A DNA stretch of 64,000 nucleotides from Janthinobacterium tructae. Lineage in GTDB: Bacteria; Pseudomonadota; Gammaproteobacteria; Burkholderiales; Burkholderiaceae_D. Under the pieces are notes generated by a model. That model was given only the letters and a program-made list of their open reading frames with translations, had not been told where the DNA came from and made no database searches. Positions 1 to 64,000 of this stretch are shown here, piece by piece (position 1 is the stretch's first letter; each line of letters starts with the position of its first letter). The DNA lies in the NCBI RefSeq assembly GCF_006517255.1, contig NZ_CP041185.1, positions 1,860,001 through 1,924,000 on the forward strand. The letters run 5' to 3'. The translations under genes and the position numbers were made by a program.

Positions 1-770
1 TGGGCAAGCCGCGCAGCACCAAGTAGGCGTCATCGGCGCCCACGCCCATGCCAAGGCGCATATGCGCCAGCGCCAGGCGCTCGTGCAGCGCCCTGTCCCG
101 CGTGATCAGGGCGCCCATCAGCACGTCCGAGCCGCCCGACTGGTATTTCGTCAGCGCCTGCATGATGATGTCCACGCCCAGGTCGAAGCCGCGCAGGGCC
201 AGGCCGGCCGACCAGGTGTTGTCCAGAGCCACCAGCACGCCGCGCGCGTGCGCGGCCGCGCAGATGGCGGGCAAGTCCGGCACTTCCATGCTCACGGAAC
301 CCGGCGCTTCAGTCCAGATCAGCTTGGTATTCTCCTGGATCAGGGCGGCGATGCCGGCGCCGATCAGCGGGTCGTAATAGCGGGCCGTGATGCCGAAATC
401 CTGCGCCAGCCAGCGTCCCAGTTCACGGTTCGGGTTGTAGATGTTTTCCGGCAATAAAACGTCATCGCCCGTTTTCAGCAGCGCAAAATCCGCCATGGCG
501 ATGGCCGCCAGGCCCGACGGCGCCAGCAGGCAGTACTTGCCCCCTTCGATCTCGGCCAGCCGCGCTTCCAGCGTGAACGTGGTGGGAGTGCCGTGCAAGC
601 CGTAGGTATAGGCATTCTTCTCTTTCCAGTCGCCCGAACGCATGGCCGCCACGTCCTTGAACAACACGGTCGATGCGTGATGGATGGCGTTGGGAAAGGC
701 GGCAAAGCCTTGCGGCGCCTGGTAATCGCTGTGGATCAGCGCGGTTTGCGGAGATTTTGGTGTGGTCATG
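1..770 (-). CDS. metC: Cystathionine beta-lyase, C-terminus beyond the window
   Basis: PLP-dependent Cys/Met metabolism enzyme that cleaves cystathionine to homocysteine, ammonia and pyruvate in the cytoplasm. The frame is open from the ATG at 768-770 to the left edge, about 256 codons. Visible family marks are the N-terminal AYTYGLHGTPTT segment, the LLAPSGLAAIAMA cofactor-binding stretch, the LDNTWSAG motif whose Asp contacts the pyridine nitrogen, and ALTKYQSGGSD, which holds the PLP-forming lysine. The C-terminal domain is missing only because the window ends. The gene is on the same strand as rimO, but a strong terminator lies 12 bp before its start. It could be a related cystathionine gamma-synthase-fold enzyme, but the YGLHGTPTT form is typical of proteobacterial MetC. 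Confidence 0.88.
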
Positions 771-781
771 GCGTTGTCGGC

Positions 782-817
782 AAAAAAAAGGCGGGCCAGC
801 AATTGCTGGTCCGCCTT
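782..817 (-). terminator. Intrinsic terminator behind rimO
   Basis: An 11-bp inverted repeat, GGCGGGCCAGC at 790-800 and GCTGGTCCGCC at 805-815 with an AATT loop, is followed on the minus strand by eight T (782-789). It ends rimO transcription. It also sits only 12 bp before the metC start codon, so metC needs either readthrough or a promoter overlapping this hairpin. Confidence 0.85.
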
Positions 818-882
818 GATTGTAAGGGCTTATGCCCTTGCCTGCCGTACGTATGACAGAGTGTTACACCTGCGAAAAATTC

Positions 883-2295
883 TTATTCTGCGGCGCCCCA
901 CAGGTCGTGCGCGTCCGCTGAAGTAATTTTTACGTCAACGAACTGGCCGACGGCCAGCTTGCGGTGCGGCTCGAACGGCGGTTTTACGTACACGACGCCA
1001 TCGATTTCCGGCGCGTCGGCGGACGAGCGGCCCACGCCGCCGGAGCGGGTGACTTCATCGATCAGCACGCGCACGGTCTTGCCGACCTTGGCTTGCAGGC
1101 GTTTCTTGGAAATTTCTTCCTGCAGCAGCATCACGCGGCCACGGCGCTCTTCGCGCAGCTCTTCCGGCACGGGATTTTCGATCGCATTGGCCGTCGCGCC
1201 TTCGACGGGCGAATAGGCGAAGCAGCCCAGACGGTCGATCTGCGCTTCCTTGAGGAAGTCCAGCAAGTACTCGAATTCCGCTTCCGTTTCGCCCGGGAAA
1301 CCGGCGATGAAGGTCGAGCGTATCGTCAGATCCGGGTTGATGGCGCGCCAGGCCTGGATGCGGTCGAGGTTTTTCTCGCCGCTGGCCGGGCGCTTCATGC
1401 GTTTGAGCACGTCCGGATGCGCGTGCTGCATCGGAATGTCGAGGTATGGCAGGATGTGGCCGCCGCTCATCATCGGGATGATCTGGTCCACGTGCGGGTA
1501 CGGATACACGTAGTGCAAGCGCACCCAGGCGCCGTAGGTCTTGGCCAGTTCGCCCAGCGCTTCCGTCAGCTGCGTCATGTGCGTTTTCACGGGACGGCCA
1601 TTCCAGAAGCCGGAACGGAATTTCACATCCACGCCATACGCCGAGGTATCTTGCGAAATGACCAGCAATTCCTTGACGCCGGCCTTGAACAGGTTTTCCG
1701 CTTCAATCATCAGTTCGCCGATCGGGCGCGAGACCAGGTCGCCGCGCATCGATGGGATGATGCAGAAACTGCAACGGTGGTTACAGCCTTCGGAAATTTT
1801 CAGGTAGGCATAATGCTTCGGCGTCAGCTTGATGCCTTGCGGCGGCACCAGGTCGAGGAAGGGCGCGTGCGGCTTCGGCAGGTGAAAATGGACGGAATCC
1901 ATCACTTCGGACAGCGCGTGCGGACCGGTAACGGCCAGCACTTTCGGGTGCACCTTCATGATGATGTCGTCGCCGGCAGCATCTTTCTTGGCGCCCAGGC
2001 AGCCGGTCACGATGACTTTGCCGTTTTCAGCCAGCGCTTCGCCGATGGCGTCGAGCGACTCTTGCACGGCAGCGTCGATAAAACCGCAGGTATTGACGAT
2101 CACCAGATCGGCGCCAGCGTAGGATTTCGCCGTTTCGTAGCCTTCGGCGCGCAGTTGGGTCAGGATTTGTTCGGAGTCGACCAGCGCTTTCGGGCAGCCG
2201 AGCGAGACAAAGCCCACTTTCGGCGCCGCACCTGGCATGGCCAGCATGGCCTCGGGCTGGGCGGAAGGAACGGGAATACGGTGAATTTCAGACAT
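883..2295 (-). CDS. rimO: Ribosomal protein S12 methylthiotransferase RimO
   Basis: Radical-SAM enzyme that adds a methylthio group to the beta-carbon of a conserved aspartate in ribosomal protein S12. At 470 residues it has the usual length. The N-terminal UPF0004 domain carries three cluster cysteines in the contexts SLGCPKA, VNTCGFI and VTGCLGA. The radical-SAM CxxxCxxC motif is Cys171, Cys175 and Cys178 within [10 protein letters not shown]. The C-terminus looks like the TRAM RNA-binding domain. The ATG at 2295 faces a divergent lipoprotein gene across a 253-bp spacer. MiaB is the nearest alternative, but the [11 protein letters not shown] context after the CxxxCxxC motif fits RimO. Confidence 0.95.
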
Positions 2296-2407
2296 AGTTG
2301 GCAGCTAGTAAAATGGTGAGGCGAATCGGCTATTGTACCCCGAGCCGCCCCTTGCTGTCAGCGACAGTTCCTTTTGCTGGCGCATCTGCAACGTTACCAC
2401 CCCAGCT

Positions 2408-2446
2408 TTGTTCCGGCCGCTGCCATCGTGGCGGGGGCCGGAACAA
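2408..2446. other. Long perfect inverted repeat in a divergent spacer
   Basis: TTGTTCCGGCC at 2408-2418 pairs perfectly with GGCCGGAACAA at 2436-2446 around a 17-nt loop. It lies between the divergent starts of rimO (2295) and the Asp-box lipoprotein (2549), so it is not behind any gene, and no T-run follows it on either strand. It could be a relic terminator, an operator or a leader structure. Nothing in the sequence decides between these. Confidence 0.6.
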
Positions 2447-2514
2447 GGCCCGGCCACACATTCCAGGTATCAAGAAAGTCAAAATAATGCCTTAAGGAAA
2501 TTAATGGCATGACA

Positions 2515-2520
2515 TATAAT
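2515..2520 (+). promoter_or_regulatory. -10 box of the Asp-box lipoprotein gene
   Basis: A perfect TATAAT lies 28 bp before the ATG at 2549. The hexamer 17 bp upstream, TTAAGG at 2492-2497, is a weak -35. A start site near 2526 would exclude the upstream in-frame TTG at 2522 as start codon and supports the ATG at 2549. Confidence 0.5.
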
Positions 2521-2548
2521 TTTGTTTTTTAAAAAACTAAATGAATCC

Positions 2549-4144
2549 ATGTCTTTGTCCTTTTCCAAATTGAAAGCGCGGCACCGGGCTGTCGCGGCTT
2601 GCGGCTTGACTGTATTGCTACTGAGCGGCTGCGTCGTCAACACGTCGGTGGTTGACCCACTGAAAACGAGTGCACAATCGGGAGGAACCCCGGTGGTAGT
2701 CAGCATCACGTCGAATACCAAAGATATTTACGGTTTCAATATGATCAAGTTACGCCGTGTGGTGGCGGGGGAGCAGCGCAGTGATTTCAAGCTGGTTTCC
2801 GCAAATCTGGTGATGAAAAAGGTCGAGAGCGCGATGGCAGGCGATACTTCCCTGTTCATTGGCGCACTACCGCCTGGCGAGTATGAGTTTGTCGAACTGA
2901 TCGACACGCGGGCCAACAAGCTCTTGCATGTGTACTCAAGCATCGTAGGAAGCTTCAACATCGAAGCGGGAAAATCGGCGGATCTGGGTCGGCTGATTGT
3001 GACACGCGGCGATTTCGGCGTGCAATACGGTCGCAGCGCGCAGGTGGTATCCAATGCGCAATTGCTCCAGCGCTTTGCCCCCGACTACAGCAAGTTATTC
3101 GGCGCTGCTGCCAGCCCAGGCTGGAGCACCCCACACCACGCGCAGGACGATGTCGAGCAATTTGCCCGCGCCCACCCGGCCGGGGCCGAGTGCGCCACCG
3201 AAATGCCCGATGGCCGGGTAGCTGCCGCCAGCCGCATGGGCGCCGTCCTGCTGCGCTCGACACAAGGTAAATGGAAGATCATCAATGCGCCCTCGGTGGA
3301 GTCGCTGTCTTGCGTCTTTCCCGTAGACCTGCACAATGCCGAGTTGATCGCGGTAGGCGAATCGGGCTCCCTGCTACGCAAGGCGCGTGACAGCGACGAA
3401 CTGCTTCCTGTCGATACAGGCAACCTGCCGCCCGGCAACCTGCTGCGCATCGGCGGCAACCCCAAGGATGGCTGGTACGTGATGCATCACAAGGGAGGTG
3501 AATTGAACATTTTCCGTGCGAATCAACTGGACGCCGGCGACTGGCGATCCGTGTACCATTCCACCTTGCCCGGATCGTGGCTGCATGGCCCGGGCTTATT
3601 GTGGACGTGGCAAGACGCGGAGCGGATCGGCTATGCGCTGGAAAGCGGCTTGATCGGCGAACTCGACTACCGCACGGGCAAGTTGACCGAGCGCTTTAGT
3701 CCGCACAAGAAAAGCTTGACGCAGTTTATCCATCAAGCCAATGGCACGCAAAGCGTTCTGGTAGCGGCTGGTCTGGGAGGACGCTTTCCCGACGCCTATG
3801 TTTCACGGGATCGCGGCCAGAACTGGACGACTATCGTTTCGCCGTTCAAAGTCCTGATGTCGCCCGTGGCGCCGCTCAATGACGGCCGCTTGCTTATGGA
3901 GGCTGGCATGTATAACGAGGGCGCCCTGCTGGTCAGCAGCGACGAAGGCAAGACCTGGGGGCCATATGTCCCATACAGTCTGCGCAACGCCCCGTTGATA
4001 TTCCCGTCCGGCCTGGCGCTCAATATCCAGGAAGATTTCAAGGGTAACGTCAGCATTTACAGCTCCATGGACAATGCCAGGACATGGAAGCTCGAGCATT
4101 CAAGCCAGGACCTGCTCTCCACGCTGCAACAACGGAAGCAATAA
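2549..4144 (+). CDS. Lipoprotein with Asp-box (BNR) repeats
   Basis: Predicted 531-residue lipoprotein of unknown role. The N-terminus has a basic stretch, a hydrophobic core and the lipobox LLSGC, with the modified Cys near residue 28. The C-terminal half contains Asp-box motifs of the BNR/sialidase type: SRDRGQNWTT, SSDEGKTWGP and SMDNARTWKL. These beta-hairpin signatures mark beta-propellers of sialidases, YCF48-like proteins and many carbohydrate- or protein-binding domains. No sialidase catalytic FRIP motif is visible, so a binding role is more likely than hydrolysis. An in-frame TTG lies 27 bp upstream, but ATG 2549 agrees with the TATAAT at 2515-2520 and with a normal signal peptide. 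The gene is monocistronic, divergent from rimO and convergent with phaR. Confidence 0.75.
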   Translation: MSLSFSKLKARHRAVAACGLTVLLLSGCVVNTSVVDPLKTSAQSGGTPVVVSITSNTKDIYGFNMIKLRRVVAGEQRSDFKLVSANLVMKKVESAMAGDTSLFIGALPPGEYEFVELIDTRANKLLHVYSSIVGSFNIEAGKSADLGRLIVTRGDFGVQYGRSAQVVSNAQLLQRFAPDYSKLFGAAASPGWSTPHHAQDDVEQFARAHPAGAECATEMPDGRVAAASRMGAVLLRSTQGKWKIINAPSVESLSCVFPVDLHNAELIAVGESGSLLRKARDSDELLPVDTGNLPPGNLLRIGGNPKDGWYVMHHKGGELNIFRANQLDAGDWRSVYHSTLPGSWLHGPGLLWTWQDAERIGYALESGLIGELDYRTGKLTERFSPHKKSLTQFIHQANGTQSVLVAAGLGGRFPDAYVSRDRGQNWTTIVSPFKVLMSPVAPLNDGRLLMEAGMYNEGALLVSSDEGKTWGPYVPYSLRNAPLIFPSGLALNIQEDFKGNVSIYSSMDNARTWKLEHSSQDLLSTLQQRKQ

Positions 4145-4183
4145 CATGCAGCATCGGCAGCCGGCGGCATGACGCCCGCAAAG

Positions 4184-4215
4184 CACAACGGCACAGGAGA
4201 TCCTGTGCCGTTGTG
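4184..4215. terminator. Hairpin between convergent genes
   Basis: A perfect 15-bp inverted repeat (4184-4198 with 4201-4215, two-base GA spacer) lies between the stop of the lipoprotein gene and the stop of phaR. There is no T-run on either side, but its length and place between converging genes suggest a bidirectional terminator. Confidence 0.6.
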
Positions 4216-4235
4216 TGGCCCGCATTGGCTGCGGC

Positions 4236-4799
4236 TTACTTTTTGTCGGTCGGTGGGACCGGCGGTACGAACGGGAACGTTCCGAACAGATTCTTGCTCT
4301 GGCTCTGCATCTGTTCCTGCATCTGCACGAACAGGCTCTTGCTCTGGTCGATGTAGTTGTTCATCATGCCTTGCATCATCGGGCCCTGGACGTTCATGAA
4401 CTGGGTCCACATTTCCGGGCTGAATGGCTTGCCTTCGAAACTGCCGGCCGACGTGCCCGTGAATTTGTGCTGGATATCGGTGAACGCTTGCACGTTCTTT
4501 TCCAGGTAGGATCCCATCATGCCCTGCATGGCATGGCCGTAGTAGCGGATGATCTGCGACAACACGCTGCTCGAGAACATGGGCGCGCCGTTCGCTTCCT
4601 CTTCCAAAATGATTTGCAGCAAGATGCTGCGCGTCAAATCTTCACTGGATTTGGCATCGACGACCGTAAACACCTCATTGTCCAACACCAACTGCTTGAC
4701 GTCCGTCAAGGTGATGTAGGAACTGGTTTGCGTGTCGTACAGACGGCGGTTGGGATATTTTTTAATCAGGCGGTCTATACTTTTTTTTGCACTACTCAT
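4236..4799 (-). CDS. phaR: Polyhydroxyalkanoate synthesis repressor PhaR
   Basis: DNA- and PHA-binding regulator that represses phasin and phaR genes until polymer granules titrate it. The start of the protein, KKYPNRRLYDTQTSSYITL, is the diagnostic PHB/PHA accumulation regulator DNA-binding domain. A second accumulation-regulator domain follows, and the C-terminal half is rich in Met and Gln (MQEQMQSQ), as usual in this family. ATG at 4799 gives 187 residues; a GTG at 4811 would add four. It lies directly downstream of phaC on the same strand, 225 bp away, with two terminator-like hairpins between, so it probably has its own promoter. Confidence 0.93.
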   Translation of the reverse strand: MSSAKKSIDRLIKKYPNRRLYDTQTSSYITLTDVKQLVLDNEVFTVVDAKSSEDLTRSILLQIILEEEANGAPMFSSSVLSQIIRYYGHAMQGMMGSYLEKNVQAFTDIQHKFTGTSAGSFEGKPFSPEMWTQFMNVQGPMMQGMMNNYIDQSKSLFVQMQEQMQSQSKNLFGTFPFVPPVPPTDKK

Positions 4800-4844
4800 C
4801 ACAAGTTCCACTTATTGCGCCGCAGCGCGTACTGAGTTAATCCG

Positions 4845-4870
4845 AAAAAAAAGCGAACGTGGGTCCGCTT
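4845..4870 (-). terminator. Short terminator-like hairpin between phaC and phaR
   Basis: On the minus strand a 7-bp stem with one G-U pair (4864-4870 with 4851-4857) and a 6-nt loop is followed by eight T at 4845-4852. It lies about 45 bp before the phaR start, where it may act as a terminator or as an attenuator in the phaR leader. Confidence 0.5.
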
Positions 4871-4971
4871 TCGCACCTGCCTACTTTTTCCATTATAGAG
4901 TGGAAAACGGCTCCGTCACACATCAGGGTAGTAGATTCCCGCATTTATTGCAACGCAACTAAAAGTAGATT

Positions 4972-5007
4972 CCTGACAAGACCGATGATTACGCCGGCCT
5001 TGTCAGG
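4972..5007 (-). terminator. Probable phaC terminator
   Basis: A 13-bp stem with one mismatch (CCTGACAAGACCG at 4972-4984 with CGGCCTTGTCAGG at 4995-5007) begins 18 bp after the phaC stop. On the minus strand the sequence AATCTACTTTT follows, a weak T-run. Confidence 0.6.
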
Positions 5008-5024
5008 CAAGAAGCTTTTATAAA

Positions 5025-6779
5025 CTAATCCGCCCTGACTTTAACATACCGCCCCGGCGCCGGCTCGATTGCCGCGTGCCGCTTGTTGCCCGGCTTGCCG
5101 GGCGCCCTCACCTGCGCGCCGCCGTGTTCGGCCAGGAAGGCCGCCCATTCGGGCCACCAGCTGCCAGCGTGCTCGGTCGCGCCTACCATCCATTGCTCGG
5201 CAGTCAAGGGCTTGGCTTTCGCCGTGCGGGGCTGGTCATTGCTCCAGTAACTGCGCTTTTTCTTCGAGGCCGGATTGATCACGCCGGCGATATGGCCAGA
5301 GGCACCGAGGATAAAACGGTTGGCTTTCGGCTTCTTGGGATTCAGCAAGGCCGTGCTGGCATAGGCAGCGCCCCAGGGCACGATATGGTCTTCGCGCGAG
5401 CCATAGATGAAAGCGGGCGCGTCGATGCTGCTCAGGTCGACCTGCTCTCCCGCCACCGTCAGCTTGCCCGGCACTTTCAGGCTGTTTTCCAGGTAAGTAT
5501 TGCGCAGATACCAGCAAAACATGGGGCCCGGCAAGCCCGTGCCGTCGCCATTCCAGTACAGCAAGTCGAACGCGGGCGGTTCCTTGCCCTTCAGGTAATT
5601 CGACTGCACGTAGTTCCATACCAGGTCGTTCGGCCGCAGGCTGGAGAACGTGCTGCCCAGGTCGCGGCCCGACATCAGGCCGCCCTTGGCCAGACTCTGC
5701 TCGCGCAGCGCCACTTGCGGTTCGTCGATGAAGACGTCGAGCGCGCCCGTGTCGCAGAAGTCGAGGAAGGTGGTCAGCAGGGTCAGGCTGGCGGCCGGAT
5801 TTTCACCGCGCGCCTTGAGCACGGCCAGCGCCGTCGAGACGATGGTGCCGCCCACGCAAAAGCCGAACATATTGAGCTTGTCCTGGCCGGAAATGTCCTG
5901 CGTGACCTGGATGGCTTCGATCACGCCTTGCTCGACGTAATCGTCCCACGTCAGGTGCTGCATGCTCAGGTCCGGATTGCGCCAGGACATCAAAAACACG
6001 GTATTGCCCTGCTCTACCGCATAGCGCACGAGCGAGTTTTCCGGCTGCAAGTCAAGGATATAGAATTTATTGATGCACGGCGGCACCATCAGCAGCGGCC
6101 GCTGGTGTACCGTGGCCGTCGTCGGCGTGTACTGGATCAGCTGGAACAGGGCATTTTCAAACACTACCGTGCCCGGCGTGGTGGCCACGTTGCGGCCCAC
6201 TTCGAAGGCCGACTCATCGGACTGCGAGATGCGGCCCTTCTGCATGTCGGTCAGCATATTGCTCAAGCCCTTGGCCAGGCTCTCGCCCTTGGTCTCGATC
6301 AGGGTTTGCTGGGCGTCGGGGTTGGTGGCAAGAAAATTGGCGGGCGACATGGCGTCGACGATTTGCTGCACCGCAAACGCAATCTTTTGCTTCTGGTGCG
6401 GCGTCGCTTCCACGGCGTCGGCCATGGCGCTGAGAAACTCCGCGTTCAGCAGGTAGGCGGCCGCATTGAAGGCCGACAGGGGGCTGGCGTGCCAGGCGGG
6501 CGCGGCGAAGCGGCGGTCTTTCAGCTCCGGCGCCTTGCCGGCCATAAAGTCAGCCCACAAGCCCGTCAGCTTGGCCACATAGGCATTTTTCAGTTGCTCG
6601 ATCGCTTCCGGCTTGATGCTGGCGCCCGCATCCTGCAAAATGCCGGCAATCGGATTGCCCTGGGGCTGCGGTACCATGTTGAACCACGTCTTCCACTGCT
6701 CAGGATTGCTGATCTGCGCCATCCATTCCTTGGTCATCATTTGAGGATCGGGCATATTCATAGATGTATGTAAGTCCAT
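5025..6779 (-). CDS. phaC: Class I poly(3-hydroxyalkanoate) synthase
   Basis: Polymerises (R)-3-hydroxyacyl-CoA into PHA granules. At 584 residues it has class I length. It has the N-terminal PhaC domain and an alpha/beta-hydrolase core with the lipase-like box GFCVGGT, whose catalytic Cys lies near residue 308. The catalytic Asp is in YGSREDHIVPW and the His in LGASGHIAGVINP. No phaA or phaB adjoins it, so the precursor pathway is encoded elsewhere. The two MaoC-type hydratases at 53.4-54.3 kb are distant candidates for (R)-hydroxyacyl-CoA supply. The start at 6779 has no clear ribosome-binding site, and internal ATGs at codons 7 and 9 are possible alternatives. Confidence 0.95.
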   Translation of the reverse strand: MDLHTSMNMPDPQMMTKEWMAQISNPEQWKTWFNMVPQPQGNPIAGILQDAGASIKPEAIEQLKNAYVAKLTGLWADFMAGKAPELKDRRFAAPAWHASPLSAFNAAAYLLNAEFLSAMADAVEATPHQKQKIAFAVQQIVDAMSPANFLATNPDAQQTLIETKGESLAKGLSNMLTDMQKGRISQSDESAFEVGRNVATTPGTVVFENALFQLIQYTPTTATVHQRPLLMVPPCINKFYILDLQPENSLVRYAVEQGNTVFLMSWRNPDLSMQHLTWDDYVEQGVIEAIQVTQDISGQDKLNMFGFCVGGTIVSTALAVLKARGENPAASLTLLTTFLDFCDTGALDVFIDEPQVALREQSLAKGGLMSGRDLGSTFSSLRPNDLVWNYVQSNYLKGKEPPAFDLLYWNGDGTGLPGPMFCWYLRNTYLENSLKVPGKLTVAGEQVDLSSIDAPAFIYGSREDHIVPWGAAYASTALLNPKKPKANRFILGASGHIAGVINPASKKKRSYWSNDQPRTAKAKPLTAEQWMVGATEHAGSWWPEWAAFLAEHGGAQVRAPGKPGNKRHAAIEPAPGRYVKVRAD

Positions 6780-6845
6780 TCAAGAATTAATAAATAACTA
6801 CTTCCGGGCCACCTGCATGCAAACTCTTACTCACTGCCAATACTC

Positions 6846-7079
6846 ATGATGCTCATGACCGCTGTTGCCTGGATCTATGTCGTCGGCCTCATGGCGCTGA
6901 CGGAACCGTCCATCGTCGCCGGGGTGATGACCTTCGTGCTGTACTGCGTCATCCCGCTGTCCATCCTATTCTATCTGACGGGCTCGCGGCGACGCAAACG
7001 CAAGGCTGAGCGCGTCGCTGAACTGAAGGCGCGCACGCTCGCCTCAGCAGACGATAAAACAAAAACGGCAGACACATAA
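6846..7079 (+). CDS. Small two-helix inner-membrane protein
   Basis: Hypothetical 77-residue protein. Two hydrophobic segments (about residues 4-18 and 24-44) are followed by a strongly basic stretch GSRRRKRKAER and a charged tail, which predicts an inner-membrane hairpin with a cytoplasmic C-terminus. It is divergent from phaC and convergent with pgeF. Its TAA stop lies in the loop of the hairpin that terminates pgeF. ATG at 6846 is preceded by no clear ribosome-binding site, and in-frame ATGs at codons 2 and 4 are alternatives. No function is assigned. Confidence 0.6.
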   Translation: MMLMTAVAWIYVVGLMALTEPSIVAGVMTFVLYCVIPLSILFYLTGSRRRKRKAERVAELKARTLASADDKTKTADT

Positions 7080-7089
7080 GTGTCTGCCG
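7050..7089 (-). terminator. pgeF terminator overlapping the end of the small membrane gene
   Basis: A perfect 10-bp stem, CGGCAGACAC at 7066-7075 and GTGTCTGCCG at 7080-7089, with an ATAA loop. On the minus strand it is followed by TTTTTGTTTT, giving a strong intrinsic terminator 6 bp past the pgeF stop. The loop contains the TAA of the convergent plus-strand ORF. Confidence 0.85.
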
Positions 7090-7095
7090 CGCAGA

Positions 7096-7881
7096 TTATT
7101 TGCGCCAGATCAAGCTGGCCTGTCTTCCCGTGACGCCATCGCGCCGGTACGAGTAAAACTGCGCCGCATCGCTGACGGTGCAGTAGTCGCCTCCCGCCAC
7201 TTGCGCCACGCCATCGCGCAACAGCATGGTGCGCGCCAGCGCATAGATATCGGCCAGGTACTTGCCCGGCTTGCCTGCGATGGCGGTGAATGCATTCGAT
7301 AACACTAGCCGCTCGGCATCGTCGCGCGCGCCGTCGCGAAACGCTTGCAACACATCCTGCCCCACTTCGAATTGCTGCGGGCCAATGGCTGGCCCCAGCC
7401 AGGCGAGGATTTCCCCCGCGCCCTGCGCCCGCATGCTTGCCACCGTGCGCTGCAAGACGCCGCTGGCCAGGCCGCGCCAGCCCGCATGGGCCGCGCCGAC
7501 GACCAGGCCATCGGTCGAGCAGAACAGCACGGGCAGGCAATCGGCCGTCATCACCACGCACACGGCACCCGCCTGCGTGGCGATGCTGGCGTCGGCATCG
7601 GGCACGCAACCGTCCAGGCTGGCCGCATCCGCCACGGCCACGCCATGCACCTGCGACAGCCAGGCCGGCGCGGATGGCAGCATGGCCGCCAGCCGCGCGC
7701 GGTTGGCCGCCACGTGCGCGGGTTCATCGCCCACGTGCGTGCCCAGGTTCAAGCCACCGCCGCCCTGCCCGTCACCATACGGCCCCTGGCTGACGCCGCC
7801 CGCGCGCACGGTTGCCAGCGCGCCCACGTTCGCGGGCAGGCCGGGCCAATCGGGAGTAAGGCAAGGCAACGGCGACGTCAT
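7096..7881 (-). CDS. pgeF: Peptidoglycan editing factor PgeF (YfiH family)
   Basis: Multicopper-oxidase-like protein of the YfiH/laccase-domain family, 261 residues, the usual length. In E. coli the homologue removes wrongly incorporated L-Ser from UDP-MurNAc peptide precursors. The conserved metal-binding triad is present in the expected order: His in LSQVHG, Cys in TADCLPVLF and His in AAHAGWRGLA. It overlaps the upstream rluD stop by one base (TGATG), so the two are translationally coupled, a common pairing in proteobacteria. Older annotations call the family polyphenol oxidase, purine nucleoside phosphorylase-like or laccase domain protein. Confidence 0.92.
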   Translation of the reverse strand: MTSPLPCLTPDWPGLPANVGALATVRAGGVSQGPYGDGQGGGGLNLGTHVGDEPAHVAANRARLAAMLPSAPAWLSQVHGVAVADAASLDGCVPDADASIATQAGAVCVVMTADCLPVLFCSTDGLVVGAAHAGWRGLASGVLQRTVASMRAQGAGEILAWLGPAIGPQQFEVGQDVLQAFRDGARDDAERLVLSNAFTAIAGKPGKYLADIYALARTMLLRDGVAQVAGGDYCTVSDAAQFYSYRRDGVTGRQASLIWRK

Positions 7882-8930
7882 CAGACCTGTTCCGGCTCGG
7901 GAATGCCGGCGGTGGCGATCAGTTGCGCGAAATCATCGGCCAGCGGCACGATCCACTCGCACGCTTCCAGGGTGCCCGGATGCACGAGGCCCAGGCGGCG
8001 CGCCTGCAGCGCCTGGCGCGAGAAGACCGATACCAGGTGCTGCTTGCCGTACACGGAGTCGCCGACCAGCGCAAAGCCCAGGTGCTGCATGTGCACGCGA
8101 ATCTGGTGCGTGCGGCCTGTTTCCAGACGGCATTGCATCAGGCTCACGGGACGGCGGTCGAGTTCGCCGCTGCCAATCAATTCATAGTGCGTGATGGCGG
8201 GCTTGGCGGTAAAGTTTTCCGAAACAGCCATCTTGACCCGGTCGCGCGGGTGGCGCGCGATGGACGCATCGATGGTGCCCGCCATTTTCGGCGTGCCCCA
8301 CACCAGCGCGAAATACTCGCGCTTGACGGTACGCGCCTGCAACTGGCGCACCAGGTCCGTTTGCGAAGCGAGGGTCTTGCCTACCACCATCAAGCCGCTG
8401 GTATCCTTGTCCAGGCGGTGCACGATGCCGGCACGCGGCACGCCCGCCAGTTGCGGGCAGTGATGCAGCAAGCCGTTGAGCAGGGTGCCAGACCAGTTGC
8501 CGGGGCCCGGATGCACGACCAGTCCGGCCGGTTTGTTGATCACGATGATATGCTCATCTTCGTGCACGATGTTCAATTCCATCGCTTCCGGCTTAAAAGC
8601 CTCGTCTTCCGGCGCGCTTTGCGGCAGAATGACGATCTTCTCGTCGCCATAGGCGGTCATGTTGCGTTTGGCAACTTTTCCATCGACGGTCACGAAACCG
8701 GCTTCCAGCCACAGTTGCAAGCGGCTGCGCGAGTATTGCGGCACCAGCTGGGCGATGACTTTATCGAGGCGGTGGCCGCAGGCGTCCGGCGTCAGTTCCA
8801 ATGTAATCGGGGCCATGATCTCGAAGGCGTCGTCGGCGGCAAAATCGCCGTCAAACGCATCTTCGGCGCCATGGTCAGAAAGGGAGTCAAACGCGGAGTC
8901 AGCCAAATTAGGCTTCGGAGTTAATATCAC
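7881..8930 (-). CDS. rluD: 23S rRNA pseudouridine synthase RluD
   Basis: Pseudouridylates 23S rRNA helix 69 (E. coli positions 1911, 1915 and 1917). It has an N-terminal S4 RNA-binding domain (CGHRLDKVIAQLVPQYSRSRLQ) and the catalytic motif HRLDKDTSG with the nucleophile Asp174, then the RTHQIRVH stretch near the C-terminus. An acidic extension of about 38 residues precedes the S4 domain; a start at the internal ATG of MAPITLEL (8816) would give 311 residues, close to many homologues. It is divergent from bamD and directly upstream of pgeF. The bamD-rluD-pgeF neighbourhood is widely conserved. Confidence 0.93.
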   Translation of the reverse strand: MILTPKPNLADSAFDSLSDHGAEDAFDGDFAADDAFEIMAPITLELTPDACGHRLDKVIAQLVPQYSRSRLQLWLEAGFVTVDGKVAKRNMTAYGDEKIVILPQSAPEDEAFKPEAMELNIVHEDEHIIVINKPAGLVVHPGPGNWSGTLLNGLLHHCPQLAGVPRAGIVHRLDKDTSGLMVVGKTLASQTDLVRQLQARTVKREYFALVWGTPKMAGTIDASIARHPRDRVKMAVSENFTAKPAITHYELIGSGELDRRPVSLMQCRLETGRTHQIRVHMQHLGFALVGDSVYGKQHLVSVFSRQALQARRLGLVHPGTLEACEWIVPLADDFAQLIATAGIPEPEQV

Positions 8931-8945
8931 AGCATTCCCATCGGC

Positions 8946-8951
8946 TATAAT
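8946..8951 (+). promoter_or_regulatory. -10 box of bamD
   Basis: A perfect TATAAT lies 44 bp before the bamD ATG at 8996 in the rluD-bamD spacer. A possible -35 is TTAATA at 8921-8926 with a long 19-bp spacer, so the -35 call is weak. Confidence 0.45.
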
Positions 8952-8995
8952 CAGCCTATTGTAAAATCTTGGTTAAAACCTTCTTGCAAAACGTC

Positions 8996-9799
8996 ATGCA
9001 AAAAAAATTATCGTTGGTAGTCGCTTCAGTCGTTCTGCTCGGCATGTCCGCTTGCAGCTTGTTGCCTGAAAAAGTGGATGAGACCAAAAACTGGTCCGTT
9101 ACGAAATTATACTCGGAGGCGCGTGAAGAAATGGCCGGGCAGCACTATGAAGCTGCAATCGGCCTGTTCCAGAAGCTGGAGGCTAACTATCCTTTCGGCA
9201 ACTATGCCCTGCAAGCGCAGATGGAGATCGCTTACGCGTATTATAAGGCGGGAGACCAGGCGCAGGCACTGGCTGCCGTCGAACGCTTCATCAAGTTGCA
9301 TCCGAACCACGCCAATGTAGACTATATGTACTACTTGCGCGGCCTGATCAGCTTTAACGACCAGATCAGCTTCCTGAACTTCCTGTACGAGCAAGACCCG
9401 ACCGAACGCGACCCGAAAGCCACGCGCGAAGCGTTTGCGGCCTTCAAGCAACTGGTCGACAAGTTTCCAAATAGTAAATATGCGCCCGATTCGCTGGCCC
9501 GCATGAACTATCTGATCGATGCCATGGCGAAATACGAAGTGCACGTGGCGCGTTATTACTACCGCCGCGGCGCCTACCTGGCCGCTTCCAACCGCGCACA
9601 AACGACGGTCAGCGACTTTGCCGCTTCGCCCGCCATCGAAGAAGCGCTGTTCATCATGTACCGCTCGTATGACAAGCTGGGCTTGACTGACCTGCGCGAC
9701 GACACCTTGCGCGTGTTGACCAAGAACTACCCGAACACCGCATTCCTCAGCCCGGAAGGGGTGAACAAGGAACGCAAGTGGTGGAAATTCTGGCAGTAA
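8996..9799 (+). CDS. bamD: Outer membrane assembly lipoprotein BamD
   Basis: Essential lipoprotein of the BAM complex that inserts beta-barrel proteins into the outer membrane. The start at 8996 gives a signal peptide with the lipobox GMSAC. An upstream in-frame TTG at 8969 would place nine extra residues before it and is less likely. The mature protein is built of TPR-like repeats (YSEAREEMAGQHYEAAIGLFQKLEA is cut here to its pattern: YSEAREEM then YEAAIGLFQKLE), with the typical NYPFGNYALQAQ segment. Length 267 residues fits the family. It is followed at once by a bidirectional terminator shared with yaaA. Confidence 0.95.
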   Translation: MQKKLSLVVASVVLLGMSACSLLPEKVDETKNWSVTKLYSEAREEMAGQHYEAAIGLFQKLEANYPFGNYALQAQMEIAYAYYKAGDQAQALAAVERFIKLHPNHANVDYMYYLRGLISFNDQISFLNFLYEQDPTERDPKATREAFAAFKQLVDKFPNSKYAPDSLARMNYLIDAMAKYEVHVARYYYRRGAYLAASNRAQTTVSDFAASPAIEEALFIMYRSYDKLGLTDLRDDTLRVLTKNYPNTAFLSPEGVNKERKWWKFWQ

Positions 9800-9803
9800 A
9801 ATG

Positions 9804-9831
9804 AAAAAACCGGAGCTTGCTCCGGTTTTTT
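9804..9831. terminator. Bidirectional terminator between bamD and yaaA
   Basis: An 8-bp stem, ACCGGAGC at 9809-9816 and GCTCCGGT at 9819-9826 with a TT loop, is flanked by A6 on the left and T7 on the right. It can therefore terminate both the plus-strand bamD and the minus-strand yaaA. Confidence 0.9.
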
Positions 9832-9833
9832 AC

Positions 9834-10604
9834 TTATTCCGCTACTTTGCGCCGGAAGACCCAGCTTTTATCGTTCGACGCTTCGGGCACATACGCGTAG
9901 CCATCGACGTCGAACTGCTTCAGCTGCTGCGGATCGCGGATGGCGTTGACGGCCGCATAGCGGGCCAGCATGCCGCGCGCGCGCTTGGCATAGAACGAGA
10001 TGATTTTATATTTGCCGTTCTTCCAGTCCTCGAACACGGGCGCGATGACGGGCACGTCCAGCTGGCGCGGCTTGACGGATTTGAAATATTCTTCGGATGC
10101 CAGATTAACCAGCACTTTCGCGCCCTGCTCTTGCGCCGTGCGGTTCAGGCGATCGGTGATGGTATCGCCCCAGAACGCATACAAATCCTTGCCGCGCGTG
10201 GTCGACAACCGCGTGCCCATTTCCAGGCGGTGCGGGTGGATCAGGTCCAGCGGGCGCAGCAAGCCGTACAGCCCGGATAAAATGCGCACGCGCGACTGGG
10301 CATAGTCGAGCTGCTCGGGCTGCAGGCTGCGCGCGCCGAAGCCCGTGTACACGTCGCCATTGAAGGCCATGATGGCCTGGTGCGCATCGGTCAACTGCGG
10401 GGTCCAGGACGCGTAGCGGGCCACGTTGAGGGCCGACAAGGCGTCGGAAATACCCATCAGGCTGCCCACTTCGGCGGGCGAAAACTGGCGCATGCGCTCT
10501 ATCAGCTGGGCGGAATGGTCGAGAAAATCGGGGGTGCTGTGCAACGTGGTCGTTGGCGGCGTCTCCAGGTCGAGACTCTTGGCGGGCGAAAGCACGATCA
10601 ACAT
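9834..10604 (-). CDS. yaaA: Peroxide stress protein YaaA (DUF328)
   Basis: Cytoplasmic DUF328/UPF0246 protein, 256 residues. In E. coli it lowers free intracellular iron during peroxide stress, and the family fold binds DNA. The start [17 protein letters not shown] and the later motifs [31 protein letters not shown] and [11 protein letters not shown] are diagnostic. The C-terminal [14 protein letters not shown] stretch is also conserved. It is a single gene convergent with bamD and divergent from the PIN-domain gene with a 30-bp spacer. No OxyR or Fur site was recognised. Confidence 0.93.
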
Positions 10605-10634
10605 AAATTATCACTACAGAATAGAATTGCCGAC

Positions 10635-11069
10635 ATGATACCTGCTCCACAAAAACTCGTCCTCGACACCAACGTTTGCCTCGACCTGTTCGTTTTCAAC
10701 GACCCGCGCTGGGCGGGCCTGCTGGCGGCCATGGAAAGCGGCGCCGTGCACGCCATCACGCGCGAAGATTGCCGCGCGGAATATCTGGTCGTGTTGCATT
10801 ACAAACATCTGCCGCTCGATGAAGCCAGCCGCGCTGTCGCCGCCGCCCGTTTCGACGCCCACATCAGCGTCGTGGCGCCAGCCGTGTCCGGTGTGCGCCT
10901 GCCCGTCTGTACGGACAAGGACGACCAGAAATTCCTCGAACTGGCGCGCGACGCCAGCGCCGACATCCTCATCACCAAGGACAAGGCGCTGCTGAAACTG
11001 GCCCGCAAGACGGCCAAGGCCGGCATGTTCAAGATCATGCTGCCGGAAGGCTGGGCTTTGCCGGGCTGA
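10635..11069 (+). CDS. PIN-domain protein (COG1569-like putative toxin)
   Basis: PIN-fold ribonuclease-like protein of 144 residues. The conserved acidic residues are seen at LVLDTNVCLDLF (Asp11, Asp17), in CTDKDDQKFLELA and in ADILITKDKALL. This pattern matches the putative-toxin PIN family COG1569. The ATG at 10635 is chosen because the protein then begins at the PIN domain; the longer in-frame ORF upstream runs through the yaaA start region antisense. No antitoxin-like small ORF is next to it, so a toxin role cannot be claimed. It sits alone between yaaA and the aminotransferase gene. Confidence 0.8.
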   Translation: MIPAPQKLVLDTNVCLDLFVFNDPRWAGLLAAMESGAVHAITREDCRAEYLVVLHYKHLPLDEASRAVAAARFDAHISVVAPAVSGVRLPVCTDKDDQKFLELARDASADILITKDKALLKLARKTAKAGMFKIMLPEGWALPG

Positions 11070-11152
11070 GCCGCCAAAGCCCCACACGCGACGGGGCGCG
11101 CTGCGCTAGAATGGGACACGATTCCACTTTCCGCACCGCGACCCTACCGTTC

Positions 11153-12331
11153 ATGAACAGCCCGTCCCTGCCCTACACGACTCCCACCCTGACCTCGCGC
11201 CTGCCTCTCGTGGGCACCACCGTGTTTACCCGCATGTCCAGCCTGGCGGCCCAGCATGGCGCCGTCAACCTGGGCCAGGGCTTTCCCGACTTCGATTGCG
11301 ACCCGGCCCTGGTCGACCTGGTCAGCGACGCCATGCGCGCCGGCCACAACCAGTACCCGCAGATGACGGGCGCAGCCCCCTTGCGCGAGGCCATCGCCGC
11401 GAAGATCGCCAGCCTGTACGGCCACAGCTACGATGCCGGCACGGAAATCACCGTCACGGCCGGCGCCACGCAGGCGCTCACCACAGCCATTTTATGCTGC
11501 GTGCATCCGGGCGACGAAGTCATCGTCATCGAACCGGCGTACGACAGCTATCTGCCGGCCATCGCGCTGGCCGGCGGCGTGCCCGTGCTGGTCTCCATGC
11601 AAGTGGGAGAATCCGGCTACAGCGTGCCGTGGGACAAGCTGGCCGCCGCCGTCAGCGCAAAAACGCGCTTGATCATCATCAATACGCCGCATAATCCGAC
11701 GGGCACCATCTTGCGCCCTGCCGACGTGGCCGCGCTGGCCGACATCGTGCGCGGCACGCAAATCCTGATACTCTCCGATGAAGTCTACGAGCACATGGTC
11801 TACGATGGCGTGCGCCATGAGTCGCTAGCGCGCCACCCGGAACTGGCGGCGCGCAGCTTCATCGTGTCCAGCTTCGGCAAGACATATCACGTGACGGGCT
11901 GGAAAGTGGGCTATGTGGCGGCGCCTGCGGCCCTGACGGCGGAATTTCGCAAGGTGCACCAGTACAACGTGTTTACCGTCAACACGCCGATGCAACACGG
12001 CATCGCTAGCTATATGGCCGACGCGCAGCCCTGCCTGGACTTGCCCGCGTTTTACCAGCGCAAGCGCGACCTGTTCCGCGACGGTCTGGCGGGCAGCCGC
12101 TTTACCCTGCTGCCGGCCGACGGCACGTATTTCCAGTGCGTGCGCTACGATGCCATTTCGCAAGAGACCGAAGCGCAGTTCGCCGAATGGCTGACGGCCG
12201 AGATCAAGGTCGCTGCCATCCCCGTCTCCGCGTTTTATGCGCAGGGCAAGGAATCGGGCATCGTGCGTTTCTGCTTTGCCAAGCAAGACGAGACCTTGCG
12301 CCTGGCGCTGGAGCGCCTGCGCAGCATATAA
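11153..12331 (+). CDS. ybdL: PLP-dependent aminotransferase, YbdL-like (methionine aminotransferase)
   Basis: Class I/II aminotransferase, 392 residues. E. coli YbdL prefers methionine, histidine and phenylalanine as amino donors. The whole length follows the YbdL pattern: LPLVGTTVFTRMS, VNLGQGFPDFD, the substrate-loop QYPQMTGAAPLREAIA, VTAGATQALTTAI, NTPHNPTGT, ILSDEVYEH and the PLP-lysine motif SSFGKTYHVTGWKVGY. ATG 11153 is preferred over 11111 because a TAGAAT-like -10 overlaps the upstream ATG and the extra 14 residues do not resemble the family. The HD-GYP-like gene begins 47 bp later. Confidence 0.88.
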   Translation: MNSPSLPYTTPTLTSRLPLVGTTVFTRMSSLAAQHGAVNLGQGFPDFDCDPALVDLVSDAMRAGHNQYPQMTGAAPLREAIAAKIASLYGHSYDAGTEITVTAGATQALTTAILCCVHPGDEVIVIEPAYDSYLPAIALAGGVPVLVSMQVGESGYSVPWDKLAAAVSAKTRLIIINTPHNPTGTILRPADVAALADIVRGTQILILSDEVYEHMVYDGVRHESLARHPELAARSFIVSSFGKTYHVTGWKVGYVAAPAALTAEFRKVHQYNVFTVNTPMQHGIASYMADAQPCLDLPAFYQRKRDLFRDGLAGSRFTLLPADGTYFQCVRYDAISQETEAQFAEWLTAEIKVAAIPVSAFYAQGKESGIVRFCFAKQDETLRLALERLRSI

Positions 12332-12378
12332 CCGAGCACTGAGCATGGCTTCGCCACGGCGGAGCAAAGGATGACAGC

Positions 12379-13482
12379 ATGGTACAGCGTCGCATCGGCC
12401 CGGCCGACCTGGTTCCCGGCGAACCCCTGCCTTGGGATCTGTTTCTGGCTGACCATAGTGCCGGCCCGCAATTGCGCAAGGGGCAGATCATCACGGACGG
12501 CGCGCAGCTGGGCCGCTTGCTGCAACTGGGTCTGTACGCGGGTACGCCGGAGCAGCCGTCCGTCTTGCGCTTGCTCAATCAGACGGCGCAACGCCTGGAA
12601 CGCCTGCTGCTGGACTTGCGCAGCGAAAGCAATGCCGAGCGCGACGTGCGCGACATCGCGCGCGACCTGCTGCGCGCGCTCGAACATGATGCCGACATCG
12701 CGCTGGCCAGCATCCTGCTCAACCAGATCGCCGCTACCTACACCGTGCGCCACTGCATCGAAACGGCGCTGCTGGCCATGCTGGTGGGGCGCAGCATGCA
12801 CAAGTCCGACGATGAACTATTACTGATCGGCGCCGCCGCGCTGACGATGAACGTGGGCATGCTGCGCCACCACGACAGCTTCCAGGACCGGCACGGCCCC
12901 CTGAATGACGAAGAAATGCGCATCGTGCGTCTGCACCCGCAGGAAAGCACGGAACTGCTGCGCTGCGCCGGCGTCGATGACGAGGAATGGCTCAGCTGCG
13001 TGCTCTTGCACCATGAAAACGACGACGGCAGCGGCTACCCGCAGGGGCGCACGGCCGATGAAATCCTGCAAAACGCGAAATTGATCGGCCTGGCCGACCG
13101 CTATTGCGCGCGCGTCTCGGCGCGCAACTACCGCCGCTCCATCGTGCCAGACCAGGCGCTGCAACACATCTTCCTCGAGCAGGGCGTGACCATCGACCCG
13201 CTGCTGGGGGAACAGTTCGTCAAGCTGCTGGGCAAATATCCACCCGGCACCCTGGTGCGCCTACGCAGCGGCGAACTGGGCGTGGTGACGCAGCGGGGTG
13301 CCGCCCACGTGCATCCGCTCAGCGACCCGCTGGGCGCGCCGCTGGCCGCCGCCCAGCTGGCGCAGATGACGCCGCGCGACACGGGCGACAGCCAGTTCAC
13401 CATCGTCTCCTCGCTGCATGAAGACGATGCGGGCGTGCATTTCAGCATGCGCAATGTGTGGGGCGATGAGGCGCGGCTGTAG
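12379..13482 (+). CDS. HD-GYP-like protein with degenerate HD motif
   Basis: Protein of 367 residues with a C-terminal HD-GYP-type domain (about residues 105-290), the fold of cyclic-di-GMP phosphodiesterases. Several signatures are kept: His125 in VRHCIETALLA, HPQES (His186) and HHENDDGSGYP (His211, His212, Gly-Tyr-Pro 219-221). The central metal-binding HDIGK motif, however, is replaced by MNVGM (Met157-Asn158). In known HD-GYP enzymes this His-Asp pair binds the catalytic metals, so phosphodiesterase activity is doubtful and a binding or regulatory role is more plausible. The N-terminal 100 residues show a DUF3391-like place but no recognised motif. Cytoplasmic; no membrane segment. Confidence 0.8.
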   Translation: MVQRRIGPADLVPGEPLPWDLFLADHSAGPQLRKGQIITDGAQLGRLLQLGLYAGTPEQPSVLRLLNQTAQRLERLLLDLRSESNAERDVRDIARDLLRALEHDADIALASILLNQIAATYTVRHCIETALLAMLVGRSMHKSDDELLLIGAAALTMNVGMLRHHDSFQDRHGPLNDEEMRIVRLHPQESTELLRCAGVDDEEWLSCVLLHHENDDGSGYPQGRTADEILQNAKLIGLADRYCARVSARNYRRSIVPDQALQHIFLEQGVTIDPLLGEQFVKLLGKYPPGTLVRLRSGELGVVTQRGAAHVHPLSDPLGAPLAAAQLAQMTPRDTGDSQFTIVSSLHEDDAGVHFSMRNVWGDEARL

Positions 13483-13532
13483 CTGCCTGGATAACGCCGG
13501 GCGCCAGACCCGGCACCCGGAAAAATGTCAGC

Positions 13533-13991
13533 TCACGGTTTCGGTGGGCGGATGCCGGTGTACTGTGCACTGACCAGTAACCATTGCTTGTCGACAAGCC
13601 GAGCCACATAACCGGCGCGCAGGGCGAAGGTACGCGCAGCCGCGTCCTGATTGGCGCGGTAGGACAGCCGTGCCGAGATGAGCGCCGTATCGCCAAAAAG
13701 ACGCACCACCGGCTCATCGACCTGGAGTTGAGGACTCGGCCGTTTCTGCTCCGGCGCATAGAAGGAGGCCATTTTTTCACGCCCGTCCACCTCGCCGACC
13801 GGCGATATTTCCACATAATTCTCGGCCGTGGTGGCTTTCAAGGCAACTTGATCAAAGTTATTCTGCGCCTGCGCATGGCGCTGCACCAAAGCCAGCAGTT
13901 CGGCGTCGGCAGGAGCCGCCTGCACACCACCGATTGCGCCCAAGGTGCCAAGCAGGCAGGTAGAAAGAAGATGTGAAAGGGTCAATTTCAT
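13533..13991 (-). CDS. Exported NTF2-like (DUF4440/SnoaL-type) protein
   Basis: Protein of 152 residues with a Sec signal peptide (MKLTLSHLLSTCLLGTLGA to a probable AxA site at VQAAPA) and a mature domain resembling the DUF4440 / nuclear transport factor 2 fold. The pattern is AQNNFDQVALKATTAENYVEIS, then DGREKM, VRLFGDTALISARLSYR and a C-terminal WLLVSAQYTGI. Such domains are cone-shaped ligand-binding or small-enzyme scaffolds, and no catalytic residues can be assigned. The start at 13991 is chosen for the signal peptide; the longer ORF upstream has no support. It is convergent with the HD-GYP-like gene. Confidence 0.7.
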   Translation of the reverse strand: MKLTLSHLLSTCLLGTLGAIGGVQAAPADAELLALVQRHAQAQNNFDQVALKATTAENYVEISPVGEVDGREKMASFYAPEQKRPSPQLQVDEPVVRLFGDTALISARLSYRANQDAAARTFALRAGYVARLVDKQWLLVSAQYTGIRPPKP

Positions 13992-14215
13992 GCGTATTTC
14001 ATCCTGGTCGAGGTCATGGAGAAGCATCCGTTGATGACTGCGGCAGCGCCAGCATCGAACACTCGCTTGCGGCCAACTCATCATGAGGAAGCCCACTGTA
14101 TGCTATCCGATTGCCATTTCCTGGCACATGCCAGTGCGACAAACTGCTCAATTGGGGGATTGAAACGCCATTGCGCCGCCTCGATTGCACGCCCGCCATT
14201 GCGGTATCGGGATGC

Positions 14216-15133
14216 TCACTGCGATGCTTTCAAATACGCCCGCAAGCCATGCGTCAGCACAAACGGAAACACGCTCGCGTGGTCTTCGTCCTCGAACACG
14301 CGCAAGCGCGTTTTCAGGCCGGGGTACTTGCGCGATGTCAACTTCCCATCGAACTCGCGCAAGTCGGCCAGCATGTCGGCCTCTTCCTCCGAACGCGAAC
14401 GCTTCTTGCCCGCCGCCAGCTTTTCCAGGCCGCCGATGCCGAAGAACACGGACGCGGGCAAGTCCTTGTGGCTGGCGGCATACGCCTGCTCGCGCTCGAA
14501 CATGATGCCGGCGTCGTACCACAGCGACGGACTGCCAAGGATGTAATGCTCGAAGGTGCGCGGTTCGGTGAGCAGAAATTGCAGACCCAGCAGGCTGCCG
14601 TAGGAATGGCCGATGAAGACCTTGCGCTGCATGTTGACGCGATACTGTTGCGCAATAAACGGAAACACTTCGCCCGAGATGAACTGGCCATACGCCTTCG
14701 CTTCGCCGAACGCCGCTTGCCGTCCCGGCATGTCCGAGCGGTAATCGTGCTTGCGCGGCGTGGTCGGCGTGTAGTCGCGGCGGCGGCTGTACACCCCGCC
14801 ATCGCCATTGGCGTACGACAGGCCGACCACTACCACCTCCTCCATCCCGGCATGCTTGTTCAGGCGCTGCGCAATATTGCGCACGATGGCGAACGCGTAA
14901 TTGGCGTCGACGACGAACAGCACCGGATAGCGCTTATTTCCCTGTCGATAGGAATCGGGCAAGGCGACATACAGCTGATAGTCGCGCTTCAGGGCTTGCG
15001 CGCGGATGTCGCGCACCTGCGTATTTTCCAGTACGTAGCTGGCGGGCGCGCTGGCGGGTGCGGCATGGACGCCATTAACAAGAAAGCAAAGGGCCAGGAG
15101 GAAATTATGAGGCTTCAAACTGGCTTCTTTCAT
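14216..15133 (-). CDS. Exported alpha/beta-hydrolase, esterase D family
   Basis: Protein of 305 residues with a signal peptide (MKEASLKPHNFLLALCFLV then VHAAP). It belongs to the putative esterase / ferri-enterobactin hydrolase (IroE, BesA) family. It has YPVLFVVDANYAFA near the oxyanion region, the nucleophile elbow GHSYGS, SPSLWYD and a late EDEDHASVFP with the catalytic His. It is likely periplasmic, cleaving esters such as siderophores or short acyl esters; the substrate is unknown. It lies 11 bp after mshN on the same strand, so it may be cotranscribed with the MSHA operon although it is not a known pilus component. Confidence 0.8.
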   Translation of the reverse strand: MKEASLKPHNFLLALCFLVNGVHAAPASAPASYVLENTQVRDIRAQALKRDYQLYVALPDSYRQGNKRYPVLFVVDANYAFAIVRNIAQRLNKHAGMEEVVVVGLSYANGDGGVYSRRRDYTPTTPRKHDYRSDMPGRQAAFGEAKAYGQFISGEVFPFIAQQYRVNMQRKVFIGHSYGSLLGLQFLLTEPRTFEHYILGSPSLWYDAGIMFEREQAYAASHKDLPASVFFGIGGLEKLAAGKKRSRSEEEADMLADLREFDGKLTSRKYPGLKTRLRVFEDEDHASVFPFVLTHGLRAYLKASQ

Positions 15134-15144
15134 TGAGGTAATTG

Positions 15145-16218
15145 CTATTTTGCAGCAGCCGTCGTCAACTGCACCAGCTTGCGCTCGACAAACGCCTGCA
15201 GCTGGGGCGACAGGGTTTGCAAGCCCTTGGCACGCTCGAACGCCTGGCGCGCCTGGGCCGGGTGGTTGTCGGCTTGCAAGGCTATCCCCAGGCCCATCCA
15301 CCAGACGCTGTTGTCGGGCGCCGTCTGCAGGGCCAGCTGATATTGCTCGGCCGCTTCGCGGTAGCGCTGCTCGCGCTGCAGCACGGCGGCCAGGAAGGCG
15401 CGATAGTCGCCGTTGTCGGCAGCATGCGGCAGGCTGCGCATGAGGGTATCGAGGGCCGCCGCGCCGCCGTTGGCTTTATCCAGCTGCAAGCGGGCCAGCA
15501 TCATCGCCTGCGCCGGCTGTTTCGGATCCAATGCCAGACTCAACTGCAATTGGCGCGCCGCGTCGTCGGGGCGCTGCGCTTCGAGCAGCAGGCGCACCAG
15601 GGTTTCGCGCGCGCCCTGGTGGCGCGGGTCCAGCTGCAGGGTCTGCTGCAAGCCGGCCAGCGCCTCCGAGACGCGGCCATCCTGCAACTGGCCCAGCGCG
15701 CGCCGGTACTCATTCTCCACGCGCTGCTGCGGCGTGACTTGCTTGCCGTCAAGGATGCGTTCGCTGGCGGCGGGCGCTGGCGTCTTCACCACGGGCGCCA
15801 CGGCAGGCCTGGCTGGTTGTTGCGTGATGCGGCGCATTTCAGCAGCATGTACCTTGGCTGGCGCGACCGTCTCCCCGGCCTGCAACATCGGCTCGGGTGC
15901 CACCGGCGCCGTGGCGACCGGCGCCGGCACAGCGACTGGCGCAGCCGCAGGAGCAGGTGCAGGCACGGGTAGTGGTGCCGCCACCGGCGTGCCGGCCACG
16001 CTGACCAGCACGGGCGGCACGGGCGGGCGCTTCCAGTACACCCAGCCCAGCGCGATGGCCGCCGCCGTCAGGCCGGCCGCGCCGCCGAAGACCAGCGCGC
16101 GCGAAACGCCCTGGCCCCGCTCGCGTTCGGGCACGGAGCGGATGCCGGCCGCGTCGCCGCGCCCATCGGGGGTGCCGCGCGCATCGAGGTCTTGCAACAT
16201 CTTGTTAATCAGGCTCAT
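15145..16218 (-). CDS. mshN: MSHA biogenesis protein MshN (TPR)
   Basis: Bitopic inner-membrane protein of 357 residues. The short cytoplasmic start MSLINKMLQDLDARG is typical of MshN. It is followed by one transmembrane helix (about residues 42-61), a long Pro/Ala-rich periplasmic linker and C-terminal tetratricopeptide repeats (ALGQLQDGRVSEALAGLQQ, ALQTAPDNSVWWMGLGIAL). TPR proteins of this kind act in pilus assembly near the secretin. Upstream mshM ends 17 bp before its start. It is the last msh gene of the operon, followed by the esterase gene. A paralogous TPR protein lies in the second pilus-like system at 36646-38031. Confidence 0.9.
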   Translation of the reverse strand: MSLINKMLQDLDARGTPDGRGDAAGIRSVPERERGQGVSRALVFGGAAGLTAAAIALGWVYWKRPPVPPVLVSVAGTPVAAPLPVPAPAPAAAPVAVPAPVATAPVAPEPMLQAGETVAPAKVHAAEMRRITQQPARPAVAPVVKTPAPAASERILDGKQVTPQQRVENEYRRALGQLQDGRVSEALAGLQQTLQLDPRHQGARETLVRLLLEAQRPDDAARQLQLSLALDPKQPAQAMMLARLQLDKANGGAAALDTLMRSLPHAADNGDYRAFLAAVLQREQRYREAAEQYQLALQTAPDNSVWWMGLGIALQADNHPAQARQAFERAKGLQTLSPQLQAFVERKLVQLTTAAAK

Positions 16219-16235
16219 CTACAGGCTCATCTTCG

Positions 16236-17141
16236 TCATCGGTTCAATAAGGTCCAGCTCACGGCGCAGGCGGCGGCCAGCACGCCGGCGCCAGCCAGCC
16301 ACGGCCACGGCCGTCGCCAGTAGCGGCGCGGCTTGCTGGCCAGGGTATCGCTGGCGGCCAGCGCCACGTGGCGTCCGCTGACCTGCTGCCGGCCTTCGCC
16401 GTACGCCACCATCAGCGCCTTGTGCGCCATGATATTGATCAGGCGCGGGATGCCGCCGGAAGCCTTGTACAGCTTGCTCACGCTGCCACGGCTGAACAGG
16501 CGCGCGCCATCGAAACCGGCCACGCGCAGGCGGTGCGCCACATAAAAATCCACGTCGTCGCGCGACAAAGGACCCAGGTGATAATGAAAGGTGATGCGCT
16601 GCGTCAGCTGGCGGATTTCCGGCAGGGCCAGCTTGACGTCCAGCTCGGGCTGGCCGAACAGCACGATTTGCAACAGCTTGCGCTTTTCCGTTTCCAGGTT
16701 CGTCAGCAGGCGCAAGGCTTCCAGGCTGTCGACGGGAATCGCCTGCGCTTCATCCAGACACAGCAGCACGCGCCTGCCCTGCGCCGCCAGGTTAAGCAAA
16801 CGCAAGTTGAGCGACTTGAGCAGCTGATGCTGATCAGCATCTTTCTCCAGCAGCACATCGAGGTCGTCCGCCAGCGCCAGGATCAGCGAACGGGGTGGCA
16901 AGTTCGGATTCGGGATGTAGGCGGTGACAAAATCCGGGCCCAGCGATTGCATGAACTTGCGGCACAAAAAGGTTTTGCCGGTACCCACTTCGCCAGTGAT
17001 CTTGATGAAGCCCTCGCCATTGCGCGCCGCCACCAGCAAGGTGTTGAGCGCCTTTTGCGACTGCGGGCCGTTGAAGAAGAAACTGGTATCGGGCGTGAGG
17101 CCGAACGGCGCCTCGCGCAAGCCGAAATGGGCCTGGTACAT
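16236..17141 (-). CDS. mshM: MSHA biogenesis protein MshM (ExeA-like ATPase)
   Basis: ExeA/GspA-type AAA+ ATPase of 301 residues. The N-terminus YQAHFGLREAPFGLTPDTSFFF is reduced here to its marks FGL, APFGLTPD. Walker A is GEVGTGKTFLC, Walker B is VLLCLDEAQ, and LRLLTNLETEKRKLLQIVLFG is the conserved segment marked LLTNLET. A single hydrophobic segment near residues 279-297 anchors the C-terminus. ExeA-like proteins help secretins cross the peptidoglycan. It is adjacent to mshL without a gap and precedes mshN. Unlike its paralogue at 33159-34592 it has a normal Walker B Asp and no SPOR-like domain. Confidence 0.92.
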   Translation of the reverse strand: MYQAHFGLREAPFGLTPDTSFFFNGPQSQKALNTLLVAARNGEGFIKITGEVGTGKTFLCRKFMQSLGPDFVTAYIPNPNLPPRSLILALADDLDVLLEKDADQHQLLKSLNLRLLNLAAQGRRVLLCLDEAQAIPVDSLEALRLLTNLETEKRKLLQIVLFGQPELDVKLALPEIRQLTQRITFHYHLGPLSRDDVDFYVAHRLRVAGFDGARLFSRGSVSKLYKASGGIPRLINIMAHKALMVAYGEGRQQVSGRHVALAASDTLASKPRRYWRRPWPWLAGAGVLAAACAVSWTLLNR

Positions 17142-18950
17142 TTAGCGCCGCTCCGATGGGCGCCGTGGGTCGAGCGCCTCGATGCGCTTGCCCGAATCGA
17201 GCAAGTCCTCGTTCCAGCTGTTGGCGCCCTCGACGATGGTCGGCTTGATCAGCACCACCAGTTCGCGCTTCTGTATCACTTGCCCGGTGTTGCGGAACAG
17301 CGCACCGAGCACGGGAATGTCGCCCGCGCCCGGCACTTGCGAGCGGTCCGAGGTGGTGGCCTGGCGCATCAGGCCGCCGATGGCGACGATGCGTCCATCC
17401 TGGCTGCGCACCATGCTGTCCATTTCCGAGGTGCTGGAGGCGGCCAGCGGCAATTTCAGCGAACCTGCACTGCCCAGGTCGATTTGCTTGCTGACGGTGG
17501 TGACCTGGCTGACGGACGGATGCACGTGCAGGATGATATTGCCCTGGTCATCGATCTGCGGCGTCACGTCCAGCACCACACCGGAAAAGAAGGGCTGCAA
17601 GGTGACGTTCGGGCTGGAGGTGGTGCCGCCCGTGGTGCCGGTCGACGTCACGGTGGTGCTCACGCCGGTGACGAAGAATTCGTCCGTGCCTATCTTCAGC
17701 ACGGCCTTCTGGTTGTTCATGGTGGCGATGCGCGGGCTCGACAGCACGTGCACGGCGCCTTGCGATTCCAGGAAGGTAATCATGGCGGCAAAGTTGGCGG
17801 TCTGGAAGGCCAGGCCGAACATCGAGCCGGCCGCCGTGGCCGCCGAGCTCAAGCCAAAACCGCTGCTGGCCGTCAGGCCGTTGCCATTCGTCATGTTCGG
17901 CGGCTGGCCGCCGTTGAACGGCAGCGGCGCCAGGGTGCCGCCCGGCTGGATGAAGCCCGTCGAGATGCGGTTCGTGTGGCCGCTCTTGATGGAGGCAAAT
18001 GAGGCCCAGTTGATGCCGGTCTGGAAATTATCGTTCAATTCCACTTCGAGGATCTTCGCTTCCAGGATCACCTGGCGGTCCACCGACAGCTGCGTCGCCT
18101 TCAGGTACAGGTCGACGGCGCGCAATTCATCGGGCATGCCGCGCACCACGACGACACCGGACTGCGGGCTGATCACCACCTTGCGGCCGTCGCCCGTGCC
18201 GCCAATGATGGCGCCCAGCGATTCTTTCAATTCCGCCCAGAAATTGCTGTCCGACGTGGTACTCAGATTGGAACTATCGAGCACCACCTGGCTGCCGGGC
18301 TGGCCGGGCTGTTGCGTCTGGTTCTGCGGGCTCTGCTGGCTAGACTGCCCCGACTGATTATTGCTGGTGCCGGCATTGCCGACCGATGTCGAAGAGACGC
18401 GCAAATTCGACGTGCCCTTGCGGTTGCCCGTCAGGTAATTGACCTGGAACATACGGGTTTGCATGGTGAGGGGCCGAATCGCAATGCGCGTGCCATCGAC
18501 CTTGTAATCATAGCCATACATCTCGCGCACGGCGTCGAGCGCCTCGAACAGCGTCACATCTTTCAGATTGGCGGAAATATTGCCCTGCACATCCGGATGC
18601 ACGAGCATGTTGTAGCGCGTGCCGTTGACCAGCGAGTGAAAGAACTGGCGTGCCGGGACGTTGTTGAACGCGACATTGAAACGCTCGTCCAGCACGCCGC
18701 GCGCCTTGGGCAACTGCGCGGCCAGCGCGGACGCCGGCGGCAGCAGCGCGTTTTCCACCGCTGCCGACTGCGCCGCCGGACTGGTGGTGGCCACTGCGCC
18801 TGCCACCTGCTCCTTGATCGCATTGTAGGTGTCGCGCTTCACAGGCGCGACGTTGCAGGCGCACAAACCCGCAGCAAGTCCCAGGACGCTTGCCCGCTTG
18901 CTTATTTCAAATATCTTCCGCATTCCCGCCTTGTGTTTATTGGGTGACAT
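17142..18950 (-). CDS. mshL: MSHA pilus secretin MshL
   Basis: Outer-membrane secretin channel for the MSHA pilus. ATG at 18950 gives 602 residues and overlaps mshK by 14 bp; an ATG at 18923, nine codons later, is equally possible. The signal region GLAAGLCAC offers a lipobox-like Cys. An N0/STN-type domain (FNNVPARQFFHSLV), a secretin N-domain and a Gln/Ser/Asn-rich linker come next. The C-terminal secretin core has VLEAKILEVELND, VLSSPRIATMNNQKA, VVLDVTPQID and VPVLGALFRN. It is followed directly by mshM. The homologue in the second system is at 34700-36649. Confidence 0.95.
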   Translation of the reverse strand: MSPNKHKAGMRKIFEISKRASVLGLAAGLCACNVAPVKRDTYNAIKEQVAGAVATTSPAAQSAAVENALLPPASALAAQLPKARGVLDERFNVAFNNVPARQFFHSLVNGTRYNMLVHPDVQGNISANLKDVTLFEALDAVREMYGYDYKVDGTRIAIRPLTMQTRMFQVNYLTGNRKGTSNLRVSSTSVGNAGTSNNQSGQSSQQSPQNQTQQPGQPGSQVVLDSSNLSTTSDSNFWAELKESLGAIIGGTGDGRKVVISPQSGVVVVRGMPDELRAVDLYLKATQLSVDRQVILEAKILEVELNDNFQTGINWASFASIKSGHTNRISTGFIQPGGTLAPLPFNGGQPPNMTNGNGLTASSGFGLSSAATAAGSMFGLAFQTANFAAMITFLESQGAVHVLSSPRIATMNNQKAVLKIGTDEFFVTGVSTTVTSTGTTGGTTSSPNVTLQPFFSGVVLDVTPQIDDQGNIILHVHPSVSQVTTVSKQIDLGSAGSLKLPLAASSTSEMDSMVRSQDGRIVAIGGLMRQATTSDRSQVPGAGDIPVLGALFRNTGQVIQKRELVVLIKPTIVEGANSWNEDLLDSGKRIEALDPRRPSERR

Positions 18951-19320
18951 GAACCTGTTTCCTTCGTACATGCATTGCATCATTTGCGTCGACCGCCGGC
19001 GGATACAGCCGCAGCGTTTCCAGGGTCTTGCCGCGCCGCAGCACCACGCTCGCTTCGCCTATGCTGACGACGACTGCGCCGCCCACCTTGTCACCCGCGC
19101 GCACGCTGCGGCCATCGATCACGGCCAGGCGCCGCCCGCCAGGCCGATTGGAAATGAGCACCGATTGCAGCTGCGGCCGCGCCGCACCGGCAGAGGCCGC
19201 ACTAGCCGGGACAGGCGCCGCATCGGGCGGCCGCGTGGGATCGACCAGCGCCTGGGCAAACACCCCCGGCGCCAAGGCCAGCAGCGCGCCCGCAAGGAAC
19301 ACGCAACGAGGGGCGCGCAT
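18937..19320 (-). CDS. mshK: MSHA biogenesis protein MshK
   Basis: Small exported protein of 127 residues corresponding to PilP-like MshK. A signal peptide (MRAPRCVFLAGALLALA, cleavage near VFAQA) precedes LVDPTRPPD and a beta-rich domain, LQSVLISNRPGGRRLAVIDGR reduced to LQSVLIS and VIDGRSV with VRAGDKVGGA. This LxxI...V.G domain resembles PilP/GspC HR domains that contact the secretin. The start at 19320 overlaps the mshJ stop by one base (TGATG). An upstream in-frame ATG at 19335 is less likely because it would disrupt the signal peptide. Confidence 0.85.
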   Translation of the reverse strand: MRAPRCVFLAGALLALAPGVFAQALVDPTRPPDAAPVPASAASAGAARPQLQSVLISNRPGGRRLAVIDGRSVRAGDKVGGAVVVSIGEASVVLRRGKTLETLRLYPPAVDANDAMHVRRKQVHVTQ

Positions 19321-20042
19321 CACAGCGCGATCCATTTCTCGTCCAGGCTGAGCGTGTACAAGGTCAGGCTCAGCGTGGCATTCGGGTACTGCTCGACCTG
19401 CATATTGAGCTTGCCCCAGAACACATGGGACGGCATGGCCTCCACGGCATCCATATAATTCACCATATCCAGATAATTCCCACGCAAGACGATTTCCACG
19501 CCATGACGGTATAGCACGGCCGGCGCCTTCGCCGGCTCGGCGTCCGCTGGCGACTGTCCGGCAGGCGCGGCGGCAGATGCGGACGCCGACGCCTTGCTGG
19601 CGACATGGCCGCCCTGCCCCATGGCGCCGGATGGCAAGGTGGCCAGCGACACCAGGCGCAAATTGGCCTGCTGTTTCAGCAATTGCTGCAGCATCGGCAC
19701 GATGCGCTCGGGCGCCACCAGGCCGTTTTGCGTCGATTGCAGGGCCTGCCGCATCTGCTGGACTTGCTGCCTGATCCGTTCGAGCCGGATGCGGTCCTGC
19801 AAGTTGGGGTCGCCCGCATGCGCGGCCATCCTTTGCGCCATCTCGGCATCGATGGCTGCGACGGCCTGCTGCCGCTGGGCAATCGTGTCGGCCAGCGCCT
19901 TGCGCTTGTCCAACTGCGGATTGACGAACAGATACACAACCATGAAAATCAGCAGCGCGGCACTGGCACCAAAGACCATGATCCGTTCCCGCACGCTGAG
20001 CGCATCAAATTTCAGCGCAAATTGTTGCCATTGCTGTTTCAT
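19320..20042 (-). CDS. mshJ: MSHA biogenesis protein MshJ (PilO/GspM-like)
   Basis: Bitopic inner-membrane protein of 240 residues. A short cytoplasmic N-terminus is followed by one transmembrane helix (VFGASAALLIFMVVYLFV), a coiled-coil stretch (about residues 45-100, rich in Arg, Gln and Leu) and a C-terminal ferredoxin-like PilO/GspM domain with VEIVLRGNYLDMVNYMDAVE shortened to VEIVLRGNYLDMV. It forms the inner-membrane alignment complex with MshI, I2 and K. ATG 20042 overlaps the upstream stop as ATGA; a longer in-frame ORF starting at 20309 is antisense noise. Confidence 0.88.
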   Translation of the reverse strand: MKQQWQQFALKFDALSVRERIMVFGASAALLIFMVVYLFVNPQLDKRKALADTIAQRQQAVAAIDAEMAQRMAAHAGDPNLQDRIRLERIRQQVQQMRQALQSTQNGLVAPERIVPMLQQLLKQQANLRLVSLATLPSGAMGQGGHVASKASASASAAAPAGQSPADAEPAKAPAVLYRHGVEIVLRGNYLDMVNYMDAVEAMPSHVFWGKLNMQVEQYPNATLSLTLYTLSLDEKWIAL

Positions 20043-20698
20043 TGCTTGACCGCCCCTGCGCCGCTGGCGGGTGCCGCCGACGATTGCAAACTGAATTCGA
20101 TAAAGCGCGGCGCCGGTGCTGACACGGCGGCCTGGGCAGGAAGCTGCGCGGTCGCCATGTCCAGGCGTGCGAACGATTTTCCCTGCAACGCCGATTCCCT
20201 GGACAAGGCGCTGATGTACTGGGGCAGCAAGTCCGCTTGCACGACGCGCCCCTGCAAGCCGATCTCGATCTCCTTGCCGGCGCCGGCGATGCTCGCTCCC
20301 GTCAGCCACAAGCCATTGACCCTGGCGCGCGCGAAGGCGCGGAAATAATCGGCATAACCGTGTGTATTGCCCAGTTCGCCGCCCTGCAGAATTTGCCCGG
20401 CTTCCAGCAAGGCGCTGCGGTCAGCCTCGGCCTGGCCCAGCGCGCCCGCGATCAGCGGGTCCTTGCCGGGCACGGAAAACCGCGCGAACACATCCGCCCG
20501 CTTCGCCTCGCGTGCAGCGAGCACGACCTTGGCGTCGGCCGCCGTGCGCTCCAGCGCGGCCACCTGGCGCGCGCCAAACCAGACCACTGCGGCACTGGCG
20601 GCAAGGACCAGCCCCAGTCCCTGCAGCAAGCCCAGCGCCGACAGCGCCTGCTTGCGTTTTTCAAACGCAGGGTTGAACAGATTGATTTGCTGGCTCAC
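20039..20698 (-). CDS. MSHA biogenesis protein MshI2 (PilN-like)
   Basis: PilN-type protein of 219 residues. The start SQQINLFNPAFEKRKQ matches the INL(L/F)NP motif with which PilN binds PilM-like actin-fold proteins. One transmembrane helix (about residues 22-42) and a coiled-coil and ferredoxin-like periplasmic domain follow. The gene overlaps mshI upstream (20695-20698, ATGA) and mshJ downstream (ATGA), so I, I2 and J are translationally coupled. It is often annotated simply as PilN domain-containing protein. Confidence 0.85.
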   Translation of the reverse strand: MSQQINLFNPAFEKRKQALSALGLLQGLGLVLAASAAVVWFGARQVAALERTAADAKVVLAAREAKRADVFARFSVPGKDPLIAGALGQAEADRSALLEAGQILQGGELGNTHGYADYFRAFARARVNGLWLTGASIAGAGKEIEIGLQGRVVQADLLPQYISALSRESALQGKSFARLDMATAQLPAQAAVSAPAPRFIEFSLQSSAAPASGAGAVKQ

Positions 20699-21639
20699 GC
20701 TGGGTTCTCCTCCTGCCGCAGGGCAGCACCCAGGGCCAGGAAAAAGCGCGCCTGGCCGGCAACGGCCAACAGGTCCGGCACTTTGGAAAAATCAAACAGG
20801 GCCGTCAGATCCAGCGCCTCGACCGGCATGTACAAATTGTCCGCCAGGTAAGCATGCAGACCGTCGCTGCCGCCCGGCGCCAGGACCAGCCTGGCAACGG
20901 AAATAAAATGGAATTGACGGTCGAAATAGTCAAAGGAACGCTGCAATTCCAACGTGATCTTGTCGTAATACTGCTGCCGCTGGGCGTCGCTGGTGTCGGC
21001 CAGCTGCACCACGGTGACGTCGATGCGGCGCGCCAGGTACAGTTCGCCATCGAACGTCACGGTCAACAGCCCCCCTTCGCCATCGAAAGACAGCATGGCC
21101 AGGCCGCGGCCCTGCGTTTCCATCAAGCCCGCGATATTGCGCTGGGCCATTTCCGGAATATCGATGACCGACAGGGTGATCTTGCATTCGCCATACAGCG
21201 CCTGGCGCTGGGCCACGGCATTGTTGCGCGCCGCGACGGCGAACAGCGATTGCGAGCGTCCCGGCCCGTTCTTGTCGGCGGGAATATCGATGACGTCGAC
21301 GGTGGCGTCCGCCGCCGGAAAGTCGAGCATGTCCTTCAGGCGCCAGCGCACGGCGGTCTTGAGCTCTTCCGGCGGCACGTTCGGCGCATCGAGCGTCAGT
21401 ATCTGGTACTCGCCCGCGCCGAGCAAAGTGGTGTTGCGATAAGACTGGGCATGCATATCCCGGTTCATTTTTTCCAGGGTCGCCGCCGCCAGCGGCTTGC
21501 GTCCGGGATACATGACCGCCGCCTGCACCAGCGGCTTGTCGTCCGCGCGCCGCTTGACCACGGCAGCGCACACACCTTCCGCTGAAAATGATGTCGCCAG
21601 CCAACCCTCGTGTTTTTTTGCTTTTGCGAATAAACCCAT
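20695..21639 (-). CDS. mshI: MSHA biogenesis protein MshI (PilM-like)
   Basis: Cytoplasmic actin-like (PilM/GspL-cyto) protein of 314 residues that docks on the inner-membrane complex. It has GWLATSFSAEGVCAAVVKR at the start, PEELKTAVRWRLKDMLDFP (the conserved W-x-x-x-D region), VIDIPEMAQRN and AMLSFDGEGGLLTVTFDGEL shortened to AMLSFDGEGG. No transmembrane segment is seen. It is the first gene of the I-to-N block and starts 168 bp after mshQ ends, so it may have its own promoter; that spacer is AT-rich but no convincing -10/-35 pair was found. Confidence 0.9.
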   Translation of the reverse strand: MGLFAKAKKHEGWLATSFSAEGVCAAVVKRRADDKPLVQAAVMYPGRKPLAAATLEKMNRDMHAQSYRNTTLLGAGEYQILTLDAPNVPPEELKTAVRWRLKDMLDFPAADATVDVIDIPADKNGPGRSQSLFAVAARNNAVAQRQALYGECKITLSVIDIPEMAQRNIAGLMETQGRGLAMLSFDGEGGLLTVTFDGELYLARRIDVTVVQLADTSDAQRQQYYDKITLELQRSFDYFDRQFHFISVARLVLAPGGSDGLHAYLADNLYMPVEALDLTALFDFSKVPDLLAVAGQARFFLALGAALRQEENPA

Positions 21640-21807
21640 GCCACCGATCCAGATAATGAAATGCTACGACAGCGGTGCCGTCCGAATGATGCATTCGATC
21701 AATTTTAATTCATAGCAGGTAGGAACAGGCTAAAAAAGAAATTATTGACAATATTTTTTCAGGAAAACACCACGATTGTCACGACGCGCCGAAAAATCAC
21801 ACATCCT

Positions 21808-24800
21808 TCAATATATTTCGCGCATGAAGAACATGGGCTCGCTCTTGAGTGCGCCTATGGTTTGGCGCGCCTGTCCCGGCAGGTACGGTATCAGCGACTG
21901 TAGCGTGAGCGTACCTTTTTTCTTCACGGCTACGGCGGGTTTGGCCATCAGCACGCTGCCGCCGCCCTGCTGCAGCAAGCCACTGTCGAGCGGCAAGCTG
22001 CTCGCGGCTGGCAACTGCACATCCGTCAGGTTGAGATAATCCTTCAAGACGAAATTCTTGCGCAACAGGGCCGTGCAATTGTCCAGCGTATTGGCGGCAT
22101 ACGCGCTGCCGTTCCAGTATTGCGCGACCAGGGGCACCAGCAGCGCACGCTGTTCCGAACCATACATATTGTTGATGCGCAGGCGGCCATGACGCAGCCG
22201 TGTATCGCCGATGGCGACGCTGGCGGCGGGTGCGACCGCCAGGCCATTCACGCTGGAAATGAGCGCGCCGTCGCTATCGCTGATGCCCACCACCAGCGAG
22301 AAATCGTCGTACGGGCCATCCTGGCCGCTGGCCAGCCGGTCAAAGCTGTGCAGTACCGTAATGCCGGTAGCGCCGCTGGGAATCGCCTGCTGCAGACCAG
22401 GCGCGGCGAGCGTGATGCTACCCGCGCCGGCAGTGCCCGCCTGCACCGTGTAGATGGCGGCGTCGCCAGCAAACTTGATCAGTTCGCCCGCCGACAGGCC
22501 GCCGCTGCCGGCCACCACGACTTGCGTGCTGCCGGCGGCATACGCGCCACCATCGGTCGTGTAGGAACGCCCGCTGCGCCCCTGGTTCCAGGCAAAGGTG
22601 GGCAAGGCTGGCGCCAGGCGGCCGATGGACAGTGCCGCGCCGGCATTGCCCGCGCCCACGCTGACGCTGGCGCGTCCGGGATAGGCGCTGCCATAGCGCG
22701 ACAGGATCTGGTTGCCCTTGCTCAATGCCGTCGCGCCCAGCACGACGCCCAGTTCGCGCTGCCCCAGGTAGGTGAAGTCGCCGCAGGCCGCCGTCAGCGC
22801 ACCCGTGAGCGCGTAGTGGTCAGGGAAAAAGCGGCCGAAGACGGGTTCCGGACTTTGCGCCTGATTGGCGATATTGCAGCCAAACTTGCCATTCACGGCC
22901 GTATTGCTGCTGCTGCCGATCACGCAGTCGCCAGGCTGGTCGACGCTGGTGTAGGCATTGTCGAGCACCGCCTCTGGCAGCATGCGGAAGGTGCCGACAT
23001 CGCCGTACGTCACGCCGCTGTTACTGGTCAGGCCGTTGGCCAGTACCGCCTGCCCCAGCGGAAACGGGCTGGCATTCGAGGTCGAGGCCAGGCGGTCGGT
23101 GTAGTCGGTGACACCGAGGAAGCCGGTGATTTTCTGGCCGGCCACGGAATTATCGACCAGCGGCGTGCCGTTGTAACCGGCGACGGCCGTCGCGCCCAAG
23201 GTGAACTGGGCGCCCGCCGCCAGGCTGGGCGTGCCGCTCAGGCCGCTATTGCTCATGTTGGAACTGAGCGTGAACTGCTGCGGCCGCACCGCGAAATTAT
23301 CGGTCGAACAACCTACATTGGCCGTGCCGCACACGGCCGCGGTGCAAGTGACGCGCACGCGCACATCACGGTAGGCGCTGTACCTGGGCGCCACGGCGCT
23401 GAGGGCGCTGGCCGGGATGCTCACATTCGCGCTCGAATAGCCGCCCGTGAACGCCACCAGGCCCAGCGGAATGACCGCCGTCTGGGTGAGCGGGCAATTA
23501 TTCGCCCCCAACGTGACGCCGGTGGCGGTATTGACCAGCAAATCCACCGTCGCCGCGCCAGCGAAAGTCGTTTCCAGGCTGGCATCGGTCTTCAGCTTGA
23601 CCAGGTCGAGCCTGAAGGCCGTGTCGGCCAGCTTGGTATTGAGGCGCGCATAGGTCAGGCTGCTGGTGCTGGGCACGCAACGCGGCGACGTCGCCTCGCA
23701 GGCGTTGAAGCGCGCCACGGCGCAGGCCTTGATCACCAGCGACTGGTCTTCCTGCTCCGTGAACTGCCCATCCGTCACATTCACGCTGACGGTGGCTGCC
23801 GTGCCGCTGCTCAGGCCAAACACGGCCTGGTACTCGCCGTTGAACAGATAGGTCGCCACGCCGTCGTTCAGCGTGCCATTCGACAGCACGCCATAGCCCG
23901 CGATCAGGGCCCAGTCGCCGATGCCGTTCGAGGTAGTCAGCAGGATTTGCGTGGTGTTGTTCGGCATCACGATATTATTGTGATTGACGTCATGCGCCGT
24001 GACCGTGACCGTGCTTTGCTGGCACGTCAGGCCCGACCCCGTATTCGTCACCGCGTAATGGCTCAGGCAGCCGGCCTGGCTGAGATTCTGGTCGCGCTGC
24101 ACCAGCGCCAGGCCGCCCTCGTAATTATAGGCACGCAATTCGTCGATGGCGCCATCGGTGGAATTGCCGCTGCCGCTCTGTCCCGTCACCGCGCTGCGGT
24201 TGTCGCCGATGAACAGGCTGCCGATGCGCGGCGACACCACCGCGGCCGTGGTAAACGCCGACTCCTTTTGCAGCACGCCATCGACGTAAATGCGCAGGCG
24301 GTCGCTATTGGACGCGGCCAGCGCATTGAAGCTCCAGCTCACGGCAATATGCTTCCAGGTGCCGGCGGGCACGCTATTGGCAGCCGTTTCCACCACGCGC
24401 ACATTGCCCAGGCTGTCCGTGACGACGAAGCGCAGAGCGCCCGTGCTGCGCCGCACGAGAAAAAACCATTCGTTGTTCATCTGCGTGGCGTCGAGCAGTT
24501 GCGCATCGCGCGCGCCGCTGCCGGACCAGGCCGTGTTGGCCTTGTACCAGAACGTGATGGTGCCGGCGCCGCCCATGCTGCCGGGCACCGACAGCCCGCT
24601 GTCAACCGCGGCGATGGCGGCGGTGCTGGTATTGAGGGGGAAGCTGGCGGCGCGGCAGACGCGGCCGGCAGCGATCGTCTGCGCGCCCCCAAGCACCGTG
24701 CCGTCGCGCCCGTTGCCGCTGGTATCTGACACCTGCCCGGGTGTATTGTTCCAGCTGGGCTGCTCCATGCGGTACTCGAGCATGGGGCGGGGAATGTAAA

Positions 24801-25527
24801 ACTTGATCGCCGAATTGGTGACCGGAAAACCGGTTTGCGGCGTGTCGTAATCGTTACTGTCCGCCTGCCAGCCGATCTGCCCCAGCTTGGCAGAAGGTCC
24901 CGCCACTGCCGTGCCGTACTGGTAGATGAATTCGCCGTTTTCCTGCAAGATCAATTGCAGGCTGTAAGAGCCAGTAGTACTCGTGCCCGTGGTCCACTCC
25001 GGCACATTATTCCAGGTCACCACGAAGCTGCGATACGGCGCCGTGCCGATGGTGGCGTAGCTGACGTAACAAGTCAGGCGGCTGGCGCACGCGGTATTGT
25101 AGGTGGGCACTTCCAGTTTCGAGGTGGGATCGAGGTCGTTGCCATAAATGCGCATGGTGTAGTTCAGGCTGCTGTCCGGATACGGCAGCGTCTGCACCGG
25201 GCTGCCGTAGCCGCAGGTGACATTGTTATTGAACTGCACCCGGCCATTCGTCATCACGCGCAAGGTGGTGAAGGCCACGCCCGAATACATGAAACTGAAA
25301 CCGATGGGCAAGGCATCGCTGAGCGTGTCGTCGAGGACGGGCGGCGAGGTACCGCAGCCGGCGGAACCGTTGAATCGGTAGGGCGTGGTGTTATAGCCGA
25401 GCTTGGCATGATTGCTGGCGTCGATCCAGCTGTAGGCAAAACTGGTGTTGGCGTAGGTTGCCGCCTGGACCGGTGCATAAGCAAGCAGGGCCACAACGGC
25501 TATCCATACGGCGATGAGTGCCTGCAT
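21808..25527 (-). CDS. mshQ: MSHA biogenesis protein MshQ, large exported LamG-domain adhesin-like protein
   Basis: Protein of 1239 residues with a Sec signal peptide (MQALIAVWIAVVALLAYAP, cleavage near VQAAT). The N-terminal third has a nidogen/PA14-like beta-rich domain. A LamG/concanavalin-type laminin-G segment follows (about residues 275-470, with ITFWYKANTAWSG, WKHIAVSWSFN and LRIYVDGVLQKE). The rest is the long DUF6701 region found in MshQ proteins, rich in Cys pairs. It has no GFxxxE prepilin motif. It probably sits at the pilus tip or on the surface and binds glycans or surfaces, an inference from LamG. The start at 25527 replaces a longer ORF that runs antisense-like through mshP. 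Confidence 0.88.
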   Translation of the reverse strand: MQALIAVWIAVVALLAYAPVQAATYANTSFAYSWIDASNHAKLGYNTTPYRFNGSAGCGTSPPVLDDTLSDALPIGFSFMYSGVAFTTLRVMTNGRVQFNNNVTCGYGSPVQTLPYPDSSLNYTMRIYGNDLDPTSKLEVPTYNTACASRLTCYVSYATIGTAPYRSFVVTWNNVPEWTTGTSTTGSYSLQLILQENGEFIYQYGTAVAGPSAKLGQIGWQADSNDYDTPQTGFPVTNSAIKFYIPRPMLEYRMEQPSWNNTPGQVSDTSGNGRDGTVLGGAQTIAAGRVCRAASFPLNTSTAAIAAVDSGLSVPGSMGGAGTITFWYKANTAWSGSGARDAQLLDATQMNNEWFFLVRRSTGALRFVVTDSLGNVRVVETAANSVPAGTWKHIAVSWSFNALAASNSDRLRIYVDGVLQKESAFTTAAVVSPRIGSLFIGDNRSAVTGQSGSGNSTDGAIDELRAYNYEGGLALVQRDQNLSQAGCLSHYAVTNTGSGLTCQQSTVTVTAHDVNHNNIVMPNNTTQILLTTSNGIGDWALIAGYGVLSNGTLNDGVATYLFNGEYQAVFGLSSGTAATVSVNVTDGQFTEQEDQSLVIKACAVARFNACEATSPRCVPSTSSLTYARLNTKLADTAFRLDLVKLKTDASLETTFAGAATVDLLVNTATGVTLGANNCPLTQTAVIPLGLVAFTGGYSSANVSIPASALSAVAPRYSAYRDVRVRVTCTAAVCGTANVGCSTDNFAVRPQQFTLSSNMSNSGLSGTPSLAAGAQFTLGATAVAGYNGTPLVDNSVAGQKITGFLGVTDYTDRLASTSNASPFPLGQAVLANGLTSNSGVTYGDVGTFRMLPEAVLDNAYTSVDQPGDCVIGSSSNTAVNGKFGCNIANQAQSPEPVFGRFFPDHYALTGALTAACGDFTYLGQRELGVVLGATALSKGNQILSRYGSAYPGRASVSVGAGNAGAALSIGRLAPALPTFAWNQGRSGRSYTTDGGAYAAGSTQVVVAGSGGLSAGELIKFAGDAAIYTVQAGTAGAGSITLAAPGLQQAIPSGATGITVLHSFDRLASGQDGPYDDFSLVVGISDSDGALISSVNGLAVAPAASVAIGDTRLRHGRLRINNMYGSEQRALLVPLVAQYWNGSAYAANTLDNCTALLRKNFVLKDYLNLTDVQLPAASSLPLDSGLLQQGGGSVLMAKPAVAVKKKGTLTLQSLIPYLPGQARQTIGALKSEPMFFMREIY

Positions 25528-25550
25528 ATTGTTCCTTGAGAGTAGCGTGT

Positions 25551-26000
25551 TTAAAACTCGGCCTGCACGACGCGCTGTACATAATCGGGATGGTTGGTGG
25601 CGTTGGCAGTGGCGCAAACGCCACCCACAGGCTGGTTGCAGGCGGTGGCGATCACCTGGAAACGGGGCAGCGCCCCCGCCGCCTGCGTACAGCGCACGGT
25701 GACCCTGAAACCGTTCAGGGCGCCATTCGCGGGCAAGGCAAAATCGCGGCTGGCTTCGCAACTGTTGTTGACGCGCTGCCGGTACACGCCCCACTCCATG
25801 CCGGCGCGGGCCGCCTGGTAGGCGCGCGCGCCCTGCACGTCCAGCGCCGACTCGGCATGCTGCATGGTGGAAATGGAGAGCAGCGCCACGCCCAGCGCGG
25901 ACAGCACCACCAGCAGGAAGATGGCGGTGACGATGCTGAAACCGCGCGCCAGACGGCATGGGCGCCGTCCACGCGGCATGGGGAAAATCGATAGTCTCAT
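25551..26000 (-). CDS. mshP: MSHA minor pilin MshP
   Basis: Pilin-like protein of 149 residues. The prepilin-type start is ARGFSIVTAIFLLVVLSALG. After the predicted G/F cleavage, position 5 is Thr instead of the usual Glu, as in PilX- and GspK-type pilins that sit at the tip. Four Cys in the C-terminal domain may form disulfides. It overlaps the mshO stop as ATGA and ends 23 bp before mshQ. The prepilin peptidase that would process it is not in the window. Confidence 0.88.
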   Translation of the reverse strand: MRLSIFPMPRGRRPCRLARGFSIVTAIFLLVVLSALGVALLSISTMQHAESALDVQGARAYQAARAGMEWGVYRQRVNNSCEASRDFALPANGALNGFRVTVRCTQAAGALPRFQVIATACNQPVGGVCATANATNHPDYVQRVVQAEF

Positions 26001-26884
26001 GGCGAATTATTCACCTGTGCCTGTTGCAGCAGCGTGATCTGGCCCGCGTTGCCGCCGGGCGCGCCCAGGGTCAGGCTGACACTGACCAGGCCGCGCTGCA
26101 GGTTGGGCAGGGTATCGAAAGAAAAGTCGCAAGCGGCCACCTGATTGGCCATCAGCGCCGCGGACGGCGCGCCGGTCAGCGCCGCTGTGCTCACCGGCTG
26201 GTCCGCCTCGATCACATAACCGGCATAGCGCGTCAGCGTGCCCGTGCCATTCGCATTCGGCGCGCAATGATAGGTCACGACCGTACTGACCACCTGGAAA
26301 CGATAGCTGAGGGAAGGCATGGATGGAGTTTGCTCGACAAAGCGGTTCTTGACCAGCGTGACATTGGTGCCGCTGATGGAAGCGACCTGGGCGCGGTTGC
26401 ACTGCCCGCTGCAATTATAGGCGTCCACAGGAGGCTGAGCGCCCAGATTGTTGACGACGATAAAGTCGCCGGGAACGATGGTCTGCACGCCGGACGGCGC
26501 AGCGCCGACGATGGTAAATACATTCGGGTTGCCCGGAGTGAGGGGATCGAAGGCCAGCACATTGCCCGGTATCGTGTTCGGGTCGTCTTCCGACAGATAG
26601 CGCCCGCCCGTCTTGGTCAGCAACAGCTCCAGAAAACTGCCGCTGCTATTGTTCGTCACGCGCACGCTGTTGGGCAAGGCCAGGCGCACGTCGCGCGTGA
26701 TGCGCCGCGATGCCAAATCGGCCGCGTCCGCCAGTTCGGCGCGGGCGCTGACATCGAGGTAACTTTGTATGGGGGCACGGATGAACACCGTCACCATGCC
26801 GGCGACGATGGCCGTGATGATGATCACCACGATCAGTTCGATCAAGGTGAAACCGCGCTGCCGGGGGCGTAAAAAAGTCATCAT
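25997..26884 (-). CDS. mshO: MSHA minor pilin MshO (PilW-like)
   Basis: Minor pilin of 295 residues with a canonical prepilin N-terminus RQRGFTLIELIVVIIITAIV (cleavage after G, Glu at +5). The long C-terminal domain contains ASRRITRDVRLALPNSVRV, as in PilW/GspJ-like pseudopilins, marked SRRITRDVRLALP, and ends in FSFDTLPNLQRGLVSV. It overlaps mshD upstream and mshP downstream by ATGA junctions, so D, O and P are made together as an initiating minor-pilin complex. Confidence 0.9.
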   Translation of the reverse strand: MMTFLRPRQRGFTLIELIVVIIITAIVAGMVTVFIRAPIQSYLDVSARAELADAADLASRRITRDVRLALPNSVRVTNNSSGSFLELLLTKTGGRYLSEDDPNTIPGNVLAFDPLTPGNPNVFTIVGAAPSGVQTIVPGDFIVVNNLGAQPPVDAYNCSGQCNRAQVASISGTNVTLVKNRFVEQTPSMPSLSYRFQVVSTVVTYHCAPNANGTGTLTRYAGYVIEADQPVSTAALTGAPSAALMANQVAACDFSFDTLPNLQRGLVSVSLTLGAPGGNAGQITLLQQAQVNNSP

Positions 26885-27510
26885 GGCACGGCATTGCCTG
26901 CGTAGCGCGTGCGGTAGCCGGCCAGCACGAGCTGTTGATTCGCGCCATAAGTCACCGTGACCGTGATGCGCAAGACATTCATGTTGACGGGCGTGGCGTC
27001 CGAAGGCAGCATGGCGCCGGCCGGCCCCAGTCCCGCGTCGGGGCTGATGGCCACGCTCACCACATAGCCGGCAGGAAAGCTGTTTCCAGCCGCGTCGGCA
27101 GCATAGACAACGGGAGCATTGAAGGACCGCACATAGTCGCTGACGTTGTAATACGGCCGCCCCGAGGCGGGTACCGTCGCGCTGACATTTTGCGGCGTGG
27201 TGCAGCCGGTGGGATTGGTGGCACTGTTGAACGGTGCGGCATTCAGCGCAGTATCGGCTGCCGGATCGTTAATCGGATCGCAAAACGTAAACCGTGCCCC
27301 TTCGATCTCGTCGAGCATGGCTTCCGCGATGGCCAGCGCCTGCTTGCGCAATTGCGGATCGGCGCTGCTGGCCGTGGCGCGCGTAAAAATTTGCAGCAGG
27401 CCCACCACGGCGATGCTGACCACCACGATGAAAATGACCAACTCGATCAGGGTCACGCCGCGCTGCCCCGGCCCGCGCGCCGCCATGGCGACGCCCTTAG
27501 TAATGGACAT
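26881..27510 (-). CDS. mshD: MSHA minor pilin MshD (PilV-like)
   Basis: Minor pilin of 209 residues. After a 17-residue leader the prepilin motif is QRGVTLIELVIFIVVVSIAV with V at +1 and Glu at +5. QALAIAEAMLDEIEGARFT, shortened to ALAIAEAMLDEIE, is the GspI/PilV-type signature. It begins inside the end of mshC (14-bp overlap, 27497-27510) and ends in the mshO start. It is the third of the small pilins behind the major pilin. Confidence 0.9.
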   Translation of the reverse strand: MSITKGVAMAARGPGQRGVTLIELVIFIVVVSIAVVGLLQIFTRATASSADPQLRKQALAIAEAMLDEIEGARFTFCDPINDPAADTALNAAPFNSATNPTGCTTPQNVSATVPASGRPYYNVSDYVRSFNAPVVYAADAAGNSFPAGYVVSVAISPDAGLGPAGAMLPSDATPVNMNVLRITVTVTYGANQQLVLAGYRTRYAGNAVP

Positions 27511-28075
27511 AGCCCGTTTCCCCTTCGACGATGATGTTGCGCGTCATGACGCCGTCATTGATGCCGATGCTGACGCGCGCGGGAAAGGTCGAAACAGGTT
27601 CGACGTCGGCCGCCCTGAACGGGCGGCCCAGGGCATTGAAATAAAAAGCGGCGATGTCCAACGGCGCGCTGTAGCTGATCTTGCCGGGTGCCGCCTCGCA
27701 CAGCCAGGCCGTGGCATTCGCGCAAGCGGCCAGGGTGGCTTTGCGCCCGCTGTTGCCGCCCGCAGGCGGCAAGACGCGGTTGGCCGCGTCGCAGGCAGTA
27801 TTGAAACACAGAGCCATGCGGGTGCCGTTGAGCTGTACGAAGACGGGACGATTTTGCGCGATCGCCAGTTTTTGCGCATAACGCAGCATGCTCACGTTTT
27901 GATCGGCAAAGCTGCGCGCGTCAAAACTGTCTTGCCGGAAGAAGCGCGGCATGGCGACGGCTGCCAGCAGCCCCCCCACCACCAGCACGGCAATCAGCTC
28001 GACCAGGGTGAAGCCGCGTTGCCGCCGCCCACGGCTGGCAGACCCGGCAAACATCAAACCTGCTGGAGACAGCAT
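27497..28075 (-). CDS. mshC: MSHA minor pilin MshC (GspH/FimT-like)
   Basis: Minor pilin of 192 residues. The prepilin motif is RQRGFTLVELIAVLVVGGLL, then AAVAMPRFFRQDSFDARSFADQ (marked MPRFF) and FAQKLAIAQNR-like pattern YAQKLAIAQNRPVFV typical of GspH/FimT. The start at 28075 leaves a 20-residue basic leader; an upstream ATG at 28117 would make it 34. The gene follows mshA across a 123-bp gap that contains an intrinsic terminator, so its expression depends on readthrough or on another promoter. Confidence 0.88.
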   Translation of the reverse strand: MLSPAGLMFAGSASRGRRQRGFTLVELIAVLVVGGLLAAVAMPRFFRQDSFDARSFADQNVSMLRYAQKLAIAQNRPVFVQLNGTRMALCFNTACDAANRVLPPAGGNSGRKATLAACANATAWLCEAAPGKISYSAPLDIAAFYFNALGRPFRAADVEPVSTFPARVSIGINDGVMTRNIIVEGETGYVHY

Positions 28076-28128
28076 CGTGGATACCTGTGGCAATAAGCGG
28101 CATGCCGGAAGAAACATGCCAGGAAGAA

Positions 28129-28153
28129 TAAAAAACGCCTGGCAAGCCAGGCG
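28129..28153 (-). terminator. Intrinsic terminator behind mshA
   Basis: A perfect 8-bp stem, CGCCTGGC at 28136-28143 and GCCAGGCG at 28146-28153 with an AA loop, is followed on the minus strand by TTTTTT at 28130-28135. It lies inside the msh operon between the major pilin gene and mshC, and would let mshA be transcribed in excess over the minor pilins. Confidence 0.8.
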
Positions 28154-28198
28154 GATCGCCTGCGGCGCGCATGGCCGCAGCAGGCGGGGCTTACGTCA

Positions 28199-28678
28199 TC
28201 AGCAATCTGTCTTGGCAGTGGCAGCGGTCGGCGCGGCGCCCACCACCGCGGCCGCAGTGGCCGAGGCGAGCGTATAGGTAAACGCGCATTTGAGATGGTC
28301 GGCATCGGCGGCGATCGAGACGGGGCCCGCTCCCGAGACATCGTAGTCACCCAGACCACCAGCGGCCACTACGATGCCGGCGGCGTCCGGATAGCCGTTC
28401 GTCATGGTGATGTCCTGGCCTTCCATCTTCACCTTGACGGGCGCGGTGGTGGGTGAGCCATCGACCAGCCATTGCGCGTGGGCCAGGGAAGAGGCCGCCT
28501 GCACCGAGGCGCGGGCGCCGTTGACTTTCGCCAGGCGGGCGTCGGACGACAAACTGCTAAAACGGGGAATCGCGGTGGCCGCCAGTATGCCCAGGATAAC
28601 GATAACGACGACTAACTCGATCAGCGTAAAGCCCGCTTGAGCACCTTGTTGAAAACGACGAATTGACTGCAGTTTCAT
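28199..28678 (-). CDS. mshA: MSHA major pilin MshA
   Basis: Type IVa pilin of 159 residues. The leader MKLQSIRRFQQGAQAG is followed by FTLIELVVVIVILGILAATA, with Glu at +5. The next residues, IPRFSSLSSDARLAKVNG, are strongly MshA-like. The C-terminal domain is rich in Ala, Gly and Thr and ends in Cys; with the Cys in HLKCAFTY it can form the D-loop disulfide. A good ribosome-binding site, GGAG, lies 6 bp before the ATG at 28678. An intrinsic terminator follows, and a weaker terminator-like sequence (28697-28723) precedes it. Only one MshA/B-type gene is here, against two (mshB, mshA) in Vibrio. Confidence 0.92.
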   Translation of the reverse strand: MKLQSIRRFQQGAQAGFTLIELVVVIVILGILAATAIPRFSSLSSDARLAKVNGARASVQAASSLAHAQWLVDGSPTTAPVKVKMEGQDITMTNGYPDAAGIVVAAGGLGDYDVSGAGPVSIAADADHLKCAFTYTLASATAAAVVGAAPTAATAKTDC

Positions 28679-28696
28679 GCTGATCTCCAAAAAATC

Positions 28697-28723
28697 AAAA
28701 AAACAATGCTGGCAAAATTTGCC
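28697..28723 (-). terminator. Weak terminator-like sequence before mshA
   Basis: The palindrome GGCAAAATTTGCC (28711-28723) is followed on the minus strand by runs of T. It lies between the mshF-like gene and mshA. It might end the E-G-F transcript or be part of an AT-rich promoter; the evidence is weak. Confidence 0.3.
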
Positions 28724-28736
28724 CGCAGAATAAAAA

Positions 28737-29288
28737 CTATCTCAGCCCGCCCGCCTCACCCAACTGTATCAGCGCCACCTCGGGCGCATCAACCGGGCTT
28801 GAGGACTGGACTTGGGTAGCGGATGCTTGCAGCAAGCTTACCTTGAATCGAAGCAACTCGGAATGCCTGGCACCGAAACTGTTGCCTCGATTTAACATAT
28901 ATACCAATTCTGCATTACTTCTATCAAAAAACCAATGACCTAGGGGAAGTTTTTCCATCTCCGGCGCGCTATAGGCGCCCAAATAATTGGCCGGTTTTTC
29001 AGCCAGCCAATCGATGGGGTTTTGCCCTGCCAGCGCCGGCAACTGGTTTTGCCGGTCGGACGCATACAGCTCCAGCACTTGCATGCGCAGCCCCGCGCGC
29101 AGCGCCAGCAGCGTTTGCTGCACGGCGACCCGCTCCGCTTCCTGCTGGACCACCTCCAGCCGGCCCAGCAGCACGACCGCCAGCACGGCGATGACGGACA
29201 CGGCGACGGCCAGTTCAAACAAGGTAAAGCCGCGCTGCCTGGCCTTGCCAGCCAACATGTTGTTTTTTGACGCAATGCGCGGCTTCAT
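28737..29288 (-). CDS. MSHA pilin-like protein in the MshF/MshB position
   Basis: Pilin-like protein of 183 residues with prepilin motif RQRGFTLFELAVAVSVIAVL (Glu at +5). An amphipathic alpha1 continues as EVVQQEAERVAVQQTLLALR, shortened to EVVQQEAERVAVQQ. The rest has no Cys pair and no recognised signature. Between mshG and mshA, Vibrio carries mshF and mshB; only this gene is present here, so it is named by position, not by sequence. It overlaps the mshG start region upstream by 4 bp (29285-29288). Confidence 0.75.
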   Translation of the reverse strand: MKPRIASKNNMLAGKARQRGFTLFELAVAVSVIAVLAVVLLGRLEVVQQEAERVAVQQTLLALRAGLRMQVLELYASDRQNQLPALAGQNPIDWLAEKPANYLGAYSAPEMEKLPLGHWFFDRSNAELVYMLNRGNSFGARHSELLRFKVSLLQASATQVQSSSPVDAPEVALIQLGEAGGLR

Positions 29289-30520
29289 TTATGCAGGGCC
29301 ACCTTGCCCAGGTCCCATACGGGCAGGAAGATGCCCAGCGCCAGCACCAGCACCATGGCGCCAAGAAAGGTGATCAGGATGGGTTCGATCTGCGCGGACA
29401 AGGTCTTCAATTCGTAATCGACTTCGCGCTCGTACATCTGGGCGATTTCATCCATCAGATCATCGAGCGAACCGGACTCTTCACCGACGGCGATCATTTG
29501 CAGCACCACCGGCGTGAAGACGCCCGCCGCCACCGAAGTGCGCAGGATGCTGTCGCCGCGCTCGACGCCGTCGCGCATCTGCTCGACGCGGGCGCACAGA
29601 TAGGCGTTATCCACCGTCTGCGACACCACCGTCAGCGCCTGCACGATGGGCACGCCGCTGGTGCTGGACAGGGCGAAGCTGCGCGCGAAGCGCGCCATGG
29701 TGCCTTTCAGAATGATCTTGCCGGCGATGGGGAAGCGCAACTTGTAGCGATCCCATGTATAGCGGCCAGGCACGGTGCGCAGCCAGGCCCGGAAGGCGGC
29801 TATCGCGGCTATCGTCAGTACCAGCAGCAAAGGCCAATACGCCACCATGAAAGCCGACGTGCCGATCAGGATGCGCGTCATCAAGGGCAGTTCGGCATTG
29901 AAGCTGGCAAACACTTTCACGAACTGGGGAATCACGAACATATTGACGATGACCATGGCGATGATCATCGCCGCGATCACGAAGGTGGGATAGCGCGTCG
30001 CCGACTTCACGCGCGCGCGCATGTCGCGGTCGAACTCCAAGTGGTCGAACAGGCGCAGGAAGACTTCATCGAGGCGCCCCGTCATTTCGCCCACGCGCAC
30101 CATCGACAGGTAAAACGGCGTAAACACGGTGGGGTGGCGCGCCATGGCGGCCGACAGTTCGCGGCCCGCGTCGAGCGATTCGCGCACATCCTTGATGATG
30201 CGCCCGAACGCGGGGCTGATGGCGGACTCCTGCAGGCCGGCCAGGCCGCGCATGATGGGCACGCCCGCCTTGAGCAGGGTGTACAGCTGGCGGCTGAACA
30301 GCTGCACGTCCATCGAACTGACTTTTTTCTCCGTCAGTTTTTGCCACCAGCCGATATCGGCGCTGGTGGTGGCGGCATTTTTTTTGGTCACCAGGATTTC
30401 CACCGGCGTCGCACCGGTGGAAAACAACTGGTCGGCCACGGCGCCGCTGTCGGCGCCTTCCATCACGCCGGTCAGCAGCTCGCCGCTGGCGTTGCGTGCC
30501 TTGTAGGAGAAAAATGGCAC
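29285..30520 (-). CDS. mshG: MSHA inner-membrane platform protein MshG
   Basis: GspF/PilC-type polytopic platform protein of 411 residues. It has two GspF domains, each with a cytoplasmic helical bundle: FSRQLYTLLKAGVPIMRGL and FARSFALSSTSGVPIVQALT are the paired signatures, then VGEMTGRLDEVF and VGEESGSLDDLMDE. Three transmembrane helices lie at about residues 170-195, 220-243 and 378-402. It follows mshE after one base and precedes the mshF-like gene with a 4-bp overlap. The paralogue of the second system is at 39742-40947. Confidence 0.95.
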   Translation of the reverse strand: MPFFSYKARNASGELLTGVMEGADSGAVADQLFSTGATPVEILVTKKNAATTSADIGWWQKLTEKKVSSMDVQLFSRQLYTLLKAGVPIMRGLAGLQESAISPAFGRIIKDVRESLDAGRELSAAMARHPTVFTPFYLSMVRVGEMTGRLDEVFLRLFDHLEFDRDMRARVKSATRYPTFVIAAMIIAMVIVNMFVIPQFVKVFASFNAELPLMTRILIGTSAFMVAYWPLLLVLTIAAIAAFRAWLRTVPGRYTWDRYKLRFPIAGKIILKGTMARFARSFALSSTSGVPIVQALTVVSQTVDNAYLCARVEQMRDGVERGDSILRTSVAAGVFTPVVLQMIAVGEESGSLDDLMDEIAQMYEREVDYELKTLSAQIEPILITFLGAMVLVLALGIFLPVWDLGKVALHK

Positions 30521-30521
30521 C

Positions 30522-32225
30522 TCAATCCTCGCTCTGGTTGCTGATGCGCATCGCTTCCATCACCGTCGTGCGGCCCTGTACCACCAGCTGCACGGCGTGG
30601 CGGCGCAGGGTGTCGCCCGCCATCTGCGCCGTCGCCACCTTCATGAAGTGGGACGGATCGGCATGGTTGGCGGCATCGGCCACGGCGCGCGTGATTTCCA
30701 GCAATTCGTACACGCCCGTACGGCCCCGGTAACCCATGCCATTGCAATGCGAACAGCCCTTGCCATGGAAATACTGGTTGCGCTCGACCAGCTCGCCCAG
30801 TTCCAGGCGCAGCCATTCGTACTCGTTCGGCGTGGGCACGTAGGGCGTGCTGCAGCTTTCACAGATCACGCGCACCAGGCGCTGCGCCAGCACGGCTTGC
30901 AGCGAGCTGCCCACCATGTAGCGCGGCACGCCCATGTCCATCAGGCGCAGCGGCGTGCTGATGGCGTCGTTGGTATGCAGCGTCGACAGCACCAAGTGAC
31001 CCGTCATGGCGGCGCGCAGGCCGATTTGCGCCGTTTCCTGGTCGCGCATCTCGCCGACGAGCACGATATCGGGATCTTGCCGCAGGGCCGAGCGCAGCAC
31101 GCGGGCAAAGCTCAGCTCGATCTTCTCGTTCACTTGCACCTGGTTGATGCCGGACAAGCGGTACTCGACCGGGTCTTCCACCGTGATGAGCTTTTTTTCC
31201 ACGGAATTGAGTTCGGCCAGGGCGCAGTACAAGGTCGTCGTCTTGCCGCTACCGGTCGGCCCCGTCACCAGCACCAGGCCGTTCGGGCGGTTGACGATGG
31301 CGCGGAAGCGTTCCACCAGCTTGGGCGGCATGCCGATGGCGTCCAGGCGCAAGGTCGTGCCGCCCTGGTTCAACAGCCGCATCACCACCGATTCGCCGTA
31401 TTGCGTCGGCATGGTGGAGATACGCACGTCGATGCGCTGGTTTTTCACGCGGATGGCGAAGCGGCCATCCTGCGGCAAGCGTTTTTCGGAAATATCGAGG
31501 TCCGACATCAGTTTTAGCCGCAGCGCCAGCGAACTGGCGATCTTGCTGTCCGCTTCCGTCTGCAGGTGCAGCACGCCGTCGATGCGGAAACGGATCTGCA
31601 GCCGGCCTTCCTGCGGTTCGATGTGAATGTCCGAGGCGCGCACCTGCGTGGCATCCTCGAACACCGATTGCAGCAGCTTGACGATGGGCGCCTCTTCCAG
31701 GCCCGGGTTGGCGGCCAGCGCGCCAAAGTCGACGGACACGTCGCCCAGGTCCTGCTCCAGCTCGCGCGTCAGGGTGGAAATATCTTCCGTGCGGCGGTAG
31801 ATGCGGTCGATGGCGGCCAGCACTTCCGTTTCATTGACGACAGCGAGCTCGATTTGGCGCTTGACCAGGCGCGAGATTTCATCGTACGCGAACAGGTCGG
31901 TGGGATCGGACATACCGACCAGCAAGCCCTCGCGCCGGTCTTCCAGCACCAGCGCGCGAAAGCGCCGCGCCTGGGTTTCCGGCAACAGCCGCACCAGTTC
32001 GGCATTGATGTTGAAAAACTTCAGGTTGATGTAGGGAATATCGAGCTGGCGCGCCAGGGCGCCCGAAATCTGCTCTTCAGTGACAAAGCCGTGCTCGACA
32101 AAAACGCGGCCCAGCTTGCGCCCCGAGCGCTTCTGTTCCGTCAAGGCCTGGCCCAACTGTTCTTCTGTCAGCAATTTCTGCTGCACCAAAATTTCACCGA
32201 GCCGGACTTTCTCTGGCCTTGCCAT
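30522..32225 (-). CDS. mshE: MSHA assembly ATPase MshE with cyclic-di-GMP-binding domain
   Basis: GspE/PilB-type hexameric ATPase of 567 residues that powers MSHA pilus extension. The N-terminus is an MshEN domain: RLGEILVQQKLLTEEQ (Arg8) with Gln31, then KLGRVFVEHGFVTEEQ with Gln60. In Vibrio MshE the equivalent Arg and Gln bind cyclic-di-GMP and control extension. The ATPase core has Walker A GPTGSGKTT (about residues 322-330), the Asp box and Walker B DPDIVLVGEMRDQET, the His box and a zinc-binding tetracysteine (CESC ... CSHC). It is the first gene of the minus-strand operon and divergent from the second system. Confidence 0.95.
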   Translation of the reverse strand: MARPEKVRLGEILVQQKLLTEEQLGQALTEQKRSGRKLGRVFVEHGFVTEEQISGALARQLDIPYINLKFFNINAELVRLLPETQARRFRALVLEDRREGLLVGMSDPTDLFAYDEISRLVKRQIELAVVNETEVLAAIDRIYRRTEDISTLTRELEQDLGDVSVDFGALAANPGLEEAPIVKLLQSVFEDATQVRASDIHIEPQEGRLQIRFRIDGVLHLQTEADSKIASSLALRLKLMSDLDISEKRLPQDGRFAIRVKNQRIDVRISTMPTQYGESVVMRLLNQGGTTLRLDAIGMPPKLVERFRAIVNRPNGLVLVTGPTGSGKTTTLYCALAELNSVEKKLITVEDPVEYRLSGINQVQVNEKIELSFARVLRSALRQDPDIVLVGEMRDQETAQIGLRAAMTGHLVLSTLHTNDAISTPLRLMDMGVPRYMVGSSLQAVLAQRLVRVICESCSTPYVPTPNEYEWLRLELGELVERNQYFHGKGCSHCNGMGYRGRTGVYELLEITRAVADAANHADPSHFMKVATAQMAGDTLRRHAVQLVVQGRTTVMEAMRISNQSED

Positions 32226-32433
32226 GCTTGCTCCTCGACAGATGCTTCAGACGATGCACACCAGCGGCGTGCGGGGGTATTTTATTCCAGAACCTGTTGT
32301 TTCTTAAAGAAAATATATTCCGTGGCTTGATTTTCGCGCATTTCAACACTCTGTAAGGAAACACTTGCCGCCCGCCTGTGGTCATGGCAATAATGGCGGT
32401 CGTACACTACCTTGCCGGTCAACCATTGCCCCT
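32226..32433. promoter_or_regulatory. Divergent spacer between the two pilus-like systems
   Basis: This 208-bp AT-richer spacer must hold the promoters of the MSHA operon (minus) and probably of the second system (plus). A near-palindrome TTTCTTAAAGAAA lies at 32300-32312. No convincing sigma-70 pair and no sigma-54 GG-N10-GC site was found on either strand by reading. Confidence 0.5.
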
Positions 32434-33162
32434 ATGAACGCCTGCGCCATCGAGTTCCACAACGTGCACCTGCAACTGGCGGGTAGCGCCGTGCTGCGCG
32501 GGGTCGACCTGCAGGTGCGCGCAGGGGAACTGTTCGGCCTGGTCGGCGTGAATGGCGCGGGGAAAACTTCCCTGCTGAAATGCCTGCTGGACTTTTGCTC
32601 GCCCGAGCGGGGCGATATCGCCATTTTCGGCGCGCCGCACCGGCATGGCGCGGCGCGCCAGCCCCTGTCCTTTCTGCCGGAACGCTTCCAGGCGCCGTAC
32701 TACCTGACGGGCGGCGACTTCCTGCGCTACCTGTCACGCCTGCACAATGTGCGCCCCGATGCGCAAACCGTGCAGAAAGCCCTGGATGCGCTGGACCTTG
32801 CGCCGGAGGCCTTGCTGCGCCCTGCGCGCAATTACTCGAAAGGCATGATGCAGAAACTGGGGCTGGCCGCCTGCTTGCTGTCGGGCAAGCAGCAACTGGT
32901 GCTGGACGAACCAATGAGCGGCCTCGACCCGAAGGCGCGCGCGCAGTTCAAGCAGGTGCTGCGGCAAGCGCGCGCGCAGGGACGCGGCGCCCTGCTCACC
33001 TCGCATGCGCTGGCTGACGTGGAAGAATTGTGCGACCGCATGGCCATCCTGCATGGGGGCCGCATCATGTTTACAGGTACGCCCGCCGAATGCCGCGCGC
33101 TCCATGGCGGTGCTGCGGGCGCCAGCCTGGAACAGGCTTTCCTCAATTGCATCGCGGCATGA
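32434..33162 (+). CDS. ABC transporter ATP-binding protein of the second pilus-like system
   Basis: ABC ATPase of 242 residues. Walker A is GVNGAGKTS, the signature motif is the variant YSKGMMQKLGL, Walker B is QLVLDEPMSGLD, and the switch His is in LLTSHALADVEELCDRM. This is the drug/ABC-2 exporter type (CcmA, YhaQ-like). Its likely partner is the ABC-2 permease at 45075-45848, 12 kb away but in the same run of genes. ATG 32434 is used because the family starts there. The next gene overlaps by ATGA. Why a pilus-type locus starts with an ABC ATPase is unknown; similar pairings of ABC transporters with type II secretion-like clusters are known in deltaproteobacteria. Confidence 0.92.
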   Translation: MNACAIEFHNVHLQLAGSAVLRGVDLQVRAGELFGLVGVNGAGKTSLLKCLLDFCSPERGDIAIFGAPHRHGAARQPLSFLPERFQAPYYLTGGDFLRYLSRLHNVRPDAQTVQKALDALDLAPEALLRPARNYSKGMMQKLGLAACLLSGKQQLVLDEPMSGLDPKARAQFKQVLRQARAQGRGALLTSHALADVEELCDRMAILHGGRIMFTGTPAECRALHGGAAGASLEQAFLNCIAA

Positions 33163-34592
33163 ACACCGACAGGCACGCTCAGCCCCAGGCGCCGCCCGGA
33201 CGGCCTTACGCACCGTCCCCGCACGGCATGTATCTACGCCATTTCGGCTTGCGCACGGCGCCCTTCGGCATCACGCCGGACCCTGCTTTCTTTTACCCTG
33301 GCAATACGCGCGGCGAATTGCTCGCGGCGCTGCTATATGCCGTCACGCAAGGCGAAGGCATCATCAAGCTGACGGGCGAAGTGGGCAGCGGCAAGACCAT
33401 GCTGTGCCGCATGCTGGCAGAACGCCTGCCGCCCCAGGTCGACGTGGTGTACCTGCTCAATCCCCGCCTGGAACCGGATGAAGTCCTGCACGCCATCGCC
33501 GCAGAACTGGGCCTGGCACTGGACGGCTGCCTCACCGATGCCGTGCTGCGCGCCCTGCATGGCGAGCTGATCTCCCGACATGCGGCCGGGCGCCAGGTGG
33601 TGCTTCTGGCAGAAGAGGCGCAAGCCATGCCGGGCGCCACCCTGGAAGCGCTGCGCCTGCTGACGAACCTGGAGACAGCCAGCCACAAGCTGCTGCAAAT
33701 CGTGCTGTTTGGCCAGCCGGAATTGCAACAGACCCTGGACTTGCCCGAGTTCCGCCAGTTAAAGGAACGCATCACCCACAGTTTTACCGTGCCATGCCTG
33801 CCACACGCATTGCTGAACGACTATCTGGCGTGCCGCCTGGCCGCCGCCGGCCGCATCGCCCCGCTCATTTTCACCCCAGCCGCACTGCGCCGGCTGGCGC
33901 GTGCCGCGCAGGGTATCGTGCGCAGGATCAATATCCTGGCCGACAAAGCCTTGCTGGCCGCGTATGCGGACGATGCGCAGCAAGTGAGCGCGCGCCATGT
34001 GCGCCTGGCCATTGCCGACAGCCCCTTCCACCGTCCACCCTGGCACGCGGGCAAGCTGCTGGCAGGCGCCTTGAGCGCGCTGATGCTGGTGCTGGCCCTT
34101 GCGCTGCTGTGGCAATGGCGGACCAGCGACCAGGGTCAGATGCGCCGCACTCCGCCCGCCGACGCAGCCCCAGGCGCGTTCCAGGCCGCCGCCGCGCACG
34201 TGCCGCTGCGAGCGCCGACAACACTGCTCGACAGCAAGCTGGCCGAATCGCGCGACTGGCTGACAAGGCAAGGGCCGCAGCAACTGGTGCTGCAAATCGC
34301 CAGCCTGCCCGCCACCGAGACGGTCGCTGCGGAAACTTTCCTGGAGCAGGCGCAACAAGCCATCGGCCTGCGCAACATCCACGTGTTTCGCCTGCCAGAC
34401 GCAGCGCCGGCGAGCGCCACCGCGCGCCTGGACATCGTCTATGGCAGCTTTGCCGACCGAGCCAGCGCCGAAGCCGTCTGGTCCAGGATCGCGCCGACAG
34501 CGCCACAGAAAATATTGCTGAACGACATAGAAAGTATCCGCATGGAAATAAAATCCGCAGCGCAGGTGCAAACGGCGCGTGGCGCCCCCTGA
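33159..34592 (+). CDS. ExeA/DamX-like ATPase with C-terminal SPOR-like domain
   Basis: Bitopic protein of 477 residues. The N-terminal ExeA-type AAA+ domain (about residues 23-290) has FGLRTAPFGITPDPAFFY, shortened to APFGITPD, Walker A GEVGSGKTMLC, and a Walker B in which the usual DE is EE (VVLLAEEAQ). A transmembrane helix lies at about residues 308-327. The C-terminal 90 residues look like a SPOR domain (LVLQIASLPATE ... LDIVYGSFADRASAEAVW), which in other proteins binds denuded septal peptidoglycan. The combination recalls DamX and ExeA. It could place or help insert the secretin. The start at 33159 overlaps the ABC ATPase stop as ATGA. Confidence 0.85.
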   Translation: MNTDRHAQPQAPPGRPYAPSPHGMYLRHFGLRTAPFGITPDPAFFYPGNTRGELLAALLYAVTQGEGIIKLTGEVGSGKTMLCRMLAERLPPQVDVVYLLNPRLEPDEVLHAIAAELGLALDGCLTDAVLRALHGELISRHAAGRQVVLLAEEAQAMPGATLEALRLLTNLETASHKLLQIVLFGQPELQQTLDLPEFRQLKERITHSFTVPCLPHALLNDYLACRLAAAGRIAPLIFTPAALRRLARAAQGIVRRINILADKALLAAYADDAQQVSARHVRLAIADSPFHRPPWHAGKLLAGALSALMLVLALALLWQWRTSDQGQMRRTPPADAAPGAFQAAAAHVPLRAPTTLLDSKLAESRDWLTRQGPQQLVLQIASLPATETVAAETFLEQAQQAIGLRNIHVFRLPDAAPASATARLDIVYGSFADRASAEAVWSRIAPTAPQKILLNDIESIRMEIKSAAQVQTARGAP

Positions 34593-34632
34593 CTTTATTT
34601 CGGCACATTGCCTTCCTGGCCCGCACAGCCGA

Positions 34633-34662
34633 TTGCTTTTAGGCGATCATGCTTGGTAAAAT
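34633..34662 (+). promoter_or_regulatory. Possible promoter of the secretin gene
   Basis: TTGCTT at 34633-34638 and TAAAAT at 34657-34662 with an 18-bp spacer lie 38 bp before the ATG at 34700. It fills the only sizeable gap (107 bp) in the first part of the second system. The -35 is poor. A start near 34669 would argue against the upstream ATG at 34649. Confidence 0.35.
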
Positions 34663-34699
34663 TGCAAAAGCACAACACGACTCCAAGGGCGAACTTTTC

Positions 34700-36649
34700 A
34701 TGAATCAACACCCTATTCCTGTGCTGACCACTTGGGTCGCCCTCGCCTGCGGCGCCATGCTGTCTGGCTGCGCCACGCATCAAACACCGCTGTCGCCTGT
34801 CCACCTCAATGCCGCGCCCCTGCCCACAGGCGTCATTCCCGAGCCGGTGCAGCAAAGCAGCGCGCTGGCCGCGCCTCTGCCGGCGCCCAAAGTGGAAACC
34901 TACAGCGTCACCGTACACAAGGTGCCCGTACAATCGCTGCTGTTTGCGCTGGCGCGCGACGCGGGCATGAATATCGATATCCACCCGCAGATCGAAGGCA
35001 GCGTCACCCTGAATGCGCTGAACCAGACCCTGCCGCAACTGCTGGCGCGTATCGGCAAGCAAGTCGATATGCGCTACGAAATCGATGGCAAGAACCTGAC
35101 GGTGCTGCCCGACGCACCCGTATGGCGCAATTACAAGGTCGATTACGTCAACATGGCGCGCAGCACCAACAGCAGCGTGAATATCGCCACGCAAATTTCC
35201 ACGGCCGGCAGCGGGTCGAACAATGCCAGCAACCCCGTTGGCGGCACGCAAGGCAGCAATGGCAACAACAATTCGACCACCCTGGTGGTGAATCGTTCGG
35301 AAAATAATTTCTGGTACAGCCTGGAAAAGAATATCCGCGACCTGCTGCGCGAGACCACGCTCAACGATGTGCAGGTGGACCCACTGGCGCAGCTGAACCA
35401 ACAGCTGACGAGCGTGTCCGGTCAGCAGGGGCAACAAGGACAGCAGCAGAACCAGGCCGGCAATCTCGCCGCGACGGGCCAGTACGGCGCCCAGCCGCCT
35501 ATGCAGGGTGGCAGCCAGAATGGCGGACTATATGCACCTGCGCCGGGCCAGCAGGTGGCCGGCCAGAACGCATCCCCTGCCCAGCCGCTGGACGCGAACG
35601 GCATGCCGCTGTTAAAACTGGCCAACAAGGGCAGCCCGTCGTCTGTGGTCGTCAACGTGGAGGGCGGGCTGATCGCCGTGCGGGCCACGGGGCGCCAGCA
35701 CGAAAAGATCGCCGAATTCCTCGATGTGGTAGTACACAGCGCCAAGCGGCAAGTGTTGATCGAGGCGACCATCATCGAAGTGCGCCTGAGCAATGAATAC
35801 CAGCAAGGCATCAACTGGTCGCGCCTGACGGGCAGCCTGCAGCTGCGGCAGGGCCAAGTGGGCACGACGGTCCTGTCCAGCGGCGTCACGCCCAATATCA
35901 CGCCGGGCATCTTCCTGCTCAATTATGCGAAAGACAGTTTTGCCACCACCATCCAGCTGCTCGAATCGTTCGGCAAGGTGAAAGTACTGTCCAGCCCGAA
36001 GATCAGCGTGCTCAACAATCAGACGGCCATGCTGAAGGTGGTGGACAACAATGTCTTCTTTACCATCAAGGTGACGCCCGCCGTGATCAGCTCGACGGGC
36101 ACCATCACCACGCCGGCCACCTATGAATCGAAACTGGAAACGGTACCCGTGGGCTTCGTCATGAGCGTCACGCCGCAGATTTCCGACAGCGATGAAGTGA
36201 CCTTGAACGTGCGCCCCACCATCACGCGCATCGTTGGCTACGTGCAAGACCCGAATCCGGCCCTGGCCACGGCGAATGTGCAAAGCCGCGTACCCGTGAT
36301 CCAGGCGCGCGAGCTGGAATCGATCATGAAAGTGAGCAATGGCCAGATCGCCGTAATGGGCGGCCTGATGCAAGATTCCATCGACAATGCCAGGGATGGC
36401 GTGCCGGGCCTGTCCAGCCTTCCCTTGGTGGGCAACCTGTTTACCTATCGCAAGGAAGCGAGCAGCAAGACGGAGCTGGTGATCTTCATGCGCCCCGTGG
36501 TGGTCAAGGACGCCAGCATCGACGGCGATTACCGCGACTACCGCTACCTGCTGCCCGGCCAGGCGCCACTCAACACCCAGCCGTACACGGATGGCCCGCC
36601 GGCGCCCGCCGTCCTGCCGCAGGCACGCCTGCAGGGAGACTTTCCATGA
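34700..36649 (+). CDS. Lipoprotein secretin of the second pilus-like system
   Basis: Secretin (GspD/PilQ/MshL family) of 649 residues. A signal peptide with lipobox GAMLSGC suggests a self-piloting lipidated secretin. The N-terminal N0/STN-like domain contains VPVQSLLFALARDAGMNID, marked LLFALARDAGMN. A Gln/Gly/Asn-rich linker (about residues 250-300) follows. The core has VVNVEGGLIAVRATGRQH, VLIEATIIEVRLSNEYQQG, VKVLSSPKISVLNNQTAML, VPVGFVMSVTPQI and LSSLPLVGNLFTYR. The layout is that of MshL at 17142-18950, so the two are paralogues. The stop overlaps the next gene by ATGA. Confidence 0.93.
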   Translation: MNQHPIPVLTTWVALACGAMLSGCATHQTPLSPVHLNAAPLPTGVIPEPVQQSSALAAPLPAPKVETYSVTVHKVPVQSLLFALARDAGMNIDIHPQIEGSVTLNALNQTLPQLLARIGKQVDMRYEIDGKNLTVLPDAPVWRNYKVDYVNMARSTNSSVNIATQISTAGSGSNNASNPVGGTQGSNGNNNSTTLVVNRSENNFWYSLEKNIRDLLRETTLNDVQVDPLAQLNQQLTSVSGQQGQQGQQQNQAGNLAATGQYGAQPPMQGGSQNGGLYAPAPGQQVAGQNASPAQPLDANGMPLLKLANKGSPSSVVVNVEGGLIAVRATGRQHEKIAEFLDVVVHSAKRQVLIEATIIEVRLSNEYQQGINWSRLTGSLQLRQGQVGTTVLSSGVTPNITPGIFLLNYAKDSFATTIQLLESFGKVKVLSSPKISVLNNQTAMLKVVDNNVFFTIKVTPAVISSTGTITTPATYESKLETVPVGFVMSVTPQISDSDEVTLNVRPTITRIVGYVQDPNPALATANVQSRVPVIQARELESIMKVSNGQIAVMGGLMQDSIDNARDGVPGLSSLPLVGNLFTYRKEASSKTELVIFMRPVVVKDASIDGDYRDYRYLLPGQAPLNTQPYTDGPPAPAVLPQARLQGDFP

Positions 36650-38031
36650 GCTTGCTGATGCAGGCGCTCAAGAAGGCCGAGCGCGCCAAGCAGAACAGCC
36701 TTTCCGACGAGGAGCTGGAAAAGCCGTCCGAAGCCTACGACCAGGTGCTGGAACTGGCGCCGGCCGACGCCCTGCCGCCCCGTCCCGCGCCTGCTGCGCC
36801 GGCGTCCGTGCAGCCGGCAAGCACCTTGCGCCTGGAACCGCTGGCGGACGTGCCCGCGCCGCAGCCAGCGCAGAATGCGGCACAGCCAGATCCACAGCCC
36901 AAGCCGCAACCGGGTCCACGTCCAGAACCGCCGCCCATCCGGCCACGCGCCAGTCGCAGCACTCCTCCGCCGAAAGGCCCCATGGGGCCCATCAGCGTCG
37001 ACCCGGCCACCGTGCGCCTGGCCATCCTGCTGGCGATATTGCTGCTGGTGGCCGGTTCCATGGCGTACTGGTACTGGCGCGCCAGCAACAGCCCAGGCGC
37101 CGGCGCCAACCTGCCCGGCGTGCCCATGCCGCTAACGGACGCTCCGGGCACGGCCGGCGTTGCAGGTCCCGTGCTGGTGCTGCCGGCAACGGGGGCCGCG
37201 CAGGCGGACGCCATGACGCCCGAAGCACTGCCGCCGGACTATCCGCGCGACGCGCGTCAGCAAGCGGGTGCGGCGGATCAGCAGGCGATGATACAGGCGG
37301 CAGCCCAGGCCGCCGTGGCGGCACAGCTGGCGAACATGGCGCCGCCCGCGCCGCCCAGCTTGCCGCCGGTGGCCGCGCCCGAGAATAGCCAGATCCAGGT
37401 GCAGCGCAGCGTGGCCGCGCCGCAAATCAACCCCGGCGTGCAGCAAGCCTATCAAGCCTTCAACGGGGGCCAGCTGGGTCTTGCTCGTCAACAATATGAA
37501 ATGGTGCTGCGGCAGGATGCCACCAACCGCGACGCGCTGCTGGGCCTGGCGGCCGTGGCCCTGCGCGAGCAGCAGGGCGCGCAGGCGGCGGCCTTGTACG
37601 TGCGTTTGCTGGAAATCAACCCCGACGATGGCGAGGCGCTGGCCGGCCTGATCGGGCTGCGCCAGGGCGACGTGGCGCAGAGCGAGGCAAAATTGAAGGC
37701 TATCCTGGCGCGCAGTCCCGACAGCGCCCCAGTGCTATTTGCACTGGGCAATGTGTACGCCAAGCAGCGCCGCTGGACCGAAGCGCAGCAGCAATTTTTC
37801 CGCGCCTGCGGCGCCGCGCCCGGCAATCCCGACTATGCCTTCAACCTGGCCGTAGGCCTGGACCGGCTGAACCAGCCGAAACTGGCCGCCACGTATTACC
37901 AGCGCGCATTGACCCTGGCGCAAACCACGCCCGCCGCGTTCGACCAGGCCGTCGTGCAGACGCGCTTGCGCGAACTGGCTGCCGCCACTCCCCCGGCCGA
38001 TCCGGCCAACATTACACCCCGTCAGGATTAA
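36646..38031 (+). CDS. Inner-membrane TPR protein (MshN-like)
   Basis: Bitopic protein of 461 residues. The start MSLLMQALKKAERAKQ resembles the cytoplasmic N-terminus of MshN and GspB-like proteins. A long Pro-rich cytoplasmic linker, one transmembrane helix (about residues 124-142), a second Ala/Pro-rich linker and C-terminal TPR repeats (VQQAYQAFNGGQLGLARQQYE reduced to YQAFNGGQLGLARQQYE, and FALGNVYAKQRRWTEAQQQF) follow. By analogy with MshN it would connect the ExeA-like ATPase with the secretin. It overlaps the secretin stop as ATGA and ends 7 bp before the ATPase gene. Confidence 0.85.
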   Translation: MSLLMQALKKAERAKQNSLSDEELEKPSEAYDQVLELAPADALPPRPAPAAPASVQPASTLRLEPLADVPAPQPAQNAAQPDPQPKPQPGPRPEPPPIRPRASRSTPPPKGPMGPISVDPATVRLAILLAILLLVAGSMAYWYWRASNSPGAGANLPGVPMPLTDAPGTAGVAGPVLVLPATGAAQADAMTPEALPPDYPRDARQQAGAADQQAMIQAAAQAAVAAQLANMAPPAPPSLPPVAAPENSQIQVQRSVAAPQINPGVQQAYQAFNGGQLGLARQQYEMVLRQDATNRDALLGLAAVALREQQGAQAAALYVRLLEINPDDGEALAGLIGLRQGDVAQSEAKLKAILARSPDSAPVLFALGNVYAKQRRWTEAQQQFFRACGAAPGNPDYAFNLAVGLDRLNQPKLAATYYQRALTLAQTTPAAFDQAVVQTRLRELAAATPPADPANITPRQD

Positions 38032-38038
38032 GCTTTAC

Positions 38039-39742
38039 ATGGCAGAACAGGCAAAACTTCCGCTGGGCAAAGTGCTGATCCAGAAAGGCGTGATCAGCGA
38101 AGACCAGTTGCGCATCGCCCTGATCGAACAGCGGCGCAGCAGCGAACCGCTGGGCAAGCTGCTGATCACCCTGGGCTTCGTCACGGAAGCGACCGTGCGC
38201 GAGGCGCTCAGCGAAAACCTGAAACAGGTCAGCGCGGACTTGTCGAGCCTGGTGGTCGACGCCATCGCCTTGAAACTGATCCCGAAGGACGTGGCCAAAC
38301 GCTACCGCGTCTTTCCCATCGTGTATGAGCGGCAAGCCGATAATTTGATCCTGGCCATGGCCGACACCAGCAATATCGTGGCGCTCGACCAGATCAGCGC
38401 CATGCTGGTCAAGGGCATCACGATTTCCACCGTGCTGGTCAACGAATCGGACATTTCCCGCGCCATCGACCAGTACTATGGCTTTGAATTGTCGATCGAC
38501 GGCATCCTGCACGAAATCGAAACGGGCGAAGTCAGCTACCAGAGCATGGCATCGCCGTCGGACGAGTACAGCCAGCCCATGGTGCGCCTGATCGACGCGC
38601 TGCTGGCGGACGCCGTGCAGAACGGCGCCTCGGACATCCATTTCGAGCCGGAACAGTCATTCCTGCGCATCCGCTACCGCATCGACGGCATCCTGCGGCA
38701 GATCCGCAGCCTGCACAAATCGTACTGGCCGGCCATGGCCGTGCGCCTGAAGGTGATGTCGAACATGAATATCGCCGAGGCGCGCGCGCCGCAGGATGGA
38801 CGCATCAGCATCAAGTTTTCCGGGCGGCAAATCGATTTCCGCGCGTCGGCGCAGCCCACCACGCACGGCGAAAATGTCGTGCTGCGCGTGCTGGACCGCC
38901 AGAAAGGCATCGTCCCGCTGGATGCACTGGGCCTGGCCGAAGCGGAACTGAACTTGTTGAAACTCATGATCGCGCGCCCCGACGGCGTGATCCTCGTGAC
39001 GGGGCCGACGGGCAGCGGCAAGACCACCACCCTGTATTCGATACTCAACCATATCAATACGGAAAGCGTCAACATCATGACGCTGGAAGACCCGGTCGAG
39101 TATCCGATGAACATGATACGCCAGACTTCCGTCAACGAATCGGTCAAGCTGGGCTTTGCCGACGGCATCCGCTCGATGATGCGGCAAGACCCGGACATCA
39201 TCCTGGTGGGCGAGATCCGCGACCGCGAAACGGCGGAAATGGCGTTTGCCGCCGCCATGACGGGCCACCAGGTGTATTCAACCCTGCATACGAACTCGTC
39301 CATCGGCTCCATCTCGCGCCTGCTCGACATCGGCATCCTGCCCGACATCATGGCCGGCAACATCATCGGCATCGTGGCGCAGCGCCTGATACGCCGTTTA
39401 TGCCCGCATTGCAAGGAAACGGTGATCGCCGACGACGTCGAGCGCCGGCTGCTGGGCCTGGCGATAGACGATGCGCCCGTCTCCATCTGCCGCGCCGCCG
39501 GCTGCGAGCGCTGCGCGTACCAGGGCTACAAGGGGCGCTTGGCCATCATGGAAATCCTCAAGATGACGGCCGAACTCGATGAATTGACGGCGCGCCGCGC
39601 CAGTTCGCGCGAATTGAAGAACGCGGCGCGCGCGGCCGGTTTCAAGGGCATCATCGACGACGGCATGCGCCGCGTGCTGGAAGGCGTGACAACCCTGGAA
39701 GAAGTGGGCCGCGTCGTCGACCTGACGGAAAGGCTGGCCTGA
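38039..39742 (+). CDS. GspE/PilB-type assembly ATPase of the second system
   Basis: Secretion/pilus assembly ATPase of 567 residues, the same length as MshE. An MshEN-like N-terminal domain is present, but the ligand positions differ: PLGKVLIQKGVISEDQ has Pro8 where MshE has Arg, Gln31 is kept, and the second repeat has Pro37 and Asn60. Cyclic-di-GMP binding is therefore doubtful. The ATPase core is intact: Walker A GPTGSGKTT (about residue 320), Walker B DPDIILVGEIRDRET, and the tetracysteine CPHC ... CERC. The stop overlaps the platform gene as TGATG. No retraction ATPase is nearby, which fits a type II secretion or non-retracting pilus. Confidence 0.94.
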   Translation: MAEQAKLPLGKVLIQKGVISEDQLRIALIEQRRSSEPLGKLLITLGFVTEATVREALSENLKQVSADLSSLVVDAIALKLIPKDVAKRYRVFPIVYERQADNLILAMADTSNIVALDQISAMLVKGITISTVLVNESDISRAIDQYYGFELSIDGILHEIETGEVSYQSMASPSDEYSQPMVRLIDALLADAVQNGASDIHFEPEQSFLRIRYRIDGILRQIRSLHKSYWPAMAVRLKVMSNMNIAEARAPQDGRISIKFSGRQIDFRASAQPTTHGENVVLRVLDRQKGIVPLDALGLAEAELNLLKLMIARPDGVILVTGPTGSGKTTTLYSILNHINTESVNIMTLEDPVEYPMNMIRQTSVNESVKLGFADGIRSMMRQDPDIILVGEIRDRETAEMAFAAAMTGHQVYSTLHTNSSIGSISRLLDIGILPDIMAGNIIGIVAQRLIRRLCPHCKETVIADDVERRLLGLAIDDAPVSICRAAGCERCAYQGYKGRLAIMEILKMTAELDELTARRASSRELKNAARAAGFKGIIDDGMRRVLEGVTTLEEVGRVVDLTERLA

Positions 39743-40947
39743 TGGCGCAATATGTCTACCGTGCCATGGATGCCGCCGGTGCATTGATTCCCGGCAGCAT
39801 GGAGGCGGCCAACGTGCCGGACCTCGAAGCGCGCCTGCACCGCATGCAGCTCGACCTGATCGACTGCAAGATCACGGGCCGGTATCTGGTGCTGCTGGGC
39901 AAGCGGGTCATTCACCGCCGCGACCTGATCAATTTCTGTTTCCACATGGAACAGTTGACGGGTGCCGGCGTACCCATCCTGGAAGGATTGAACGACTTGC
40001 GCGAAAGCACGGATCACCCGCGCCTGCGCGAAGTCGTCACGGATTTAATCGAAAGCATCGAAGGCGGCTTGCCCCTGTCGGGCGCGCTAGCCCAGCATGG
40101 CGACATCTTCGACGCCACTTTTACCAGCCTGATACTGGCGGGCGAACAAAGTGGCAGGATCGCCGAGGTATTCAAGAACCTGTCGGAAAGTTTAAAATGG
40201 CAGGACGAGTTGGCGTCGCACACGCGCAAGATCGTCATGTACCCCATCATCGTGGCCGTCGTCGTGGCGGCCGTGACGTTTTTCCTGATGATTTATCTGG
40301 TGCCTCAGCTGACGGCCTTCATTCGCAACATGGGTGGCGAACTGCCGCTGCACACGCGCGTTTTGATAGCCGTGTCGAATGTCTTCATCGATTACTGGTA
40401 TCTGCTTCTGGCCTTGCCAGTGCTGCTGTTCTTCGGCTTGCGCGCGCTCATCCGCCGCAGCGAAGGCGCCCGTTATGCCTGGGATGGCCTGAAGCTGCGG
40501 CTGTGGCTGGTCGGACCCGTGCTGCACAAGATCATCCTGGCCCGCTTCGCCACGTTTTTTGCCTTGATGTATGCTTCGGGCATCACGATACTCGAATGCA
40601 TACGCCTGTCCGAAGGCATCGCCGGCAACCAGGTGGTGGCGGCCGGCTTGCGCCGCGCCGCCCAGCTGATCAGCGAAGGCTACGGGGTCACCGCAGCCTT
40701 CCAGCACACGGGCATCTTCCCGCCGCTGGTGATCCGCATGCTGAAGGTGGGCGAGGCAACGGGTTCGCTGGACACGGCCTTGCGCAATGTCAGTTACTTT
40801 TACAACCGCGAAGTGAAGGAATTGATTGAAAAAGTGCAAGCCATGATCGAGCCGGCCATGACGGTCATCCTGGGCCTGCTGCTGGGCTGGATCATGCTGT
40901 CGGTGCTGGGGCCGATTTACGACACCATCAGTACAATCAAGACCTGA
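39742..40947 (+). CDS. GspF/PilC-type platform protein of the second system
   Basis: Polytopic inner-membrane protein of 401 residues with two GspF domains: FCFHMEQLTGAGVPILEGL and FATFFALMYASGITILECI are the paired signatures, followed by AGEQSGRIAEVF and VGEATGSLDTAL. Three transmembrane helices lie at about residues 168-192, 213-235 and 372-392. It would convert ATPase motion into pilin insertion. It overlaps the ATPase gene by one base. It resembles MshG in architecture but diverges clearly in sequence. Confidence 0.94.
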   Translation: MAQYVYRAMDAAGALIPGSMEAANVPDLEARLHRMQLDLIDCKITGRYLVLLGKRVIHRRDLINFCFHMEQLTGAGVPILEGLNDLRESTDHPRLREVVTDLIESIEGGLPLSGALAQHGDIFDATFTSLILAGEQSGRIAEVFKNLSESLKWQDELASHTRKIVMYPIIVAVVVAAVTFFLMIYLVPQLTAFIRNMGGELPLHTRVLIAVSNVFIDYWYLLLALPVLLFFGLRALIRRSEGARYAWDGLKLRLWLVGPVLHKIILARFATFFALMYASGITILECIRLSEGIAGNQVVAAGLRRAAQLISEGYGVTAAFQHTGIFPPLVIRMLKVGEATGSLDTALRNVSYFYNREVKELIEKVQAMIEPAMTVILGLLLGWIMLSVLGPIYDTISTIKT

Positions 40948-40954
40948 GGCCGCC

Positions 40955-42517
40955 GTGTTCCGTAAACAATTACTTTACATCACCAGCGACGCCCTGTGCG
41001 CCTATGACTGGGACCACGGCGTGCTGGGCGAGGGCCAGGCCTTCCCCGCCAGCGCCGCCGGGCTGGACGGTTTCGCCGCGTGGCTGGAAGATCCGCAGGC
41101 GCACCGTCTCGACGTGCCCGCCTACCTGCTGACGGACTTGATCGAGGAAGATTTCCAGCGCCAGTTGCTGCCCCACGTGCGCGGCAAGGCGGGCCGTGCC
41201 TTGCTTGAGCGGCGCAAGCAGCAATTGCACCGCGACACGCCCTACCGGGGCAGCACCCTGCTGGGCCGCGACAGCACGGGCCGCCACGATGACCAGGTGC
41301 TGTTTTTCGCCCTGACCAACCCCAGCTTGCTGCAGCCGTGGACGGAGGCGCTCGAGCACTTGCGCGTGCCCGTGGCCGGCATCTATTCGACCAGCCTGCT
41401 GAGTATCGCCCTGGTCAAAAAGCTGTCGATCGCGCACGAACACCTGCTGCTGGTGACGCAGCAATCGGGTGGCTTGCGGCAAAGCTATTATGAAAAGGGC
41501 CAACTGCGCTTTTCGCGCCAGACCCTGGCCATCGCACTCGACGGCGTGGCCGTGAATATTGCGCTGGAAACGGAAAAGACACGACAATTTCTCACCAGCA
41601 CGCGCATGCTGGCGCGCGGCGACGTACTCAATACCGTCATCCTGGCGCCGGCGGCGCAGATCGCCAAGCTCGAACTGCTGTGTGACAACGGTGTGGAAGT
41701 AGCTTACCACTTCATCGACCTGCAACTGGCAGGCGAACGGGTGGGCTTGCGCCAGACGCCGGTGCTGGCCGACGAATTGCTGCTGACCTTGCTGGGCAAG
41801 CATCCGCCGCCCAGTCACTATCCGCCCGGTGCGCTGGCCCGCTATTACCACTTCCAGCGCACGCGCAAAGCGCTGTATGGCGCCAGCACGCTGATCGGTG
41901 GGTCGGCCGCGCTATGGTGCGCGATTAACTTGCTCGGCGGCATAGCCGACGACAACAGCACCCAGCGCCTGGCGCAGGAAACGGCGTCCTACCAGGAACG
42001 CTACCGCAGCGTCATGTCGACGCAGCCGCCGGCGCCGGCCAAGACGCAGAACATGAAAGTGGCCGTGACCTTGGGCCGGATGATCGCCAGCCAGGCGCCG
42101 GAGCCGGGCCGGCTGCTGGGCATGCTGAGCGCCGCGCTGGATCAAGCGCCGCAGGTAGCGCTCAGCCAGCTGCACTGGCATGCAGGCCCGGCGCCCGCGC
42201 GCACGGCCGACAGCCAGCCAGCACAGCAGCCGGGCGCCAGCTTGCAGGGCGGCAGCGCCCAGGCCGGCATTCCCACCGCGCCGCCGCAAACGCTGCGCCT
42301 GGAAGCGGACGTGGCCATGCCGAACAATGACTACCGCGCCGCCCTTGCCGCCCTTACGGCCTTCGCGCAAACCCTGGCGCGCCAGCAGGGCATGCAAGTG
42401 ACGATAGCGGAAACGCCGCTGGACTTGCGCCCCAGCGCGGCCCTGTCCGGCAAGAGCGCCGCACCGGCGCCGGACAGCCAGGCCCGCTTTACCCTCTTGC
42501 TGGAGTGGCAGCCATGA
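40955..42517 (+). CDS. GspL-like (PilM-PilN fused) inner-membrane protein
   Basis: Protein of 520 residues, named by architecture. The N-terminal 300 residues look like a divergent actin-fold PilM/GspL cytoplasmic domain (LLYITSDALCAYDWD, FFALTNPSLLQPWTEALEHL shortened to LLQPWTEALE, and HEHLLLVTQQSGGLRQSYYE shortened to LLLVTQQSGG). One transmembrane helix follows at about residues 308-329, then a periplasmic part ending in VTIAETPLDLRPS and FTLLLEWQP like PilN/GspL. Thus MshI and MshI2 functions appear joined in one chain, as in GspL. The start is GTG at 40955, 7 bp after the previous stop. The assignment is an inference from place and topology. Confidence 0.7.
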   Translation: MFRKQLLYITSDALCAYDWDHGVLGEGQAFPASAAGLDGFAAWLEDPQAHRLDVPAYLLTDLIEEDFQRQLLPHVRGKAGRALLERRKQQLHRDTPYRGSTLLGRDSTGRHDDQVLFFALTNPSLLQPWTEALEHLRVPVAGIYSTSLLSIALVKKLSIAHEHLLLVTQQSGGLRQSYYEKGQLRFSRQTLAIALDGVAVNIALETEKTRQFLTSTRMLARGDVLNTVILAPAAQIAKLELLCDNGVEVAYHFIDLQLAGERVGLRQTPVLADELLLTLLGKHPPPSHYPPGALARYYHFQRTRKALYGASTLIGGSAALWCAINLLGGIADDNSTQRLAQETASYQERYRSVMSTQPPAPAKTQNMKVAVTLGRMIASQAPEPGRLLGMLSAALDQAPQVALSQLHWHAGPAPARTADSQPAQQPGASLQGGSAQAGIPTAPPQTLRLEADVAMPNNDYRAALAALTAFAQTLARQQGMQVTIAETPLDLRPSAALSGKSAAPAPDSQARFTLLLEWQP

Positions 42518-43212
42518 GCGGCCCCGTCAAGCAGCCGCCCCTGCCCGGCATGCAGCGCGCCGCCACGCCCGCGCGCACCCTGCCCGCCTGGCTGGGCGAA
42601 CTGCACCTGCTGCGCAGCGCCCTGCTGTGCTTTGCCCTGACCCTGCTGGCCAGCGTGGTGCTGCTCAGCCTGAGCGCCGCCTACCGCATGCGCGAAGCAC
42701 AACGGCTGTACCTGGCCGAGCACACGCGCGCCGCGGCGGCCACCCTGTTCAACCACGCGGAAACGGAAAAGCAGGAAATCCGCGCCTACGAACCGCAATT
42801 CCTGGCCTTGCGCCAGCGCGGCCTGATCGGCGAGGAAAACCGCCTGGCCTGGATCGACGCCATCCGCCGCAGCCAGGAACAGCGCAAATTGCTGCCGATC
42901 AGCTATGACATCAGCCCGCAGCAAGGACTGCAAGTGCCGTTGCCCATGGTGATGGGGCAATATCAGCTGCGCGGCAGCCGCATGCGCATGCAGATGGATT
43001 TGCTGCACGAGATGGACTTGCTGAACCTGTTGGACGATTTGCGCCAGGCCGGCTATTTCGCCGTGCAGGATTGCACGCTCAAGCGCCATGGAGCAGCCGG
43101 GAGCGGCAGCGGCAACGCGATCGCCACGGGCGCCATGGCGCCCGCCCTGGGCGCCGAATGTGAGCTGCTGTGGCTGACCGTCAACAGCGTGCCCGTGCCG
43201 GGGCGGCCATGA
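42514..43212 (+). CDS. PilO/GspM-like inner-membrane protein
   Basis: Bitopic protein of 232 residues with a Pro-rich cytoplasmic start, one transmembrane helix (LLCFALTLLASVVLLSLSAA), a coiled-coil region (about residues 55-125) and a C-terminal PilO-like domain (VMGQYQLRGSRMRMQMDLLHEM shortened to MGQYQLRGSRMRMQMDLL). Position after the GspL-like gene and before the PilP-like gene is that of pilO. It overlaps the previous gene by ATGA; an in-frame ATG three codons earlier is possible. Equivalent to MshJ. Confidence 0.8.
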   Translation: MSGPVKQPPLPGMQRAATPARTLPAWLGELHLLRSALLCFALTLLASVVLLSLSAAYRMREAQRLYLAEHTRAAAATLFNHAETEKQEIRAYEPQFLALRQRGLIGEENRLAWIDAIRRSQEQRKLLPISYDISPQQGLQVPLPMVMGQYQLRGSRMRMQMDLLHEMDLLNLLDDLRQAGYFAVQDCTLKRHGAAGSGSGNAIATGAMAPALGAECELLWLTVNSVPVPGRP

Positions 43213-43619
43213 GGTACACCCTCATCCTGTCCGCGCTGCTGGCCGGCGCCGCGCTGACGGCCCGCGCCCAGCCACCGCAGCTGGGGCGATTATTCCTGTC
43301 GCCCGAGCAACGCGCCCAGCTCGACACGCAGCGCTACGGGGCGCCACCGCCCGATCCCGCCCTGGCGGCGCCGCCTCCGCCACCGCCGCCGCCCGCCCCG
43401 CCCGTGGAATTGAATGGCGTGGTGCAGCGCAGCAGCGGACGCTCCACCGTCTGGCTGAACCAGGAAGCGCAGAACGAGCCGCACAACCGCCTTGCCAGTG
43501 GCAAGCCCGGCACATTGACCCTGCGCCTGTCGAACGGCCAAGTGGTGCGGCTCAAACCCGGCCAGCGCTACGACCCGGTCAGCGGCACGGTCAGCGAAAT
43601 GCAGGAGACGCCGCCATGA
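43209..43619 (+). CDS. PilP/MshK-like exported protein
   Basis: Small exported protein of 136 residues. A signal peptide (MRYTLILSALLAGAALTA, cleavage near ARAQ) precedes LGRLFLSPEQRAQLD, an uninterrupted proline run and a beta-rich domain: VELNGVVQRSSGRSTVWLN then LRLSNGQVVRLKPGQRYD. The ELNGVV...G...VWLN pattern resembles the HR domain of PilP/GspC that binds the secretin N0 domain, and LSPEQR is common in such small partners of MSHA-like systems. It overlaps genes on both sides by ATGA. Confidence 0.8.
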   Translation: MRYTLILSALLAGAALTARAQPPQLGRLFLSPEQRAQLDTQRYGAPPPDPALAAPPPPPPPPAPPVELNGVVQRSSGRSTVWLNQEAQNEPHNRLASGKPGTLTLRLSNGQVVRLKPGQRYDPVSGTVSEMQETPP

Positions 43620-44362
43620 CGCCACGGCAAGCACATCGGCAAACACATCGCCAACCGCGCCGCCAGCACGGTGCCGCCCTGTTGCTGTTGCTGGCCGTGC
43701 TGGGCCTGGGCGCGGCCAGCCTCCTGATCAGCGCCTTCGGCCGCAACACGGGCGAGGCCGAACGCCAGCAGCGTACGCTGGCCACCCTGGCGCAGGCGCG
43801 CGAAGCCTTGCTGGGCTTTGCCGCGACGCAAGGCCGCCTGCCCCGTCCGGCCGCCTCCGCCCTCGACGGGCGCGAGCGGGCCGCCGACTGCGCCGACGAC
43901 GCCGAGTGCAGCGGCTTTTTGCCGTGGGTCGCGCTGGGCGTGGCGGGCAGCGATGCCTGGGGCAAGCTGCTGCGCTACAGCGTCACGCCGGCAATGGCGC
44001 GCGCGCCCATCGTCTCGTTTTCCGCCGTCGCCAACAGAGTCGTGCTCACGCGCGGCGGACGCGGCGAACTCGCCTACGTGGCGGGACAGGACCAGTGCGA
44101 CGTCAGCGCCCAATGCCTGCCCGCCGTGCTGTTCTCGCAAGGCAAGGATCACTATGGCACGGCTGCCAGCGGCGTGCCGCAGATCAATACCGCGCGCGGC
44201 AATATCGATGAAGCGGCCAACGACAGCGCCAGCCGTAGTTTCATCGCCCGCCCCGCCACCGAGCTTGCCGTGCGGCCCGGGGGCGCCTTTGACGACATGT
44301 TGACCTGGATCACCTTGCCCACCCTGTATCAACGCATGCGCGCCGCGCGCAACCTGCCATGA
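43616..44362 (+). CDS. Pilin-like protein lacking Glu5 (GspK/PilX-like)
   Basis: Protein of 248 residues with a prepilin-like N-terminus RRQHGAALLLLLAVLGLG. After the predicted G/A cleavage there is no Glu at +5, as in GspK and PilX tip pseudopilins. From about residue 60 it is clearly paralogous to the next gene: AREALLGFAATQGRLP, GFLPWVALG, AWGKLLRYSVTPA and GGAFDDMLTWI each have a counterpart there. Three or four Cys occur in CADDAECS and QCDVSAQC. It may form the tip together with its neighbour. It overlaps the genes before and after by ATGA. Confidence 0.78.
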   Translation: MTPRQAHRQTHRQPRRQHGAALLLLLAVLGLGAASLLISAFGRNTGEAERQQRTLATLAQAREALLGFAATQGRLPRPAASALDGRERAADCADDAECSGFLPWVALGVAGSDAWGKLLRYSVTPAMARAPIVSFSAVANRVVLTRGGRGELAYVAGQDQCDVSAQCLPAVLFSQGKDHYGTAASGVPQINTARGNIDEAANDSASRSFIARPATELAVRPGGAFDDMLTWITLPTLYQRMRAARNLP

Positions 44363-45075
44363 GTAACATGTATCGTTCCCCGCGCCGCCAGGGCGGTTTT
44401 TCCCTGATCGAGATCGCCATCGTGCTCGTCATCGTGGGCCTGATGATAGGCGGCCTGGTCACGCCCTTGACGGTACAACTGGAACAGCGCAAGGTGGCAG
44501 ATACGCAACAGGCGCTCAATGAAGCGAAGGAAGCGCTGACGGGCTACGCGCTGCGCTACGGCTATTTGCCCTGTCCCGCCGTCTCCGCCGCCAGTGGCCT
44601 GGAAGACAGGCGCGGCGCCCGCTGCAGCGGGGAGCGGCGCGCCGGCTTCCTGCCTTGGGCCACCCTGGGACTGCGCCAGAGCGATAGCTGGAACAATCTG
44701 TTCCGCTACAGCGTCACCCCGGCCTTCAGCGACAGCGAGCGGCAGTTCACCCTCGGCACGCCGCGCGACATCAGCATCGTCACGCGCAACGGCGGCGCGC
44801 TGCTGCAGGCGACGGCGCTGAACGATATCCCCGCCATGATCATGTCGCACGGCAAGAACGGTTTTGGCGCCACGGGCGTGCAGGGCCAGCGCCAGGCTGT
44901 GCCTTTCAGCAACAATGTCGACGAGCGCAACAATGCCTCGAACGCCACCACCTTCATCAGCCGCGCCGCCAGCGGCCCGCAGCAGCCGGGCGGCGAGTTC
45001 GACGACCTCGTCGTCTGGCTGTCGCCGAACATCCTGTTCAACCGCATGGTGGTGGCACAAAGACTGCCCCGCTGA
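44359..45075 (+). CDS. Prepilin-type protein, paralogue of the preceding pilin
   Basis: Prepilin of 238 residues with a canonical motif RRQGGFSLIEIAIVLVIVGL (cleavage after G, Glu at +5). The domain that follows matches the preceding protein: AKEALTGYALRYGYLP, GFLPWATLG, SWNNLFRYSVTPAF, MSHGKNGFGATG and GGEFDDLVVWLSP. The long 200-residue soluble domain indicates a minor pilin. It overlaps the permease gene by one base (TGATG). It would be processed by a prepilin peptidase encoded outside the window. Confidence 0.85.
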   Translation: MSNMYRSPRRQGGFSLIEIAIVLVIVGLMIGGLVTPLTVQLEQRKVADTQQALNEAKEALTGYALRYGYLPCPAVSAASGLEDRRGARCSGERRAGFLPWATLGLRQSDSWNNLFRYSVTPAFSDSERQFTLGTPRDISIVTRNGGALLQATALNDIPAMIMSHGKNGFGATGVQGQRQAVPFSNNVDERNNASNATTFISRAASGPQQPGGEFDDLVVWLSPNILFNRMVVAQRLPR

Positions 45076-45848
45076 TGCCGATGCTATTTCCCGCCTTCAC
45101 CATCGCCCGCTACACGCTGCTCGAAGCGCTGCGCAGCCGCCTGCTGTGGCTCTTCGTGCTGGCCGCCTGCGGCGCCGCCGCCCTGGCCGGCTTCCTGCAG
45201 CAACTGGCGCTGACGGAAAGCGGCGCCGTGCAGGCGGCGCTGCTGGCGGCCACCTTGCGCCTGGCCGCTGTCTTCCTGCTGGGCACCTTCATCATCACCA
45301 GCATGGCGCGCGAAGCGGCCGACCGGGGACTGGAATTGCTGCTGGCACTGCCCATGCCGCGCGCGGCCTACTTGCTGGGGAAACTGCTGGGCTACGGGGC
45401 CCTGGCGGCCGTGCCCGCCGTGCTGTTCGGCCTGTTGATGGCGCTGTTCGCCGCTCCCGCGCACAGCGCGCTGTGGGCCCTGTCCCTGCTGGGGGAACTG
45501 TGGATCGTCGCCTCCTTCAGCCTGCTGTGCGCGGCCAGCCTGCAACAGGCCCTGCCCGCACTGGCCGCCACGGGCGGCTTCTATGTGCTGGCGCGCATGC
45601 TGGGCAGCCTGCAACTGCTGGCGCACGGCCCGCAAGCGGGCGACTCGCTGCTGCAGCGGGCCACAGCCGGCGCCATCGACGTACTGGCCCTGCTCCTGCC
45701 CCGCCTGGACGCCTTTACGCGCACGGACTGGCTGCTGTACGCCACCGGCGACTGGCAGGCGCTGGTCAATGTGGTGGCGCAAACCATCATCTATGTCGGC
45801 TTGCTGGCCAGTTGCGCGCTGTGCGACTTTTACCGCAGGAATATCTGA
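45075..45848 (+). CDS. ABC-2 type permease of the second system
   Basis: Polytopic membrane protein of 257 residues with about six hydrophobic segments (near residues 18-38, 54-74, 107-131, 139-160, 166-190 and 232-250). FTIARYTLLEALRSRLLWLF at the N-terminus and REAADRGLELLLALPMPRAAYLLGK (marked RGLELLLALPMPR) are typical of ABC-2 permeases of the CcmB/YhaP kind. The only ABC ATPase nearby is at 32434-33162, the first gene of the same run. One-base overlaps on both sides (TGATG) tie it to the pilin and TPR-like genes. The substrate is unknown. Confidence 0.85.
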   Translation: MPMLFPAFTIARYTLLEALRSRLLWLFVLAACGAAALAGFLQQLALTESGAVQAALLAATLRLAAVFLLGTFIITSMAREAADRGLELLLALPMPRAAYLLGKLLGYGALAAVPAVLFGLLMALFAAPAHSALWALSLLGELWIVASFSLLCAASLQQALPALAATGGFYVLARMLGSLQLLAHGPQAGDSLLQRATAGAIDVLALLLPRLDAFTRTDWLLYATGDWQALVNVVAQTIIYVGLLASCALCDFYRRNI

Positions 45849-46570
45849 TGGCCGCCATCCAGCGCCCCTGGACGAGCGTGCCGCGCCCCCTGTGCTGGCT
45901 GCTGGCCGCCTGCCTGCTGTTGCAGCTGGGCTGGCGAGTGGCGCAGCAGCACGCTCCGGCCCAGGTGCGGCCCCTGCCTGCGCCGCCGCCGCCGGCCGTG
46001 GCGCGCCTGGCCAGCCTGGGCGAGCCGCTGGCCATGGCTAAGGCCATGCTGCTGTACCTGCAATCGTTCGAGGACCAGCCCGGCGTCAGCCTGGCGTGGC
46101 GCCAGCTCGACTATGACCGCCTGGCTGGCTGGCTGGAGACGGCGCAAACGCTCGATCCGCGCAGCCAGTATGCGCTGGTGGCTGCCAGTGTAGTGTACGC
46201 GGGCGTGTCCGATCCGCAGCGCGCGCGGCGCATGCTCACTTTTGTCGCCGCCAGCTTCGCCGCCGACCCGCAGCGCCGCTGGCCCGCCATGGCGCAAGCG
46301 GTGCTGGTGGCAAAACACCAGCTGCACGATTTGCCGCTGGCACTGGCGTATGCGCGCCAGTTGCGCCAGTTGGCGACGGGGCCGCAAGTGCCAGCCTGGG
46401 TGCGCGAGATGGAAGCGTTTATCCTGGAAGACATGGACCAGCTCGACAGCGCCCGCCTGGTAATCGGCGGGCTGATCGCCAGCGGACACATCAGCGACCC
46501 GCACGAACTGGCTTTCCTGGCGCGCCGGCTCGACGAACTTGCCAGGAAGAAAGTAAGGGCGACGCCATGA
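45848..46570 (+). CDS. Membrane-anchored TPR-like protein of the second system
   Basis: Protein of 240 residues, not recognised by name. One N-terminal hydrophobic segment (PLCWLLAACLLLQLGW) and a Pro-rich linker precede an all-helical region with TPR-like spacing (AMLLYLQSFEDQPG, LAGWLETAQTLDPRSQYALV shortened to LETAQTLDPRSQYAL, ALAYARQLRQLATG). It is probably periplasmic and anchored in the inner membrane. It begins in the stop of the permease gene, which suggests a role with the transporter. Confidence 0.7.
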   Translation: MAAIQRPWTSVPRPLCWLLAACLLLQLGWRVAQQHAPAQVRPLPAPPPPAVARLASLGEPLAMAKAMLLYLQSFEDQPGVSLAWRQLDYDRLAGWLETAQTLDPRSQYALVAASVVYAGVSDPQRARRMLTFVAASFAADPQRRWPAMAQAVLVAKHQLHDLPLALAYARQLRQLATGPQVPAWVREMEAFILEDMDQLDSARLVIGGLIASGHISDPHELAFLARRLDELARKKVRATP

Positions 46571-46656
46571 GCCGCCGTCAGAAAGGCCATACGCATCCAG
46601 CATCAATTGCAGTAAACTGCCATCTCAAGTTATCGCACTTTTTTCAAGGAAAACCC

Positions 46657-47229
46657 ATGCCCCCACGCCGCCAGCACGGCTTTACGCTCGTAGAAATCGC
46701 CATCGTCCTGGTCATCATCGGTTTGCTGCTCGGTGGCGTACTCAAAGGACAAGGCTTGATCGACAGCGCCAAGGTGAAAAACATCATCCAGCAGTCGAAT
46801 GCGCTGACGGCCGCCGTCAACGCCTACCAGGACAAGTTCCGCGCCCTGCCTGGCGACGATATTCAGGGCACCACCCACGTGCCCCATTCGGCTGGCAACG
46901 GCAATGGCGACGGCCAGATCGGCGACGGCCAGCCGCGCGAATTCACGCTGGCGCCGCAACACCTGGCGCTGGGCGGCTTCATTACCGGCTCGTTCAACGG
47001 CACCTCGCAATTCATGACCAGCGCCCAGGGTGGCGCCGTCTACCTGTACAACGACGAAGTGGGCGGCCGTGCCGGCAACGGCATCCGTTTCGACAACCTG
47101 CCCGAGAGTTACGCGGAGCAGATCGACAGCAAACTCGACGATGGCGTGGCCGCCACGGGCAGCGTGCGGGCGAACGTACCCTATGGCAATACCGGTGCTA
47201 TCATTCCCCGCACCGCCGTGTTTTTCTGA
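46657..47229 (+). CDS. Prepilin, probable main pilin or pseudopilin of the second system
   Basis: Prepilin of 190 residues with a short leader MPPRRQHG and FTLVEIAIVLVIIGLLLGG. Glu is at +5. The soluble domain has NALTAAVNAYQDKFRALPGDD, marked VNAYQDKFRALPGDD, which is common in pseudopilins of this type, and an Asp/Asn/Gly-rich loop GNGNGDGQIGDG that might bind calcium. ATG 46657 has a good ribosome-binding site (AAGGA); an upstream in-frame ATG at 46567 lacks support. It is separated from the preceding gene by 86 bp, unlike the tightly overlapping genes before it, so it may be transcribed more strongly. Confidence 0.85.
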   Translation: MPPRRQHGFTLVEIAIVLVIIGLLLGGVLKGQGLIDSAKVKNIIQQSNALTAAVNAYQDKFRALPGDDIQGTTHVPHSAGNGNGDGQIGDGQPREFTLAPQHLALGGFITGSFNGTSQFMTSAQGGAVYLYNDEVGGRAGNGIRFDNLPESYAEQIDSKLDDGVAATGSVRANVPYGNTGAIIPRTAVFF

Positions 47230-47256
47230 CAAGGCAGTCACTCTCAAAGGAATACC

Positions 47257-47622
47257 ATGTCATTTCACCGCAAACTCATCGTCTCCCTGGCCGCCGCCAG
47301 CGCCTTGCTGGCCGGCAGCGCGCAAGCCCAATACGTGGGGCCGACGGCCGGCCCCACAGCGCCCAGCAGCGTGGCCGCCATCCTGAAAAATCCCGTCGAT
47401 GACCAGGCAGTCGTGCTGCGCGGCCATTTGTTGCGCAAAGTGAGCAAGGAAAAATACACCTTCTCCGATGGCACGGCGGAAATCCGCGTGGACATCGACG
47501 ACAAGGTCTTCATGAACCGCAAGATCGACGCCAAAACCCAGGTGGAAATCCGTGGCGAAGTGGAAAAAGACTTCATGGAAAGCCCGGAAATCGATGTCGA
47601 TGTGCTGACCGTCGTCCCGTAA
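47257..47622 (+). CDS. Periplasmic BOF-family protein (YgiW/YdeI-like)
   Basis: Exported OB-fold protein of 121 residues. Signal peptide MSFHRKLIVSLAAASALLAG with cleavage near AQAQY. The mature part has the BOF motif series VLRGHLLRKVSKEKYTFSDG (marked LRGHLL, YTFSDG), IRVDIDDKVF and VEIRGEVEKDF, as in YgiW/YdeI/VisP proteins linked to stress tolerance and to sensing through two-component systems. It has a good ribosome-binding site (AAGGA). It lies 27 bp after the prepilin gene and is followed by a strong terminator, so it ends that transcription unit. Confidence 0.9.
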   Translation: MSFHRKLIVSLAAASALLAGSAQAQYVGPTAGPTAPSSVAAILKNPVDDQAVVLRGHLLRKVSKEKYTFSDGTAEIRVDIDDKVFMNRKIDAKTQVEIRGEVEKDFMESPEIDVDVLTVVP

Positions 47623-47631
47623 GCCGCATTG

Positions 47632-47656
47632 CCATCCCGCCGCCACGGCGGGATGG
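47632..47656 (+). terminator. Terminator hairpin after the BOF gene
   Basis: A perfect 11-bp stem, CCATCCCGCCG at 47632-47642 and CGGCGGGATGG at 47646-47656 with a CCA loop, starts 10 bp after the stop. The tail is C/T-rich rather than a clean T-run. Confidence 0.7.
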
Positions 47657-47716
47657 GTGTCCCCCCCTCTCTTCTGTATACCTTGCACAAGCTTTTTTCC
47701 ATCACGGAAACTAGGC

Positions 47717-47745
47717 TTGTCAGAACAATCAATTTCGTCTAGCAT
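47717..47745 (+). promoter_or_regulatory. Sigma-70-like promoter of the hybrid kinase gene
   Basis: TTGTCA at 47717-47722 and TAGCAT at 47740-47745 with a 17-bp spacer. The start site would be near 47752, 23 bp before the GTG start of the kinase. Confidence 0.5.
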
Positions 47746-47774
47746 CTTTTCATTCAAGGTCAGCCAGCGCCAGC

Positions 47775-50700
47775 GTGAGCCTGCCTGTCGACTCATCCAT
47801 TCTGGGAGCTTTCCGGGTGCAAGATTTGCCTTCGATACGCTCAAGAATTTCATGGCTGGTGCTCGCCTGGGTCATGCCGACGGCGCTCGTGTTTCTGCTG
47901 CTCGTGGCGCAAAGCTACACGCGCGAGCGCGAGCATGTCGTCAGCGAAACGGCGCAGGCGGCACGGGCAGTCGCCGCCGCCGTCGAACGCGACCTGAACG
48001 GCGCCCAGATGGCCGCGCGCATCCTCGCCGCCTCGCCCGCCCTGCAGACGGACGACATCGGCGCCCTGCGCACCCTGGCCGACAGCCTGTTGCAGCCAGG
48101 CCTGGCCGTCAGCGCCTTCATCATCTCCGACGCCAGGGGACGCCAGCTGATCAATACGACCCTGCCCGCCAGCCAGGCACCGCCCACCTTGCCGCAAAAA
48201 TGGGCCGCCAGCATGGAACGCACGCGCGAGTACGGCAAGCCGCGGCTGACCAGCCTGCTCATGGCGCAGGACGAGGTGCCGCGGCTGGCGCTGAACCTGC
48301 CCTTGCCGCGTGCCCAGGGGGCTGCCCATGTGCTGACGGCGCTGTACCCGCCCGACTACCTGCCCGTGCTGCTGCGCGAACTGCACCTGCCTGCCTACCT
48401 GGGGGCGGCCATCATCAATGCCGACGGCATCAACGTGGCGCGCACCCTGGCGCCGCAGCGCTACGTGGGCCAGCGCAGCGTGGCGCCCCTGCTGGAACAG
48501 ATACGCCTGGCGCCCGAGGGCGTGCTGCGCCATGCCACCCTGGAAGACCTGGACGTCTACACGGGCTTTCGCCGCGCTCCCGACGACAGCTGGACGGTGG
48601 CTGTCACCATGCGCACCAGCACGGTGGCCGAAGCGCTGCTGGGCTCGGTAGTCACGGGTTCCGTCATCCTGGCCCTGCTGCTGGGTGCCGGCTTTGCCCT
48701 GGCCTGGCGCGTGGGCAGCCGCCTGGCCCGCACCCTGCAGGAACTGACTTTGCAGATCCAGGCGCTGGCGCAGGGCAAACCCTTGCTCTCGAACAAGCAC
48801 GCGGACCGCGAATCGGCCGACATGGCCCGCGCCCTGGGCGCGCTGGAACGCGACCTGCGGCGCCACCGCACGCAGCTTGAAAGCCTGGTGGCCGAACGCA
48901 CGCTGGCTCTGGAAAAATCCACGCGCCTGCTGGAAACCGTGTACGCGACGGCCCCCATCGGCATGCTGTTCGTGGGCCTGGACTTGCGCGTCGTCATGAT
49001 CAACCACTACCTGGCCGCCATCCACGGCGCCAGCGTGACGCAGCATCTGGGCCGTCCCGTGGGCGCCATGCTGTGCGACGACGCCGTGCGCGCGGACGTG
49101 GAGCGCTGCGTGCGCCAGGTGCTGGCGACGGGCATGCCCATCGTCGACATGGAATTGAACGGCTACAGCGGCCGGCAACGCGAACAGCTGAGTCACTGGA
49201 TCGTCTCGTATCACCCGATTTTCGGCCCGGAACAGCAGTTGCTGGGCGTGTCGGGCCTGTGGCTGGACGTCAGCGAGCGCAAGCGCAGCGAAGCGGAATT
49301 TCGCCACTCGAAACATCTGTTCGGCACCATCATCGAAAACATCCCGGCCATGGTCTTCGTCAAGCGCGCCGACAAGCTGAGCTTTGAAATGGTCAACCGC
49401 CATGCGGAAATGACCCTGGGACGCTCGCGCGAGCAATTGCTGGGCAAGACCGACCATGACTTCTTCCCGCCGCAGCAGGCGGCCGCCTTCGTCAGCGCCG
49501 ACCGCAAGCTGCTGGCCACGGGGCAGATGGTGGAAATCGAACAGGAAGCGATCAATACGGCCGACGGCACCACGCGCCACTTCACCACGCGCAAGGTGGT
49601 CTTGCGCGACGATGCGGGGCGCGCCAGCCACGTGCTGGGGGTGTCGATCGATATCACGGAACGCAGGCGCGCCACCGAGGTGCTGCACGCCACCACCTGG
49701 CGCCTGGAACAGAACGAGCGCTTCATCCGCACCGTCACCGACAACCTGCCCGGCATGGTGTCGTACTGGGGCGCCGATCTGCGTTGCCGCTTCGCAAATA
49801 AATTCTATAACGAATGGTTTGGCCGCAGCAGCGCCGAACTGGCCGGCATCCACATGCGCGAATTGCTGGGGCAGGAACTGTTCGACGTGTATGCCCACCA
49901 TGTCGACGGCGTGCTGGCGGGCCGGCCGCAAAGCTTCGAGCGCGACCTGCTCGATCCCACGGGCCAGGTGTGCCACACGTGGACCAATTACATCCCCGAT
50001 GTCGACGACGGCGGCGGCGTGCGCGGCTTCTTCGTGCTGGCCTCGGACGTCTCCGAACTCAAGCGCACGGAATTGCGCCTGCATGAACTCAACGAGCAAA
50101 TGGTGCGCGCGCGCGACAAGGCCGAGGCGGCCAGTATCGCGAAGAGCGAATTCGTCGCCAACATGAGCCATGAAATCCGCACGCCGATGAACGCCATCAT
50201 CGGCCTGGCGCGCCTGCTGGAAGAGTCGCCGCTGGAACGGCGCGAACGCAGTTATGTCGGCAAGATCCAGATGGCCACGCAGTCGCTGCTCCATATCGTC
50301 AACGACGTGCTCGATTTCTCCAAGATCGAGGCGGGACAGATGCTGCTGGAACAGCGCCGTTTCCAGCTCGAACGCATGCTGGACAGCGTCAGCGTGCTGC
50401 TGGCCAACAGCGCCTGGGCGCGCGGCGTGGAGCCCGTCTTCGTGCTCGACCCCGGCGTGCCGGACGAACTGATCGGCGACGCCCTGCGCGTGGAACAGAT
50501 CCTCATCAACCTGGTGGGCAACGCTGTCAAATTCACCGCGCATGGCGAAGTGGTGTTGTCCATCGGCATGGCGGCCGAGGATGCGGCCAGCGCCACGCTG
50601 GAGTTTTCCGTGCGCGACACCGGTATCGGCATAGCCGCGGCCGAACAGGAACGCATCTTCGACGCGTTTTCCCAGGGCGACAGCGGCACCAGCCGCAAAT

Positions 50701-52349
50701 ACGGCGGCACGGGCCTGGGGCAGGCCATCTGCCGGCGCATGGTGGAATTGATGGGGGGGAAACTCAGCGTGACAAGCGCGCTGGGCGAAGGTTCCGACTT
50801 CCGCTTCAGCTGCCGCTTCGAGAAGGTGGCGCCACCGCCCGAGCCGACCGGCAAGAGTACGTCCAAGGCCCTGTCGCTGCTGATCATCGACGACAACGCC
50901 AGCGTGCGCGCCATGCTGGCAGACTGGTGCGCGGCGCAGGGCTGGCACAGCCGCAGCGCCGACAGCGGCACGGCCGGCCTGGCGCTGCTGCGCGCCAGCG
51001 CCAGCGGCCTGGACGGCTTGCCGCCGGCAGATCTTGTGCTGCTCGACGCGGCCATGCCCGGCATGGATGGCATTTCCATGCTCACCGAGGCGCGCGCCGA
51101 CGAACACCTGGCGCTGCCGCCCGTGATCATGCTGGTAGCCGACCAGGACAGCGAAAACCTCGAACGCCTGGCCGACAGTCTGATGCTGGCCGGCATCGTT
51201 TCGAAACCGGCTACCCCGGCGCGCCTGCTGGCGGCCGTGACGGCAGTGCGGGATGGACGCAATGGCCGTAGCGCCCCGTCCGCGCTGCCCGTGTCCACAC
51301 CCCTGTCGGGCTTGCTGGAAGGCATGCGCGTGCTGCTGGTGGAAGACAATGAAATCAACCAGGAAGTAGCGCAGTACATCTTGCTGCACTCGGGTGCGCG
51401 CGTGGCCGTGGCCGCCAACGGCCAGCTGGCCGTCGACTTGCTCGCCAACACGCCGCACGCCTGGGACGTGGTGCTGATGGATTTGCAGATGCCCGTCATG
51501 AATGGCTATGACGCCACGCTGGCCATCCGCGCGCTGGGCTTGCCGGACTTGCCCATCATCGCCATGACGGCCAATGCCATGGACGAGGACCGCCTGCGCG
51601 CCATCGCCAGCGGCATGAATGCGCACGTGGCCAAGCCCATCGATGTCGACGAAATGATCGAGACCCTGACGCGGCTGGTGCCGGCGCCCCTGGGTGGCGG
51701 CGACAACGCCGTGCAGGCAGGCAACGCCGTCGCGGACACGCCGGAGCTGCCGGACACGGTGCCCGGCATCGACCTGGCGGCGGCCCTGCTGCGCTTCGGC
51801 GGCGACTACGGCGCCTTCCTGGCCCTGCTCAAGCGCTTTGAGAATTCGCAAGGCGACGCCGTCGAGGAAACGCGGCGCCTGCTGGCCGCTGGCCAGACGC
51901 AGCAGGCGGCGCAGTTGCTGCACCGCGTCTGCGGCGTGGCGGCCAACCTGGGCGCCACGCACGTCGCCAGCCTCGCCGCCGAGTCGGAAAAGGCGCTGAA
52001 AACGGGGCCATCGCACGCCACGGCAGCCTTGCTGGGTCAGCTGGAACTGGCGATGGCAGAAGTCATCAAAGCGACGCGTGCCCTGCCCTCGCCCCTGCGG
52101 CGCGGGCAGCCGGCACCCAACGCGTCCGCCAGCGCGCCGCTCGACGTGCACGCCGGCCTGACCGAACTGCTCGTCCTGATCCGCAACAACAACCTGAAGG
52201 CGCTGGCGCACTTTCACGCCCTGCACCCCGCCCTGCAACAGTCAGACCGGGAAGCTGCCCTGGCGATGGCAAACGCGATCGAGACCCTGAATTTTTCCGA
52301 AGCGGAAAAACTCGTGCTCGATCAGCTGAAACGAGAGGAAAACAAGTGA
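47775..52349 (+). CDS. Hybrid sensor histidine kinase with two REC domains and HPt
   Basis: Inner-membrane sensor kinase of 1524 residues. Two transmembrane helices (about residues 27-47 and 295-316) enclose a periplasmic Cache-like sensor. Three PAS-type domains follow (about 385-770). The HisKA domain has [10 protein letters not shown] with His799, then the ATPase domain ([21 protein letters not shown]). REC1 has phospho-acceptor Asp1091 ([11 protein letters not shown]) and REC2 has Asp1236 ([11 protein letters not shown]). The C-terminal HPt has His1383 in [13 protein letters not shown], where the usual Lys is Cys. It is a complete phosphorelay in one chain. The start is GTG with a weak ribosome-binding site. 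The stop overlaps the diguanylate cyclase gene, whose REC domain is a plausible target. Confidence 0.93.
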
Positions 52350-53269
52350 GCTGGACCAACCTTGCCATGAACGGGCGCATCCTCATCGTCGATGACGCCA
52401 TGGAAAACATCCAGATCCTGCACCAGTTGCTGCGCGAGGAACACGAGGTGCTGTTTGCCCTGAGCGGCGAGAAGGCGCTGGAAATCGCGCAGAATCAATT
52501 GCCGGACCTGATCCTGCTCGACGCCGTCATGCCCGGCATGGATGGCTATGCCGTGTGCAGTGCCTTACGCGAATCGGCCCTCCTCTGCGCCATTCCCGTC
52601 ATCTTCGTCACGGCTCTGAACCAGCCCGAAGACGAGACGCGGGCGCTGGAAGCGGGCGCCGTCGATTTCATCACGAAACCGTTCAACGCTGCCGTCGTGC
52701 GCGCGCGCGTGCGCAGCCAGCTGACCATCAAGCGCCAGGCCGACGCCATGCGCGAACTGTCGCTGACGGACTCGCTGACGGGCGTGGCCAACCGGCGCAG
52801 CTTCAACGAGACCATGGACAGCGAATGGCGGCGCTGCGCGCGCGATGGCGTGCCGATGGCCCTCATCATGGCCGATATCGACCACTTCAAGGATTACAAC
52901 GACACGTATGGCCACCAGGCCGGCGACCTGTGCCTGCAGCAGGTGAGCGCCGCCCTGCGCCGCTGCGCCGTGCGCCCGCCCGACCTGCTGGCGCGCTACG
53001 GCGGCGAGGAATTCATCATCCTGCTGCCACAGGAAACGCGCGACGGCGCCGAAGTGGTGGCCCAGCGCATCCTCGACGAAGTGCGTGCGCTGGAAATTGC
53101 CCACGCCAGGTCCAGCGTCGGCCCCCACGTCACCGTCAGCCTGGGCGTGGCCAGCGTCATGCCCACGGAAGGCATGGACCCCAGCGCCCTGATCCGCGCC
53201 GCCGACGCCCTGCTGTACCGCGCCAAGCATACGGGACGGGACAGGTATTGCGGGTCGGAGGGGGAGTGA
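52346..53269 (+). CDS. REC-GGDEF response regulator, diguanylate cyclase
   Basis: PleD/WspR-like protein of 307 residues making cyclic-di-GMP from two GTP. The N-terminal receiver domain has Asp59 in LILLDAVMPGMDG. The GGDEF domain has the active-site motif GGEEF at 219-223 and an inhibitory RxxD site (RPPD, 210-213) exactly five residues before it, so the enzyme should be active and feedback-inhibited. The start is a GTG overlapping the kinase stop (GTGA); an ATG at 52367 is an alternative. The pairing predicts that the hybrid kinase controls cyclic-di-GMP, which could act on MshE; this link is an inference. Confidence 0.92.
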   Translation: MSWTNLAMNGRILIVDDAMENIQILHQLLREEHEVLFALSGEKALEIAQNQLPDLILLDAVMPGMDGYAVCSALRESALLCAIPVIFVTALNQPEDETRALEAGAVDFITKPFNAAVVRARVRSQLTIKRQADAMRELSLTDSLTGVANRRSFNETMDSEWRRCARDGVPMALIMADIDHFKDYNDTYGHQAGDLCLQQVSAALRRCAVRPPDLLARYGGEEFIILLPQETRDGAEVVAQRILDEVRALEIAHARSSVGPHVTVSLGVASVMPTEGMDPSALIRAADALLYRAKHTGRDRYCGSEGE

Positions 53270-53290
53270 GCAGGAGGCGCGCGCACCTGC

Positions 53291-53320
53291 GTCGGCTTAC
53301 GCCCTGCGGGCTAAGCCGAC
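53291..53320. repeat. REP-like palindrome
   Basis: GTCGGCTTA at 53291-53299 pairs with TAAGCCGAC at 53312-53320, and an inner GCCC/GGGC stem closes a TGC loop. It lies between the diguanylate cyclase gene and the convergent MaoC operon and looks like a repetitive extragenic palindrome. Confidence 0.7.
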
Positions 53321-53370
53321 CTACGCCGACCTACGCCAACCTACGCCGAACTACCCCGACCTGCGCGGCG
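53311..53370. repeat. Ten-base tandem repeat
   Basis: Six consecutive units of 10 bp with the form CTACGCCGAC: ctaagccgac, ctacgccgac, ctacgccaac, ctacgccgaa, ctaccccgac and ctgcgcggcg. The first unit is the right arm of the palindrome at 53291-53320, so the array seems to have grown from it. Confidence 0.8.
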
Positions 53371-53384
53371 AGCCAGGCTTATCC

Positions 53385-53840
53385 TCAGGGATAGCAGCGC
53401 ATCAGGAACTCCGCCACGCATACGGGTTTCGTGTCGCCTTCCCTCTCCATGGTGACGGCCCAGTTCACTTGCGCGCCTTCCGGCAAGTCGTCGACGCAGA
53501 GGATGTCGAGCCGCGCGCGCAAGCGGCTGCCGACGGGCACGGGTGCGGGAAAGCGCACCTTGTTCAAGCCGTAGTTGATGGCCATGCGGATGCCGGCCAT
53601 GTGCAAAGCGCCCTGCAGCATGGCGGGCAGCAAGGACAGTGTGAGAAAGCCGTGCGCCACGGTGCAGCCGTACGGCGACTCGCGCGCGCAGCGCTCGGCG
53701 TCCACATGAATCCACTGATGGTCGTCGGTGGCGTCGGCAAAGGTGTCGATGCGCTGCTGGGTGATGGTGAGCCAGTCGGAGACGGCCACGTGCTGCCCCG
53801 CCAATGCCTGGAAACCGGCAATGCCGGCGATATCACGCAT
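53385..53840 (-). CDS. MaoC-family (R)-specific enoyl-CoA hydratase-like protein
   Basis: Hot-dog fold hydratase of 151 residues. The hydratase-2 motif is visible as FADATDDHQWIHVD, with the catalytic Asp and His, followed by GCTVAHGFLTLSLLP. Close relatives are NodN/PhaJ-like (R)-enoyl-CoA hydratases that hydrate trans-2-enoyl-CoA. The start at 53840 overlaps the upstream MaoC gene by 8 bp, so the two are probably coupled and may form a heteromer. The longer ORF to 53885 would add 15 unlike residues. It is the last gene of the acyl-CoA operon. Confidence 0.88.
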   Translation of the reverse strand: MRDIAGIAGFQALAGQHVAVSDWLTITQQRIDTFADATDDHQWIHVDAERCARESPYGCTVAHGFLTLSLLPAMLQGALHMAGIRMAINYGLNKVRFPAPVPVGSRLRARLDILCVDDLPEGAQVNWAVTMEREGDTKPVCVAEFLMRCYP

Positions 53841-54321
53841 GGTGCTCTCCGGCAGGACGTCGACCGAACATGCCCATGCCTTCAACGGTGGTCACCACCT
53901 CGCCATGCTGGTTGCGCACGCTCCACACGGAAATGACGATGCCACGGTCCGGCTTCGACGTGGATGGCCGCACTTCCTTGACCTGGTACGTCAGGTGCAA
54001 GGTGTCGCCGGCGCGCACGGGTTTGAGCCAGCGGATGCTGTCCAGGCCGGGCGAGCCCATGCTGGACGAATGCTTGAGCAGGTTATCGACCACCAGGCGC
54101 ATCATCATGCCGCAGGTGTGCCAGCCGCTGGCGATGACGCCCTTGAAAATGGTTTTTTCGGCGGCCGCATGGTCGATGTGAAACGGTTGCGGATCGAAAT
54201 CCGTGGCGAAGGCGATGATTTCCGCCTCCGTCACGTGGCGCTGGCCCAGGTCGATTTCCAGGCCTTGCATAAAGTCCTCGAAATACCAATGCTTGGGTTT
54301 GATTTCCGTCAATGCGGTCAT
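53833..54321 (-). CDS. MaoC-family dehydratase
   Basis: Hot-dog fold protein of 162 residues. FATDFDPQPFHIDH carries the conserved Asp and His of the hydratase-2 motif, and GVIASGWHTCGMMMRLV the following helix. WLKPVRAGDTLHLTYQVKE (marked LKPVRAGDTL) and VWSVRNQHGEVV are typical of MaoC dehydratases acting on CoA esters in fatty-acid or branched-chain acid breakdown. It overlaps the acyl-CoA dehydrogenase upstream by ATGA and the second MaoC gene downstream by 8 bp. Confidence 0.88.
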   Translation of the reverse strand: MTALTEIKPKHWYFEDFMQGLEIDLGQRHVTEAEIIAFATDFDPQPFHIDHAAAEKTIFKGVIASGWHTCGMMMRLVVDNLLKHSSSMGSPGLDSIRWLKPVRAGDTLHLTYQVKEVRPSTSKPDRGIVISVWSVRNQHGEVVTTVEGMGMFGRRPAGEHHA

Positions 54322-55463
54322 GCGGTCTCCGTCGGCAAGAAGCCCGGCTGGGCGATAAAGCGCTCGATATGGTGCTCCACGTCGCCCAGGGTCAGGGCGA
54401 TCATGGAGAGGCGCTTGAAATGGTGGGCGGCGGGCAATTCGTCCGTCACGCCCATGCCGCCATGCAATTGCACGGCTTGCTGGCCGACAAAGGTGGCGGC
54501 CAGCCCGACTCTCGCCTTGGCCGCCGACACCGTGCGGCGGCGCTCCGCCACGTCGGTGCTATCGACCTTGGCGGCGGCCAGCATGGCCATCGAACGGGCC
54601 TGCTCCAGGTGGATGAACATGTCGGCCATGCGGTGCTGCAAGGCCTGGAACTTGCCGATCGGCCCGCCGAACTGCTGGCGCGTCTTCAGGTATTCCAGAG
54701 TGGCGGCAAAGATCGCATCCATGGCACCCACGGCTTCCGCGCACAGCAAGGCGGCACCATAGTCGAGCGCCGCATCGAGCACGGGCCAGCCCTGCCCCTT
54801 TTGTCCGACCAGGGCATCATGCCCCAGCACCACTTGCACCAGGGTCACGGTGGCGGCGCGCTGGCCGTCGATGGTGCGGTAGTCGCGCACGGAAACGCCG
54901 GGAGCGTCGACGGGCACGAGGAACAGCGAAATGCCATCCGTGTCAGCCTGGCTGCCGCCGCTGCGCGCCGAGACGATCAGAAAGCCCGCCTGCGCGCCGT
55001 GGATGACGACGGTTTTCTCGCCATCGAGCACGAAACCGTCGCCGCTGGCGATGGCCGTGGTGGCGATAGCGTGCATGTCGTGGCGCGACTGGCGCTCACC
55101 GAGCGCGCACGCGAGCTTCAGGCTGCCGCTGGCGACCTGTTCCAGCACGCCATCATGGCCGCCCGCCAACGTGAGGAAACGCGCGCCCAGCACGGTGGCG
55201 AAATACGGTTCGACCACCAGGCCGCGACCCAGTTCCTGCATCACCAGCAGCATATCGACGGCCGTGCCGTCGAAGCCGCCCGCGCCGGCCGGCAGCGGCA
55301 AGGCCGTCATGCCCAGTTCGGCCAGGGTGGCCCAGGCCGCACTTGAGACGCCCGTGGCCGAGTGGACGATCTGCTTGCGCGTTTCAAATGGGTAATCCTT
55401 GTCGACCCAGCGCCGGAGCGCGTCGGCAAATTGCTGCTGTTCCTGATTAAAATGGAAGTCCAT
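54318..55463 (-). CDS. Acyl-CoA dehydrogenase (pimeloyl/short-chain type)
   Basis: FAD-dependent acyl-CoA dehydrogenase of 381 residues. It starts MDFHFNQEQQQFADALRRWV and has the C-terminal signature REQFGGPIG-like TRQQFGGPIGKFQALQHRMADM (marked QQFGGPIGKFQALQH) and VQLHGGMGVTDELP. The usual catalytic Glu position is occupied in a different region in this subfamily, so activity cannot be confirmed by eye. It pairs with the second dehydrogenase 16 bp upstream; such pairs often form heteromeric dehydrogenases for dicarboxylic, steroid or aromatic acyl-CoAs. Confidence 0.88.
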   Translation of the reverse strand: MDFHFNQEQQQFADALRRWVDKDYPFETRKQIVHSATGVSSAAWATLAELGMTALPLPAGAGGFDGTAVDMLLVMQELGRGLVVEPYFATVLGARFLTLAGGHDGVLEQVASGSLKLACALGERQSRHDMHAIATTAIASGDGFVLDGEKTVVIHGAQAGFLIVSARSGGSQADTDGISLFLVPVDAPGVSVRDYRTIDGQRAATVTLVQVVLGHDALVGQKGQGWPVLDAALDYGAALLCAEAVGAMDAIFAATLEYLKTRQQFGGPIGKFQALQHRMADMFIHLEQARSMAMLAAAKVDSTDVAERRRTVSAAKARVGLAATFVGQQAVQLHGGMGVTDELPAAHHFKRLSMIALTLGDVEHHIERFIAQPGFLPTETA

Positions 55464-55479
55464 GTCATCTCCTTCTGGC

Positions 55480-56670
55480 TTACAGGCCCAGGATCATCTG
55501 CGTGATGATGTTTTTCTGGATTTCATTCGAGCCGCCATAGATCGATGTCTTGCGGTAATTGAAGTAATACGCGGCCAGCGGCGCGGCCAGGTCGTCGCCG
55601 CCTCCGCTGTGCGGCGCGCTGCCGTCAAGAAATGCCGGGTCGAACGGCAAGGCTTGCGGGCCGATGGCTTCCACCATCAGTTCCGTCAGCTGCTGCTGCA
55701 GTTCCGAGCCGCGCACCTTCAGCATCGAGGCCTGCGGTCCCGGTCCCTTGCTTTCGTCGCTGATGACGCGCAAGACCGTCATTTCCAGCGCCATCAATTC
55801 GATTTCCAGGGTAGCGACCTTGGCGGCAAAGGCGGGATCGTGCAGCAGCGGCGCGCCGCGCTTGACTTGCTGCATGGCCAGCTGCTTGAGGAACGTCAGC
55901 TCGCGCTTTGAGCGTCCCACGGCGGCGATGCCCGTGCGCTCATGCCCCAGCAGGTATTTTGCGTAAGTCCAGCCCTTGTTTTCCTGGCCGACCAGGTTGC
56001 TGACGGGCACGCGCACGTTGTCAAAGAAGACTTCATTCACTTCATGTTCTTCATCGAGCATGATGATGGGGCGCACGGTGATACCCGGCGTTTTCATGTC
56101 GATCAACAGGAAACTGATGCCTTCCTGCTTGCGCACCGTGCTGTCCGTGCGCACCAGGCAAAAGATCATGTCCGCGTGCTGGCCCAGGGTGGTCCAGGTT
56201 TTCTGGCCGTTCACGACGTAATGGTCGCCGTCGCGCTCGGCCGTGGTTTTCAGCGAAGCGAGGTCGGAACCGGCGCCCGGCTCGGAGTAGCCCTGGCACC
56301 ACCAGTCATCGCAATTGAGGATGCGCGGCAGATAATAGGCTTTTTGTTCGGCGGTGGCGAAAGCCATGATGACGGGCGCCACCATGTTGACGCCGAAAGG
56401 CAGGATGGGCGGCGTGGCGGCGCGCGCGCACTCGTCTTCCCAGATATGGCGCTGCACGGCCGTCCAGCCCGTGCCGCCATGTTCGACGGGCCAGGCCGGC
56501 GCGGCCCAGCCTTGCTGCGCGACAATCTTGTGCCAGCGCACGTAATCATCCTTGGCCAGGCGCAAATGCTGGCGCACCTTGCGCTGCAAGTCCGCCGGCA
56601 GATGGGTGTCGAGGAAGGCGCGCAGCGTGTCGCGGAAAGCCGTCTCCTCGGCCGTGTAATGCAGGTCCAT
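55480..56670 (-). CDS. Acyl-CoA dehydrogenase
   Basis: Acyl-CoA dehydrogenase of 396 residues, first gene of the four-gene operon. Features are HGGTGWTAVQRHIWEDEC (marked HGGTGW), CQGYSEPGAGSDLASLKT, the FAD- and substrate-contact region marked QGYSEPGAGSDL, QKTWTTLGQHADMIF and the C-terminal YGGSNEIQKNIITQMILGL. The last motif is typical of active family members. ATG 56670 is used since it starts MDLHYTAEE like homologues; an upstream ATG at 56715 lacks similarity. Reaction: alpha,beta-oxidation of acyl-CoA with electrons passing to ETF. Confidence 0.9.
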   Translation of the reverse strand: MDLHYTAEETAFRDTLRAFLDTHLPADLQRKVRQHLRLAKDDYVRWHKIVAQQGWAAPAWPVEHGGTGWTAVQRHIWEDECARAATPPILPFGVNMVAPVIMAFATAEQKAYYLPRILNCDDWWCQGYSEPGAGSDLASLKTTAERDGDHYVVNGQKTWTTLGQHADMIFCLVRTDSTVRKQEGISFLLIDMKTPGITVRPIIMLDEEHEVNEVFFDNVRVPVSNLVGQENKGWTYAKYLLGHERTGIAAVGRSKRELTFLKQLAMQQVKRGAPLLHDPAFAAKVATLEIELMALEMTVLRVISDESKGPGPQASMLKVRGSELQQQLTELMVEAIGPQALPFDPAFLDGSAPHSGGGDDLAAPLAAYYFNYRKTSIYGGSNEIQKNIITQMILGL

Positions 56671-56885
56671 GTCTGTCTCCTTGTTCTTATCGGTTGCCGT
56701 GATGACTGCACGCAAGGAAGCTCAGCGCACAAAAAAGCACGACCGTTCTCAAGGATTGTACAACAGAATGGGAGACACGCCAGGGGTTTTACACAGGCTG
56801 GCGCTCAGGAGCGGAACAGCTGACGGGCGCGTCTGCCGACAAGGACAGTTGCCCTAGCCTTGCCTGCTTGCCGCGACGATCATCA

Positions 56886-57503
56886 TCAAACGCTCGCAGC
56901 GCGGCCGAGATCCGCGCCGAGCTTGTCCACAAAGCGTTCCATGGTTTCCTCGCCCAGATCGACCGCCTTGGCCCCGCCACCGGCAACGAAAGTCACGTCG
57001 CTGATGCCGATCACGCCAAGTACCAGGCGCAGATACTGGGTGGCGATGTCGCGATGCTGGATGGGCGAACCCTCGGTATACACGCCACCCGATGCAATCA
57101 ATACGCTTGCCTTCTTGCCAGTCAGCAGGCCGCGTCCATCGAAGCCCAGCGTCAGTCCCTTGCGCACGACATGGTCGATCCATGCCTTGAGCACGGCCGG
57201 AACATTATAGTTATACACGGGCGTTGCAATGACAATGTGGTCGGCGGCCAGCAATTCCGCAACGAGTTCGTCAGAGAGCCGTAACTCGTCCGCCATCGCG
57301 GGAGACTGCTGTTCCGCCGGGGTGAAGTAGGCTTGCAACCAGGCAGCGTTGACAAACTGAAGTCCGGCATCCATGAGGTCGCGTTCGATCACTGTGCCAT
57401 CCGGGTGCGCGGCACGCCAGTCCTGCACGAAACGACGCGTCATGTTGCGCGATACGGAGTGTTTGCCACGCGGGCTGGTCTCGATTACCAATAGCTTGGT
57501 CAT
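56886..57503 (-). CDS. azoR: FMN-dependent NADH-azoreductase
   Basis: Flavodoxin-fold quinone/azo reductase of 205 residues. It has the FMN phosphate loop [16 protein letters not shown], the FMN ring loop [19 protein letters not shown] (marked [16 protein letters not shown]) and the [10 protein letters not shown] loop. These are the AzoR family signatures. It reduces quinones and azo dyes with NADH and protects against thiol-reactive electrophiles. It is divergent from a LysR regulator with a 117-bp spacer, so it is probably the regulator's target, as with many azoR/LysR pairs. Confidence 0.93.
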
Positions 57504-57579
57504 ACCATCATCCTTAGAAAGTGTATTGCGGGAAAGGCCTGAAGCAAGCTTGTCGATCAGGCTGCTTATGTGCCTCCAC

Positions 57580-57597
57580 TATATCGCCGCGAATATA
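57580..57597. promoter_or_regulatory. Possible LysR operator between azoR and lysR
   Basis: TATAT at 57580-57584 and ATATA at 57593-57597 form exact arms around eight bases in the divergent spacer. Its position and dyad form suit a LysR-type site, though the canonical T-N11-A spacing is not exact. Confidence 0.35.
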
Positions 57598-57620
57598 TTT
57601 CTAATAGAGATTAAAATCTG

Positions 57621-58562
57621 ATGATATCCATCGACAATTATGATGGAGTTCACCATGGAGTGGCTATTTTGATTGGAAGTCTGACGCTGGATCAGTTGCG
57701 TGTTCTGGTAACGATCGCCGATACGGGCAGTTTTTCTGCCGCCGGTCGACAACTTGGTCGCGTGCAATCGGCCATCAGCCAGGCCATTGCGACGCTGGAA
57801 GATGTGCAAGGCGTGCTGCTGTTTGACCGCAGTGGCCATCGCCCGCGCCTGACCGAGACTGGCAGGGTTCTCGTTGAGCAGGCGCGCCTGGTGTTAGCAA
57901 GCGCTGCCCGCTTCGAGGGAGTGGCAATGGGTACGCGCTCGGGCCTGGAACCAGAGCTTGTCATTGCAATCGATCCTCTGGTGCCGACGGCACCCTTGAT
58001 CGAAAGCCTGTCGGCGCTAAGTCGGACGTTTCCCAATCTGCCCGTCAGCTTTTCGACGGAAGGCCTGGGCGGTTCGCTGCGGCGCCTGCGAAATGACCCG
58101 GCCGCCATCGGCATTTGCTTGCTGCTGCCTTCCATTCCAGACGACATTGCCGCCTATCCGCTGCTGCGCGTCGGCATGCAGGCTGTGGTGGCGCCAGGGC
58201 ATCCACTTGCTGCGCTAGGGCGTCCGGCGACGCAGACCGATCTGGAGCCGCATGTGCAACTGGTGCTGTCAGACCCGGTCAATCCCGGCGGTGAAAACTT
58301 TGGGCTGGCAAGTGGGAAACTTTGGCGCTTCGTCGACCTTGGCCGGCGCCTGGACTTCCTGCTCGGCGGTTTCGGCTGGTGCCGCATGCCAGACCATCTG
58401 GTGTTGCCACTCATTGCAGCCGGGAACTTGGTTGCGCTGCAAATCGAGCACGACCCGACGCCCCGCGAGGGGCTGACCATTTATGCTGCGCATCAGCGTG
58501 GCCGCACGCTCGGGCCTGCCGGGCGATGGTTGCTGGACGACCTCACCCGGCGCCTGTCTTGA
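57621..58562 (+). CDS. LysR-family transcriptional regulator
   Basis: LysR regulator of 313 residues. The winged helix-turn-helix is LTLDQLRVLVTIADTGSFSAAGRQLGRVQSAISQAIATLE, recognisable by TGSFSAAGRQLGRVQSAISQ, then LFDRSGHRPRLTETG. A periplasmic-binding-like effector domain follows. It faces azoR and may regulate it in response to quinones or similar compounds. The start at 57621 leaves a 20-residue extension before the helix-turn-helix; a GTG at 57660 is a plausible alternative start. It ends 17 bp before the convergent transporter gene. Confidence 0.88.
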   Translation: MISIDNYDGVHHGVAILIGSLTLDQLRVLVTIADTGSFSAAGRQLGRVQSAISQAIATLEDVQGVLLFDRSGHRPRLTETGRVLVEQARLVLASAARFEGVAMGTRSGLEPELVIAIDPLVPTAPLIESLSALSRTFPNLPVSFSTEGLGGSLRRLRNDPAAIGICLLLPSIPDDIAAYPLLRVGMQAVVAPGHPLAALGRPATQTDLEPHVQLVLSDPVNPGGENFGLASGKLWRFVDLGRRLDFLLGGFGWCRMPDHLVLPLIAAGNLVALQIEHDPTPREGLTIYAAHQRGRTLGPAGRWLLDDLTRRLS

Positions 58563-58579
58563 ACCTATCCTGACCACAA

Positions 58580-60172
58580 TCAGCCATACAAATGCAGCAA
58601 CACTTGCACGGCGACGATCTTGACGATGGTCATGCTGGGGAAAATCATGGCGTAGCCGAGGTTCGGGCGGTCCGACTTGGCCAGGCGGTTGGCGAACACC
58701 AGCACGGCCGGGTTGCCCGTGGCGCCGGCCGCAATGCCGAGCAATTCAGGAAACGGCAGGCGCAGGTAAATCTTGCCCAAAATCACCACGAGGGCCACCA
58801 CCACCAGCACCGTCACGGCACCGAGCACCAGCATGGGCAAGCCATCGGCACCCACCTGCTGCACGAACGGCAAACCGGAGGCCATGCCGACGGAGGCGAG
58901 GAAAATCGTCAAGCCATAGTTGCGCATGACCAGATTGGCCGACAGTGGCAAGCGCCAGCTGATCTTGCCGACGCGTCCCAAACGGCCCAAAATCAGCGCC
59001 ATCACCAGCGGGCCGCCAGCCAGGCCCAGGCTGAACGAGCCTATCCACGGCAACGGTATCGGCACCAGGCCCAGCAACACACCGAGCACCATGCCCATGC
59101 CCAGCGAGACATAGCTGAATTCGGCCGTAGCCGTGATGGAATTGCCGAACATCTTGCGCACATCGGCCGCATGTTTCGCTGGCGCAATAGCCATCACCCT
59201 GTCGCCGAATTCCAGCGTCAGGAACGGATGGGGCAAAATCATGGCGTCGCCACGGCGTATGAACGCGATCTGCAGCGGGAAGTCTTTTGCCAGGTTCAGC
59301 TCGCCCAAGGGCACGCCGACGATTTCCGCGTCCGACACGAATACTTCCGTGCCATCGAACGCACTGCGGTCTTTCATCAAGCGGCCCGGATCCAGGTGGC
59401 CCAGCGCCGTGCGCGCCGCTTCCACGCCTGCCACCGTGCCCGACACCATCAAGGCGTCGCCCACGCCGAGCACCAGGCCCGGATCCGGCAAGCGGTTCTG
59501 GTGGCCCTGGCGCACGCCGATCACTTGCACGCCCGCCAGCGGGCCATCGGCCAGTTCGGACAGGGCCGCGCCCGCCAATTTCGCTTCATCGATGGTAATT
59601 TCCGACACGACGATGGGCGCCGGCGGCGGCGTCAGCACGGGTTTCAATATGCGCCCGGCCAGGTACAGGCCCAGCATGGGGCCGACGACGCCGAACGGAT
59701 ACGCGACGGCATAGCCGACGGCCGCATCGCCATTGCCGTGCGACGCTTCCAGCGCCGCCTGCAGCGCCGCCGTGCTGGTCATGGCGCCGGCAAACACGCC
59801 GCTGGCCATGCGCAGCGAGATATCGATCCACTGCCCGCCCCAGACGGAAACGGCGAGGCCGCCCATGACGGCGGCAAAGGCGATCAGATTGTGTTTCTGG
59901 CCCGCGCCGCGCAAACCGGCGAAAAACTGCACGCCATACTGCACGCCTATGCCATACAGAAACAACAGCAAGCCGATGGAGCCGACCATCGGCGGCGGTA
60001 CGGCCCCAGGAGCAAAGGCGCCCAGCGCCAGCCCGGCGAACAGCACGCCACCCACGCCCAGCGAAAAACCGAACACGCTGATGCGCCCCAGCGCATAACC
60101 GGCGCCGATGACGAGAAACAGGGCGAGGATCGGCGTGGACTCCAGCGTGTGGCGAAATAATTGAAGCATCAA
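58580..60172 (-). CDS. AspT/YidE-type membrane transporter with two RCK_C domains
   Basis: Transporter of 530 residues in the aspartate:alanine exchanger (AAE) family. About ten transmembrane helices form two halves, each ending in the family's YidE/YbjL duplication (LLLFLYGIGVQYGVQFF, ...GLTIFLASVGMASGLPF). Two TrkA-C/RCK_C domains lie between them (about residues 200-360: GVQVIGVRQGHQN and IVGVPLGELNLAKDF). AspT exchanges aspartate for alanine in tetragenococci; most proteobacterial relatives have no known substrate, so none is named here. It is convergent with lysR and its upstream side has the first copy of the three-copy element. Confidence 0.85.
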   Translation of the reverse strand: MMLQLFRHTLESTPILALFLVIGAGYALGRISVFGFSLGVGGVLFAGLALGAFAPGAVPPPMVGSIGLLLFLYGIGVQYGVQFFAGLRGAGQKHNLIAFAAVMGGLAVSVWGGQWIDISLRMASGVFAGAMTSTAALQAALEASHGNGDAAVGYAVAYPFGVVGPMLGLYLAGRILKPVLTPPPAPIVVSEITIDEAKLAGAALSELADGPLAGVQVIGVRQGHQNRLPDPGLVLGVGDALMVSGTVAGVEAARTALGHLDPGRLMKDRSAFDGTEVFVSDAEIVGVPLGELNLAKDFPLQIAFIRRGDAMILPHPFLTLEFGDRVMAIAPAKHAADVRKMFGNSITATAEFSYVSLGMGMVLGVLLGLVPIPLPWIGSFSLGLAGGPLVMALILGRLGRVGKISWRLPLSANLVMRNYGLTIFLASVGMASGLPFVQQVGADGLPMLVLGAVTVLVVVALVVILGKIYLRLPFPELLGIAAGATGNPAVLVFANRLAKSDRPNLGYAMIFPSMTIVKIVAVQVLLHLYG

Positions 60173-60274
60173 ACAACCTTGATCTTGATAAAGCCCAGTT
60201 TAGCATGCACAAAAGCAACATGATGGCGATGATGACAAGCAAGCGTGCGCACGTTGATGCGGTCAAAAATGGGC

Positions 60275-60396
60275 AAAAAAAAAGCCCGCTACGGAAGCGG
60301 GCTGAATCTAATTCCTGTGAGGAAGTAGAGGAGACAGGTGCAATGATGCCGCGTTGCAGCACAACAATCCAATTGCATGTTGTGATGATAGAAATA
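60275..60396 (-). repeat. Three-copy intergenic element, copy 1
   Basis: About 120 bp shared, by eye at roughly nine bases in ten, with copies at 60965-61084 and 63610-63732. On the minus strand it follows the stop of the lipoprotein gene at 60415 and ends in an 8-bp terminator stem (60283-60290 with 60296-60303) and nine T at 60275-60283. A CU-rich stretch (minus strand of 60319-60335) contains CTCCTC and TTCCTC. In this copy CACAACA and TGTTGTG can also pair. On the plus strand the same element shows GAGGAG and an ATG-ATG start; see copy 2. Confidence 0.85.
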
Positions 60397-60414
60397 TGTT
60401 TTATCAATATCTCG

Positions 60415-60909
60415 TCAGACCGTTCCGAAAATAATGAGTTTTCGCCGCGATCCTGGTTCACGCGTCACCAGCACGCGGGCTTGCTCTACGGTTACACAAG
60501 CCTGCGGCACAAACCCCGGTGGCACTGTCTGCGCATCGCGCGCGATGCGTTGCGTATCATTGATCACGTCATAATCTGCACGCTTGAAAAACAGTTGCTC
60601 GATACCGGCGTCTCCCTGCGGCAGCGGCTTGACGACGATGAGCGACCAATGGCCTTCCTCACCCAGGAATTGCTTTTGCTTCAGGAACAAGTTAACGCGA
60701 TCTGCATGAGGCGCCGAGTCGCTCAGCTCGCTCTGATAACGACCGATCGGACACAGCAGCGTGCCGGCTGGCCACCCCATATCGGGCAGCGCTGTGAGCG
60801 TATTCGGCCGCAATTGGGCCAGATGGCGGTCGAACGGGTGTTTTTCCGCCCAACAGGCACCGAGCGCCATCAGCGCAAGCATGCCCATGGCGCGCAACAA
60901 AGAAATCAT
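60415..60909 (-). CDS. Small lipoprotein of unknown function
   Basis: Protein of 164 residues, not recognised. The signal peptide MISLLRAMGMLALMALGAC ends in a lipobox-like MALGAC. The mature part contains WPAGTLLCPIGRYQSELSD and, later, EEGHWSLIVVKPLPQG, but no known domain. The ATG at 60909 is favoured over 60933 because AAGGA lies nine bases before it. It stands alone between two copies of the intergenic element, and copy 1 begins directly after its stop. Confidence 0.65.
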   Translation of the reverse strand: MISLLRAMGMLALMALGACWAEKHPFDRHLAQLRPNTLTALPDMGWPAGTLLCPIGRYQSELSDSAPHADRVNLFLKQKQFLGEEGHWSLIVVKPLPQGDAGIEQLFFKRADYDVINDTQRIARDAQTVPPGFVPQACVTVEQARVLVTREPGSRRKLIIFGTV

Positions 60910-60964
60910 CAACTTGCGTCCTTTTATGTGCATGGTCAAGCAAGGGGATCTTAAGCGATGAAGC

Positions 60965-61084
60965 AAAAAAAAGCCCGCTGCGGGAGCGGGCTGAATCTAT
61001 TTCCTTGGAGGAAGTAGAGGAGACAGGTGAATGATGCCGCATCGCAGCATCATTATCCAATTGCATGTTGTGATGATAGAAATA
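60965..61084 (-). repeat. Three-copy intergenic element, copy 2
   Basis: Copy 2 lies between metE (stop at 61124) and the lipoprotein gene. The terminator stem is 60972-60979 with 60985-60992, followed on the minus strand by eight T (60965-60972). The CU-rich stretch is the minus strand of 61008-61024 and includes CCTCC, the core of the anti-Shine-Dalgarno. A one-base deletion against copy 1 sits near 61029. On the plus strand GAGGAG (61018-61023) precedes ATGATGCCG; the first 18 codons after it, MMPxxSxxIQLHVV, stay in frame in all copies. Confidence 0.85.
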
Positions 61085-61123
61085 GCTATTCCTTATATCT
61101 GCCCTCTCCCCCCCCTGCCAACC

Positions 61124-63412
61124 TCAGGCCGCGTTATCGCCGCGCAAGGTTTTTGCCGCCGCCACCATGTTCGCCAGCGCGGGAATGACTTCTTTCCAGC
61201 CGCGCGTTTTGAGGCCGCAATCGGGGTTGACCCACAGGCGCTGCGCGGGGATACGTTCAGCGGCCTTGCGCATCAGTTTCACCATCTGTTCCTGACTCGG
61301 AATGTTGGGCGAGTGGATGTCGTAGACGCCGGGGCCGATAGCGTTCGGATAGTTAAAATCATCGAAGGCGTCGAGCAACTCCATGTCGGAACGCGAGGTT
61401 TCGATCGTGATGACGTCCGCATCCATGTCGGCGATCTGCGCGATGATGTCGTTGAATTCCGAATAGCACATGTGCGTGTGGATTTGCGTCTCGTCAGCCA
61501 CGCCATTGGCCGTGATGCGGAACGATTCCACGGCCCAGCGCAGGTATTCGGCCCATTGCGACTTGCGTAGTGGCAAGCCTTCGCGCAGCGCCGCCTCGTC
61601 GATCTGGATCACGCGGATGCTGGCCTGCTCCAGGTCCAGCACTTCGGCGCGCATGGCCAGCGCCAGCTGGTAGCACGATACGGAGCGGGGCTGGTCGTCG
61701 CGCACGAAGGACCAGTTCAGGATGGTGACGGGGCCAGTCAGCATGCCTTTCATCGGCTTGTCCGTCAGCGACTGGGCGTAGGTGCTCCACTCGACCGTCA
61801 TGGCGCGCGGGCGGCTGATGTCGCCGAACAAAATGGGCGGCTTGACGCAGCGCGAACCGTACGATTGCACCCAGCCGAACTGGCTGAAGGCGTAGCCATC
61901 GAGCTGTTCGCCGAAATATTCCACCATGTCATTGCGTTCCGCTTCGCCGTGCACGAAGACGTCCAGGCCCAGGGTTTCCTGTTCCTTGACGCAATGGGCG
62001 ATTTCCGCCTGCATCAGCTTTTTATAACTGGCTTCGTCCAGCTGGCCACTGCGCAACTGGCTGCGCGCCTGGCGGATTTCCGCTGTCTGCGGGAAGGAGC
62101 CGATGGTTGTCGTCGGATACAGTGGCAGTTGCAGCAGTGCAGCTTGCTCGGCGGCACGTTCGGCATAGCCGCTGGCGCGCTGGCCCAGCGTCGCATCAAT
62201 GCGCGCCACGGCCGCTTTCACATCCGGATTGTGCACGCGGCTCGACTGGCGGCGCGCTTCAACGGCGACATGGTTGGCATCGAGCGCCGCCTGCACGGAG
62301 GCGCGGCCATGGTTCAGGGCGCCGGCAATGGTGTGCACTTCATCGAGCTTTTGACGCGCAAAGGCCAGCCAGGACTGGATATCGGCATCGAGCTTTTGTT
62401 CACTGGCCAGGTCGACGGGTACGTGCAGCAGCGAGCACGACGGGGCGATCCACAGGCGCGACTGCAGGCTGGCATGCACGGGTTCCAGCCATGCCAGCAC
62501 GTCATTCAAGTCCGTCTTCCAGATATTGCGGCCATTCACCACACCCAGGGACAAGACGCTGGTGGCGGGCAATTGCGCGATGACTTGCCCCACTTCATCG
62601 CGGGCATGCACGGCGTCGATGTGCAAGCCTTGCACCGGCAGCTTGCACGCCAGTTCCAGGTTATCTTGCAGCTTGCCGAAATACGTGGCCAGCAGCAGTT
62701 TGAGGTGATGGACCTTGCTCAAGGCCGCGTAGGCCGTGAGCAGCGCCTGCCGCCACTCACTGCCCAGTTCCGTGACGAGGATCGGTTCGTCGATCTGCAC
62801 CCATTCCACGCCTTGCGCGGCCAGTTCCTGCAGCAATTGCACGTAGACGGGCAGCAAGCCTTGCAGCAGCGCCAGCTTGTCGGAATCATCCTTGGCCTTG
62901 CCCAGCCACAAATAGGTAACGGGGCCGATCAGTACGGGCTTGGCTTTTACACCGAGCTGGCGCGCTTGCGCCAGTTGCTGCAACAGGCGGCTGCTGTCGA
63001 GCTTGAATTGCGTGTCGGCCGCAAATTCCGGCACGATGTAGTGATAATTGGTGTCGAACCATTTCGTCATTTCGCCGGCGTGGACGCAGCTGCAATCGCT
63101 GTCGCTGGCCGAGCGGCCACGCGCCACACGAAAATAGTTGTCAAGCGCCGCGCCTTCCAGGCCGCGCACGCGCTGCGGCAAATTGCCCAGAGTAAAACTC
63201 AGGTCCAGCACCTGGTCGTAGAAGGAAAAGTCGCCCACGGGCGCGAAGTCCAGCGCGTTTTGCTCTTGCCAATGGCGCTGGCGCAATTGCGCGCCCTGGC
63301 CTTCCAGCGCATCCAGGCTGCTTTGGCCCTTCCAGTAATCTTCCAGGGCGAATTTCAGTTCGCGTTTCGCGCCGATGCGCGGGTAGCCCAGATTGTGTGT
63401 CGTGACGGTCAT
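61124..63412 (-). CDS. metE: Cobalamin-independent methionine synthase MetE
   Basis: Transfers the methyl group of 5-methyltetrahydropteroyltri-L-glutamate to homocysteine, the last step of methionine synthesis, with zinc but no B12. The protein has 762 residues in two TIM-barrel halves. It begins [21 protein letters not shown], marked [14 protein letters not shown]; the zinc-ligand region is [12 protein letters not shown] and the last ligand Cys is in [19 protein letters not shown] starts the catalytic barrel. ATG 63412 has a good ribosome-binding site (AAGGAG); an upstream ATG at 63457 does not. A MetR-like box lies upstream. metC at the left edge supplies homocysteine, although 60 kb away. 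Confidence 0.96.
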
Positions 63413-63609
63413 GACGGTGCTCCTTATGAAGTATGCACACATCATAAAAGGTTCCATCCATTAAAAATAATGATAATATTTTATATATCCATGAATACCA
63501 CTCATGTGAAATCATGCTCGAACGCATCTGGCCGTCTTGCGCGGGTCACGCCCGCGCCGCTGAAACGGACGACCGCATAGCCTACCGGCACTGTGTGACG
63601 GCGACGGGC
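63413..63609 (-). promoter_or_regulatory. metE upstream region with AT-rich promoter area
   Basis: This gap holds an AT-rich tract at 63455-63490, a possible MetR box at 63492-63504 and a small GC hairpin (63540-63545 with 63551-63556). No cobalamin riboswitch is recognisable. The rest up to 63798 is the third copy of the intergenic element and about 65 bp of spacer. Confidence 0.5.
63492..63504 (-). promoter_or_regulatory. Possible MetR-binding site
   Basis: The minus strand reads TGAGTGGTATTCA, one mismatch from the MetR consensus TGAA-N5-TTCA. It lies 80 bp before the metE start codon, a usual place for MetR activation. Confidence 0.4.
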
Positions 63610-63732
63610 AAAAAAAAAGCCCGCTGCGGGAGCGGGCTGAATCTATTTTCTTGGAGGAAGATAGAGGAGACAGATGCATGATGCCGCATTGCAGCATATC
63701 AATCCAATTACATGTTGTGATAGCGGAGATAT
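63610..63732 (-). repeat. Three-copy intergenic element, copy 3
   Basis: Copy 3 lies between the right-edge gene (stop at 63799) and metE. Terminator stem 63618-63625 with 63631-63638, then nine T on the minus strand (63610-63618). Relative to copy 1 it has a one-base insertion in the CU-rich stretch and a one-base deletion before the plus-strand ATG, so indels occur in each pair of copies. The plus-strand 18-codon reading frame ends in TGA exactly at the limit of homology. Confidence 0.85.
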
Positions 63733-63798
63733 GAATTATCCATATCTCGTACAAGTTGCGAAACAGGCAGCGACATCAACGGCAGTTGCGGCCACTAT

Positions 63799-64000
63799 TC
63801 AATCCTGGGGCGGCGAACAAAAGGCAAAGCGTTGCCGATGCATGCGCAGATAATATTTTTGTTCTTCCCTCAAAACGATGCGCAACGGAGCAGGCAAACC
63901 GATGAGTTCACGATGCCGCCCCAGCAGCGAGGGGGAGCACAACATGGCGCCATCATCAGCAAAGCTGATCAGGCCCCGATCGAACAAGGCATCCAGGGTC
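63799..64000 (-). CDS. C-terminal fragment of a possible HNH endonuclease
   Basis: Open frame of about 67 codons running in from the right edge and stopping at 63799. It reads TLDALFDRGLISFADDGAML, then SPSLLGRHRELIGLP and a final YYLRMHRQRFAF. The FDRGLISFADDG and YLxxHRxxxF pattern resembles the C-terminus of COG3440-type HNH restriction-like endonucleases, but the catalytic part is outside the window, so this name is tentative. An internal ATG (63987) is not the start. The third intergenic element follows its stop. Confidence 0.45.
   Translation of the reverse strand, partial: TLDALFDRGLISFADDGAMLCSPSLLGRHRELIGLPAPLRIVLREEQKYYLRMHRQRFAFCSPPQD

Follow-up and report, generated by a model that had tools for sequence, protein, structure and literature searches.

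An MSHA-like filament operon with a three-gene ABC module beside its pilin genes in Janthinobacterium tructae

A plus-strand operon of 14 genes in Janthinobacterium tructae (NZ_CP041185.1; positions 32434..47229 of the 64,000-nt window, the whole stretch of DNA analysed) joins a three-gene ABC module to the MSHA-like core of a type IV filament system (M-L-N-E-G-I-J-K, with three pilins). We read it, with a probability of roughly 0.6, as a second MSHA-like filament machine in which the ABC module would serve as an accessory engine for pilin handling or filament assembly. The genes of the operon, followed by the neighbouring MSHA locus, are:

32434..33162, plus strand: abcA, ABC ATPase, 242 aa (PF00005, E 2.9e-21)
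33159..34592, plus strand: MshM/ExeA-like AAA ATPase, one TM segment (PF13401)
34700..36649, plus strand: MshL-like lipoprotein secretin (PF00263, E 2.3e-37; TIGR02519 (MshL), 249.2 bits, cut-off 250.2)
36646..38031, plus strand: MshN-like TPR protein, one TM segment at 121-139 (TPR families)
38039..39742, plus strand: MshE/GspE-type extension ATPase with MshEN-type N-terminal domain (NF053729, 65.3 bits, cut-off 38)
39742..40947, plus strand: GspF/MshG-type platform protein (TIGR02120, 280 bits, under the cut-off of 424)
40955..42517, plus strand: MshI/GspL-like protein, 520 aa, one TM segment (no family model above cut-off)
42514..43212, plus strand: PilO/MshJ-like protein, one TM segment (by position, length and topology; no family model above cut-off)
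43209..43619, plus strand: PilP/MshK-like protein (by position and length; no match in family search)
43616..44362, plus strand: GspK/PilX-type pilin without Glu5, N-terminus RQHGAALLLLLAVLG
44359..45075, plus strand: pilin with canonical GFSLIE prepilin N-terminus (PF07963, E 1.1e-6)
45075..45848, plus strand: abcP, ABC-2 type permease, 257 aa
45848..46570, plus strand: tpr2, N-terminal TM helix and TPR-like helical repeat (AF2 model)
46657..47229, plus strand: last pilin, GFTLVEIAIVLVIIGLLLGGVLKGQ (PF07963, E 1.6e-8)
15145..32225, minus strand: separate divergent MSHA locus (E, G, pilins, MshO, MshQ-like, MshI, MshL, MshM, MshN; some labels positional)
20695-21639: PilM-like protein within the MSHA locus
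21808-25959: DUF6701 protein within the MSHA locus

All 14 genes lie where a preliminary description of this DNA had placed them. Its statement that most overlap by 1-4 bp is true at 9 of the 13 junctions, the remaining four being gaps of 7, 7, 86 and 107 bp; this count depends on the start codons used, some of which, including the secretin start before the lipobox, were chosen by us. Dozens of genomes share the gene order, so the arrangement reflects more than chance. Family models recovered the ABC ATPase, the ExeA-like AAA protein, the secretin, the TPR protein, GspE, GspF and the ABC-2 permease among the components that had been listed. No model exceeded its cut-off for the GspL-, PilO- and PilP-like proteins or for the first pilin-like gene; their names rest on position, size, topology and neighbouring genes. 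The labels MshJ, MshK, GspL-like, MshO, LptB-like and Bce-type follow general usage. A PDB sequence search with the MshI-like profile returned no match. The extension ATPase falls below the PilB and GspE equivalog cut-offs, and c-di-GMP binding by its MshEN-type domain is putative, the Arg of what we take to be the first c-di-GMP motif being replaced by Pro. Neither a PilT-type retraction ATPase nor a prepilin peptidase was found in the cluster, as had been observed; three prepilin-peptidase loci sit elsewhere in the genome, where the shorter PF00437 ATPases near 5.08 Mb are taken for PilT-like. A hybrid kinase is encoded immediately 3' of the operon (47775-52349).

Three pilin-like genes are present, two of them with a canonical prepilin N-terminus. 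The pilin at 43616..44362 (35% identity with the next pilin, 249 aa) is a candidate tip subunit; the gene at this place reaches up to about 1,120 aa in one locus (L139). The last pilin is a candidate partner of the ABC module: in 94 of 103 loci a pilin of its family follows tpr2 within 4.5 kb.

Within the module, AbcA has the motifs GVNGAGKT (Walker A), YSKGM (signature) and DEP (Walker B), and its best PDB matches of single-domain size include 1vpl and NosF. The structure model of the permease finds its nearest fold in NosY and its second in a CcmABCD chain, with PmtD, ABCG and ABCA also among the matches; the model has no large periplasmic part. A PDB sequence search with the permease retrieved four PmtD sequences (E 0.024-0.029). 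The Tpr2 model (AF2, pLDDT 92.6) is nearly all helical, with a helix at 13-34 followed by helical pairs; in the PDB it matches helical-repeat proteins, those of TPR type among them.

That a second complete secretin/pilus-type machine stands back-to-back with the MSHA locus was confirmed. Its proposed origin by duplication of that locus did not survive comparison: the ATPases of the two are 38% identical, the platforms 29% and the secretins 24%. The MshM/ExeA-like ATPase shares 47% identity with its MSHA-locus counterpart across 287 aa, and the proteins at the MshN position 31%, with only 78 aa aligned. The MshL of the MSHA locus passes the TIGR02519 cut-off (263.8 vs 250.2). Local duplication was ruled out, as each extension ATPase forms a clade with its own counterparts from other genomes. 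On sequence grounds, the machine is anciently separate from the MSHA locus next door.

As judged from gene content and order, genome comparisons showed the module to be widely conserved, tied to the core and sited at its pilin genes. The MshI-like gene served as core marker (profile A5), with matches in 66 of 321 class genomes. The permease occurs in 34 of 43 core-positive genomes of the family draw and the TPR partner in 44 of 66 of the class draw; six of the 22 class genomes without the TPR gene are weak core matches. Conversely, the core gene is present in all 34 permease-positive family genomes (G029 being weak for both) and in 44 of 46 TPR-positive class genomes, two of these 44 (G588 and G724) by weak matches; the other two genomes have completeness values of 75% and 78%. 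Permease and TPR genes are direct neighbours in 110 of 111 loci, and of the 73 loci with sufficient DNA 65 have core genes upstream of the module. The order is kept across genera of the family as well as in class and named loci. The four genomes in which the module is unlinked from the core each have a core elsewhere. The ABC genes thus belong to the machine, as first described: most core-positive genomes carry the permease (family draw) or the TPR partner (class draw). Walker A is intact in all 67 distinct matches to the abcA family profile; 16 of these have an LptB-like LSGGE signature and probably represent neighbouring genes with no relation to the module. For this reason raw abcA counts were set aside and an SKGM-type signature was required. 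So defined, abcA is found in 30 of 37 loci with both flanks, standing at the 5' end in 21 of 23 family loci; among 14 loci outside the family it is at the 3' end in eight, at the 5' end in one and not seen in five. The permease match of G029 (L061) was rejected as a module locus: the gene stands alone, flanked by methionine synthase and a chemoreceptor. An ordinary T2SS occupies the same 20-kb stretch, a tpr2 match lies 31 kb away on the same contig and the weak core match is on another contig.

The core is also often found without the module, which on this evidence is dispensable in evolution. Nine core-positive genomes of the family draw lacked a detected permease. Module absence in G005 and G188 reflects contig breaks; G021 (86% complete) still has abcA, its contig stopping at the pilins, G131 (87% complete) offers a 3-kb contig, G043 has a weak core match, and G098 lacks tpr2 and the permease, but its contig ends at that point. 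G067 and G177 have an otherwise full operon from which the whole module (ATPase, permease and TPR gene) is gone, at two separate places. Their pilin matches are separated by 18 and 28 nt, leaving the permease/TPR place empty; 180 nt (G067) and 178 nt (G177) separate the start of the MSHA ATPase from residue 24 of M, leaving the abcA place empty. Absence was followed over the whole locus in these two only; a third member, G155, was seen as far as K. The three form a clade (support 100/100) nested among module-bearing loci. G021 was labelled module-bearing in the tree and G098 unknown, and neither touches the loss clade. The class tree, which leaves out three module-free rows that were too short, requires five changes for module-free rows, at least three of them forced; this count was used because that for module-bearing rows (eight) is inflated, genomes with an unlinked module being labelled apart. 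Joint disappearance of the trio from two places in the operon suggests a dedicated, dispensable accessory acting as one.

In the machine we envisage, pilins would be drawn from the inner membrane into a filament that passes through the secretin, with the ExeA-like ATPase, secretin, MshN-like TPR protein, extension ATPase, platform and I/J/K proteins as the assembly apparatus. Onto this core a dedicated ABC module (ATPase, NosY-fold permease and membrane-anchored TPR-like protein) would have been added, whose ATP cycle may act on the pilins or the assembly platform via the TPR-like protein. Pilin insertion, extraction, folding or priming are candidate actions, by analogy with what is thought of pilG, pilH and pilI for Myxococcus pili. 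The module would constitute a second energy input, altering which filament is made or how much, and be inessential to the core.

The same findings bear on what else the ABC genes could do. The preliminary description had proposed a type II-like exporter, in which the ABC pair would deliver a substrate to the periplasm and a pseudopilus and secretin carry it over the outer membrane. An ABC exporter feeding the secretin is possible, and the cluster has a secretin, a short pilin set and ABC genes tied to the machine, with no PilT-type ATPase, as in T2SS. However, the core is still intact in genomes that have lost the whole ABC trio, the tested T2SS equivalog cut-offs are all missed (GspD 145 vs 351, GspE 514 vs 630, GspF 280 vs 424 bits), and the permease, nearest to NosY and then to the CcmABCD chain, has no large periplasmic part in its model. 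The operon showed no obvious adaptor protein, and a non-systematic look revealed no obvious substrate gene. Nothing found in the analysis favours this exporter, which we consider unlikely. An exporter of small molecules, lipids or peptides that shares the operon by coincidence would suit a permease fold that commonly exports, as the PmtD, ABCG and ABCA matches illustrate; yet only two genomes of the family and class draws, both less than 80% complete, have the permease or TPR gene with no core found, and the module is retained in the four genomes where it is unlinked, making coincidence very improbable.

BceAB-type transporters report to a histidine kinase, and the ABC pair and TPR protein could similarly signal the state of the envelope or filament. 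Several other lineages have an opposite-strand gene of ~560-600 aa between pilin and permease; the two examined with Pfam (L133 and L143) exceed the HATPase_c cut-off, that of L131 is weakly kinase-like in NCBIfam, and the hybrid kinase lies just 3' of the Janthinobacterium operon. That operon itself, however, lacks the opposite-strand kinase-like gene, and its 257-aa NosY-like permease is unlike the large BceB-type, so that a sensing role seems quite improbable.

To our knowledge, the need of Myxococcus pili for ABC genes has awaited an explanation since 1998. Here a comparable three-gene set spans many Pseudomonadota families, tied to one filament class, and its gains and losses, including one clean within-family loss, provide natural pairs of soil and water bacteria with and without it, in which the role of ABC genes in pilus assembly can be studied. 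More speculatively, and with considerable doubt on our part, the operon might represent a large unnamed Pseudomonadota filament class powered twice over: by the extension ATPase, and by a mechanochemical ABC engine of NosDFY-like kind moving pilins in or out of the membrane via an anchored TPR arm. PilGHI would then be another case.

A search of the open-access literature met no named system with a known substrate that matches the cluster. T2SS resembles it in the GspD/E/F-type parts and a GspK-like pilin without Glu5, and differs in that MshM- and MshN-like parts are present here; a family search of the operon found neither GspC nor GspN. NosDFY and CcmABCD systems, which serve cofactor assembly, share the permease fold, an ATPase near NosF and a non-ABC partner encoded alongside. 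NosD, however, is a beta-helix protein, whereas the partner here is TPR-like and nearly all helical, with no NosD-type protein; among the genes of the operon, none for copper or haem was seen. In its parts the operon resembles the MSHA pilus: E-, G- and M-like genes are all present, with an MshE-like ATPase bearing an MshEN-type domain, MshG-, MshM- and MshN-like proteins and an MshL-like secretin, and the locus is without a PilT-type ATPase. The operon is set apart by a secretin 1 bit below the MshL cut-off, a separate clade, its own pilin set and the ABC module. The MSH class is described in PMC10191384 as having gained MshN and lost PilT. The module itself recalls PilGHI of Myxococcus xanthus, an ATPase, permease and accessory factor sharing an operon with a pilin gene; PMC3546991 places pilG, pilH and pilI in the pilA operon and calls them essential for S-motility, and PMC3724824 describes the mutants as without pili. 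The likeness drawn here is one of composition, and the module of this operon belongs to an MSHA-like core rather than to T4aP and is dispensable in evolution. Homology matches to PilG/H/I in almost all bacteria studied, as given in PMC6060248, indicate that genes of this type outside Myxococcus had already been noted.

The 6.31-Mb genome of Janthinobacterium tructae, a single contig, carries the operon under study beside a separate MSHA locus, with two further genes following the operon:

15145-32225, minus strand: separate MSHA locus, whose MshL scores over the cut-off
32434-47229, plus strand: fourteen-gene operon
47257-47622, after the operon: BOF/YgiW-type stress protein
47775-52349, after the operon: large hybrid histidine kinase

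Adjacent genes of the operon overlap by 1-4 bp at 9 of the 13 junctions. Profile searches matched an ABC ATPase, an ExeA-like AAA ATPase, a TPR protein, a GspF platform and an ABC-2 permease; they also matched an MshEN-type domain in the GspE-type ATPase and placed the secretin one bit under the NCBI MshL cut-off. No family model scored above cut-off in these searches for the GspL-, PilO- and PilP-like proteins, which are labelled from their position in the operon and their topology. Of the three pilin-like genes, the first encodes a GspK/PilX-like N-terminus that lacks Glu5; the other two have canonical prepilin ends. As the preliminary description had stated, neither a prepilin peptidase nor a PilT-type retraction ATPase was found within the operon; the genome has three prepilin-peptidase loci at other positions.

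The ABC ATPase (abcA), the ABC-2 permease (abcP) and a membrane-anchored TPR-like protein (tpr2), here called the module, accompany a core of Msh-like genes (M, L, N, E, G, I, J, K) and pilins. Of 195 family genomes, 34 have the permease; among the 13 listed for the genus itself, 11 do. Family loci share a single order (abcA, M, L, N, E, G, I, J, K, pilins, abcP, tpr2, pilin), broken only by single genes that went undetected, by contig ends and by L061, a lone permease-like gene near an ordinary T2SS. The latter was set aside as a different thing rather than a variant of this locus. In wider draws, each including the J. tructae genome itself, the tpr2 profile matched 81/349 order, 46/321 class and 32/299 phylum genomes. 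Two matches were seen in eight of the 32 (G871, G874, G884, G894, G939, G942, G980, G999).

Among 118 distinct loci, the permease adjoins tpr2 in 110 of the 111 that could be judged, and the sole exception (L051) shows a permease in the family-locus survey. A last-type pilin lies no more than 4.5 kb downstream of tpr2 in 94/103 loci, and 65/73 have three or more of E, G, I, J and K upstream. The core sits elsewhere in the genome in four of the eight exceptions; the remaining four are L158, L165, L201 and L224. The position of abcA varies: it is at the 5' end in 21 of the 23 family loci having both flanks, and among 14 loci outside the family it is at the 3' end in eight, at the 5' end in one and not seen in five. 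Several of the phylum-level loci fetched have the same neighbours and some have part of the set. Altogether, the single family order and these counts bear out the earlier view that the ABC genes belong to the machine. Separately, a tandem pair of extension ATPase genes was seen in L277, and some record titles look wrong (L148, L161, L168, L172, L200): on one contig titled "Desulfobulbaceae" the protein compared shares 80% identity with that of Sulfuricella, and this environmental-type locus lies on four MAG contigs titled Bordetella parapertussis.

A core gene was found in 43 of the 195 family genomes, 34 of which have the permease. Two of the others, G067 and G177, keep a complete run of core genes that begins with M and ends with the last pilin, and it is still back-to-back with the MSHA ATPase; abcA is gone from the 5' end, and abcP and tpr2 no longer stand between the pilins. 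The matches to the two pilins are 18 and 28 nt apart, respectively, and the MSHA ATPase start is 180 and 178 nt from residue 24 of M. Searches of this stretch for remnants of the three genes gave no match better than E 0.39, and neither tpr2 nor the permease matched elsewhere in the two genomes. A third genome, G155, has the same 5' end, its contig stopping at K; the other permease-free family genomes show contig ends, incomplete assemblies or weak matches. Since G067, G177 and G155 form one clade (100/100) nested among module-bearing loci, loss is the simple reading of the absence. That all three genes disappeared together, from two sites in the operon, is the strongest evidence in this analysis that the three proteins form one unit.

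The dependence between module and core is one-sided. When the tpr2 and MshI-like core-gene lists were compared over the same 321 class genomes, the core gene was present in 44 of 46 tpr2-positive genomes (G588 and G724 by weak matches), the other two being 75% and 78% complete. Conversely, tpr2 is missing from 22 of 66 core-positive genomes; six of these are weak core matches, and one of the 16 strong ones (G814) has the permease. Module-free loci have the same core, plus pilins where the DNA reaches. On an ATPase-plus-platform tree, made by a quick method and with some long branches, the module-free label needs five changes, at least three on starred branches.

To the preliminary description the operon looked like a duplicated and re-purposed machine. 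In 16 of the 28 loci of the family-locus survey, and in L278-L280, operon and MSHA ATPase stand back-to-back; most loci beyond these carry too little DNA on the MSHA side to judge. Identities between the two loci are 38% for the extension ATPases, 29% for the platforms and 24% for the secretins, and in a quick-method tree with long branches each ATPase clusters with the corresponding ATPases of other genomes. These low identities and separate clades rule out a local copy; the tree does not settle how the two clades branch relative to T2SS or T4aP. The MSHA locus also encodes an MshQ-like protein of 1383 aa (21808-25959) with DUF6701 and a laminin-G/concanavalin-like domain.

In the plus-strand ATPase (38039-39742), the MshEN-type domain has Pro at the position of the first-motif Arg, a residue we take to be relevant to c-di-GMP. 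The same Pro occurs in all seven readable family loci (L039, L042, L047, L048, L050, L057, L060) and in a Gallionellaceae locus (L157); the Arg is kept in three other lineages (L137, L138, L139). Judging from the motif, c-di-GMP control of this ATPase may be lost or altered. At the place of the Glu5-less pilin, other lineages have a gene of about 950-1,120 aa:

L130, 5118-8048: long gene
L131, 9319-12414: long gene
L132, 8023-10863: long gene
L139, 7785-11144: long gene, no family match for its protein

The long protein is a possible large tip protein. Between pilin and permease, L131, L133, L138, L139, L140 and L143 have an opposite-strand gene of about 560-590 aa; those given a family search (L131, L133, L143) look like histidine kinases. 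The BOF gene also follows the operon in L039, L040 and L063 and not in the same-genus locus L041.

To composition, conservation, dependence, joint loss and predicted folds, which are observed, we would add a mechanism by inference: the filament would be assembled and passed through the secretin, and the ABC cycle would act on pilins or on the platform. The five genes mandatory for the MSH class in Denise et al. (PMC6668835) include no ABC gene, a comparison that concerns the mandatory list; a review (PMC10191384) describes MSHA as too poorly characterized to tabulate. No MSHA-like system with this ABC module appeared among the matches listed from the open-access literature, mostly titles and abstract openings. 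The nearest experimental precedent is PilGHI of M. xanthus. Passages in PMC3546991 and PMC3724824, both of which cite Wu et al. 1998, place pilG, pilH and pilI in the pilA operon, call them members of an ABC-exporter complex, describe them as essential for S-motility and state that pilins need them to be translocated across the inner membrane. According to a passage in PMC6060248, experimental data that would support ABC transport are not available, and nearly every bacterium studied there gives homology matches to the three genes. The main difference from PilGHI is that the Janthinobacterium-type module has been dispensable over evolution.
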